From Sulfuriferula sp. (lineage in GTDB: Bacteria; Pseudomonadota; Gammaproteobacteria; Burkholderiales; Sulfuriferulaceae): a DNA stretch of 42,333 nt. Within the stretch, counting starts at the first letter, position 1. Each line of letters begins with the position of its first letter. This document shows, piece after piece, positions 1 to 42,333 of the stretch. The stretch spans positions 1-42,333 of the forward strand of contig JABFSE010000007.1 of the NCBI GenBank assembly GCA_013140765.1, given 5' to 3'. A program made the translations under genes and the position numbers. A model generated the notes under the pieces. The model did not search any database. It was given only the letters and a program-made list of their open reading frames with translations, and was not told the origin of the DNA.

Positions 1-60
1 GACCATTTTGGCTATCTCTAGCTTAAACGCTGCGTCGTATTTCGCTCTTTGTTCTGTCAT
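1..60 (-). CDS. IS3-family transposase OrfA, N-terminal fragment (runs off edge)
   Basis: Only the first 20 codons are present: MTEQRAKYDAAFKLEIAKMV. The pattern of a basic/aromatic start followed by F-K-x-E-x-A-K-M matches the N-terminal helix-turn-helix (HTH_Tnp_1) of IS3-family OrfA proteins, which bind the element ends. The ATG at 60 is preceded by GAGAGG at a suitable spacing. The rest of the gene lies to the left of the window. Family is fairly certain; subgroup cannot be assigned from 20 residues. Confidence 0.7.
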   Translation of the reverse strand, partial: MTEQRAKYDAAFKLEIAKMV

Positions 61-127
61 TGCAATTTCCTCTCTTTAGGTGAATTATCCCACCTAGTGA
101 GGTGTCTGGTATTATTAGACCACTACA
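1..127 (-). mobile_element. Partial IS3-family element, transposase-start end
   Basis: The element runs off the left edge of the window. Its terminus, read on the minus strand from 127, begins TGTAGTGGTCTAATAATACC and is followed by a Shine-Dalgarno GAGAGG and the start of an OrfA. The terminus at 42178 begins TGTAGTGGTCAACAAATTTC, and both run on into CAGACACC. They therefore look like the left and right inverted repeats of one kind of element, which would place two same-orientation copies at the two edges of the window. The other end and the target duplication of this copy are outside the window. Confidence 0.8.
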
Positions 128-144
128 CACAATACACGCTCAGT

Positions 145-960
145 TCAGTCAAAGATATCATCCCAGACTGAAGTAATACCCCAACCGACCAAAACAGCAG
201 CGGCGACAGGTAATGCGAAAGTCGCTGCCGTTGCCACCATACCTGCTTCAATACCTAACAGTGCCAAACCTGCAGTGGTCGCGGCTCCCGTGCCAACTGC
301 AGCCGCACTGGCTCCTGCACCTGTAATTCCACCTTTGATAGTAGCCCCCCCGACATCCATCGCCACCTCTCCGACTGATTTCGTTCCATCCATCAATCCA
401 CTTGCACCTTTAATGATTGCTATGCCGCCACCGATTGCCGCACCCGCTACTCCACCACTTTTTGCAGCAGAAAGTACGGCGCCTCCCAAGGTACCAGAAC
501 CTGTTGCTCCAGCGCGTTGAGCTAGTGTGGTAGTGGTTTTTGAAGATGTTCCAGAACTGACCATTCGCTTGCTAAGTCCCGCTTTTTCCAAGGCTGCATT
601 GACTCTTTCAACGGTTTCTTCAGTTCCGACAAGTTTTACACTACGATATTTTCCATCAGCAACCTGCTTGATAATTTTGTCCACGGATGATCGGGATAAC
701 GTATCTTTAATCTGCATGCGCCCGATGACTTTACCAGCTTTGGTGGTAACCAGGTCAACACATTGGGCAGTAGTGCTTTTCGTCAGATTGGTACTTGCGC
801 CATTGAACACATTTTTCAAGTTGTGTGCATCCTTGACCAAAATTTCGTGAATGTGCCCTTTGATGTGCGGATTGTGTCCAGCACGCCCCATCGCGCGAAT
901 AATTACACTGCCCTCGTAACTGGTTTTTCCGCTAATCATTGCAATGTTTGCTTTACTCAT
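145..960 (-). CDS. Unknown protein with glycine/alanine-rich C-terminal half
   Basis: A 271-residue protein whose family I do not recognise. Residues 1-130 look soluble and mixed alpha/beta, with a His-rich patch (HNPHIKGHIHEILVKD, about residues 29-44). A Ser/Thr-rich linker lies at about 135-150. From about 150 to 262 the sequence is dominated by small residues, with repeated Gly-x-x-x-Gly/Ala spacing (VAGAAIGGGIAIIKGASG; ALPVAAAVLVGWGI), as in glycine-zipper membrane or pore-forming segments. It ends with the acidic tail WDDIFD. The ATG at 960 has a strong AGGAG Shine-Dalgarno. The gene is flanked by two IS ends: its stop is 18 bases from the partial element on the left, and its start is about 85 bases from the IS3 element on the right. 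A membrane-active effector is possible, but this is inference from composition only. Confidence 0.7.
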   Translation of the reverse strand: MSKANIAMISGKTSYEGSVIIRAMGRAGHNPHIKGHIHEILVKDAHNLKNVFNGASTNLTKSTTAQCVDLVTTKAGKVIGRMQIKDTLSRSSVDKIIKQVADGKYRSVKLVGTEETVERVNAALEKAGLSKRMVSSGTSSKTTTTLAQRAGATGSGTLGGAVLSAAKSGGVAGAAIGGGIAIIKGASGLMDGTKSVGEVAMDVGGATIKGGITGAGASAAAVGTGAATTAGLALLGIEAGMVATAATFALPVAAAVLVGWGITSVWDDIFD

Positions 961-1078
961 GTTTTTCTCTCCTAATTAAGTTGATTTAGCTATGATGTCT
1001 CAAAGTGGATAGCATTGCTGTTATGGCAAGCTTGCTATCGATAGATGTCAAGCTAGTTGCCGCCTAAACGGCTAAATA

Positions 1079-2137
1079 TCAGGCGGCTATTTTTAGTTTT
1101 TCATCATCATCCTTTTGATGGTCAGGGTTTAAATGAACGACGGTCACAGGTTGCCAGTTGCGTGCTGCACCAGACCATCGTTCTGGGTGGTTTTGTTTTG
1201 CTGCCGCATATACCGCCGCGCGGTTCTGTAGCAATGCCGTATCCAAGCCCGCATGGCGTTGCGCAGGGGTGACGAAGCCAATGGCACTGTGGCGATGCTC
1301 ATGGTTGTACCGCTGCACAAATGCAGCTACCCATAGTCTGGCGGTCAGCAGGGTTGCGAATGGGCTGCGCGGGTACACAGGTCGGTATTTCATGGTTCTG
1401 AATAAAGATGCCGAATAAGGATTGTCATTGCTCACCGCTGGGCGGCTAAAGGAGGGGCTGACACCCAGTGCTTGCAAGGTCGCCAACATGGTTGCGCCTT
1501 TCATTGGGCTACCATTGTCAGAATGCAGTACAACCTGTGCTGGCGCAATGCACTCCCGAGTACAAATATCCTGCATCACTTCACTGGCTAATTCACTGCT
1601 TTCTGCTGCATATACTTGCCAGCCCACTATCTTGCGGCTAAATATATCCATAAACAAGTACAGGTAAAAATAGCTGCCTTTAATGGTTGTCGGCAGGTAG
1701 GTGATGTCCCAGCTGTAGAGTTGGTTCGGTGCGGTTGCGGTGAGTGCACGCGGTTTGTGGATTTTACGTACAGGTCGTGAGGCACTGCGATGCCACAGTT
1801 GCCCTGCCGCCTTGAGTACGCGATAGAAGGTGGCTTCTGATGCAATGTATTGCCCGTTATCCGCCAGCCTGGGTACGATTTGGCTGGGGGGTAGATGACC
1901 GTACTCTTCGGAATTCGCCACGCTCAGAATGTGGGCTCGTTCTGATTCGCCAAGCTTGTTCCTGGGTTGCTGCAATCGGTGTGGTCGTTGGTCACCACTG
2001 GCAGGATCGCGTTGCCAGCGTTGTAGGGTGCGCTGGTTTAAGCAAATAACGGCACAGGCACGATCCTGACGCGCACCTGCTGCGATGGCTTCTGCAATCA
2101 AGGCGATGATGTGGATGCGCTCTGCAGTGGTGGTCAT
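1079..2137 (-). CDS. IS3-family transposase OrfB (rve integrase core), catalytic Glu replaced by Ala
   Basis: A 352-residue DDE transposase. An N-terminal HTH and linker (about 1-115) precede the RNase H-like rve core. The first Asp is in SWDITYLP and the second in LHSDNGSP. Exactly 35 residues after the second Asp, where the family has the Glu of NPYSES/NPYSEA, this copy reads NPYSAS. The codon is GCA where GAA is expected, so one A-to-C change explains it. The C-terminal R-Y-N-x-E-H-R-H block is intact. OrfB starts with the ATG that overlaps the OrfA stop (ATGA). The family call is firm, and loss of catalysis is a strong inference from the missing acid. Confidence 0.9.
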   Translation of the reverse strand: MTTTAERIHIIALIAEAIAAGARQDRACAVICLNQRTLQRWQRDPASGDQRPHRLQQPRNKLGESERAHILSVANSEEYGHLPPSQIVPRLADNGQYIASEATFYRVLKAAGQLWHRSASRPVRKIHKPRALTATAPNQLYSWDITYLPTTIKGSYFYLYLFMDIFSRKIVGWQVYAAESSELASEVMQDICTRECIAPAQVVLHSDNGSPMKGATMLATLQALGVSPSFSRPAVSNDNPYSASLFRTMKYRPVYPRSPFATLLTARLWVAAFVQRYNHEHRHSAIGFVTPAQRHAGLDTALLQNRAAVYAAAKQNHPERWSGAARNWQPVTVVHLNPDHQKDDDEKLKIAA

Positions 2138-2616
2138 TCGACCTCTCCCCCCCAGAGCGCGCGGTACTTTTTTTGTAATATCAATAAGGCAGCGGCTTCA
2201 GCTAATGCCTTCTCTTTACGGCTAAGTTCGCGTTTGAGCTGGTCGTTTTGGGCTTTGAGTGCACGTAGGTCTTGGCTGTTGTTGACCACGGGTTTGTCAG
2301 TGCAAAACGCCTTGCGCCAAGCAGTCAGGTGATGCGCAAATAGACCACGTTCACGACACCAGGCATTTAAGGCTTCACCAGACAAACCATCACTGGCAAT
2401 CAGTGCCGCCAATTGTTCTTCAGCGCGCCAGTCTTGCGGACGACGGGCTTGCGTTGCCAGATCGCTGTTATTTTTAACTGACTTCTTCATCCAGTCCTTT
2501 AGTTGATATAAGCTCACATTCAGTTCATCAGCAACGGATTGTATTGTACGATCGTCACGCGAATAAACTTTAACCAGGGCTTGTTCTATAAATGTTGCAG
2601 AATACTTCGATTTCAT
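2134..2616 (-). CDS. IS3-family transposase OrfA
   Basis: A 160-residue DNA-binding subunit. An N-terminal helix-turn-helix (YSATFIEQALVKVYSRDD then SVADELNVSLYQLKDWMKK) is followed by a second HTH-like stretch (about 65-105, ending in HHLTAWRKAF). A C-terminal leucine-zipper-like coiled coil (about 115-150, DLRALKAQNDQLKRELSRKE) follows, as in IS3-family OrfA proteins that multimerise. It is longer than the usual 90-120 residues because of the second HTH. Its TGA overlaps the OrfB ATG by four bases, so OrfB is probably made by coupled translation or frameshifting. The start is the ATG at 2616, about 50 bases inside the inverted repeat. Confidence 0.88.
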   Translation of the reverse strand: MKSKYSATFIEQALVKVYSRDDRTIQSVADELNVSLYQLKDWMKKSVKNNSDLATQARRPQDWRAEEQLAALIASDGLSGEALNAWCRERGLFAHHLTAWRKAFCTDKPVVNNSQDLRALKAQNDQLKRELSRKEKALAEAAALLILQKKYRALWGGEVE

Positions 2617-2668
2617 TGTGACCTCTAGTAAATTACGTTAATTTTTAGAGGCGACAACTAGTCTGACA

Positions 2669-3742
2669 CTGGGGGGCTTCGCGAGCTAGATTTCCAAAAG
2701 CTACGCCGCTGATAACAAGAAAACCGATTTTGTTATATATTCTCGGTTGTTATGCCCAACCCAGAATTTGCGCATGTGAAGCCACAACTTTTTTCCAGAA
2801 CGATGAAAAATCCTTTTCAATCTCGCCTCGCAAAATATCAAAGGTGTGATATCTGGGGCGCTTACCAGTAGGCTGATCCATCTCATCCGCCAGGGTATCC
2901 AATAACAGACTAATACGTGTTGGGTATTTCTCATCATCTTCACTGGCCGCAAGTCCAGATACAAAGGCCCAAATGTCATCACGGTGCAAATCACGCTCAA
3001 TACCATCCCATTGGGTAGCTATTTCGTGTGCCCGGTCAGGTGAAGCACGACGAACGGCTGATAGCAATGCGGCTTTGATGAGTTCAGCATCAGTGAGTGG
3101 GATACGCCCAACATTGAGGCGAGTAAAAAGAGCGATAGCATCAGTGTTAGTATCATCCGGGCTGGCAGGAGCTTCATACCAGATTACGTGCACGGAATTA
3201 AACAGATAGTATAGGAGCGTATTTGCGGCATTATTCTGGGCAAACTTGTCCCCATGCTTTTGAAACCACACGCCAATAGACTGATGAGCTTGGTAAAGGT
3301 GGTAATAGTCAATATTGGTGCTGTGAGAGGCTTCGTCTAGTTCATTGAGATAGTGCTGACTGCCGGAGCGTGTTTCATAGCGAAGTTTGTAGGGAGCACC
3401 GATTCCGCAACTCACTTGCTGCTGCATGTATTGCATTATCAGATAAAGCGTAGTGAGGCGCTGCTGACCATCAATCAACTCCCATTCGTCCTCATTTACA
3501 TCCACCCCCTGCCGGTGGAGTTTCACCACAATCGGTTGCAGGTTGTAATCTTGACCCTGATTATCCCAAATATCTTCAAGCAAGCGCGTCACATCATTAT
3601 GATCCCACCGATATCCTCGTTGATAGCCAGGCACAAAAAAATGGCCACGTATCGCTCCAATGGGTTTGCGGTCAAGAGTACAGGTGCGATCTGAAGTGGA
3701 TGTAGTATCGGTTGTTGTTTTCATTTTTCTATTTCTCTGCAT
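2669..3742 (-). pseudogene. Truncated DUF262 protein (GmrSD/DndB-fold family), C-terminal half missing
   Basis: The open part (3742-2750; likely start is the second ATG at 3724) encodes the N-terminal DUF262 domain. The substrate loop VPGYQRGYRWD lies near residue 40 and the hallmark DGQQRLTT near residue 88; this ParB-like NTPase fold is used by the GmrS half of type IV restriction enzymes and by several antiphage proteins. The frame stops at TAA (2752-2750) after WKKVVASHAQILGWA. Just past the stop the same frame resumes with IYNKIGFLV, which matches the family's Y-x-K-I-G-F/Y-L-V continuation, so two small compensating indels around 2740-2755 look likely. Coding resemblance ends at the IS3 element (2668). 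The DUF1524 HNH nuclease part expected downstream is absent. Intact members are roughly 550-700 residues. Probably non-functional. Confidence 0.8.
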
Positions 3743-4039
3743 TAATTATTGGCTCGTGACTGTCACATTTGGCGACCATTCAACACGTAGTTAAAATGTA
3801 TCGCATCAATCCTCCGACTAAGAGTCGACCTGCCTTTGACGTCATCATGCATCATGATGGTACGACTCGTATATATGTATACCTACCACAAATATGGGTA
3901 ATCAAATTTTCCGTATTCAATATCCTTGGGCACTAACCTTACTGTTCACGACTTTTCACTTATATACGCCTGATTCTGCCATCCGGCAATCCTGATTCTA
4001 TGCGTATTAAGTGTAAACTCTGCATGCTGATCCACACCC
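3743..4039. other. Intergenic stretch between brxL and the DUF262 gene; no gene seen
   Basis: No open frame here is believable. The region contains a small perfect hairpin (CGACT-AAG-AGTCG, near 3818-3830), an AT-rich TATATATGTATAC patch near 3870, and a 9-base direct repeat CCTGATTCT at 3969-3977 and 3991-3999. None has the stem plus T-run of a clear intrinsic terminator for brxL. It probably holds the promoter of the DUF262 gene, but I cannot place -35 and -10 boxes with confidence. Confidence 0.4.
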
Positions 4040-6082
4040 CTACTCCACCCCCAAAGCCTTAAACACAGCATCCACTGGATCAGAATAGAAGCTAGTCTGG
4101 AACTTAGCGAATAACTCACCTGGTACAGTTGGTATATCAATCACGCTCGACATCGGCAACAATATCCTTTTAGCACCCGCGTCAAAAGCCACTTGCAAAG
4201 ATTCGGCTAGATTTCGCACTTGTACCACTGTTCCACCTAGGCTCATATCTCCCATCACCGCAATTTGAGACTGAACTGGTTTGGTTAAGGTAGCGGAACA
4301 GAGCGCGATAAAACTTGCCAGCGTCAGCGCGTCTGGCGTGCCATTATTCTGAAGTTCAACGAGGTGCAAGTGAAAATCATGTTCGCCAGGTTTAATGGAT
4401 GCACTAACACGTGATGCATTAGCTTTGAAGTAATCGAATGCCACTTTGACTGCTTCCTTCTGACCAGGACCTGAAATATTCAATTTACCCGAACCCGCCA
4501 TAGACTGAATCTCTAGTCGATATACGCCAGGAATACCAGATCCACCAACGCTAATAGTATGTAGCGTGCCTGGATTCAAGCGACCTTCAGGTATCAGACC
4601 ACCACCTGACTGCTCCGGAACCGTAATAAAGCGTTCCTGACCATCTTCCAGATCAATATAGCTGAAATGGACATCGTAGAATTCCATGCCGCCGATTTTT
4701 TTAAGCTGCTCCTTCACCCGCCGCCGCACTTCCAAAGCATATTCAAGGCATTTTCTGACGATTTCCTTCTCATATTCGCCATGGGGACAGACTAACTTAA
4801 GCAAGCCAGACACGGTGCGTCGCACGGCGATAGTGTCACGCTGGTTCAAGTTATTGCCGAGCTTAAACCACTTATCGATAGCATCAGCGAAATTCCACTT
4901 TCGCATCTCTCGCAGGTATTCAGCGAGGTAATCGACGATCAAACCATACTGGTTAGTAAAAAACTCTGGTCGCATCTTTGGAATTTCCCAGCCCGGCACG
5001 TAGGCATGGAAACGATCAAAGAATGCCGAATCAATCATCACCTCCGGGAATGGTGCCAATAGATGACTGGTTTTCACCAACGACTCCACGCTCTGATTGA
5101 TATTGCCGATAAACACCATGGAAGCGTTTGCATTAATCGACTCGCGGCCTCGGCTAAATGAACCGGAGGCCATGTAATCCTTCATGATCTGAACACCATC
5201 ATGATCTTTGAAGTTGATGCCCGCCACCTCGTCAAAGGCTACGGTATCCCACAGCCCGACCAAACCCACCTTACGCGAACTCATGTTATAGAACAGGTTG
5301 GCCACAGTGGTTTGCCCACCAGAAACCAGAATGCTGTTCGGGCTAATCTCTTTGTAGATGTGGCTTTTGCCAGTACCACGCGGCCCCAGCTCGCAGAAGT
5401 TATAATTGTTTTCCACTAGCGGGATCATCCGTGCCAGCAGATGCCATTTCACCCGATCTTTCAAGTGGGATGGCTCCATACCCGTTGAACGGATTAAGGC
5501 ATCGATCCATTCTTCTGCAGTAAATGCACGCCTGGCCTCAAACAGCCCTGCCATATCCATATTGGGCATTTGTATGGGTTTAAGATCAGTCACGGCGAAA
5601 GGTGACCCCTTCTGGTTTTCCTCAAAACGATATTGCAGTGTTACTATGCACCAGATACCACCCACCAGAAGCTTCTCAAAATCGCGTACAAACGTATCGG
5701 AAATTTCAGCGTTTTTCACCCCTAGATTCGACAGCAGTGCCTCATACACGTCGCGCTTTTCATTGAGCTTCACTGTCACTTTGTCGATGACCTTGTAGCT
5801 ACCACTTTCCCGAATTTTCGATTTGACCTTCTCTGCCTCATCGGGCCGCACATAGTTCTCAGCCAGAATCCGCTTCACACTGATCAAGCCAGACTGAATA
5901 GTGGCCTCATCATCTGAAGCACAATACATCCCGAGCAAATACTCCAGCACATAAACTGGAACGTTGGCACCCTCCTTAATCAGCTTGGTCAGGTCTTTGC
6001 GCACAACTTTGCCAGAAAAATGCTCAATCAAGAGCATATCCAGACTTTTTTCGGTGTTATCGGGGAGCATGGTTGCACTCAT
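4040..6082 (-). CDS. brxL: BREX system AAA+/Lon-like protein BrxL
   Basis: A 680-residue AAA+ protein with a C-terminal Lon-like fold, the last gene of type 1 BREX. BrxL forms DNA-encircling rings and acts as an effector against phage replication. The Walker A motif GPRGTGKS is at about 233-240. The Lon-like domain (about 500-680) carries the family signature GDMSLGGTVVQVRNLAES and ends AVFKALGVE. I do not see the P-x-D-G-P-S-A-G serine motif of true Lon; the aligned area reads NNGTPDALTLASF, which agrees with a DNA-handling rather than proteolytic role. The ATG at 6082 has GAGG six bases upstream and follows pglZ by 8 bases. Length is normal and no damage is seen. Confidence 0.94.
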   Translation of the reverse strand: MSATMLPDNTEKSLDMLLIEHFSGKVVRKDLTKLIKEGANVPVYVLEYLLGMYCASDDEATIQSGLISVKRILAENYVRPDEAEKVKSKIRESGSYKVIDKVTVKLNEKRDVYEALLSNLGVKNAEISDTFVRDFEKLLVGGIWCIVTLQYRFEENQKGSPFAVTDLKPIQMPNMDMAGLFEARRAFTAEEWIDALIRSTGMEPSHLKDRVKWHLLARMIPLVENNYNFCELGPRGTGKSHIYKEISPNSILVSGGQTTVANLFYNMSSRKVGLVGLWDTVAFDEVAGINFKDHDGVQIMKDYMASGSFSRGRESINANASMVFIGNINQSVESLVKTSHLLAPFPEVMIDSAFFDRFHAYVPGWEIPKMRPEFFTNQYGLIVDYLAEYLREMRKWNFADAIDKWFKLGNNLNQRDTIAVRRTVSGLLKLVCPHGEYEKEIVRKCLEYALEVRRRVKEQLKKIGGMEFYDVHFSYIDLEDGQERFITVPEQSGGGLIPEGRLNPGTLHTISVGGSGIPGVYRLEIQSMAGSGKLNISGPGQKEAVKVAFDYFKANASRVSASIKPGEHDFHLHLVELQNNGTPDALTLASFIALCSATLTKPVQSQIAVMGDMSLGGTVVQVRNLAESLQVAFDAGAKRILLPMSSVIDIPTVPGELFAKFQTSFYSDPVDAVFKALGVE

Positions 6083-6090
6083 AGTCAGCC

Positions 6091-8697
6091 TCAGAAATCA
6101 TTAGTGAAGGCGAGATCCACCTTCAAAGGAATACGCATAACCTCAACCTGAGTTGCCGCATCCCGCGCAATCAAGTAGTAATCCTGATTACGGTCATAGG
6201 AGCCAGATAACACAGTCAAAAATACGGATCGCTTTCTTTCATCAAGCAATTGCGAAGTGCTATCAAAGGTTAGCTTCTGCTCATCGCTGATTAGCCTATC
6301 GCCATCCCGAAGACCTACCAGCACCGTACGTGGTAGCACACGCTCTGATACCGGTTCGGTCTGGATGAACTCAAACCGCTGAGTATTGGTCACCACCTTA
6401 TTGGAAGCACCAAGCACACTAAACTCCACCATTCTGATTTTGGCTCCGTCAGACTCGCTCACACGTACGGTAATCACAGGCACAACAATCTCTTGCGGCA
6501 TGGCGCTGCCGTGAACAAAACGCGCACCCCCAGCAAAGTGAAAACGAGAAGCCCCTTTTGGAACCCAAAAGTCCAGACTACCTTCAGGCGTCGTGCCCGC
6601 AGTTAACGAAGTATTGCCACACCAAGCCTTACTACTAGTCCCAATACCCTGCCCCAGCAGATAACGCTTCTTCGCCTTGAGCGTACCCTCAGATTTTTCT
6701 TCTAATTTAGACTTATCCGCATCTTCCAACGGAGATTCCTGGTAAATAAAGCCATGATCAGCTGTTACCAGCACCGTCGAGCCATTCAGGCTGTTGATGA
6801 TGAATCCGACTAATTGTGACAGCTCAGTCAGCGTATCAGCAGCCGCTTCAAATGTCTTGGTCTCAGAACTCTGCTTGTCACCAATCAGGTCAATCCGATC
6901 GTGGTAGACATAAACCAGCCTGCGATCCCTAACGAACTCTCGCCCCTTGTCTTTTCCTAACGCCAGTAAATCCTCAGCTTTGATCGCTACGCCACCAAAC
7001 TTGGCAAGATGGTTGCTCCGTTGCTCAGTTGTAGCAACAATTTGACCATCCACCATCACATCCAGGTTACTGTTAATTTTGTAGGCTAAGGTCTCGTGGG
7101 GAAGCAACGCCGCCATACCTAAAGCGGTATAACTCGGCAACACACCCAGCTGACTGCCCAGAGCTGCCTTGAAACGGTTCTTGCTGTTGAACTCCTGCAC
7201 CAGCTCTTCTGCTACTTCATAACGGAAAGCATCAGATATCACCACGAATACGCGCTTAGTCCCACTCTCAAACAACGGCTGTACTTGGCGGGCAAAAAAG
7301 TCCTGCTGGTTGTCTATACCCGGAACACGCCAGGAGGAAAGCAGACCGTCATCGCCCTCCAACACCTTGGCCCAGGCCGAACCCAGTTGCGGAATAAACC
7401 AGCCTGAATAAGCAGCCTCAATAAGTTCACGCAGCTCATGCAACACCGCCCAGCCCATAGGCTCTACTGCTTCTGTGGCGTAATTGAAGCGGCGGTAAAG
7501 TTGATCCAGACGGAACAACTCGGACTGATATTTCTCCAACCCTACCTTGGCACTAGCAAAACTGAATCCACCATTGCAATTCGCTTTGAGCTCGAAGAAT
7601 CGCGCTGCGGCTTCTAAAGCATCATAGCTAGCAGCGAGTGCTTTAGTACCCTCATTGCCTTGTGCCAGCACGCGGCTAGCCCAATGACCATCACGGCGGC
7701 GAGCAATGAGCGCATATACACTCTCCATGTTCGCCCCAGCGCCCGCAATGATGCGATCTTTCAAATCTTTAACGATGCATCGTTCGGCATCCTCGAAAGT
7801 CATGGATTCTGCCAAATCCTCAGCTGACAGCCCCGCCAGTATAGGCGACAGATTAAATTCTTTGGCCACAGCTGCTGATATTGCATTGTAACTGGTGTAA
7901 TAACCCAAGTCAGAGCGCCAGCGCGCAGTAAATACAGTTGCATTTGCGGCCAGCGCCCTATCTGGCAACATAAAATGTCTCAAAGATTCGGGTATCGCCC
8001 CAAGAAGAGAGCGGCAGAAATCTGTCACCAGTATGCGGAGCAATAAATCCCGCAGCGTAGGCTCAGCTTCCTCATACCCCATTTCCTGTTTTGCCAATGC
8101 CCAAAATGCTGGCGCGAGGTCATTAGCCACAATCTCCTGCCAGCTTTTAGACTGTGCATTCAAATCAACCTCATCCTCCGCCGCCAGCGCAGCAAAAAGA
8201 CGCAGCAGCATAGCGAAAAACTCAGGTTGATCCGCACGCACCAACACCGCCAGCATCTTGCGATCCAGATCTTCGGCGGTGTCCAGTGGGACAACCAGCC
8301 GTTTCAAACGCTCCACACGATCCTTCGCGCGTAAAAATTTGGTGCGTTCCTTCAAATGACCACGCAATGTTTGAGAGGCCAAGCCCAAATCATCCAGCAA
8401 GATAGAAGTGGAATCCGCGCTAAATGTTTTGGCTCGCAAACGAATATCCAACAGCCAGTCTTTACTTGGCTCTAGCTCGGACTTGTTGCTGTAAATCAGC
8501 CAACGCTGATTCGAGGCGCACTCAAGATCAAGTTTTACGCGCAATGCGGATGTGTCATCCAAACGGATAAACTGCACTTCATCGAGGTCCAGGCTGTCGA
8601 GCACACCTACAAATTCAGCATCCACGTCATGCCAGAACACTACAGAGTGAGTGGTGAACAATGATGCCAGACTTTCGGAAATTTTTTGATTATTCAT
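6091..8697 (-). CDS. pglZ: BREX-1 system phosphatase-like protein PglZ, type A
   Basis: An 868-residue member of the alkaline-phosphatase superfamily essential for BREX. The metal-site motif VVISDAFRYE (about 485-494) and the later motif VTADHGFIY (about 644-652) are both intact. The N-terminal 450 residues are helical and PglZ-specific, and the C-terminal 150 form a beta-rich domain. The family includes metal-dependent phosphodiesterases or nucleases; its exact substrate in BREX is not shown here. The ATG at 8697 overlaps the stop of the helicase gene (ATGA), so pglZ translation is tied to the accessory genes upstream. An ordinary BREX-1 locus would place pglZ much closer to pglX; here about 7.2 kb separates them. 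Confidence 0.94.
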   Translation of the reverse strand: MNNQKISESLASLFTTHSVVFWHDVDAEFVGVLDSLDLDEVQFIRLDDTSALRVKLDLECASNQRWLIYSNKSELEPSKDWLLDIRLRAKTFSADSTSILLDDLGLASQTLRGHLKERTKFLRAKDRVERLKRLVVPLDTAEDLDRKMLAVLVRADQPEFFAMLLRLFAALAAEDEVDLNAQSKSWQEIVANDLAPAFWALAKQEMGYEEAEPTLRDLLLRILVTDFCRSLLGAIPESLRHFMLPDRALAANATVFTARWRSDLGYYTSYNAISAAVAKEFNLSPILAGLSAEDLAESMTFEDAERCIVKDLKDRIIAGAGANMESVYALIARRRDGHWASRVLAQGNEGTKALAASYDALEAAARFFELKANCNGGFSFASAKVGLEKYQSELFRLDQLYRRFNYATEAVEPMGWAVLHELRELIEAAYSGWFIPQLGSAWAKVLEGDDGLLSSWRVPGIDNQQDFFARQVQPLFESGTKRVFVVISDAFRYEVAEELVQEFNSKNRFKAALGSQLGVLPSYTALGMAALLPHETLAYKINSNLDVMVDGQIVATTEQRSNHLAKFGGVAIKAEDLLALGKDKGREFVRDRRLVYVYHDRIDLIGDKQSSETKTFEAAADTLTELSQLVGFIINSLNGSTVLVTADHGFIYQESPLEDADKSKLEEKSEGTLKAKKRYLLGQGIGTSSKAWCGNTSLTAGTTPEGSLDFWVPKGASRFHFAGGARFVHGSAMPQEIVVPVITVRVSESDGAKIRMVEFSVLGASNKVVTNTQRFEFIQTEPVSERVLPRTVLVGLRDGDRLISDEQKLTFDSTSQLLDERKRSVFLTVLSGSYDRNQDYYLIARDAATQVEVMRIPLKVDLAFTNDF

Positions 8698-11558
8698 ACA
8701 AATGGATCACCAAACACGTCAATTTGATTTCTAATTTTAGTCGCAAAGATGCCAAGACCGTCTGGCAAATGCGATTTTCGATAGCTTGGCACATGCCCAC
8801 CCAGTGAGCGTGAATCAAGCGCAGACAAATACGGTGACTCAGCACCTTTATCGGTAAGCACGAGAAGTCTGTGCTCAGCACGTGTCATTGCCACATAAAA
8901 CAACCGCCGTTCTTCATCAAGTACAGCGCGCGGTGTCACTCCAAAAGGCATAAACAGTAAGTTGTCAGGGTGAACTTTCGGAAATTGCCTTTGTGTCGCA
9001 TCCAAGATGATCACCGTGTGCGATTCTTGCCCTTTGGAGCCATGGGCAGTCATTGTGGAGATTTGCCCTTCTAAGGACTCTTTTGTTGCAGCGCTCAGCT
9101 TGCACAGTGCTGCAACAAGTCGATCTTTGAACTCACTGAGTTCGACCCCATAAACAAAGCCGCCCCTGGCCAAAATCATGGTCTTTTCAGTGTGCGCTTC
9201 CAGAAACTTTTCAGCACAATATTTCAACGCCTGCGCAAGTCTCAACATTGAGGGCGAAGGCGCTCTATTGTCTTCACGCTTGGGAAGGAATAGTCGATCC
9301 TGGTCACGTTCAACCTTGTACTGATCACCATCGCGGAACTCCAACCAAATGTCCCCCAAGTTTTGGGTTTTGATCAGCCCAGGGCTTGCTTTACTGCTTT
9401 TGGCAGGCTGCCCCCGCCCAGCCATTAGCCGATTTCCTGCAGCCACCACTAACGAATCGCTGCGATAGTTGGTCGTTACACCCACAGCATCCGAGTTTGG
9501 GAAAAAACTGCCGAAGTCATTAAAAAATCGCAAATCGGCGCCGGCAAATGCATTGATGGCTTGCCAGTCATCGCCAACAGCAATCAGACGGATGCTCGGA
9601 TTTGCCCTGAGGACCGCGTCGAGCATCTGAAAATAGAGCTCAGAAAAATCTTGATATTCATCAAGCAACACCCACCGCAATTGCCCCAGTGGCATCATTC
9701 GGCCTTCACCCAGGTGGATGCTGGCAGTCGCACCACGAACGCGAACTTCTTGTGTGGCCTGCATGAGCAGATCGTCAAAGTCCATGGCTTGCTCTTCGGT
9801 CAGCATGGCTTCGTATTCACGATAGGCCCTTAACGCCAATTCATGGAAAAGTCTCGCACGTGGCTCGATGTCTGGAGAATCGGCCAACTGTGCGGCAACT
9901 GTATCGACTGACCAGGCTCGCTTCTTTGACCGCTGAATGAATTGCAGGAACAACTCAGCCATACGGGAAATTGCAAAATCATTTTCAAAGACACGCCGAA
10001 CAATTTCAGATTCCGACAGCAATGTGCATTTGATGCCCTGCTTCTCCAAGATCCTTTGCAAGCTGGCCTCAAAGCCAACCCTACCGCTACGAATCAACCC
10101 CGTGTGAGTCTCCAGAAGCGGGATCTGATGCGCCTCCCAAAACTTCCGCTTTGCCTTGATTTGATCGCGGTAAGCTTGGGTGGATGTATCCCAATGCGCT
10201 GGCACCGCGTCGGCGGGGTTATCGGGATCAATGGCCCAATGTTCAAGAATGAAATCATGGCCACCCGAAACAATCGAGAAGTCCGGTTTGTAAACCGAAC
10301 CATCCAGAAAACCCACCTTCCATGCCCATGGCTTTTCATAGCGGTATTCGATGCCATGTTCAAACAAAAAGTCGGCAATGAACTTCTCTCCGTTCGACTT
10401 AACACGTTCCCCCTTGAGGGTCACGTATTCAAGTGAGCGTCGAAAAATTCGATAGTCCACCGGCGGCAGGTCTCTGCCAATACTTTCAATTTGCTCCAGC
10501 TCCTGCCTGAAGAACTCGACCATTGCCTCCTTAAAGGCGGGGTTCAAAATTCTCTCCATCATTCTTTGAGCAAACCGGCTTTGTTCACGTGCAGAAGGTG
10601 CGCCACCAGCATCGAACAACAATTTCTTCTTTGGCTTCACCAATTGATAGGCCAGACTGTGAAACGTTCTGGCATTGCTGTAGTCGGCAATGCCACCTTC
10701 CTTATGCAACCGCTTCTTTACGGTGACGGCTGCCGCCTTGTTGAAGGCCAAGATCATGACTTGATCAGGATTCAGCTTTTCATCACCAATTGACAAAGCA
10801 GCTTTTGCGCATAGCGTTCTCGTCTTGCCGGATCCAGCCCTTGCCGTTATCAATAATCGGTCTTCTGGGCGCGCATTGGCGCGAGCCTGTTCTTCGTCCA
10901 GATCCATACCGATGGCCGACAAGCGTTTCCGGACCTTGGGCAATTTCAGCGAAATGTAATCCTCAACTGGAAAATCAATATTTTTCGGGCGGTCGCGGTA
11001 CAGTGAATCCAGTTCACCAAGTGACGCCGAACAATAAGACTCTATGAATTGATGACGATACTTGGTTTCGACTACCAAGCCTTCAAATTCAGACCTTGGC
11101 CACCAGTCCTGACATTCCGCTCTGTAGCAGTCGTACGCTTCCTCATATTTCTCCAAATCCAATAACGCAGCAATTGCTTGCATAGTTTCACTCCGAGACA
11201 ATGCCAGAGCTTGCGCTGCCTTTGCTGCCTGCCGAATTGCCTCCGCCTCCAATGCTTTCTTCTTGGCGATCTCAAACTCAGCCCTATCCCACTGGCCAGC
11301 GCATTTTTCGTCGTATACATTCGTCGCCAGCTCGAACTTTCCAGATTGCAAAAGCTCAAGGATTTCAGCCTTTACCTGGCTGAGCATCCTAAGGCGAAAT
11401 ACCTTTTCAGCTGGAATTAAACCATCAAGAGGAATGCCGGAATAAACACCATATGGGAAAACAGCCTTACAGGTGCCGTTGGCATAAATCTCTACCAACT
11501 CACCAATTTCTGAGTCCAGTGAGAAGCTCCCATGCAGTACGCGGTCACCGGGTTTCAA
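8694..11558 (-). CDS. UvrD/Rep-type SF1 helicase with embedded PD-(D/E)xK-like insert
   Basis: A 954-residue superfamily 1A helicase. Residues 1-215 are an unusual N-terminal extension: a beta-rich start followed by Ala/Glu-rich helices. Walker A ARAGSGKT is at 239-246, DEYQD (motif II) near 631, the motif-III region GDDWQAINAF follows, then NYRS (motif IV), TAHGSKGQE and the motif VI block FYVAMTRAE near 891. Between motifs Ia and II an insert (about 385-510) reads E-K-F-I-A-D-F-L, then YKPDF at 423-427 and ILEHW at 437-441. This resembles the nuclease-like insert of helicase IV-type proteins (PDF...IEHFG). The start overlaps the DUF4263 stop and the stop overlaps the pglZ start. It may unwind DNA for the neighbouring nucleases, which is inference. 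It is not a canonical BREX component. Confidence 0.88.
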   Translation of the reverse strand: MKPGDRVLHGSFSLDSEIGELVEIYANGTCKAVFPYGVYSGIPLDGLIPAEKVFRLRMLSQVKAEILELLQSGKFELATNVYDEKCAGQWDRAEFEIAKKKALEAEAIRQAAKAAQALALSRSETMQAIAALLDLEKYEEAYDCYRAECQDWWPRSEFEGLVVETKYRHQFIESYCSASLGELDSLYRDRPKNIDFPVEDYISLKLPKVRKRLSAIGMDLDEEQARANARPEDRLLITARAGSGKTRTLCAKAALSIGDEKLNPDQVMILAFNKAAAVTVKKRLHKEGGIADYSNARTFHSLAYQLVKPKKKLLFDAGGAPSAREQSRFAQRMMERILNPAFKEAMVEFFRQELEQIESIGRDLPPVDYRIFRRSLEYVTLKGERVKSNGEKFIADFLFEHGIEYRYEKPWAWKVGFLDGSVYKPDFSIVSGGHDFILEHWAIDPDNPADAVPAHWDTSTQAYRDQIKAKRKFWEAHQIPLLETHTGLIRSGRVGFEASLQRILEKQGIKCTLLSESEIVRRVFENDFAISRMAELFLQFIQRSKKRAWSVDTVAAQLADSPDIEPRARLFHELALRAYREYEAMLTEEQAMDFDDLLMQATQEVRVRGATASIHLGEGRMMPLGQLRWVLLDEYQDFSELYFQMLDAVLRANPSIRLIAVGDDWQAINAFAGADLRFFNDFGSFFPNSDAVGVTTNYRSDSLVVAAGNRLMAGRGQPAKSSKASPGLIKTQNLGDIWLEFRDGDQYKVERDQDRLFLPKREDNRAPSPSMLRLAQALKYCAEKFLEAHTEKTMILARGGFVYGVELSEFKDRLVAALCKLSAATKESLEGQISTMTAHGSKGQESHTVIILDATQRQFPKVHPDNLLFMPFGVTPRAVLDEERRLFYVAMTRAEHRLLVLTDKGAESPYLSALDSRSLGGHVPSYRKSHLPDGLGIFATKIRNQIDVFGDPFV

Positions 11559-12787
11559 GGAGATATTCCATTTGATGCGGACACATTACGCTTCATCATG
11601 ACAATGATGTTTTCTAATCTGCGCAGCAGGTCATCGTAGGTCATGATGTCGATCATGTTGGCGTACTTTCTTCGGATAATTTCGAAGTCGAAGCGCTGCT
11701 CACTTGTGAAGTCGTTATCACGCCCGAGCAAAATCATTGCTTTTGGGTTTGTGATCTTCAACTCCATTCCATCGGGGAGTTCACTTTTACGTTTTTCGTA
11801 TATTCTCTGTTCACCAGCCTGGCCCCACTTACTCAAATGAAACAGGTATTTTTCGGCTTGCATCACCGATCCAGCAAGTTCGATGCGCGGTGTATGGTTG
11901 CCCCGGTACGCGTTACGTGACAGCAGCGCATTGGCGAACGGTTTCTTGACCTCAATGATGTCAATATTTCCATTGGCATCCACCAACATTAGATCAATGT
12001 AGCGGTCAGTGTCCTTGCCCTGTTTCGAGTAAAAGTCCTTGATGTGCACGTTTTCAAGCACCGCGATGTACTTCGGGAAGACAAATAGCAGAAGTTCCAG
12101 AATCTTCTTTTGCCAGTCCCGCTCTGAATAACCATCGACATCCTTGAGCATTCCTTCCAGCTCACTGCGGATGTATTCGAACTTCTGTAGCTCGAAATTT
12201 CCCAGGATGCTGTTTCTGGATGTTGCAACCAGGCGCTTCTTTTTTGCCAGATAACTGTTAAGTTGGCTTTCCGCGTCTGATAGCGTTCCAAAGTAATCTT
12301 TGAGCACCCGTGAAATGCGTGATCTAGCGTAGTGAGTCAGCTCGGTGCTGGTTGGGAAGGTTTGAATAAGCAGTTCAAAATCGATCAGCGGAATCGCAAC
12401 TTCGTTTTCACCGCCGACAATGATCGGTTCATCGATCAATTCATCGATTTTTCGAAAGATAGAAATATCTCTGTTCGCAACGAATACCCGAGGTTCAAGC
12501 TTCATGGCCTTATCAAGCAACAGGTCGTGCTTCAGCCCAAGAATGTCTTTGCCTATTCTGAAATAGCCATCTTGGGTTGTACCCAATTTGAAAATACGCT
12601 CTGCGCCATCCTCGTCGTCAGTCTGCTGAGCCTGTGAAACAAGATCGCCATTGGTGAAGGTAAACGTCCGACGCAGGGTAACTTTGCCATCCTGTCTGAG
12701 CTTTTCAGCAATCCATTGTGGGTTGCTGGACCCATCGGGCACATAGGTCAAAAGTAGTCTATCAGCCTGTTTTGAAATCTTGATCAT
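11555..12787 (-). CDS. DUF4263 protein, Shedu-like nuclease
   Basis: A 410-residue protein with a C-terminal PD-(D/E)xK nuclease of the DUF4263 (SduA) family. Asp265 lies in YIDLMLVD, followed by the IIEVKKP motif (E279, K281), with a conserved Q (SVMQAEKYL, Q310) on the next helix. The first 200 residues are a family-variable sensor-like region with several short beta-strands. Shedu is a single-gene antiphage nuclease system, and here the gene is locked in an operon. Its ATG overlaps the DUF1016 stop and its TGA overlaps the helicase ATG, by four bases each. It may be a stand-alone Shedu captured by BREX, or the nuclease of a two-gene nuclease-helicase module. The domain call is strong and the partner role is inference. 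Confidence 0.85.
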   Translation of the reverse strand: MIKISKQADRLLLTYVPDGSSNPQWIAEKLRQDGKVTLRRTFTFTNGDLVSQAQQTDDEDGAERIFKLGTTQDGYFRIGKDILGLKHDLLLDKAMKLEPRVFVANRDISIFRKIDELIDEPIIVGGENEVAIPLIDFELLIQTFPTSTELTHYARSRISRVLKDYFGTLSDAESQLNSYLAKKKRLVATSRNSILGNFELQKFEYIRSELEGMLKDVDGYSERDWQKKILELLLFVFPKYIAVLENVHIKDFYSKQGKDTDRYIDLMLVDANGNIDIIEVKKPFANALLSRNAYRGNHTPRIELAGSVMQAEKYLFHLSKWGQAGEQRIYEKRKSELPDGMELKITNPKAMILLGRDNDFTSEQRFDFEIIRRKYANMIDIMTYDDLLRRLENIIVMMKRNVSASNGISP

Positions 12788-13929
12788 TGACTGCCACCGT
12801 TCCTATTAGGGTCTTCCACTTCTTGCAACTGCTGCAAATCATTCTCGATTTCTTCCACAGTCGGCAATGCACCCTTCAGGTTGTCAGGCAAGGCTTCCAC
12901 CAGGGTGTATTCGCTCACGCCCATGGGTTTGTTCATGTCGCGCAGGGCAAATTCCACCTCGATGTTGTTTTTATCGCGGCACAGCAGCAGGCCGATGGTG
13001 GGCTGGTCGTCGCTGCGTTTGAGCAGGCTGTCCACGGCAGACAGGTAAAAATTGAGTTTGCCTGCGTATTCTGGGATGAATTTGCGGTTCTTGAGCTCCA
13101 CTACCACGTAGCATTTCAGTGTGACGTGGTAGAACAACAAGTCGATGTAGTAATCGTTGCCCGCCACTTCAAGGTGATATTGTCGGCCAATAAAGGCAAA
13201 GCCTTTGCCCAACTCCAGCAAAAACTGGGTGATGTGCTGTGTGAGTTGACGCTCTACATCCACCTCGTTGAACGGCGTCGTCATGGTCATGAAGTCGAAG
13301 GTGTAAGGGTCTTTGAGGGTTTGCTGGGCCAAGTCAGACTGCGGCAATGGCAAGGTGCGGGAAAAGTTGGTCACCGCCTTGCCCTCGCGGGCATACAAGT
13401 TTGACTTGAGCTGCAACGCCAACACATCGCGACTCCAGCCTTGCTCCAGGGTTTGCTCAATATAAAAACGGGCTTCGACAATGCTGTGGCACTTGGTAAA
13501 AATTTGGATGTTGTGCCCCCAGGGTATGTTCGCCAGCAACGCAGACAACTCGGTTTCAGTGCCTGCCCACGGCATATCTCGCAATTTGGCAACAGCCTGT
13601 TGCCAAATTGCAGAGTCGCAGTAGAAGCGAAAGAAAGCTCGGCAATACCGCAAGTTCTTGGATGAAAAACCACCCAAGTCAGGGAAGGCCGCTCTCAGGT
13701 CGTGACTGAAAGCGTCAATGAATCCGCTGCCCCATTGCGCAAGCGACTCCCTATCCACAATCTGCGCCCCAATTTCGTAGTACAGGGCAATCAACTCCCC
13801 ATTGGCGGCCAACGCCACTTTCATCCGTGTGGCATGGATTTTTTGCTTGATGGTCTTGAGCCAGTTCTGGTAGTCAGCCAGCACAGCGGGTGGGAGCGTC
13901 CGAAGGTTTGCCATGTTTGCTTCAGTCAT
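12784..13929 (-). CDS. DUF1016 (YhcG-type) PD-(D/E)xK nuclease family protein
   Basis: A 381-residue protein. The N-terminal DUF1016_N domain (about 15-185) includes ALYYEIGAQI, GGFSSKNLRYCRAFF and IPWGHN, and is predicted to bind DNA. The C-terminal nuclease domain (about 200-350) has D263 in YYIDLLFYH and E278-x-K280 in VVVELKNRKF, the full PD-(D/E)xK set. It often travels with restriction and BREX-type loci. Either GTG at 13932 or ATG at 13929 could start it; I prefer the ATG, which follows GGGAGGGGAGG supplied by the relic of pglX. A 31-base perfect hairpin lies inside the gene at residues 107-117. Next to it the sequence looks longer than the usual link between Q-Q-x-V-A and I-P-W-G-H-N. 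The exact target is unknown. Confidence 0.88.
   Translation of the reverse strand: MTEANMANLRTLPPAVLADYQNWLKTIKQKIHATRMKVALAANGELIALYYEIGAQIVDRESLAQWGSGFIDAFSHDLRAAFPDLGGFSSKNLRYCRAFFRFYCDSAIWQQAVAKLRDMPWAGTETELSALLANIPWGHNIQIFTKCHSIVEARFYIEQTLEQGWSRDVLALQLKSNLYAREGKAVTNFSRTLPLPQSDLAQQTLKDPYTFDFMTMTTPFNEVDVERQLTQHITQFLLELGKGFAFIGRQYHLEVAGNDYYIDLLFYHVTLKCYVVVELKNRKFIPEYAGKLNFYLSAVDSLLKRSDDQPTIGLLLCRDKNNIEVEFALRDMNKPMGVSEYTLVEALPDNLKGALPTVEEIENDLQQLQEVEDPNRNGGSQ
13581..13611. repeat. 31-base perfect inverted repeat inside the DUF1016 gene
   Basis: The left arm GCAATTTGGCAACA (13581-13594) and right arm TGTTGCCAAATTGC (13598-13611) are perfect complements separated by three bases. It is translated in frame as part of AIWQQAVAKLRD, and no other copy was noticed in the window. 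It could be a small mobile palindromic element, a regulatory or decay-resistant mRNA hairpin, or chance. Confidence 0.85.
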
Positions 13930-14027
13930 CACCCTCCCCTCCCGTAACCGCCTTCACCCCGTCATCCAGATCCAGGGTGATGGGCATATCAGCATCAAGC
14001 GCGGATAATGAATCAACGTTGCGTTGT
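13922..14027 (-). pseudogene. Relic of a second pglX 3' end
   Basis: Directly before the DUF1016 gene an open stretch reads ADMPITLDLDDGVK, then AVTGGEGDD and stop. The intact pglX ends ADMRIQLDLDDGVK, then a 14-residue VNYGKFG segment, then AVTGGGADD and stop. The DNA is also alike (plus strand CATCCAGATCCAG is shared at both places). The relic lacks the 42 bases for the VNYGKFG segment and has no upstream coding body; the frame is open back to about 14027, where likeness fades. Its GGGAGGGGAGG is the ribosome binding site of the DUF1016 gene and its stop overlaps that gene's start. Intact pglX overlaps the ATPase gene in the same way. It is most simply a remnant of the time when pglX lay directly upstream of DUF1016. 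Confidence 0.8.
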
Positions 14028-14031
14028 ATGC

Positions 14032-14769
14032 TCAATGAGTAACCTCACCCAACGCCCGATTGAGCTGTTCTCTAAATACTTTGAAACTCAACATAGCAGA
14101 AGCACGTTCTACATCTATTGGATTTTCATCCAGCCAGTCGCAAATTTCATCACCTGACATGTATGTGCCAAATGCAGCATCCAATTGTCGCTTCGCTGAA
14201 TTCGGTGAATTATCGTTACCAGAAATCTCTTCGAGATCGGCACAATTTACAACAGTAGGTTTTGCAGCACACAGCAACCATGCTTCAGATTTCGGCTTGG
14301 GCAACATAGGCACTCCTCTGGGGAATTCAGCTCTACCAAATCCATTCACCATGGATTGCCACTTTGCTTCCCACAGACCAGAAATGGAAGTTCGAGTGCC
14401 ATCACTGTCGCGGAATAGAACGGCAATCACCTGATCATCTCGCTCCTTTTCAATTTGCATCGCAATCTCCGCCAGCATCCAAGCATTGATGTAAAAATAT
14501 GCTGTTTCTTGATCTCGTTTCTTACCTACCAAGGAAATTTGACGGCGGTTATTCTTGCGGACTTGCTCTCGTGCTTTTAAACCAGTTTCGCTAACATATT
14601 GATAACCACCTGGAATCGAACGTAACTGGTAGCCTAATCGAGATTCCAGCATCTGATCCAGCAACACTGTCATAGGCCCGATCTGAAAATCCGCATCTTC
14701 GCAATTGTTCTGGGCATTTCTACACTGCCCAAGGTCAGTTGGACCCTCACCGCTCAACACAACAATCAT
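14032..14769 (-). CDS. Toprim-like protein, partner of the upstream AAA ATPase
   Basis: A 245-residue protein. The start MIVVLSGEGPTDLG places an acidic residue (E8) at the end of the first strand. VIAVLFRDSDGTR gives the D-x-D pair (D121, D123), followed by LPKPKSEAWLLCA. That layout fits a Toprim or DUF4276-like metal-dependent nuclease fold, as found in the second gene of OLD-like and PARIS-like ATPase pairs. The start overlaps the ATPase stop by four bases (ATGA), so the two are a coupled pair. The GC content looks lower than in the DUF1016 gene downstream. I cannot tell by eye whether it belongs to a named family. Function as the nuclease effector of the pair is inference. Confidence 0.65.
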   Translation of the reverse strand: MIVVLSGEGPTDLGQCRNAQNNCEDADFQIGPMTVLLDQMLESRLGYQLRSIPGGYQYVSETGLKAREQVRKNNRRQISLVGKKRDQETAYFYINAWMLAEIAMQIEKERDDQVIAVLFRDSDGTRTSISGLWEAKWQSMVNGFGRAEFPRGVPMLPKPKSEAWLLCAAKPTVVNCADLEEISGNDNSPNSAKRQLDAAFGTYMSGDEICDWLDENPIDVERASAMLSFKVFREQLNRALGEVTH

Positions 14770-15938
14770 GCTTTGGCCTCCGCCTCTGCACGTTGCTTTT
14801 CTACTAACGCATCCTGCTCATCCAGCGCGATACATTCCTCTGTGAGTTTAACCAGATCAGTATCAATAAATGCTTCACCCGCACCCATGACCTCAAGTTT
14901 TTTACCAACATTTTCCATCTCAAAGAATCGACGTATGCGGGTTAAACCAACCGTGTTTTTATAGATGTACTGTACAGCAACCCGAGCCACATCATCATCC
15001 AGGTAATTCAAAATCATCGGGCTATGTGTCGTCACAATAATTTGCTGAGGTGTCTTAACCAGCATATCTACTAGTTTCTCGATAATTTCTGGATTGATGC
15101 CATTCTCAATTTCGTCCAGTAACACTAGTGGATGATCAGATTCCGCCTGTGCCAAAACCGCTAAAATCCTAAGTAACCCATCGCTCAAATGAGTAGCTTC
15201 CGTTTCCAACTTTTGCTCACCGAATTGTTCAAGCACCATGAGTTTTTTCCAGCCTGCCCGCATACTTGCCACTTTAAAGTCGATCAGGTTCGGATAAAAA
15301 ACTTTTAATAACACCAGCAAGTGCTCTTTCGCACCGCCTTTGATGTTATGCAAGTAGCCAGACAGTTTTTCCCCACCCGCGCCAATATCATGGTCTTCTG
15401 CTCTGGCACGCTTGCGCAACAAATGCGGAGAAAGCAACTCCAATGAACGAATACGCCTGAGTTCGTTGCGCAATTCCAATATTGGCAGAGGTAACTCGCT
15501 GTCCTTGAGCTGCGAAAAGATGGAGCCTTGATAAGTAAACGAAATGGGTTGTTTGCGGCCTTCGATTCGATATTCCTGCCCACTGGAAGAAAAAATAATC
15601 TCCTTATTCAACGTGATTTTTTCCGACGAACAGCGCAAGTCGTGCCGATTAAAACTGGCAAGCCAAGTCAGCAACAATCCAGCTTGTGTGCGATATTTCA
15701 CCCCAAGCACGATATTGCTATCCTTAATAAGTTTACAATTCAATTCTTGAACCACCCAGCCACGAGAATCGAGCCAGTCTTGCACATTACCCGTCATAAG
15801 CTGAGAAATGAAGTCTATCCCTTGTAAAATCGTACTTTTCCCTGCCCCATTCATCCCAATAAAACAGTTAAATTTACTAAGATTCAAAACCAGTGAACCT
15901 ATCGACTTAAAATTTCTAATTTGGATTTTTTCAATCAT
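14766..15938 (-). CDS. AAA_21-type (OLD-like) ABC ATPase of a two-gene defence cassette
   Basis: A 390-residue SMC/ABC-like ATPase. It begins with MIEKIQIRNFKSIGSL and Walker A GMNGAGKST (28-36). Walker B LLDEIENGINP lies near 273 and the switch region TTHSPMIL near 302. No long coiled coil is seen. The ATG at 15938 lies inside the last codons of pglX (8-base overlap), with GGAGGTGG just upstream as ribosome binding site; a GTG and an earlier ATG at 15947 are less well placed. Together with the Toprim-like gene it resembles OLD, Gabija-like or PARIS-like ATPase-nuclease pairs. A 60-base sample (15001-15060) has 24 G+C, against 36 in 13381-13440 of the DUF1016 gene, which supports a separate origin. 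Confidence 0.85.
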   Translation of the reverse strand: MIEKIQIRNFKSIGSLVLNLSKFNCFIGMNGAGKSTILQGIDFISQLMTGNVQDWLDSRGWVVQELNCKLIKDSNIVLGVKYRTQAGLLLTWLASFNRHDLRCSSEKITLNKEIIFSSSGQEYRIEGRKQPISFTYQGSIFSQLKDSELPLPILELRNELRRIRSLELLSPHLLRKRARAEDHDIGAGGEKLSGYLHNIKGGAKEHLLVLLKVFYPNLIDFKVASMRAGWKKLMVLEQFGEQKLETEATHLSDGLLRILAVLAQAESDHPLVLLDEIENGINPEIIEKLVDMLVKTPQQIIVTTHSPMILNYLDDDVARVAVQYIYKNTVGLTRIRRFFEMENVGKKLEVMGAGEAFIDTDLVKLTEECIALDEQDALVEKQRAEAEAKA

Positions 15939-18900
15939 CAGCACCACCTCCCGTCACTGCTTTTACTTCAGACAATAAGTTACCAAATTTACCATAATTC
16001 ACCTTAACCCCATCATCCAGATCCAGCTGGATACGCATGTCGGCGTAGTGGCGGAGTTTTTCGTCGTAGGCCAGCAGCTCGACGTGTTTTTTGCGCAGCC
16101 CTTCTATTTCCTTGTTGATCTTGTTGCGGGCGGCGGTTGAGGTGGCGGCTTCGGCATCCTTGGTCAACATCTCGATGCGTGACTGGATTTTGCTGGTGAG
16201 CGGCACGACGTATTCGCTGCGCATCCGCGCCAGGGTGCTTTCGTTGTAGCGGTGCAGATAGACCAGCGCCTGGAATGCGCCCTGTTTGCCGCTGCTGAAG
16301 AGCCAGTAGATGGGGCGCTTTTTGTAGGTTTGCAGGTGGTCTTTGTAGAACTTGTCGGCAATGTAGCGGCGGATGGTCTCGTCCAGGGTTTCGGAGCCTT
16401 TGGTACCCAGGCTCTCGGCCAGCCAGGCCATGTTTTTTTCCAACGTATCTGGCCCCCAGACAGCGCGCAGGAATTCACGGATGCGGCTGGGCGCATCATC
16501 TTCAAACCAAAGTTCGTCGGTGATGGGGACGATGCCGTCGGTATCTGCGGGGAAGGTGGTATAGCGGCCTGGCTCGAATCCGACGTTGCCCGCGTGGGCA
16601 TAGATCAGGCCGGGTTCGTCGAGGCTGTAGCGGCCCATCATGCAGCCGATGGCGTAGGAGATCAGGCGCTGGCAATCTTTTTCGCGGTCGGCACGGGCGA
16701 GGGTGATTTGGGATTCGGGGACTTCGGGGGAGAGTTCGTCTTGCAGGCCGTAGGCATTGATGAACGCGATGTTATTGCTCATTTCCAAGTTGACCATCTC
16801 GGAGATTCTTTTTTCGCTAACCTCTTTCCATTTGCTCCATGCTTTACTTAATGATGCCCAGCCAAGATATGGTGATGTCTTAAAACCCCAGGACGACTCA
16901 AAAGAATTCCAATCTAAGTCAGCAATCTCAATAGCTCGTTTAACCGAGTTTGCGACATCCGGTAAGGTTGCAACGGGAACCCTTCTAATGTCTCCAATCT
17001 GATAGTGCAGTGTCGGATTAAGAATGTTTAAGAAATACTGTGTTACTTTGGAGTTCAATAGGCCAAGCAACGCGTACTCGGGATTATCAAAAATAATTGA
17101 AGGCGATACATCATCGAACCAAATGTTGCCACTTTCGTAACGAAATGAAATATCTCCACTGGTCAATCCTGACCAGGCAAAACGCTCCTTACCAAAATAC
17201 TTTGCAGCACCAAGACCAGCGCCGTCAAATGCACATAGATCACGCCCCCCATCCTTCCAGTTCAACACATGTTCAACATTTCCATGCCACTTTCTCCGTG
17301 CTCCACCTTTGGAATACAAATTCCACCCTTTTTCCAAATGACTTACCTCGTGCCAAAATCTAATAAATCGAGCATTGTGGCCAGTAAATATGCCCTTGGT
17401 TACATTTGGAACGACTGACGCAAGAGCCGGGAAATTTTCAAAACTTGAAAACAACGCATCTCCAACCCAATAAGCGATTGGATTTCCAGGTATTTTCTTA
17501 AAGTCATCAGGTTTGGAAGTATGAAACCAATCAACACTGTTGTTCTGTATGGCTTCCAAAGTCCTCGGGGATTGATTCTCGTGACCCTTAAAGTCTGATA
17601 GCTTGATGTAGCTGCCCTTAAAGTTGGATATGTGACGCTGTCCGAATACAAATGCGCATACTGGGACGCACGCTGGCTCAAATGCGTTGTACTCAAGTTG
17701 AATGAGAGACTGAATAGTTGCACGATCAATTAACTGGGCACGTATAGCTTCATATGAAGCGATAAACATCCAAACAAATGGCGTGACGTATCCCATCTCC
17801 GCAGAGGGTTTACCAAAGAGATGCCCGCGCTCTATGAACATCGCAAATACATCTGACTTTGTATTCGGGAATTCTGATTTCGCAAAACTCTTCATCATCA
17901 GATTCATTCCACCACCACCCATATACGGCGGATTCGCCACCACCGCATCAAACTGCATCGCCAGCACTTGCGCCTGCTGCACCAGCGGCAGCAAATCATC
18001 CGCAGCCGCAGTGGCATACATATCCCCACTCTGCTTGACCAAGGCCAGCACTTCCGGCAACACCGCCAGATGCGTCTTGAGCGCATAGGGAATCTGAATC
18101 AGCGAACCAAAGGTTTTGGCGTGCTCAAAGCTGTCCACCAGCGCGATGATGGTAGCGCGCTGCACCTTGAACGGGGCCAGGTGGGTGGCAAGTTCGTCCA
18201 CGCTCAGGCCCTTGCTTTCTTGCAGGCTCAGCACATTGAGCTTGGGCGGCTGGAGGTTGCCAGCATCGTCCGAGGTGGTGAACAGGCGGCGGTCGTCGGC
18301 GCGGGCTTTCATCAGCAGGGCAAAACCGGCCATTTGTGCGGCGCGGTCGTCGATATCCAGACCAAAAAGGTTCTTTTCCAGAATCAGGCGCGGGATGGCT
18401 CTGGGCTGGTAGCCGCGCTCCAGGTAGATGGCCTTGAGCACGTCATAGGCCACCACCAGTATGTGGCCGCTGCCACAGGCCGGGTCCAGCACGGTAATCG
18501 ATTCGGGGTTGAGGGTGTCGCCATCTTCGCGCACGCGGCTCTGGATCAGGGCATCGAGCTGCGCTTGCACCTCGGGCGTTTGCTCGGCGGGGGTGATGTA
18601 GTACGGCCACTCTTTGGCCAAGGTGCTTTGCGGGTTGGCCATGAGCCAGAGGCGACCGACGCTGTTTTGCACCAGGTATTGCACGATCCAGTTGGGCGTG
18701 AAGAGCTGGGTGGCGGCGGGGATGTCCTCAGATTTGACGACCTTGCCAATCACTTCGTCCTTCTTCTCGCTGATATAGAACTGGTACAGCCAGCCGATGA
18801 TTTCGACCTCTTGCCAGTCTTCCTCGGGGATGGCTGCTACCAGCTTGGCGATGATGGAATCGGTGCGCAGCAGGTTGTCGGGCAGCAGCAGCTCGGTTTC

Positions 18901-19425
18901 GTCGTCGATGCGCTCAAACAGGAAGGGCATGGCGTTGCTGAGTGCGTTGCACTGGGCGACCAGCAGCATCTTGTAGAGCTCGCCGTCTTTGTTGCCCGCC
19001 AGTTTGAGTTCGACCGCCTTGGCTTTGTTGTAGCCCGGCAATTCCAGCTCGGTGGCGTGGTTGAGGATTTCTGGCATGCCGCCTTCGCGGTTGGAAAGCA
19101 CACGATGGCCGTGATCTAGGTAGTCGTGGATTTCCATGAAACGCAGCGCGGCGAAGCGGTTGAACCAGGTGTAGGCAACGGCTTCCATGGTCTGCGTGTA
19201 GCCGACCTGGTGGATGCGCTTGATGAGCTGTTCACGCTGGCCTTGCACCTTGGCAGGCCAAGGTTGACCGGCGATGATGACGACATCACCACTCTTCTCT
19301 GCCGGGGCGATTTCGAGGCTGCCGCCCTTATCGGACAAGCCGAGCTGGTTGGCGCGAGTGGTAATAGCGGCGATGAAGTCCTTGCGGGCTTGCGGGGCGT
19401 AGGATTTTAGTTTGGATTTGTTCAT
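15931..19425 (-). CDS. pglX: BREX-1 adenine-specific DNA methyltransferase PglX
   Basis: A 1164-residue N6-adenine methyltransferase that marks host DNA and defines the BREX recognition site. The helical N-terminal domain runs to about 300. The SAM-binding motif DPACGSGH is at 314-321 and the catalytic motif NPPY at 498-501. A target-recognition and C-terminal region follows, ending in the family tail LDLDDGVK-VNYGKFG. Base composition is patchy: a sample at 18481-18540 (methylase part) has 39 G+C of 60, whereas 17401-17460 (recognition part) has 25. This suggests the recognition domain was exchanged. It starts 5 bases after abiEii, with no clear Shine-Dalgarno, so it is probably coupled. The stop overlaps the ATPase start. 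Length is typical and the frame intact. Confidence 0.95.
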   Translation of the reverse strand: MNKSKLKSYAPQARKDFIAAITTRANQLGLSDKGGSLEIAPAEKSGDVVIIAGQPWPAKVQGQREQLIKRIHQVGYTQTMEAVAYTWFNRFAALRFMEIHDYLDHGHRVLSNREGGMPEILNHATELELPGYNKAKAVELKLAGNKDGELYKMLLVAQCNALSNAMPFLFERIDDETELLLPDNLLRTDSIIAKLVAAIPEEDWQEVEIIGWLYQFYISEKKDEVIGKVVKSEDIPAATQLFTPNWIVQYLVQNSVGRLWLMANPQSTLAKEWPYYITPAEQTPEVQAQLDALIQSRVREDGDTLNPESITVLDPACGSGHILVVAYDVLKAIYLERGYQPRAIPRLILEKNLFGLDIDDRAAQMAGFALLMKARADDRRLFTTSDDAGNLQPPKLNVLSLQESKGLSVDELATHLAPFKVQRATIIALVDSFEHAKTFGSLIQIPYALKTHLAVLPEVLALVKQSGDMYATAAADDLLPLVQQAQVLAMQFDAVVANPPYMGGGGMNLMMKSFAKSEFPNTKSDVFAMFIERGHLFGKPSAEMGYVTPFVWMFIASYEAIRAQLIDRATIQSLIQLEYNAFEPACVPVCAFVFGQRHISNFKGSYIKLSDFKGHENQSPRTLEAIQNNSVDWFHTSKPDDFKKIPGNPIAYWVGDALFSSFENFPALASVVPNVTKGIFTGHNARFIRFWHEVSHLEKGWNLYSKGGARRKWHGNVEHVLNWKDGGRDLCAFDGAGLGAAKYFGKERFAWSGLTSGDISFRYESGNIWFDDVSPSIIFDNPEYALLGLLNSKVTQYFLNILNPTLHYQIGDIRRVPVATLPDVANSVKRAIEIADLDWNSFESSWGFKTSPYLGWASLSKAWSKWKEVSEKRISEMVNLEMSNNIAFINAYGLQDELSPEVPESQITLARADREKDCQRLISYAIGCMMGRYSLDEPGLIYAHAGNVGFEPGRYTTFPADTDGIVPITDELWFEDDAPSRIREFLRAVWGPDTLEKNMAWLAESLGTKGSETLDETIRRYIADKFYKDHLQTYKKRPIYWLFSSGKQGAFQALVYLHRYNESTLARMRSEYVVPLTSKIQSRIEMLTKDAEAATSTAARNKINKEIEGLRKKHVELLAYDEKLRHYADMRIQLDLDDGVKVNYGKFGNLLSEVKAVTGGGADD

Positions 19426-19430
19426 TCTAG

Positions 19431-20381
19431 TTAGAGCTGGTCAATATGCTGGTGAATGCGAGCGAGGATGTCGCCAAACGGGATTTGACCGGTGTAATAC
19501 AGCGCGGCGGTTTCGCGATATTTGGATTCGTACAGCTTGCGCACTTTAGGATCGGAAAGCAGGAATGCTTCGTTACTGGTGATGTCCAAATTATCGCCGG
19601 AACGGAAGCGCTCTATTTTGCGGGCGTGATAAGTCGGGGTACCAATAAAGCTGAGCACTTCAGGACTATCGAGCAGGCAATACAGATCGTAATAATGGCG
19701 CATGAAGTTTTTCGGAAACTTATTGGCTTCCTGCTGCATACGAAATTTAGTCGAGACGGTTTGCAGCTTTTCCACAAAGGTATAAGCGGGACTGTAGCAA
19801 GCGACATCCACTGCCCGATTATCGATGATCGCGACTTTCGCTTTTAAGGCTACATCCAGCGCCCACGAGGAGATGGTGCAGGGGTTGTTTGGTGCAGTAT
19901 CGTCAAAGCCCACTTCCAGCAGGATGCCGTCTTTCACGCCATGCAACGCACGAGTCAGGATAGGATAATCAAGCAAGATGCCGCTGTTGCGATATTTGGC
20001 ATCGTCAAAGTCAGTGTCGCGAGAGACGGATATCAGCCCCGGAATTTTGATCTGCTTGGCCAACCAGTCAAAGAATTCACGGCGTGATGCTTGGTGAGCA
20101 GGTTTATCCTGATTTTTTCCTGTTTTAACGCCAAGCTCTGCGGGTGGCTCAAAGCGAATATCAATATCCTCTGAAAAACGATGGATAAGCTGGTAACCTT
20201 TTGATAACGATGTACCGCCTTTCAGCTCGAACTTCCAGCCCTGTTGTTGCAGCCCCCACAGGCAATGCATCAGCCAGTAATCTTTTTCAATCAGATTAGC
20301 TTCAATATTCAGTGCGTCTGCAATCTGTTCAAGGAGAACCAGGAAGCCTTCGTGTTCATGCAGAAAGCCGGGGGCTTTCAT
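19431..20381 (-). CDS. abiEii: AbiEii/AbiGii-family nucleotidyltransferase toxin
   Basis: A 316-residue DUF1814-type nucleotidyltransferase. The polymerase-beta-like core shows KGGTSLSKGY (GGTS at 55-58) and FSEDIDIRF, with the paired Asp at 72 and 74, the metal-binding set of the fold. The rest is helical. AbiEii-type toxins are nucleotidyltransferases that modify tRNA or other targets and are held in check by AbiEi. The ATG overlaps the stop of the antitoxin gene by four bases, as usual for AbiE pairs. It lies in the slot between brxC and pglX and is transcribed with them. Motifs are intact, so it is probably active. Confidence 0.9.
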   Translation of the reverse strand: MKAPGFLHEHEGFLVLLEQIADALNIEANLIEKDYWLMHCLWGLQQQGWKFELKGGTSLSKGYQLIHRFSEDIDIRFEPPAELGVKTGKNQDKPAHQASRREFFDWLAKQIKIPGLISVSRDTDFDDAKYRNSGILLDYPILTRALHGVKDGILLEVGFDDTAPNNPCTISSWALDVALKAKVAIIDNRAVDVACYSPAYTFVEKLQTVSTKFRMQQEANKFPKNFMRHYYDLYCLLDSPEVLSFIGTPTYHARKIERFRSGDNLDITSNEAFLLSDPKVRKLYESKYRETAALYYTGQIPFGDILARIHQHIDQL

Positions 20382-21010
20382 TTAACTTTCCCAGCTTGAG
20401 CTTCATTCAACTCAGTCAGCCAGATTTTCATCAGACGGCGAGTGGCTGCCGAGCCGTAATCCTGCAAAGCTTTTTGCAGTTTATTCGCATCAAACTGTGA
20501 CAGCTTGCGACGGACGATGGCAAATACATGCTCTTCATCTTCTGCCAGTTCATCAAAGTTGTTGAGCATATCCACTAACAGATACTCACTGCTCACTTGA
20601 TTGGGCAGCGGAAAGCGATGCTTAACGCGGAAATCGTATTCGCGATTACCCAGGAGGAATTTGCCATGACGCTTGTGGTTATAAACGATGGCTTTGTTAT
20701 AGAGCTGGGTAGTACCTAAGCGCAATGAGTTATAGACGCTGGGGTTGAAGCTGAGAAAATTTTTATCTTTCAGGAAAGCCGCCAACATTTCACTTTCAGC
20801 CGGTGGCGCATCACCAAAAACACTTTTTCTGGGCGCATAATAAAGCCCTTGTGCGGCCTTGGTCAGCCGTCCTGCTGCAACCAGTTGCTGCAACTCTCGA
20901 TCAACGCTCGTGGAATAAGGCACCAGATCCTCGCGGCGATACACCTTGCCAGCACGGAGATGTCGGGCTAGGGGCGTTGCTTTATTCGGCGAGGATGTGT
21001 GCGTTTTCAT
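20378..21010 (-). CDS. abiEi: AbiEi-like antitoxin (DUF6088-type, winged HTH)
   Basis: A 210-residue protein. An N-terminal winged-helix segment (about 15-60: LRAGKVYRREDLVPYSTS, then VDRELQQLVAAGRLTKAAQG, GLYYAPRKS) matches AbiEi/DUF6088 antitoxins that repress their own promoter. The C-terminal 130 residues would neutralise the toxin encoded by the next gene. The ATG at 21010 lies 62 bases after the brxC stop, the largest gap among the core genes of the locus, and AT-rich enough to hold a promoter of its own. A weak GAGAA lies upstream. Presence of both partners and intact frames suggest a working pair. Confidence 0.85.
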   Translation of the reverse strand: MKTHTSSPNKATPLARHLRAGKVYRREDLVPYSTSVDRELQQLVAAGRLTKAAQGLYYAPRKSVFGDAPPAESEMLAAFLKDKNFLSFNPSVYNSLRLGTTQLYNKAIVYNHKRHGKFLLGNREYDFRVKHRFPLPNQVSSEYLLVDMLNNFDELAEDEEHVFAIVRRKLSQFDANKLQKALQDYGSAATRRLMKIWLTELNEAQAGKVK

Positions 21011-21072
21011 GAATGTTTTCTCATTAAGGTTTCATGCATTATGATAACGCTTTATTATTGTTATTCATAGCA

Positions 21073-24000
21073 TTACTGTATCCTTACTTTCCCGCCCGCC
21101 TTGATCTCTGCCACGATCTTCTGCTTTAGCTTAGCAAGATATTCATCGACATCTGACTCTGTTTCCAGATAAGACTGCACGGCGACATCCGCAGCTCGCA
21201 CGACTTTGGTTGGCTTAACAGGTACAACAGGCTTGACTGTACCCGTCGTCAGCACGGTCGCTGAACTTCCAGGTTCACTTATTACAGGGACAGCTGGCTT
21301 GGCTGCCAACGCGATGTTATCCATGGCACTATCCAGCAAATCACCTGCTTGTTCCTTGAAATAACGAATCCTGGGTATGCTGGCAAGTGCGGCAACCGTT
21401 GCCTTGATTTGCTGCAATGGTAAAAGTGCTTTATTGCGTAGCACTGTATCGGCTTGAGCATCATCCAACGTTTTTTGCACTTCACTGATGCGATGATCAA
21501 TAGACAGCAGCGCAGACTCACGCTCATCGCCAGCAATACGATCATTCACCCCTGACACTGTTGCAATCAGGGTGTCAATGCGGCTGACCTGACCATAAGG
21601 CGCGGGGTTGTCACGAATGGATTCCAGTTCGCGCAATGCAGCGGCGGCTTGAGCATCCTTGAGCAGGACTCCCTGATTGTCAGAAAACGCAATCAGCGAA
21701 TCCAGCATCCTGCGCCAGGTGGCAATCTGGGTTTTATAGAAACTCAGTACATCATGGATGTCGTCGGTGGTATCAAGCCAGTCATCCTTGCCCGTCAACA
21801 GCGCTTCGATGAACTCAAACGAATCACGGATGGCAAGCTGCTTGGCGATACGATTTAATGCCTGATCCATGACTGCCTTACCGGGATAATATTTCATCGC
21901 GGCGGTATTAATGAAACCCTTCAATTCCGTTTGCCAATCCCTCAGATTGTCCCGGAAGTTAGCGACCAGGCCATCTTCGTCCTCCCGTGCCAGATTGGAG
22001 AACATAGCTTTGTGTAAATCTCTGGCCTGCCTAATGGCGCTTGCGTCCGCAGTCTTGCGCTTGAGGATAGAAACCTGCTTAAAGCGTGCAGACTTAGTCA
22101 GTGGATCAACCGCACTCTTGGGATCCAGGTCTGAGCCTTCCAGCACGAGCTTGATCTCGCCAGTCATGAACAGCCGGGCGATGAGCAGCACGATCTCGCC
22201 TTCTGGTTTCCAGCCCCATGGCACGCCAGTGAAACGATCAACAACATCCGCGAGCACTACACGATTCTGGCTGGCCGCAAGCTGGAGATATTCACGCATT
22301 TCATTGAGGGCGAGCGGATTACCCTCCTCCCCGCCTAGTTTGAGGCCATGTTGACCTATATCGTCAGCAGCAAGAACTGCTTTGATTTCTGCCAGGGGGT
22401 CAACTTGCCTTACCTTGAGATAAGGCAGCTTAGTGTAGGTATTGGAAATCAGGTAGTTGAGTAACTCATCCAGCAACGTGGTCGGGCTAGCTGCTTTGAT
22501 CTGGGGTTTCTGTCCAAGCACATAAAAGTCACCCGTAAGCATGAGGTTGCTCAGCTGTTCGACCAGACGGCTACGACGTTCACGGTTTTCAGCCTTGCGA
22601 TCTTCAAGGATACGTTTTATAGACGGGGTAGCTGAACTGCTGGCCTTGGGACTGACAATGTATTTCTCTATCTGCTGGTAAAGGGTGAGCTCGATGTCCA
22701 GCCGCTCCCCTTCAGCAATACGTATCAGTCCACGATCTGCACTGCGTAGTATGCACTTGGCTTCGTTCAAGCCTTCATAGTCGTCACCCAGCGGCGTGGC
22801 GACTTCCAGGGACAGCTGATGATTAGCCTGTTTCCAGGGTGCACCATCAAGCAGACGGTTAAATTCGTAATCTGCTTTGGTATCCTTATGGCGAACCTTG
22901 GTCTGACCACCCAAGATGTCGTCGTAGATCAATTCACACATCAGGCGAGATTTTTCAGCGGAAGATATTTCCACATGACCGATCTCGCGAGCCACGTCGC
23001 GTTCCTCATTGGTGAGAAAGAACCAGAGATCACCATTGCGATTGACCAGACGTTGGCGTTCCAGGCGAGTAAGGCTTTCCTGTATCTTACGTTTGAGTTC
23101 CAGCTTGTCGGCATCAATCTCATCAAGGAAGAGCGTGGCCAGATTATCGACGCTGGGTCGCACTATGTCCGGGATATAGCGGATCAAAAACAAGCCTTTC
23201 AGCAGCAGGATGTCATAGGCTTCCAATGCCGGGTTCTCTGGCGCATCTTCGATAGAGCGTTTGGCGGTGGTGTCAATGAAGCTTTCAATGGATGGATAAA
23301 AATCATACAGCGGTACCATGGCCTCGGTGCCACGGTCAGCGTTGCGTTTAGCCGCTGATTGAAATGCATCCAGCAGGGAACGTTCACCCTTGGACAGGTG
23401 CTGGCCAGTCGCACCCACATTGCGGATAGACTCGAAAATCTTCTGCAGGAGTTGGAACTGATAGGGTGCAAACGGGTAATAAGCTACGAATTCCGCCGCA
23501 TCTTTGTAACCACGCATGGAAACCGAATTACCGACAAAGGCGAGCTGGTTGTTAATGATGTCGCCCTTCAATGCGAAGCTATCACGTAATTCTATGTGTG
23601 CAGCTTCGGTCTTGGACAAAAGACGCACACCAATAACCTCATCTGTGTTGGAACTGGCTAACGACAGGCGAGTATGAAAGCGCCCCTGAATCTTGGAAAA
23701 GTCCTGTGACTTGGCTTTGTTAGCTTCGCCGATGGCAGCATCAATATCTGACTGGCTGGTGACGATGACCCAAGCTCGCCCTTGACAAAGCGTGCCCAAC
23801 TGCTCGGTGATAGTTTGCAGAGTGAGCATTAGCTGAGTGTTGTCACCGATGAATTGCCCCACTTCATCCACAAGGAAAATGATACGGTGTCCAGCTGGCT
23901 TGGTATTCAGGTATTCGCTAATCAGCTTGGCGAAGCTTTCAATATTGATGCGGTAGTCGTCGCGCGCTTTGTCAAACCAGCTGCTCGCTGATTCCTCCGT

Positions 24001-24681
24001 CATATTGAGGGACTTGGACAGGGCATAGACCACATCATCGCGCAGAAAATCGACAGCATCGCGCTCTTGTTCCCAGGTTGAACCGTTCTTGACCTGAAAT
24101 TCACGCTTGAAAGTTTCGTAAACGCCTTTGGTGGTAAGGTATCGCTCCATATTTGCGATGTGTGGAGCATCACCGGAATATCCCAGCTTCTCGTTAAATA
24201 CCCGCAGAAAGACCTGAAGAATCACATCCCGATCAGATTTGCTGTCCGCTTTGGCATCAATGTTAAAGAGAATGACATCAGAACTACCCTGAATGGCGCG
24301 CTGAACGTCGGCCAACAACATGGCATCCTTAATTTTTCGCTCATCAAAAAACTCTGATGCGCGTTTGTGTTGACCATCTGCTGGATTAATTGCTTCGATA
24401 TTCTCTAGCAAATAAGACAAGATTTTGATGAAATGGGATTTACCAGAACCAAAGAAGCCAGATACCCAAACGCCCATGCGGGAAGACAAGACAGGATCTT
24501 TTGGATTATCAGCGGCAGCCAAAAACGCATCGAAAAATCGACGGAAATATTCAGTGAGTTGCTTGGTCACCACGTACTCATCCAGCTCCTGCCAGATGCT
24601 CTCTGCATCGCGCTGGTCTGCCTTGATCACACCATTAATGGGGCGGTCGATGGGTTTAGTGAAAAGATCCCGGATTTTCAT
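21073..24681 (-). CDS. brxC: BREX system P-loop protein BrxC
   Basis: A 1202-residue ATPase, the largest core protein of BREX-1. Walker A GFFGSGKS is at 75-82 and Walker B IIFLVDEVGQF at about 267-277, within the N-terminal ATPase. The remaining 800 residues are mostly helical, with coiled-coil-like stretches near 1040-1110. It ends in a basic tail after a Pro/Val/Thr-rich linker (about 1120-1150). BrxC is needed for both methylation and phage blockage. The ATG at 24681 has AGGAAA upstream and follows brxB by 26 bases. Full length, no damage. Confidence 0.95.
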   Translation of the reverse strand: MKIRDLFTKPIDRPINGVIKADQRDAESIWQELDEYVVTKQLTEYFRRFFDAFLAAADNPKDPVLSSRMGVWVSGFFGSGKSHFIKILSYLLENIEAINPADGQHKRASEFFDERKIKDAMLLADVQRAIQGSSDVILFNIDAKADSKSDRDVILQVFLRVFNEKLGYSGDAPHIANMERYLTTKGVYETFKREFQVKNGSTWEQERDAVDFLRDDVVYALSKSLNMTEESASSWFDKARDDYRINIESFAKLISEYLNTKPAGHRIIFLVDEVGQFIGDNTQLMLTLQTITEQLGTLCQGRAWVIVTSQSDIDAAIGEANKAKSQDFSKIQGRFHTRLSLASSNTDEVIGVRLLSKTEAAHIELRDSFALKGDIINNQLAFVGNSVSMRGYKDAAEFVAYYPFAPYQFQLLQKIFESIRNVGATGQHLSKGERSLLDAFQSAAKRNADRGTEAMVPLYDFYPSIESFIDTTAKRSIEDAPENPALEAYDILLLKGLFLIRYIPDIVRPSVDNLATLFLDEIDADKLELKRKIQESLTRLERQRLVNRNGDLWFFLTNEERDVAREIGHVEISSAEKSRLMCELIYDDILGGQTKVRHKDTKADYEFNRLLDGAPWKQANHQLSLEVATPLGDDYEGLNEAKCILRSADRGLIRIAEGERLDIELTLYQQIEKYIVSPKASSSATPSIKRILEDRKAENRERRSRLVEQLSNLMLTGDFYVLGQKPQIKAASPTTLLDELLNYLISNTYTKLPYLKVRQVDPLAEIKAVLAADDIGQHGLKLGGEEGNPLALNEMREYLQLAASQNRVVLADVVDRFTGVPWGWKPEGEIVLLIARLFMTGEIKLVLEGSDLDPKSAVDPLTKSARFKQVSILKRKTADASAIRQARDLHKAMFSNLAREDEDGLVANFRDNLRDWQTELKGFINTAAMKYYPGKAVMDQALNRIAKQLAIRDSFEFIEALLTGKDDWLDTTDDIHDVLSFYKTQIATWRRMLDSLIAFSDNQGVLLKDAQAAAALRELESIRDNPAPYGQVSRIDTLIATVSGVNDRIAGDERESALLSIDHRISEVQKTLDDAQADTVLRNKALLPLQQIKATVAALASIPRIRYFKEQAGDLLDSAMDNIALAAKPAVPVISEPGSSATVLTTGTVKPVVPVKPTKVVRAADVAVQSYLETESDVDEYLAKLKQKIVAEIKAGGKVRIQ

Positions 24682-24707
24682 TGTGGTGTTTCCTATATTC
24701 TCTATTT

Positions 24708-25286
24708 TTAAGGGACGAGCTGGAAAGCGCGGTAATAATGATCTTCCGCAAGTTTGTTAAAGAGGCGCAGCGAATGGCCATCGTAACGACCCGGATACAG
24801 CATCAGCAAAGGCGTGTCCTGCATGATGGGATGCAGCGCCGACAACAATGTGTGGGTACGCAGCATAGGATAAACCGTGCCCACCCCCCACAGGATTAAG
24901 AGATCAAGGCTGGGTAAGTCAATCTGAGTTGCAAGCTTCTGAGCCAGTTTGTCTTCTTTCAACACGGAGCGAAGAGAAGCCAGCACAGCCGCATCCCCCT
25001 TGGTTTGTTGCATGTCTATGACTTTATCCAGCAACTTGCGCTCTTCCAGCTGGCCAATGACGAGGTCAAATAGGTTAACAGCTTCGACTTTGACTGGAGG
25101 TTGGCGCTTTGCCAGTGCAGGTATGATCACTTCTTGCAAGAAAGCGCGCATCTCCATTTCACGCTCTGGCGGATAATCGAAAATCCAGAAGCCAATTTCG
25201 CCACCATGACCACAGTTATTAAGGAGTTCAGGCGAGGTTAGTCGTGGCAGGATTTGATTGAGTCGTGCTTCGAAAGTTTGGCTCAT
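24708..25286 (-). CDS. brxB: BREX protein BrxB (DUF1788)
   Basis: A 192-residue DUF1788 protein, a core BREX component of unknown biochemistry. Typical stretches are GHGGEIGFWIFDYPPE (about 26-41), the Leu-rich LLILWGVGTVYPMLRTH (about 128-144) and the end LLMLYPGRYDGHSLRLF. Length is as expected. The ATG overlaps the brxA stop by four bases and brxC follows after 26 bases. Confidence 0.93.
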   Translation of the reverse strand: MSQTFEARLNQILPRLTSPELLNNCGHGGEIGFWIFDYPPEREMEMRAFLQEVIIPALAKRQPPVKVEAVNLFDLVIGQLEERKLLDKVIDMQQTKGDAAVLASLRSVLKEDKLAQKLATQIDLPSLDLLILWGVGTVYPMLRTHTLLSALHPIMQDTPLLMLYPGRYDGHSLRLFNKLAEDHYYRAFQLVP

Positions 25287-25873
25287 CGGGAGTATTCCAT
25301 GATGGAAAGTGTTTCAGCATCACCACGTCGCTTCAGGTAGGAGGCTGCTCCGGGGTGAATCATAGGTGGTGTTAAATTCATTTTTCGGGTGGTGTCCAGA
25401 TATTTGGCTTCGACAAGAATACGTACGATTACTTGGAAAAGTTTTTCCTTGGTGGAGGTTGCCCACCCTTCCACTTGATTATCCCGATGGATGCATTCTG
25501 TCAAAAAACCATCCCATTGGTTCAGGCTGAGCGAGTGCTCCAATCTTCGCAGATCCTGAGCATAGACATCACGCAGAAAATCGGCCAGTAACTGGCTATG
25601 TTTGATAGATGCCGCCAGCAACAATTGGCCGACTAATTCGCTATCTCCCTCAACTATCAGTTGCCAGCCTTCGGCATCTAAGGTTTCCAGACGTTTGCGG
25701 ATCAGTGCTGCTTGACGAAGTGCCGTTGCTGGATTTTTTTGCAGTATATTTTCGTCTTTGAGTGCATGAATCCAACGTTCTTTTGTTGGGTTTTCCAACA
25801 GCAACTTTGCAATGCGCCGACTTTCAGGCAGCATCAGCGAGCCAGCAGAAATTTCGGCATTATAGGTCGACAT
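25283..25873 (-). CDS. brxA: BREX protein BrxA (DUF1819)
   Basis: A 196-residue DUF1819 protein, a small helical DNA-binding-type core protein of type 1 BREX. It begins MSTYNAEISAGSLMLPESRR and carries the family pattern RKRLETLDAEGWQLI near 68-82. I chose the ATG at 25873 because the family starts here; the ATG at 25879 is equally served by AGGAAAG. A longer frame to 25933 lies inside brxR and has no family likeness. The gene overlaps the brxR stop by 14 bases and brxB by four. Confidence 0.92.
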   Translation of the reverse strand: MSTYNAEISAGSLMLPESRRIAKLLLENPTKERWIHALKDENILQKNPATALRQAALIRKRLETLDAEGWQLIVEGDSELVGQLLLAASIKHSQLLADFLRDVYAQDLRRLEHSLSLNQWDGFLTECIHRDNQVEGWATSTKEKLFQVIVRILVEAKYLDTTRKMNLTPPMIHPGAASYLKRRGDAETLSIMEYSR

Positions 25874-26774
25874 CTTCATTCTTTCCTGTATCCAATACGT
25901 AACCTGGTGCCAGTGCAAGATTCTGCACACCATATAACGCTGGCGTATTTCTTAACCATAACTGGTACTCGTGTCCCCGCATTCGATGATCGGGAGATAC
26001 ATCAACATTCCAGAGTCGGAGCAGATACCCTGCAAGCGCGGCACGAATTGGCACTTGAGCACAATCTTTTTCCATCGCCAAGTCTCGCTTAATTGCGTCT
26101 GCGACTGTCACATTGTCCGGGTGAGGAATAAGCTCTAACTCTACGATACGATTCCACTGATTGTCTTTATCTGCAAGTTCATCCTCTACAGGCACTTCAT
26201 TCAAAAGGGTGGCTGAAATAACGCGGGTCAAAACAAAATCTCTAAACTGACGTCTTTTTCGATCGAAAGCACGAATATGCCAACGCCAACCACTATTTGC
26301 CAACGCAAAAGGGATGATTTCTCGCTCAGAATCCCCAGAGGACAAAGAACAGTAACGGATGCTGACTGCCTTCCGTTGATGTATGGCTCTACTCAAGATT
26401 GCGACGACATCCAGGTCTGGCTTGGAAATAAATGGTACAGGCTCTGATAAAACGTGGCCTTTGTGCCTTACGCTAATCCCATCCCCAAAACCCTGACTTA
26501 GCCAGCTCAGTGCACGATCTGCTGAAATATCAAAGATAGGAGTAAAACTGGCTGAAGGAAGATAACGTTTAAGAGATGAATCAAAATCGAGGTTATCTGG
26601 TGCCAATGCCCGATAGGAAGCAAAATCTCGCGTAGCAGCAGCCTCCTGAATCGAAAACCGATCCAGAAGCTCAGGTCTTCCACACTCCCCCAAGAACCTC
26701 ACTCTGAGTTCAAGGTAAGCAAGTCGCTCCTGCTGTGTTGCCGGAATATCCTCCAAAACAAGCGAACGAACCAC
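25860..26774 (-). CDS. brxR: WYL-domain transcription regulator BrxR
   Basis: A 304-residue regulator. An N-terminal winged helix-turn-helix (about 15-75; RLAYLELRVRFLGECGRPEL, then RFSIQEAAATRDFASYR) is followed by a WYL domain (about 125-215; KAVSIRYCSLSSGD, then NSGWRWHIRAFDRKR, FVLTRVISA) and a C-terminal dimer domain. BrxR-type proteins repress their BREX promoter and may sense a nucleic-acid or nucleotide signal through the WYL fold. The start is GTG at 26774 with AGGAG six bases upstream. It overlaps brxA by 14 bases and so leads the BREX operon. An inverted repeat spans its start (26770-26829). Confidence 0.9.
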   Translation of the reverse strand: MVRSLVLEDIPATQQERLAYLELRVRFLGECGRPELLDRFSIQEAAATRDFASYRALAPDNLDFDSSLKRYLPSASFTPIFDISADRALSWLSQGFGDGISVRHKGHVLSEPVPFISKPDLDVVAILSRAIHQRKAVSIRYCSLSSGDSEREIIPFALANSGWRWHIRAFDRKRRQFRDFVLTRVISATLLNEVPVEDELADKDNQWNRIVELELIPHPDNVTVADAIKRDLAMEKDCAQVPIRAALAGYLLRLWNVDVSPDHRMRGHEYQLWLRNTPALYGVQNLALAPGYVLDTGKNEDVDL

Positions 26775-26829
26775 TTATAACTCCTGACCAGAAATAAAAC
26801 ACAAGAATACACCAATCAGAATAAGTGGT
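26770..26829. promoter_or_regulatory. Candidate BrxR operator: inverted repeat over the brxR leader
   Basis: ACCACTTAT (26770-26778) and ATAAGTGGT (26821-26829) form a perfect 9-base inverted repeat flanking the ribosome binding site and start of brxR. A second small stem TTAATG-ATGA-CATTAA lies at 26840-26855. Autoregulated WYL repressors bind inverted repeats near their own promoter. The wide spacing, about 42 bases between arms, could also mean two half-sites or an mRNA hairpin. No convincing -35/-10 pair could be fixed. Confidence 0.4.
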
Positions 26830-26885
26830 CTATCCGATATTAATGATGACATTAACGGCTTATTCAAACTTTGTATAAAAACAGA

Positions 26886-27641
26886 TTATCCTGCAAACGC
26901 ACCAACCGTAGTAACACTGCTTTTTCCACCACCATGCACCCCCACCCTCACCTGCACACCAATCCGTTCTACCATTGCCGGCACATGTGATATCACTCCA
27001 ACCTTACGTCCTAACGATTGCAGCGCATCCAGGCTGGCAATGGCGATGTCTAGTGTTGCTGGATCCAGACTGCCAAAGCCTTCATCGATAAAGAGTGATT
27101 CCACTTGTGTTCGGTTCGATGACAGTGATGCCAACCCTAATGCCAGAGCCAATGAAATCAGGAAGCTTTCTCCACCCGATAAACTATGCACACTGCGCAC
27201 CTCATCACCCATTTCCTGATCGATCACTTGCAACTCAAGATCGCTGCCCGGCACACGCTGCAACAGGTAGCGCCTTGCCAATTCTTCCAAATGCCGATTA
27301 GCATAACCCAGCAACGCATCAAGGGTGAGACTCTGGGCAAAGGTACGGAATTTACTGCCATCCTGAGACCCTATCAGGTCTTTAAGACCAGCCCACAATT
27401 GCCATTTTTCTTTCTGAGTCTCCAGTTCAGCGCGTAGTGCTTTGCCTTGACTTTGCTTATCATCATCCTGTTTAAGACTTGCTTTGATTTCCGCAATTTT
27501 GTCTTGAGATGCCTGACATAAGGTTTCTGTTTCGGCTAACTGAGCACCGGCATCTTCAATACTTAGTTCGGGCTTATTAGCGGCTTCATAATCCAACCTT
27601 TGCTGTTGAAGTGCTGCGTAGATAGCTTTTGCTTCCAGCAA
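26886..27641 (-). CDS. sbcC: SbcC exonuclease subunit, C-terminal part (separated by an in-frame stop)
   Basis: This 251-residue frame holds the C-terminal ATPase lobe of SbcC: a short coiled coil, the ABC signature LSGGESFLISLALAL (about 152-166), Walker B ESLFIDEGFGSLD (about 178-190) and the switch VGVISHV. It continues the same reading frame as the upstream part: stop TAA (27650-27648), then ACG CAA TTG CTG GAA. The only nearby start would be TTG at 27641, with no ribosome binding site, so separate translation is unlikely to be efficient. The ATPase site of SbcC needs both lobes, so the complex is probably inactive unless the stop is read through or is a sequencing error. Confidence 0.85.
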   Translation of the reverse strand: MLEAKAIYAALQQQRLDYEAANKPELSIEDAGAQLAETETLCQASQDKIAEIKASLKQDDDKQSQGKALRAELETQKEKWQLWAGLKDLIGSQDGSKFRTFAQSLTLDALLGYANRHLEELARRYLLQRVPGSDLELQVIDQEMGDEVRSVHSLSGGESFLISLALALGLASLSSNRTQVESLFIDEGFGSLDPATLDIAIASLDALQSLGRKVGVISHVPAMVERIGVQVRVGVHGGGKSSVTTVGAFAG

Positions 27642-27647
27642 TTGCGT

Positions 27648-30623
27648 TTAAATTTTACTCAATTCAGCCTGTTCGCTACGCAACCATGTTTCGTCATGCA
27701 CAAGTAGTTGTCTCAGCCTATCCAAACCCATCTCGTACTTAACCAATGCCGCGTTGACCCCATTTTCGGCCTGTGCTTTTGCTGCTATCTGCTTTTCATG
27801 CTCATCTTGTTGATGCTGGATAGTTTTGCGATTCACGGCTAACTGCTCATTGGCAGTTACAAGCTGAGTTTGCGCTATTTTTAATGCACTACTTGCGGAC
27901 ATAATTGCCGTTTTAAGTTCAGTTTCTACCTGATCCGCGGTTCTGCCTGCTAGCAATATTTTTCGTTGCGCCCGTAAATCTGTCAATTTAGCTTGAACGC
28001 CAAGCAGCGTCGATTGCGCGTTATTACTACTTTCCAGCATATGCGTGGCTTCGGTCGAAGCCGCCGCTAATAATGCTTGTTGTGTTGCTAATCCATTACT
28101 AGATTCATCCCTTTGCTGAGTTTTTTTACGCCATTGCATAACGATTTGTTCGCACGCTTGACGCAGCGATGGCACATCGCCTTCCAACTTGCGTTGCCAG
28201 TTCTCGACCCCGATTAGCACGGGTGTGAGTTTATCTACAATCTGTTTGCGCTCAGACACCGCTCTAGCCAACTCTCGCGTTTGCTGTTCATGATCGTGGT
28301 TTAATTTTTGGAGCTGAAGCGTGAGACTAGCAATCTTTTCAACAGTAGTGGTCAATACCAGCCTGAATTGACGTAGCTCCAGCTGCTTTTCTTGCAGTGT
28401 AGTTTGCAACCGATGTGCCCGACTTTCCTGTTCAGCAATACTTGTTAACTCCAAATCAACATCTTTCATTTTTGCTTGCAGTTGCTCTTTTACCTCTATG
28501 GCAAGCACATTCTTACTTAGCTGCTCTGCGTTACAAGCCGCGTCCCACTTCGAAATGTGTTCCACCAACACGCCGCTGAGTTCAGTTCTTTTGCTTTCAA
28601 ATTCACTGATAAGTTTAATAGCAGTAGCATGTTCAGTTTCCAGCCGACCCAGTTCGCGCGTCGAATTGCTCACTTCGTCACGTAAGGTTTGCACACGGCT
28701 AGTCATGTCATTCAGCAAAAGATCTAATTTTGGCTCGCTACTCACCCACGGATGTTCAGTAGAACCACATACGGGGCAAGGCTTATCTGTCAGCAGTTCA
28801 TCGCGCAGTGAGATAACGTCTGCCTTGCGTGCTGACATAAATAAATGATGTGATCGCTCAACTTCGGCCAGTGCTGAACGACTGGCGATTAAATGCTCAT
28901 TTAGCTTTTGAATATCGGCCTGTAAACGGACTGATTTCGTCTGGTTGTGCGCCTGCTCAATCGCTACCGTATCCAGTTGCTTATTAGTATCGACTGCATT
29001 GTTATGCAGCGCCAACAATGTGCTCAAACCATTTTGACGAGTTTGAAGACCCACACGCTCCTGTTGTAACGCCGCCAATGGAGTTGCCTTTGCCTGCACT
29101 TCCAATATTTCTATATTTTTCTCTGCATCACTGACTGCAGCATTTAATTCGGTTTGCTGAGCTGTTGCAGCAGCAAGTTGAGGTTGAACCAACAGCAGGG
29201 CCGCCCCTAAGGCAGTAAGTTCACTTGTAGCACGCTGCCTGGCATGATCTGCTTCAACCAAATTTGTCAGTTCCTGATCCCATCTCTGCCATTGATTGGC
29301 GAGTTCAGCATTGTGTTGATTTGCCTGTAACCATTGCGTTGATTCTGCTAATGCCTTTTCAATAATTTGGTTTTGAGTAACAGAATCAGCCAGTTTTATA
29401 GCCGCAATATCTGCTTTCTTCTTGGCGTCGAAAGCAGTTTGTTTACAGCTTTCTTGCTCAGCCAAAGCACCAGAAAGCTGCGTATCAAGCACCCTCGCCT
29501 CCCGCAGATCCGGTTCTATTAACGTAAGCTCATTTTCGTGATTCGTCAGACGCGCTTTATCCGCTTCAACAGTCTGCTGCAATTCAGTCACGCGTTTTGC
29601 TGTTTGCAGTTCTTCAGTTCGGGCAGTTACCAGCGATTTTTCGGATTCAATTAGCTCATTAGCGCTTTGATCCATCCGTTCGAGGCTTGCGCGTGAAGGC
29701 TGAACCAACTGAATCAGCTCTAGTTCTTTGCGTCGCTCACTTGCATTGGTAACGACCTGATCGGCTGTTGCCACTTTGGCTATTGCATCACTTTCTGCAA
29801 CATTGAGTTGCCTTAGCCGTTCATACCAATCGATCATGTGCTTTATAGCTAGACGCGATTGATCTAGTTGCGTTTGTCCTGCTTGCGCCTTTTTAAATTG
29901 ATCCTCAAGCGCACTGCGAGCCTCTGCAGGCATCGGCAGCAAATCTCCCATACGCAACTCAAGGCGATTCTTTTCATTTTCTTCATGGGCTGATCGAGCA
30001 TGAGCTGCCTTTGACAGCAGGCCATAAATTTCTGTACCAGTCATCCGTTCCAGCAATTCGGATCGCTGCTTGGCATCTGCTTTTAAAAAAGAAGCAAAAT
30101 CTCCCTGCGCTAACAATACAGACCGCCTGAATTGCTCAAAAGACAGACCGAGGCGTTCCTGAATGGCTTGCCGCACTTCACTTTTGGTGCGCCCAACAAG
30201 CTGATTATTGGCAAGCGCAGTGAGTGTCATGACTTGAGCTAGGAGACGACCACTTGCGCTATTTCTTGCACGTCGCACTTCCCAATGAGCCAGGTAACGC
30301 TGATTATCACATCCCACAAATTCAACTTCTGCGTAACCATCAGCTGTGCCTCTACGCAGAATAGAACATACGTCATTGCTCTTAGTCCGCAACGAGTCAT
30401 CTTCATCTGCACGACCTACTGGCACACCCTGTCCCGCTGGTAACCGCGGCATCTTATCAAAAAGTGCCAGGCAAAGTGCATCCAAAATTGTACTTTTACC
30501 CGCTCCCGTAGGACCCGTAATCGCAAACAATCCAGCACGTGCTAGTGGCGCTTGTTCAAATTCAACTGAGAACTCACCCTCTAGACTCGCCAGATTTTTA
30601 CCTCTAATCGCAACTATCTTCAT
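27648..30623 (-). CDS. sbcC: SbcC exonuclease subunit, N-terminal part ending at a premature stop
   Basis: A 991-residue SMC-like protein. It begins MKIVAIRGKNLASLEGEF with Walker A GPTGAGKST near 37-45. Two long coiled-coil arms flank the zinc hook CPVC near 616-619. It ends LRQLLVHDETWLRSEQAELSKI and stop. Normal SbcC continues without a break into the C-terminal ATPase lobe, found here in the same frame at once after the stop. The full protein would be about 1240 residues, a normal size. A single change such as GAA or CAA to TAA explains the split. The ATG overlaps the sbcD stop by four bases. SbcCD cuts hairpins and double-strand ends and can attack phage DNA. Confidence 0.88.
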   Translation of the reverse strand: MKIVAIRGKNLASLEGEFSVEFEQAPLARAGLFAITGPTGAGKSTILDALCLALFDKMPRLPAGQGVPVGRADEDDSLRTKSNDVCSILRRGTADGYAEVEFVGCDNQRYLAHWEVRRARNSASGRLLAQVMTLTALANNQLVGRTKSEVRQAIQERLGLSFEQFRRSVLLAQGDFASFLKADAKQRSELLERMTGTEIYGLLSKAAHARSAHEENEKNRLELRMGDLLPMPAEARSALEDQFKKAQAGQTQLDQSRLAIKHMIDWYERLRQLNVAESDAIAKVATADQVVTNASERRKELELIQLVQPSRASLERMDQSANELIESEKSLVTARTEELQTAKRVTELQQTVEADKARLTNHENELTLIEPDLREARVLDTQLSGALAEQESCKQTAFDAKKKADIAAIKLADSVTQNQIIEKALAESTQWLQANQHNAELANQWQRWDQELTNLVEADHARQRATSELTALGAALLLVQPQLAAATAQQTELNAAVSDAEKNIEILEVQAKATPLAALQQERVGLQTRQNGLSTLLALHNNAVDTNKQLDTVAIEQAHNQTKSVRLQADIQKLNEHLIASRSALAEVERSHHLFMSARKADVISLRDELLTDKPCPVCGSTEHPWVSSEPKLDLLLNDMTSRVQTLRDEVSNSTRELGRLETEHATAIKLISEFESKRTELSGVLVEHISKWDAACNAEQLSKNVLAIEVKEQLQAKMKDVDLELTSIAEQESRAHRLQTTLQEKQLELRQFRLVLTTTVEKIASLTLQLQKLNHDHEQQTRELARAVSERKQIVDKLTPVLIGVENWQRKLEGDVPSLRQACEQIVMQWRKKTQQRDESSNGLATQQALLAAASTEATHMLESSNNAQSTLLGVQAKLTDLRAQRKILLAGRTADQVETELKTAIMSASSALKIAQTQLVTANEQLAVNRKTIQHQQDEHEKQIAAKAQAENGVNAALVKYEMGLDRLRQLLVHDETWLRSEQAELSKI

Positions 30624-31915
30624 AGTTCAGACTCCTGCTGAACTTGCTCTAGTATCTGGTGAAATGCTGCCATTAGGGGTTGCGGTGGTGAATCATTATG
30701 TACCTGCTGATAACGACGATTGAATACCTCATCAGGCGAGAGGTCTTGAAGATTACTTTCAGGCATACGCTCAGCCAAAGATGCCCCATCACCTGGATAA
30801 TGTGTGGTTAACTTGAGCAGACGCACACCTTTACCTTCGAGAGCTTCATCAATACTCCGACGTAAACCAGGCTCTGGACGATCGAGCAAAACCGACACTT
30901 CCATATAAGGCCAGTTTTGTTCTGGCACACTTTCTGGCAAATCCTGTTCTGTAAGCAACGATAAGATTTGGGCTAGTGGCAAAGATTCCTTGGACGGTAA
31001 GCGCAGTATTTCAACCGTACGCGGCACGCGAATCGGAGACCAGTTAACACATTTATCCCCATCAATATCGACACTCACTACTTGGTGAGGATATACATTT
31101 TCCGCAAGTGACAAAGGGATGGGAGAGCCACTGTACCGAACGGCATCTCGTCCCCCGACACTTTGCGCCAAATGAAGATGACCCAGTGCAGCATAAGCAA
31201 TATCTGCAGGAAAGATATCAACGGGCAAAGCATGCTGGTTGCCGCCCAATATTTTGCGCTCACTCAACTCAGACAATGCAGCCCCCACCATATAGCAATG
31301 CCCTGTTGCCACAATGGCCTGCCCTGGCAAAACCCGTGCCCTTGCCTCTGCAAGCGCTTCACCGTAAATATCACGCACACCTTGTATCAGCGGATCGTCA
31401 TCTCCATCAACAGGCAATAAGTCACCGGGACGCAAAAACGGAACGGCAACACACCATGCAGCAACACCCCCTTGTTTATCTATCAGGGGGACAAGTAGCT
31501 GCTGACTATTCAGTTGGTCATCCTTATCCCGGCTGATACCACCTACGACATGCACGTTCAGCTCTTGCAACAAAGGTTGCGGCGCATCCAGACGAGCTGC
31601 AGAATCATGGTTACCCCCGACCAGAACGACCTGAAGTTTAGGAAAGCGGTGGTTTACCAGCGCCAGGAAGTGATACAACATAGACTGCGCGCTAGCAGGC
31701 GGATTAGCTGAATCAAATACATCGCCTGCAATTATCAGTGCATCAGCGGCTTGTTCGTCCAGTGTATCTAATAACCAATCCAGAAATTTTTGATGCTCAA
31801 ATTCACGAGACATTCCATGCAATGTATGTCCAAGATGCCAATCGGCGGTATGTATTATTTTAAGTATTGAGTTAAATCGAACCTTTAACAATTTATTATT
31901 CTTACGTCGGCACAT
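30620..31915 (-). CDS. sbcD: SbcD (Mre11-type) nuclease subunit
   Basis: A calcineurin-like phosphoesterase of up to 431 residues, the nuclease of SbcCD. The metal-binding motifs HTADWHLG, IIAGDVFD, LVGGNHDS and GHCYMVG/LGHLHLA are intact, followed by the C-terminal capping domain that docks on SbcC. Homologues usually begin MKIIHTADW. Here that region reads ILKIIHTADW without ATG, GTG or TTG at the expected position, so the start is either the ATG at 31915 or the TTG eight codons later. The degenerate IS66 element begins about 115 bases upstream and may have changed the promoter. SbcD is followed directly by the interrupted sbcC. Confidence 0.9.
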   Translation of the reverse strand: MCRRKNNKLLKVRFNSILKIIHTADWHLGHTLHGMSREFEHQKFLDWLLDTLDEQAADALIIAGDVFDSANPPASAQSMLYHFLALVNHRFPKLQVVLVGGNHDSAARLDAPQPLLQELNVHVVGGISRDKDDQLNSQQLLVPLIDKQGGVAAWCVAVPFLRPGDLLPVDGDDDPLIQGVRDIYGEALAEARARVLPGQAIVATGHCYMVGAALSELSERKILGGNQHALPVDIFPADIAYAALGHLHLAQSVGGRDAVRYSGSPIPLSLAENVYPHQVVSVDIDGDKCVNWSPIRVPRTVEILRLPSKESLPLAQILSLLTEQDLPESVPEQNWPYMEVSVLLDRPEPGLRRSIDEALEGKGVRLLKLTTHYPGDGASLAERMPESNLQDLSPDEVFNRRYQQVHNDSPPQPLMAAFHQILEQVQQESEL

Positions 31916-32067
31916 CTTTATGAATGTAAGCGCATGCCTTGATCAGCATATTTCTAAATTACTTATCCGATGCTGACAACCAAATTAACTCACACTCCAG
32001 CGACAAGTCATGCCGCACGAAAGTTAGATGTAAGCGTCCAGCCCAGCCACTCCAATCCCTTCACTAC

Positions 32068-33207
32068 CTATGGTAGTTCATTTCTAAACGGCAGCAATTC
32101 ATCAATCTGGCTATTAGGCCAGGTAGGTAATTTCTCCAGTGTATCTTTGAGCCAAGCATAGGGTTCCAAGCCATTGAGCTTGGCGGTAGCCAACAAACTC
32201 TGAATCGCTGCAGCGCGTTTGCCTGCACGTTCTGAGCCTGCGAACAGCCAATTCTTTTTACCGATGGCAATCGGTCGTATTGCATTTTCGACTGGGTTGT
32301 TATCGATGGGTAAGATACCGCTGTCCGCATAACGTATCAGCGCTGGCCAACGCTTGATGCTGTAATCCAATGCGCGGGCTGTGCCGCTGCCATCGGCCAC
32401 TTTGATGCGAGTCTGGATTAACCAGTCATGCAGCTCATCCAATAGCGGCTTGGCCTGGGTCTGGCGCAACTGCAAACGACCTGCCGCATCCAGCTTGTCC
32501 GCAGCCTGCTCAATGGCATAGAGTGCCGCGATACGCTGCAGCGCAGCCGCTGCAATTGGACTTTGGTTGGCTGCATGTAAATCAAAGAACTTCCGACGTG
32601 CATGTGCGAAGCATGCCAGCTCAGTGATGCCTTGGGTAAATAACGCTTTATAACCAGCGTAATCGTCAACCATCAAGTGTCCTTGCCAACCCGCCAGAAA
32701 GTGCCGCGCATGCAGTCCATGCTTGATTAAATCACGTCCACACGCACCGCACTGGCAAGATGCAGGCTCATGGCGATGAATGATGCGTGGCAGATGGTCA
32801 GGCAGGGGCTGACGACCTGCGCGTGGACGCGCAGGCTTGGGGATAGCGGTTGTCGCATCTTCGGTATTAGGTGTATCTAGCTGCCCGATTTGGGCTTCAA
32901 TCGCCGTGATGTCGGCTGCCCAGCACTCATCAAACAATGCACGTTGGTCAGGGGAGAGCTGTTCACTCTTGTTGGCGAAGCGGATGCGGCGGTAATAGGC
33001 AAGTTCCAGTACCAAAGCCTGGTTCTTGAGTTCGGCGTGCTGGATTTGCTTAGTCAGGGTGAGTATTTGTGCGGTGTTTTGCTGGCGTAATACTGTGTTT
33101 TGTTGAATGAGTTCAGCATCCTGTTTAACCTGCGCCAACAGCTTATCCACATACGCCGCCAAGGCGGGATCGGGGTTAAATTGGGCAAGTTGTTGGGCTG
33201 AATCCAT
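32068..33207 (-). pseudogene. tnpC: IS66 transposase TnpC with internal in-frame deletion
   Basis: Open for 379 codons from the ATG at 33207 (MDSAQQLAQFNPDP); a longer frame to 33324 is only upstream read-through. The N-terminal leucine-zipper region, the zinc-finger-like CQCGACGRDLIK and the C-terminal catalytic part (WQGHLMVDDYAGYKALF, then HARRKFF, LPIDNNPVENAIRPIAIGKKNW) are present. The sequence jumps directly from CGRDLIK to HARHFLAGWQG. Full-length TnpC is about 510-530 residues, so about 140-150 residues including the first catalytic Asp region are gone. The frame is kept but the enzyme should be dead. Confidence 0.85.
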
Positions 33208-33214
33208 GCCTGAA

Positions 33215-33385
33215 TTATACCATTTCACCCCTACGGAAGGCGTAGGCGGTGCCATCGCAGGGACTGCGACCCAGGCTGTGCTGGATGCGCTGGGAAAGGC
33301 CATCGATGCCAATGCGCATGTCAACAGGTTCGATGACTAGCCAGACCTGGGTGGCGATGGGGCTGATGGGATGGGCAGGTATCAT
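33215..33385 (-). pseudogene. tnpB: IS66 TnpB, truncated after 56 codons
   Basis: Too short to be noticed as an ordinary gene. The frame starts at an ATG overlapping the tnpA stop and reads ATQVWLVIEPVDMRIGIDGL and later CDGTAYAFRRGEMV, then stop. This matches the N-terminal half of IS66 TnpB (V-W-L-x-x-x-x-x-D-M-R-x-G-x-D-G-L, then V-F-x-F-R-x-R-R-G). The second half (K-x-L-x-W-D-G-x-G and following) is missing; tnpC begins 8 bases later. A deletion between the middle of tnpB and the start of tnpC is the likely cause. Confidence 0.8.
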
Positions 33386-33687
33386 GGCAGTTGCCGCAAC
33401 AAGTCAATTAGCCAGGGCGTGTTGCCCATGGGGAGTGTTATTTGCCAGCCAGTGGGGCTGTGGAGTTGGAGTGTACCCGTGACAGGTGCGGGTTGAACGC
33501 TGACGGGGATGAGGGTGAGCGGTGGCTGGCGCGTGAGACTGGCCGCTGTTGTCAGCTGGCTGCGCCAGCGATAAAAGGTCTTGGCACATAAGCCGTGATG
33601 GGTGCAATAAGCTGTGACGGTCAGCTTGCTTTGCTGCCAGGCAGTAAGGTGCGTTTGCCAAAAATCAGGAGTGTGTCGAGTAGCCAT
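33382..33687 (-). CDS. tnpA: IS66 TnpA accessory protein (HTH)
   Basis: A 101-residue IS66 Orf1 protein. The N-terminal half is a helix-turn-helix (FWQTHLTAWQQSKLTVTAYC, then HGLCAKTFYRWRSQL). The C-terminal half has the family's Pro/Val-rich strand LTLIPVSVQPA and the end WLIDLLRQLP. The frame is intact and the TGA overlaps the tnpB ATG. It retains coding capacity although the rest of the element is broken. Confidence 0.85.
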   Translation of the reverse strand: MATRHTPDFWQTHLTAWQQSKLTVTAYCTHHGLCAKTFYRWRSQLTTAASLTRQPPLTLIPVSVQPAPVTGTLQLHSPTGWQITLPMGNTPWLIDLLRQLP

Positions 33688-33759
33688 CTAGCGTGCCTTC
33701 CAAAAAGCAGCTAGATTGCATGAGTTTGGCGGGCAATGACAGGTGGATGGGTTGGATGC

Positions 33760-34155
33760 TTACTCTTGAGCAACCTCGTCACCGCCACAGTTACCACTAC
33801 TATTTAAGTGCTTCGCAATTTGATTGAGATTGGCACCCACATGAGCCAAACTGGATCGTGAGTCAATTAGTATTGAACGTTGTTCAGTAGACAGCAGCGG
33901 AATTCCTCTAAATGCTTGCCGCAATATTTCCGGTCGTGATACACCCAGTGCCTGAGAAAGCGAATCAAGTCGATTAGCATCAGTCGGCTGAAGGGTAACG
34001 GAGAACTCTCTACCCGTTTTACTGTGGTGCGATTTTTTGACACTCAATTCTGCCACCCCCTTGGGGGTGTCATGCCAGTTACTACAATCTGAAGATGACT
34101 TTGGGGAGACCGCATAAAGTTGAAAAGTCTGGTGATGGATAGGATGACAGCACAC
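33760..34155 (-). pseudogene. MobC-like mobilisation protein, 3' end cut by the IS66 element
   Basis: The frame encodes a ribbon-helix-helix-like segment (GREFSVTLQPTDANRLDSL, then LGVSRPEILRQAF) followed by AHVGANLNQIAKHLN, the hallmark of MobC-type relaxosome accessory proteins of mobilisable plasmids and elements. The last codons run into the IS66 terminus, whose GTAA provides the stop, so the natural C-terminus and the relaxase gene expected next are missing. GTG at 34155 opens the frame. The first 35 codons are not family-like, so a later start (for example TTG at 34047 after AAGGGGG) is more plausible. Confidence 0.65.
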
Positions 34156-34161
34156 CGATAC

Positions 34162-34578
34162 TCATTTGTATCGCTGCAGAACAAGATTGAAAATGGGCTC
34201 GCTATTTTTAGATACACTGACTAACTCATCCATACACAATCCCTGACAGACGTATAGCCTGCTCAACTTTTGTTGGTCGACCAGGTTTTTTCTTAGGGGG
34301 GATGTGACTACAATGAGCGGTGCTGGCGCCTGTGATACTGCCGGGGGTATAAATATCTGGTCGGCAAGGGAATCGATGTATTTGGCAATGTCAACCACGC
34401 GCACCATTCGCTTGCCACCAGTATCAACTAGCGGCAGGGGGAACTTACGTTTACCGACTAAATTATAGCTTGTCTGCGGCTGAAATCCGATGACCAAACC
34501 AGCCTGTCTAATTGTGACAATATGAGCCCCACCGAATTGGCGCAAAAGTAAGTCAAGAGTTGTAGATGTTTGAAGCAT
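34162..34578 (-). CDS. AlpA/PrtN-like small HTH regulator of an integrated element
   Basis: A 138-residue protein. The first 75 residues (LLLRQFGGAHIVTIRQAGLV, then QTSYNLVGKRKFPLPLVDTG and VRVVDIAKYIDSL) resemble the MerR-like winged HTH of AlpA, excisionase and PrtN-type regulators, with the characteristic K-R-K-F-P-L-P turn. The C-terminal 60 residues are unfamiliar. The ATG at 34578 has GAGGG six bases upstream. Such genes commonly lie between the integrase and the mobilisation genes of elements integrated at a tRNA, and this one lies between a serine tRNA and a MobC-like gene. The regulatory role is inferred. Confidence 0.6.
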   Translation of the reverse strand: MLQTSTTLDLLLRQFGGAHIVTIRQAGLVIGFQPQTSYNLVGKRKFPLPLVDTGGKRMVRVVDIAKYIDSLADQIFIPPAVSQAPAPLIVVTSPLRKNLVDQQKLSRLYVCQGLCMDELVSVSKNSEPIFNLVLQRYK

Positions 34579-34966
34579 ATAGTGCCCTCATATGGTTTGC
34601 ATGCAGCTGATATAAAACCTTCGAAAAGGTCTAAAAGCTGCAATCACCACACTCGATTGCACTAATTTTGGGATGCCAGGATACTGACTAAACTCAGTCT
34701 AAATATCCCAGAGGCTCGCTTGTTCATGATTCGCCGGCAGGTGTTGGTGGTTCCAAACCCATACCCAGCTATCTGCTTCCTCACCCTTCAGCCGCAGCTG
34801 ATACGTTCAAAACGTCAAGCTCACATTGCTTGCCGCAGGGTGTTGGACGGATCTCGCCGTTTAACGACGGGGACAAAACGGGGATACTGAAAACGAATTT
34901 TGATGGTAAAACAAGGTAAATCGAGGTAAGAAAAAGTAAGCATGAATCAGCTGCAAGCCTTGCTGC
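34579..34966. other. Gene-free stretch between tRNA-Ser and the HTH gene
   Basis: No protein gene is visible. An integrase would normally lie next to the tRNA in this kind of element, and I could not find one or a recognisable fragment. A short direct repeat (34867-34884) and several GGTAA-type repeats lie in the 100 bases nearest the tRNA. Confidence 0.4.
34867..34884. repeat. Short direct repeat near the tRNA 3' end (possible integrase arm site)
   Basis: ACGGGGA occurs at 34867-34873 and again at 34878-34884, an 11-base (one helical turn) period, with the text ACGGGGACAAAACGGGGATA. Repeats of this type lie beside the att site of some tyrosine-integrase elements and bind the integrase arm domain. 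The assignment is tentative. Confidence 0.3.
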
Positions 34967-35056
34967 TGGCGGAGAGAGGGGGATTCGAACCCCCGTTGGG
35001 AATGACCCCAAACACGCTTTCCAGGCGTGCGACTTAAACCGCTCATCCACCTCTCC
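34967..35056 (-). tRNA. tRNA-Ser (anticodon GGA)
   Basis: A 90-base gene read on the minus strand. The acceptor arm GGAGAGG pairs with TCTCTCC, and the CCA end is encoded (34969-34967). The anticodon loop CTGGAAA gives GGA, so it reads UCC and UCU codons. A long variable arm (GTGTTTGGGGTCATTCCCAAC region) marks a class II serine tRNA. The T loop GGTTCGAATCC is intact. Island-type genes begin just past its 3' end while housekeeping genes lie on its 5' side, so the 3' part is the probable attachment site of the island. No second copy of the tRNA 3' end was seen in the window. Confidence 0.96.
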
Positions 35057-35098
35057 AAGCACTTAACCAGCATTGCACTGAATTAAGCAAAGTGCGAA

Positions 35099-35127
35099 AG
35101 GATACCGTATTCACCTATTTTCGGCAA
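35099..35127 (-). promoter_or_regulatory. Sigma-70-type promoter of tRNA-Ser
   Basis: On the minus strand TTGCCG (35127-35122) is followed after 17 bases by TATCCT (35104-35099). Each box matches 4 of 6 consensus bases with ideal spacing. Transcription would start near 35092, about 36 bases before the mature tRNA. Confidence 0.55.
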
Positions 35128-35175
35128 GGCTAAATCAATTCGGGCATGGTTAGCCTATTCTAACCACGTAAAAAT

Positions 35176-35184
35176 TGGTATGAT
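35176..35184 (+). promoter_or_regulatory. Extended -10 promoter of the diiron oxygenase gene
   Basis: TGGTATGAT is an extended -10 element (TG-n-TATGAT, -10 at 35179-35184). It lies 33 bases upstream of the ATG at 35217. No good -35 box is seen, which extended -10 promoters tolerate. The leader would be only about 25 bases and shows no Shine-Dalgarno. Confidence 0.45.
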
Positions 35185-35216
35185 TCACTATTACTGATAA
35201 TTTCCACACACTTCTG

Positions 35217-36086
35217 ATGGCGCATGCTGAACTTTCGCTGCTAGAGCAACTTTCAACCAATAGTGCTCATTACGCTGATCCATTGACGCGCTTGGATTGG
35301 GATAGTCTGGACATTAACCAGTCTTGGTTGCCTGACGAAGCGGTATCACTATTTGGCTTACCCGAATACAGCGAACTACCCGACTCCGTCAAAATCCGCT
35401 TGTCCCAATATGAATTTACTGGGTTTATTCAAGCAGGTATTTGGCTAGAAGCTATTTTTATCGAACGCCTATCTAAAAACCTGCGCCATACGCAATCAAC
35501 CCAAGAGCTTGCTTATTATTTGCACGAAATAAGGGAAGAAGCTGGGCATAGCTTGATGTTCTTGAAACTAATGGAAAAAAGCGGTCTGCGTCTGCCTGGC
35601 GTATGGCGACATCGTCCTTTTGTAGCCGATTTTCTTGGTCGCCACACGCCGCTTAATACCACTTTATTTTGGTTAGCCGTCACCATAGGCGAAGAAGTGC
35701 CCGACCGCTTAAACCGTTACGTGCGCACTGAAGGCAAGGGTAAAGTCGATAATGTCATACGCCAAATGTGCACCTTGCATATTATCGACGAAGCTCGTCA
35801 TATCGCACATGCCCGTAGTGCGCTTGAAGCCAGCCTCAAACACTGCGGCACTTTGCAACGCAAATTACTCACGCCTGTGATTAACTTGTTGATACAGCAA
35901 TTTGTCCGCACTTTTTACTTACCGAGTACGGATGTCTATGAGCTGGCAGGCTTGAGCCACGGTAAACAATGGCGTGAAATGGCGCGTCGCAACCCTGCTC
36001 GACGCGCTTTTATCTTGAAGTGTTTGAACCCAACTTTGCATATGTTGCGTAGTCACGGTTTTGCAGTCCGCGACCCGCAACTATAA
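35217..36086 (+). CDS. AurF-like diiron oxygenase
   Basis: A 289-residue ferritin-fold protein of the p-aminobenzoate N-oxygenase (AurF) family. All expected ligands of a dinuclear iron site can be picked out: E78 (GIWLEAIF), E108 and H111 (REEAGHS), E159/E160 (IGEEVPD), and H188, E192 and H195 in HIIDEARH. AurF-family enzymes oxidise amines or other small molecules, but the substrate here is unknown. It is the only clear plus-strand gene of the right-hand block. Its stop (36084-36086) directly abuts the stop of convergent glnB, leaving no room for a separate terminator. The ATG lacks a clear ribosome binding site. Confidence 0.85.
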   Translation: MAHAELSLLEQLSTNSAHYADPLTRLDWDSLDINQSWLPDEAVSLFGLPEYSELPDSVKIRLSQYEFTGFIQAGIWLEAIFIERLSKNLRHTQSTQELAYYLHEIREEAGHSLMFLKLMEKSGLRLPGVWRHRPFVADFLGRHTPLNTTLFWLAVTIGEEVPDRLNRYVRTEGKGKVDNVIRQMCTLHIIDEARHIAHARSALEASLKHCGTLQRKLLTPVINLLIQQFVRTFYLPSTDVYELAGLSHGKQWREMARRNPARRAFILKCLNPTLHMLRSHGFAVRDPQL

Positions 36087-38030
<1,944 letters not shown>

Positions 38031-38034
<4 letters not shown>

Positions 38035-38903
38035 CGTTGCATCGCTTTTTGCACCGCCAAACCCATATCGGCAGGCGATTCAGCCACTATCACGCCAGCC
38101 TCTGCCAAGGCGCGGATTTTAGCTTCTGCCGTCCCGCTACCGCCCGCAATAATCGCCCCCGCATGTCCCATACGCTTACCTTTAGGCGCAGTTTGCCCTG
38201 CAATATACGCCGCGACAGGCTTGGTAACATGATGCTTAATGTAATCAGCCGCTTCTTCCTCACGCGTGCCGCCAATTTCACCCACCATGATAATCGCTTC
38301 GGTTTCGCTATCAGCTTCAAACAGTGCCAGGCAATCAATGAAATCCAAGCCTTTAATCGGGTCACCGCCTATACCTACGCAAGTCGTTTGCCCTAAACCT
38401 AACTGCGTGGTCTGGTGTACCGCTTCGTAAGTGAGCGTGCCTGAGCGTGACACGATACCTATCTTGCCACGCAGGTGTATTGCGCCTGGCATAATGCCGA
38501 TTTTGCACGCATCTGGCGTAATGATACCTGGACAATTCGGACCGATTAAACGTGCGCCATTGGCACGCAAAGCCGCTTTAACATTGAGCATATCGAGCAC
38601 AGGTATGCCTTCAGTGATGCACACTATCAGCGCAATACCCGCATCGGCGGCTTCCATAATCGAATCAGCCGCATAATTTGCAGGTACATAAATCACACTG
38701 GCATCCGCACTGGTTGCACGCACCGCATCACGCACGGTATTAAATACAGGCAAGCCCAAATGTGACTGCCCGCCCTTGCCAGGTGTGACACCACCGACCA
38801 TTTGCGTGCCGTAAACCATGGCTTGCTCAGAATGGAAAGTGCCCTGCTTACCTGTAAAGCCTTGGCAAATCACTTTGGTATTTTTATCTATCAAGATACT
38901 CAT
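38031..38903 (-). CDS. sucD: Succinyl-CoA synthetase alpha subunit
   Basis: A 290-residue CoA-binding and ligase subunit of the TCA-cycle enzyme that converts succinyl-CoA to succinate with nucleotide triphosphate formation. The N-terminal Rossmann domain begins [18 protein letters not shown], and the phosphorylated active-site His lies in [14 protein letters not shown] near the C-terminus. It overlaps sucC at its start and nadE at its end by four bases each, making one tight operon. Confidence 0.97.
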
Positions 38904-40075
38904 GCTGATGCTCCTTGCACTGCCGCAACTGCCCGCACTGCCGCATCTGTCAAGCCATCCGCCGTCATAATATCCAAGCCACTTTCTAATAGTTTTTGTT
39001 TGCCTAAGGCAACGTTCGTACCCTCTAAACGCACGATAACAGGCACACTCACGCCGACTTCTTTCACCGCAGTAATAATACCGTCAGCAATAATATCGCA
39101 ACGCATAATGCCGCCAAAAATGTTAACTAACACCGCTTTCACTTGGCTATCCGACAAAATAATCTTAAATGCCCGCGCCACCGTGTCAGCCGTTGCGCCA
39201 CCGCCCACATCGAGAAAATTCGCAGGCGCACCACCATGCAGTTTAATCATATCCATCGTTGCCATTGCCAAGCCTGCGCCGTTGACCATGCAACCGATAT
39301 TGCCGTTAAGCGCGATGTAATTCAACCCTACGGCTTGCGCGGCGACTTCTTTGCTATCAACTTGGGTAGTGTCCGCCATATCAGCGAATTTCTTTTGCCT
39401 AGCCAGTGCATTGTCATCTATGGACATCTTGCAATCCAGTGCCACCATGCGCCCATCGTCGGTAATGACCAGCGGGTTGATTTCCAACAAGCTCAAATCC
39501 GACTCAATAAATAGCTTATACAAAGCCTGCAACATACGCGTTAAATCGCCAATATGCGCCCCTGTTAAACCCAGACCAAACGCTAAATTACGGCATTGAA
39601 ACGCTTGCAAACCTAAAATCGGATCGCAATACTCACGTAAAATCTGCTCAGGATGCGTCGCGGCGACCTCTTCAATTTCCATGCCACCCGCACTCGATGC
39701 CACTACCGCAACGCGTTCGGTTTCTCTGTCCACCAATACACTCAAATACAATTCACGCGCAATACCTAGCGTTTCCTCAACTAACAAACGACCGACTAAC
39801 TGACCTTCAGGCGCATTTTGATAAGTCACCAATTGCGAGCCGAGCAAATCTGTTGCCGCAGTACGTAAATCATCCAGCGACTTGACCAAACGCACGCCGC
39901 CAGCCTTGCCGCGCCCGCCAGCGTGAATTTGCGCTTTTACCACCCAAGCCTCACCGCCTAAATAGCCTGTTGCCGCCAGCTCTGCGTGCGTAGGGTCTTC
40001 CACCACGATACCGCGTGGCGTGTTAATACTGAATTCGCGTAATAATTGTTTCGCTTGATATTCGTGTAAATTCAT
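38900..40075 (-). CDS. sucC: Succinyl-CoA synthetase beta subunit (ADP-forming type)
   Basis: A 391-residue ATP-grasp subunit. It starts [15 protein letters not shown] and shows [37 protein letters not shown] and [18 protein letters not shown], all typical. It is the first gene of the sucC-sucD-nadE-glnB run. About 40 bases separate it from thyA upstream, so thyA could be part of the same transcript or the promoter could lie in or before thyA. Confidence 0.97.
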
Positions 40076-40116
40076 TGTCTATCGTTTCTTCTCATTTATA
40101 GGTCAGTTAAAGCGCA

Positions 40117-40911
40117 TTATATCGCGACAGGTGCTTTAATCGCAGGGTAAGGGTCATAATTCTGTAATTCAAAATCAGCAAACGTAAACGCAAATAAATC
40201 ATCAATCGCAGGGTTAATCCGCATCGTCGGCAAGGCACGCGGCACGCGGCTCAACTGCTCGTGCGCTTGCGTTAAGTGATTACTATACAAATGCGCATCA
40301 CCCAGCGTGTGCACAAAATCGCCCACTTGCAAGCCCGTCACCTGCGCCATCATCATCGTCAACAGCGCATAGCTGGCGATATTAAACGGCACACCGAGAA
40401 AAATATCCGCACTACGCTGATACAGCTGACAGCTCAACTTACCATCCGCCACATAAAACTGGAAAAACGCATGGCAAGGTGCTAACGCCATTTGATCTAA
40501 TTCCGCCACATTCCACGCAGAGACGATGATACGGCGCGAATCAGGATTGTGCTTTAAGTCATGGATGACACGCGCAATCTGATCAATATGCCCGCCATCG
40601 GGTGTCGGCCAGCTACGCCATTGTTTGCCATAAACGGGGCCTAGATTACCTTGCTCGTCCGCCCACTCATCCCAAATACTCACGCCATTAGTTTTAAGAT
40701 AAGCCGTATTAGTTTCACCTTTAAGAAACCACAGTAACTCATGGATAATAGAGCGTAAATGACATTTTTTAGTTGTTACCAGCGGGAAACCTTGGCTTAA
40801 ATCAAAACGCATTTGATGCCCGAATACAGACACCGTCCCCGTGCCCGTACGGTCAGATTTTTGTGTCCCGTTTTCAACCACGTGCCGCATTAAATCCAAA
40901 TATTGACGCAT
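40117..40911 (-). CDS. thyA: Thymidylate synthase
   Basis: A 264-residue folate-dependent enzyme that methylates dUMP to dTMP. The catalytic Cys146 is in [13 protein letters not shown], and the dUMP-binding RSAD, the folate-binding HELLWFLKG and the C-terminal KAPVAI are all present. The length equals that of E. coli ThyA. It lies 15 bases after the truncated globin gene. Confidence 0.97.
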
Positions 40912-40926
40912 TATTTCCCCCCAGTA

Positions 40927-41331
40927 TTATTGTTGCAAACCTAAATGCCGCTTCATCGTATCGCCGATACCCAGTGCCATTTGCAACCAACGTTGTGCCA
41001 ATTCTGGCGATAAATGAGCCAGCAAAGTTTCCTCAAATATACGCAACCACGTATCAAATGCGGCGCTATGTAAATTCAACGCCTGATGCTTGCCCAGCAT
41101 ATCAAATGGGCGCGGACCATCGACTTTACCGCCCATCACCGTCCACCAATAATCCGCAATCAATGATTCATGCGAGGCAAAATCACCCATATTCGCAAAA
41201 AATGGTCGCATCATTTCATCTGCCTGCAAACGTCCATAAAAATCATGCACCACACGTTCCACGTTATCGCGCCCGATTTTGTCGCATAACGGCTCAAGTT
41301 TGCGCCGTGGTGTAGGTTCGCCAATCTGCAT
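40927..41331 (-). CDS. Group III truncated haemoglobin
   Basis: A 134-residue 2-on-2 globin. FYGRLQADEMMRPFF and DYWWTVMGG form helices B-E, the proximal His is His82 in MLGKHQALNL, and FDTWLRIFEETL follows, the pattern of group III trHbs. Such proteins bind O2 or NO and are often placed in stress or microaerobic detoxification. It overlaps the end of bpt by 38 bases, which is long, so the ATG at 41331 may be earlier than the true start. Confidence 0.85.
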   Translation of the reverse strand: MQIGEPTPRRKLEPLCDKIGRDNVERVVHDFYGRLQADEMMRPFFANMGDFASHESLIADYWWTVMGGKVDGPRPFDMLGKHQALNLHSAAFDTWLRIFEETLLAHLSPELAQRWLQMALGIGDTMKRHLGLQQ

Positions 41332-42025
41332 CTATAAATCCTTGTAATGGTTGATATTGTTGCTTGTAAGCCATTTTACGGCTATCGGCCACCCAATAGC
41401 CTAAATATAAATACGGCAAATGAAACTGCCGTGCGAGATGAATTTGCCATAATACATTAAACACACCCAGACTGCGCTTGGGTAAATCGGGATTAAAAAA
41501 GGTATAAACCGCCGACAAACCATCCGCTAAATGATCAATCAAGCTCACCATCTGCACCACACCTTCATCGCGAAATACTAGCAAATAACTCGTTACCAGC
41601 CCCGCCACCAAAAAATGCGTATATTGCTCGCGGTCATCATGATCCATCCCTCCACCAGCATGACGCGCCGCTTGATAACGTTGATACAAGGCAAAATGCT
41701 CGTCATCAAAATGCGGCGTTTCTATACTCACCGTCATCCCCGCATTCATTTTCAATGCCCGCCGTTGCGTGCGATTAGGGCTAAATTCATCGACCAACAC
41801 ACGCACAGGCACACACGCCTGACACTCACCACACTGTGGGCGATACGTATATAAACCGCTACGCCGAAACCCTATGCGTATCAACTCACTATAAACTGCC
41901 GTATCGACTAAGTGCGCAGGCGTGGCCACTTGCGAACGCGCCATCTGTTCAGGCAAATAGCTACACGTATAGGGCGAAGTAATATAAAACTGCAACTGTA
42001 TCGGAATCTCATGTAACCGCGTCAT
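41294..42025 (-). CDS. bpt: Aspartate/glutamate leucyltransferase (Bpt), ATE-type
   Basis: A 243-residue N-degron transferase that adds Leu from leucyl-tRNA to proteins starting with Asp or Glu, feeding them to ClpS-ClpAP. The N-terminal Cys-rich motif CGECQACVPVRV and the GNAT-like C-terminal half (LYLGYWVADSRKMAYK) are present. I chose the ATG at 42025 because MTRLHEIPIQLQFY is where the family starts; an earlier frame to 42046 is only aat sequence. It overlaps the aat stop by one base (TGATG), so it was coupled to aat. An IS element now separates it from the native promoter. Confidence 0.92.
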   Translation of the reverse strand: MTRLHEIPIQLQFYITSPYTCSYLPEQMARSQVATPAHLVDTAVYSELIRIGFRRSGLYTYRPQCGECQACVPVRVLVDEFSPNRTQRRALKMNAGMTVSIETPHFDDEHFALYQRYQAARHAGGGMDHDDREQYTHFLVAGLVTSYLLVFRDEGVVQMVSLIDHLADGLSAVYTFFNPDLPKRSLGVFNVLWQIHLARQFHLPYLYLGYWVADSRKMAYKQQYQPLQGFIDADWRTYTTAQT

Positions 42026-42177
42026 CACATCTCCAGCGCATCCCAATGGATATTAGGCTCATCGACATTATCCTGCAAAATCCGCATAAAATCTGCCCGC
42101 GCTATTTCACGCGCACCAAAATGCGCCAAATGCGCCGTATTCATCTGACAATCTATCACCGCAAAGCCACTACGTTG
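42025..42177 (-). pseudogene. aat: 3' fragment of aat, leucyl/phenylalanyl-tRNA-protein transferase
   Basis: The last 50 codons of aat: RSGFAVIDCQMNTAHLAHFG, then AREIARADFMRIL, ending in WDALEM and stop. The IDCQ and HL-x-x-F/L-G-A-R-E-I motifs of Aat are clear. The gene is cut at 42177/42178 by an IS3-family element; the 5' part (normally about 180-190 codons) is not in the window. Aat would conjugate Leu/Phe to proteins starting with Arg or Lys. That branch of the N-degron pathway is probably lost in this strain. Confidence 0.85.
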
Positions 42178-42333
42178 TGTAGTGGTCAACAAATTTCAGA
42201 CACCCCGCTAGGTTGTTTAGCTGCCATATCTTGCTCATAGTTAATCGGTGAAGTGTAGCCCAAGGTGGAATGTAACCGCAGGCAGTTATAAAAGCCGACG
42301 ATATAGTCCACGATGTCTTTTGTCGCCTCCATC
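42178..42333 (-). mobile_element. Partial IS3-family element inserted in aat, transposase-end side
   Basis: The element enters from the right edge. Its terminus is at 42178 (TGTAGTGGTCAACAAATTTC) and it contains the end of OrfB. It has the same orientation and a matching terminus to the partial element at 1-127, so both are probably copies of one IS. The target next to it (CCACTAC at 42168-42174) is complementary to the IS end GTAGTGG (42179-42185). Confidence 0.82.
42186..42333 (-). CDS. IS3-family transposase OrfB, C-terminal fragment
   Basis: The last 48 codons visible include IVDYIVGFYNCLRLHSTLGY and TSPINYE, the F/Y-N-x-x-R-x-H-S-x-L-G-Y signature near the end of the rve domain of IS3-family transposases. 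Stop TGA is at 42188-42186, eight bases inside the IS terminus. The catalytic region is outside the window. Confidence 0.85.
   Translation of the reverse strand, partial: MEATKDIVDYIVGFYNCLRLHSTLGYTSPINYEQDMAAKQPSGVSEIC

Follow-up and report, generated by a model that had tools for sequence, protein, structure and literature searches.

A type 1 BREX operon with a DUF1016-Shedu nuclease pair and a helicase-IV-like helicase at its pglX-pglZ junction

When two nuclease genes and a helicase gene run into one another and into pglZ within a BREX operon, do their products form a single machine or have the genes been collected separately? The question is raised by a 42,333-nucleotide stretch of a Sulfuriferula sp. 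contig (JABFSE010000007.1; hereafter 'the window'), in which a DUF1016 gene, the Shedu gene sduA (DUF4263) and an SF1 helicase gene lie together on the minus strand at 8694-13932. How BREX restricts phage is, to our knowledge, not yet understood. The first-pass annotation of this DNA proposed that the two nucleases are strictly coupled to the helicase, and set conserved adjacency of the three genes in other genomes as the point on which the proposal would stand or fall.

The trio is surrounded by a complete type 1 BREX operon with brxA, brxB, brxC, pglX, pglZ and brxL in that order on one strand. All the genes described here are on the minus strand: brxC, brxB and brxA at 21073..25933, the BREX-1 methyltransferase gene pglX at 15931..19425, pglZ at 6091..8697 and brxL, identified from Pfam and PADLOC profile matches, at 4040..6082. 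Assignment to type 1 follows from PglX (NF033452, 1407.4 bits; cut-off 500) and from PglZ type A (TIGR02687, 1041.4 bits; cut-off 270.35). The operon also carries AbiEii and AbiEi genes (19431..21010) in the gap between brxC and pglX. An AAA_21/OLD-like ATPase gene (14766..15947; PADLOC PDC-M25A) follows pglX, together with a partner gene (14032..14769; PADLOC PDC-M25B) that is presumably DUF4276-like. Judged by its position relative to a pglX remnant, this pair is probably a later insertion into the gap between pglX and DUF1016. The remnant, at 13922..13996, is a degenerate second copy of the 3' end of pglX (blastn-short, 23/25 bases, E 2e-06), with the same reading frame as the pglX end and similar C-terminal residues. 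Its stop overlaps the DUF1016 start, as does the stop of the intact pglX in two other loci (L023 and L016), and a pglX end left ahead of DUF1016 is to be expected if the AAA pair arrived later. As a separate observation on base composition, GC3 is high in pglX (0.65) and DUF1016 (0.68) and lower in the AAA gene (0.46) and its partner (0.40).

The identity of the three genes, as first called, was upheld by the open reading frames and by Pfam scores. The DUF1016/YhcG gene (12784..13932, GTG start, 382 aa) encodes a protein matching Pfam YhcG_C (221 bits, cut-off 32.5), DUF1016_N (132.5 bits, cut-off 32.8) and PADLOC PDC-S02 (476.8 bits). Its N-terminal and PDDEXK domains and its conserved PD-(D/E)xK residues D264, E279 and K281 (E279 invariant or nearly so in two alignments) identify it as a putative DUF1016/YhcG nuclease with an intact active site; no sequence match was found among solved structures at E 0.01. 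The sduA gene (11555..12787, 410 aa) gives 133.3 bits with Pfam SduA_C (cut-off 27) and, over residues 1-401, 560.5 bits with PADLOC SduA. Residues D265, E279 and K281 are invariant in eight aligned sequences, and residues 3-399 of 410 are colinear over the full length with PDB 8ps4/8ps5 (E 5.6e-97), so that the protein is identified as a Shedu member by its SduA_C/DUF4263 domain, its PD-(D/E)xK residues and its colinearity with the solved 8ps4. We take these structures to be the E. coli SduA of Loeff et al. 2025, a study cited in PMC12904381. The third gene (8694..11558, TTG start, 954 aa) encodes an SF1 helicase of the UvrD family with an N-terminal extension of about 200 aa (Pfam UvrD-helicase 120.6 bits, cut-off 23; UvrD_C 58.1 bits, cut-off 25.6), with helicase motif residues conserved in the alignments. 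The TTG start is supported by an ATG at the aligned residue of a Tenderia relative. The best NCBIfam match, DNA helicase IV (PRK11054), reaches 182.2 bits against a cut-off of 543, and the protein is therefore classed only as helicase-IV-like.

A nuclease-like insert had also been noted in the helicase, and structural modelling agrees. Folded alone, residues 372-512 (10023..10445) gave a mean pLDDT of 89.9. The top VIA-align 2 match of this model is the catalytic domain of the homing endonuclease I-Bth0305I (Z 10.4, 98 residues, 2.4 A); two Toxoplasma mitoribosome chains come next (Z 9.6 and 9.3) and Vsr ranks below them (Z 9.2, 109 residues, 3.5 A). Foldseek alone returned no PDB match at E <= 0.001, and its matches with the whole-helicase model (mean pLDDT 70.3), to UvrD, AddAB, RecBCD and similar proteins, were uninformative on the insert. 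Residues E391, P425-D426-F427 and E439 are invariant in 24 aligned sequences, while the position of the PD-(D/E)xK lysine is occupied by H or Y. With E values up to 1 allowed, 11 of the 24 aligned inserts match Pfam Phage_endo_I (best E 6.6e-4) and the window's own insert matches no Pfam family. The model thus places the insert in a predicted Vsr/homing-endonuclease-type nuclease fold.

The three genes are indeed joined as first described, by overlaps of exactly 4 bases between DUF1016 and sduA (12784-12787), between sduA and the helicase gene (11555-11558) and between the helicase stop and pglZ (8694-8697). Such overlaps are found at 7 of the 18 adjacent pairs among 19 listed window genes (2750-33324), including brxA/brxB, AbiEi/AbiEii, AAA/DUF4276 and an SbcCD-like pair, and 12 of 18 hand-picked junctions in seven other loci also overlap. 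They were therefore rejected as evidence of joint function.

Genome contigs were scanned for SduA using only two peptide patterns; since this returned 8 loci the counts are small (L028 and L017 proved to be one contig), and anchoring the set on SduA inflates the frequency of DUF1016 beside it. In the eight loci whose SduA is at least 60% identical (window included), BREX accompanies SduA in seven, which supports a genuine association between this Shedu and BREX, and DUF1016 lies directly upstream in five. SduA occurs without DUF1016 in L024, L026 and L030, and no BREX was seen in L026. The helicase is present in one of the eight, the window itself, which is thus the only one with the three genes adjacent. 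The proposal of strict coupling therefore fails for the trio, the helicase being confined to the window both here and among 15 readable BREX-1 junctions, whereas the adjacency of DUF1016 and sduA holds.

The pair also recurs across diverged BREX cores. In the nearest kin with SduA, a Gallionella locus (L023; SduA 89%) whose brxC, pglX, pglZ and brxL are 64-84% identical to those of the window, the pair is present and the helicase is not. L069, also among the nearest BREX kin (core 56-91%), matches none of the three proteins. Three further loci have similar cargo and distant cores: L010 (SduA 70%, DUF1016 75%; pglX 38%, pglZ 30%), L016 (SduA 70%, DUF1016 82%; pglX 38%, pglZ 31%) and L025 (SduA 71%, DUF1016 86%; pglZ 31%, pglX off the contig). 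Identities of 70-86% in SduA and DUF1016 beside 30-31% in PglZ argue that the pair is passed from one operon to another, with the pglX-pglZ junction as its site of entry.

This junction was also sampled through 23 PglZ regions, of which 13 were kept for the slot count. Those left out were L057 and L059 (pglX off the contig) and L060-L067 (matches to BREX-1 pglX and pglZ weak or none); L068 and L072, whose contigs carry an incomplete pglX, were kept, and G476, where pglZ is at the contig edge, is outside the sample. The helicase was found in none of these 13 further readable BREX-1 slots; over the 15 readable slots the DUF1016-SduA pair occurs in two and the helicase in one (the window). A search of all 23 regions for the trio without the 60-bit filter gave one match, 87 helicase residues at 34% identity (47 bits; L075, 13632-13883). 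Seven of the 13 sampled slots hold variable cargo, including small ORFs, GmrSD-like genes, reverse transcriptase and AAA pairs (AAA being read from ORFs). One of the seven, the L075 slot, contains a helicase of the UvrD family other than that of the window (957 aa; 30.7 bits with Pfam UvrD-helicase) and neither SduA nor DUF1016. Helicases as such are therefore recurrent cargo of BREX, though not of the window's subfamily. Among 46 genomes of relatives (own included), helicase or SduA was found, at the thresholds used, only in that of the window.

We consider it likely that the window contains a type 1 BREX with layered nuclease cargo, that is, a mobile DUF1016-SduA pair and an independently acquired helicase, each nuclease most likely forming its own layer. 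The pglX-pglZ junction would be a cargo slot which received the recurring pair and, independently, the helicase-IV-like helicase with its Vsr-like insert; it also holds the AAA/DUF4276-like pair, probably a later arrival. The GC3 of the helicase (0.52) and sduA (0.55) genes is like that of brxL, pglZ, brxC and brxB (0.52-0.54), so composition shows no sign of separate recent arrival. Short stop-start overlaps would keep the cargo in phase with the operon, and all products would consequently be made together. Behind BREX, by analogy with the solved homologue, the N-terminal part of SduA would bind linear phage DNA ends and its PD-(D/E)xK domain would nick nearby; the closest characterised SduA is reported to act at the ends of DNA (PMC12904381), and the 8ps4 type to do so alone. 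DUF1016 would provide another nuclease, tied to methyltransferase operons and presumably directed at DNA. The helicase would act on nicked or ended DNA by unwinding or resection, and its insert may cut. Ablation of PglZ nuclease activity lowers protection by about 3 logs and leaves the system active (PMC12205998), which makes nucleases translated with pglZ natural candidates for further activity. Comparison with relatives suggests several lines of back-up defence in layers, not a single new machine of three parts.

Against this, the pair, or the pair and the helicase in this one organism, could be one functional unit. It is possible, if rather unlikely, that DUF1016 and SduA form a genuine restriction module of two proteins associated with BREX, the helicase being a bystander. 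The role of DUF1016 might then be to gate SduA or to dock it on the BREX complex, or PglX methylation might let DUF1016 tell self from foreign. Their adjacency in five of eight loci is in keeping with this, as is the finding that in each of the four other loci with the pair the DUF1016 and sduA genes overlap, by 4-8 bases. So are the plasmids: only two of 474 records with a DUF1016 relative reach 60-80% identity, and one of these, among the matches listed, is a BREX DUF1016-SduA pair in Methylomonas. Restriction genes are named in 8 of the 40 DUF1016 plasmid rows among the matches listed. Five regions were hand-picked from these 40, two of them already naming restriction genes, and three of the five have the order methyltransferase gene, DUF1016, specificity gene. 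The first-pass annotation also raised a restriction arm that would use BREX methylation as its self-mark; the reported action of the closest characterised SduA is on DNA ends, but from these placements a link of DUF1016 with methylation is possible. Heterologous Shedu is toxic and may have unidentified specificity determinants, according to the same review (PMC12904381), which leaves room for an SduA partner. However, three loci have SduA without DUF1016, the loci were collected through SduA and so form a one-directional sample, and types I and II Shedu are described as single-protein systems in PMC12409362. More doubtful is the extended form of this idea, that BREX recruits the pair as an effector of two proteins, and type I restriction systems recruit DUF1016, where methyltransferase and target-recognition functions meet, so that the BREX complex or its methylation mark would gate a nuclease that senses DNA ends.

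A single nuclease-helicase machine, in which the helicase would open up DNA for both nucleases or feed it to them, is very improbable. The unbroken 4-base overlaps would suit it, as would the intact helicase motifs and nuclease active sites; but unrelated pairs in the window are joined in the same way, and the helicase is absent from the other seven close-SduA loci (L023 included) and from the 13 sampled slots. In addition, its only close relative (61%) is on a Tenderia plasmid in different surroundings, with SspB/SspC genes about 5 kb away and no DUF1016, SduA or BREX within 12 kb (the coordinates of G242 are those of this match, and the two were taken as one record). As adjacency of the three genes is not conserved, this reading was rejected. 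A Gabija-type subunit, suggested by GajB as the first-listed PADLOC model (133.7 bits, partial stretches), can be dismissed as next to impossible, since the neighbouring ATPase is PDC-M25A (531.6 bits) with GajA at only 66 bits, no GajA thus lying beside a GajB, and the best curated family is helicase IV.

Each component has relatives in known systems. The helicase shares its core with DNA helicase IV (NCBIfam PRK11054) and with UvrD-family helicases of viral contigs; the latter are at most 35% identical, and the PDF motif is present in 31 of 38 extracted relatives. Phage records gave helicase matches only, all below 60%. DUF1016/YhcG proteins of type I restriction-modification operons, 49-51% identical to that of the window, have the same domains and active site and lie directly behind the methyltransferase gene; that of the window is instead behind the pglX end and ahead of sduA. 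Viral contigs yielded no DUF1016 with a single-sequence query and 30 loci with an alignment query, at up to 50% identity except for one 85-residue stretch at 60%; they contained one distant SduA (42%). Unlike the solitary Shedu gene of 8ps4/8ps5, sduA of the window is inside a BREX operon and adjoins DUF1016. In E. coli complete genomes, the only match to the searched part of the trio region is of 64 bases, in 7 of 5,426 genomes; the single genome inspected carries a Shedu gene, and the 9 kb around it match neither BREX nor DUF1016. The linkage of Shedu to BREX has already been published, and the DUF1016-SduA pairing was not found in the literature searched: DUF1016, YhcG, UvrD and HelD never occur in the main text of PMC12839542, and the available part of that paper gives no description of the pairing. 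A compact pair recurring across barely related BREX cores offers a clear test of Shedu alone against Shedu with BREX. Auxiliary nucleases embedded in BREX, with Shedu among those linked to it, are reported in that work (Rakesh and Krishnan 2026, PMC12839542), and the type 1 BREX described there resembles the window in having its core genes in one operon with extra nucleases, including Shedu, inside it.

The window contains a complete type 1 BREX operon on its minus strand (brxA, brxB, brxC, pglX, pglZ and brxL), with PglX and PglZ scores that far exceed the NCBI curated cut-offs. Genes for AbiEi and AbiEii are placed between brxC and pglX. The slot between pglX and pglZ carries, in order of transcription, an AAA_21 ATPase (14766-15947), a partner gene (14032-14769), DUF1016/YhcG (12784-13932), SduA (Shedu, DUF4263; 11555-12787) and an SF1 helicase (8694-11558). 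PADLOC calls the first two PDC-M25A and PDC-M25B, respectively; a Pfam search with the partner protein gave no match, and we take it to be DUF4276-like. For the last three genes, inspection of ORFs, domains and junctions confirmed the coordinates, families and overlaps of the first-pass annotation, which had also suggested that they form a coupled nuclease-helicase machine inside BREX, or a restriction arm for which BREX methylation marks self.

SduA relatives were sought in one genome from each of 84,980 species (8 loci), in plasmids (8 records), in 369 class genomes (of which 8 gave a match) and in viral contigs (1 locus). Eight loci, including the window, encode an SduA at least 60% identical to that of the window: L023, its nearest kin, from Gallionella (89%), L024 (73%), L025 (71%), the Methylomonas plasmid L010 (70%), L016 (70%), L026 (69%) and L030 (62%). 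Seven of the eight lie in BREX operons; L026 has no BREX match within 10 kb. DUF1016 lies directly upstream of SduA in five (the window, L023, L025, L010 and L016), and the helicase occurs in the window only. A more distant SduA, from Arthrobacter (L029), occupies the pglX-pglZ interval of a BREX operon but has no DUF1016 beside it, and no BREX core, DUF1016 or helicase match was obtained at the distant loci L012, L013, L014, L015, L018, L027, L028, L033 and L141. In a tree of 18 SduA sequences, several forks of which are weak, the window groups with L023 (100/99) and BREX and non-BREX copies are interleaved.

At E <= 1e-60 the helicase matches three of the 369 class genomes (its own, one with a full-length relative at 61% identity and one with a partial relative at 38%) and only its own among 398 genomes of the phylum and 46 relatives. 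The 61% relative sits on a Candidatus Tenderia plasmid, about 5 kb from SspB and SspC genes; neither BREX genes nor SduA nor DUF1016 gave a match within 12 kb of it. With the helicase confined to one of eight loci and this relative lacking such neighbours, the three genes do not hold together as one unit, and the pattern is the one that the first-pass annotation had itself named as refuting the trio. The genes are real and each was read correctly, and it is the set that was over-read. The locus is a recurring DUF1016-SduA pair in BREX, together with a helicase passenger.

PglZ was also sampled regardless of cargo, the window's genome being counted in both sets; it is present in 14/369 class genomes (E <= 1e-10) and 12/398 phylum genomes (E <= 1e-30). 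BREX-1 pglX and pglZ are both visible in 13 of the 23 PglZ regions fetched (two with a partial pglX). These 13 readable slots gave no match to DUF1016 or SduA at E <= 1e-5 and a single match to the helicase (87 residues at 34%, in L075); seven contain other cargo and six no ORF of at least 100 aa. When the window and L016 are added, the pair is present in 2/15 slots and the window-type helicase in 1/15. The L075 slot has a different UvrD-family helicase (957 aa, with Pfam hits; best BLASTP to the window helicase, E 0.26). Because neither SduA nor DUF1016 accompanies it, SF1 helicases can reach the slot independently of that pair. In L075:8532-15044 (pglZ-forward), this gene is found with a GmrSD-like ORF (our assignment) and a 567-aa ORF that gives a short match to the window helicase.

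Four-base overlaps occur at 7/18 adjacent pairs among 19 window genes. They also occur at 12/18 junctions hand-chosen from seven other loci, SduA/reverse transcriptase and pglX/SduA among them; start codons there were mostly set by the longest ORF. The overlaps show cargo fitted into one operon, not products forming a machine.

The nearest curated family of the window helicase is DNA helicase IV, with a score below that family's cut-off. Residues 372-512 are an inserted domain predicted to fold confidently by itself. Foldseek alone was weak for this insert; the closest folds in the structural comparison were those of the I-Bth0305I homing endonuclease (Z 10.4), two Toxoplasma mitoribosome chains (9.6 and 9.3) and Vsr (9.2). 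Since all 24 aligned inserts have the first-helix E, the PDF motif and the E of E-H/Y, and PDF is present in 31/38 relatives on viral contigs, PDF-type inserts are a trait of a wide helicase family and not of BREX. With the usual lysine missing, the insert is best called a putative nuclease.

In L010, L016 and L025, DUF1016 is 75-86% and SduA 70-71% identical to the window proteins, yet PglZ is 30-31% and PglX, where visible, 38% identical. These identities argue that the pair moves between BREX operons. In L069, from the same order, the BREX core is 56-91% identical to that of the window and the slot has one ORF of at least 100 aa (294 aa, without a Pfam match), with no DUF1016, SduA or helicase. 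L023 shares the pair, the ATPase and its partner, and the AbiE genes with the window in a different order, the ATPase genes following SduA and another gene (AlbA-like, our assignment) preceding pglZ. Directly before DUF1016, window 13922-13996 is a degenerate duplicate of the pglX 3' end whose stop overlaps the DUF1016 start, as does the intact pglX stop in L023 and L016. This remnant is a footprint of cargo insertion. The simplest history is that pglX-DUF1016-SduA came first and that the ATPase genes were inserted afterwards, bringing a new pglX end with them. Either the helicase entered here between SduA and pglZ, or other lineages have lost it.

A WYL-domain regulator (25860-26774) lies 5' of brxA and, as called, overlaps its start. 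An operon next to BREX (26886-31915) encodes SbcD-like and SbcC-like proteins, the latter as two ORFs (991 and 251 aa); in L010, brxL is followed by genes for a DNA repair exonuclease and a YhaN-family protein. The GmrSD N-terminal protein at 2750-3742 (330 aa) may be truncated, since it gave no match to a C-terminal nuclease domain and adjoins transposase genes (1079-2616). The border between the defence genes and housekeeping genes, which encode NAD synthase, succinyl-CoA ligase and thymidylate synthase, has an IS66 transposase gene and a gene for tRNA-Ser (34967-35056) nearby, and 32068-35056 is a possible island boundary.

Both nucleases of the pair retain a PD-(D/E)xK active site in alignments (DUF1016, D264/E279/K281; SduA, D265/E279/K281). 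SduA aligns over its whole length with PDB 8ps4, which we take to be the E. coli KTE10 Shedu, reportedly from Loeff et al. 2025. BREX methylates self and excludes phage; the cargo most likely adds defence layers to it. Judging from their families, SduA, if it behaves like its homologue, would attack injected linear DNA at its ends, DUF1016 would supply a second DNA nuclease and the helicase could act on DNA that has nicks or ends. According to a review (PMC12904381), EcSduA is a homotetramer whose N-terminal clamp holds DNA ends and which nicks the DNA a set distance away. PglZ is itself described as a nuclease in PMC12205998, where abolishing the activity costs about 3 logs of defence without ending it. 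Auxiliary nucleases embedded in BREX operons, most commonly PD-(D/E)xK, are reported in a 2026 survey (PMC12839542). BREX-borne Shedu is already known and not new, because the same survey credits a Shedu-BREX link to Gu et al. 2025. A literature search, with most subscription journals outside it, returned only unrelated remarks on DUF1016 jointly with BREX, and neither BREX, UvrD, Shedu and operon together nor DUF1016-SduA as a mobile unit.

Three comparison loci (L024:8026-16022, L030:8055-13013 and L075:1776-8487, all pglZ-forward) encode PglX as two ORFs that divide near residue 577-617 of the window PglX; in L056:9057-12875 (pglZ-forward) it is broken. The gene between the halves is SduA in L030 and a reverse transcriptase in L075, while L024 has both there (with the UG5-nitrilase type assigned by PADLOC), and 4/7 junctions in the split-PglX loci have four-base overlaps. 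Plasmid DUF1016 genes have a methyltransferase gene before them and a specificity gene after them in three of five hand-picked regions, and are solitary in the other two. The split in PglX is similar to the hsdM/hsdS boundary, which is the position that DUF1016 occupies within type I restriction operons.
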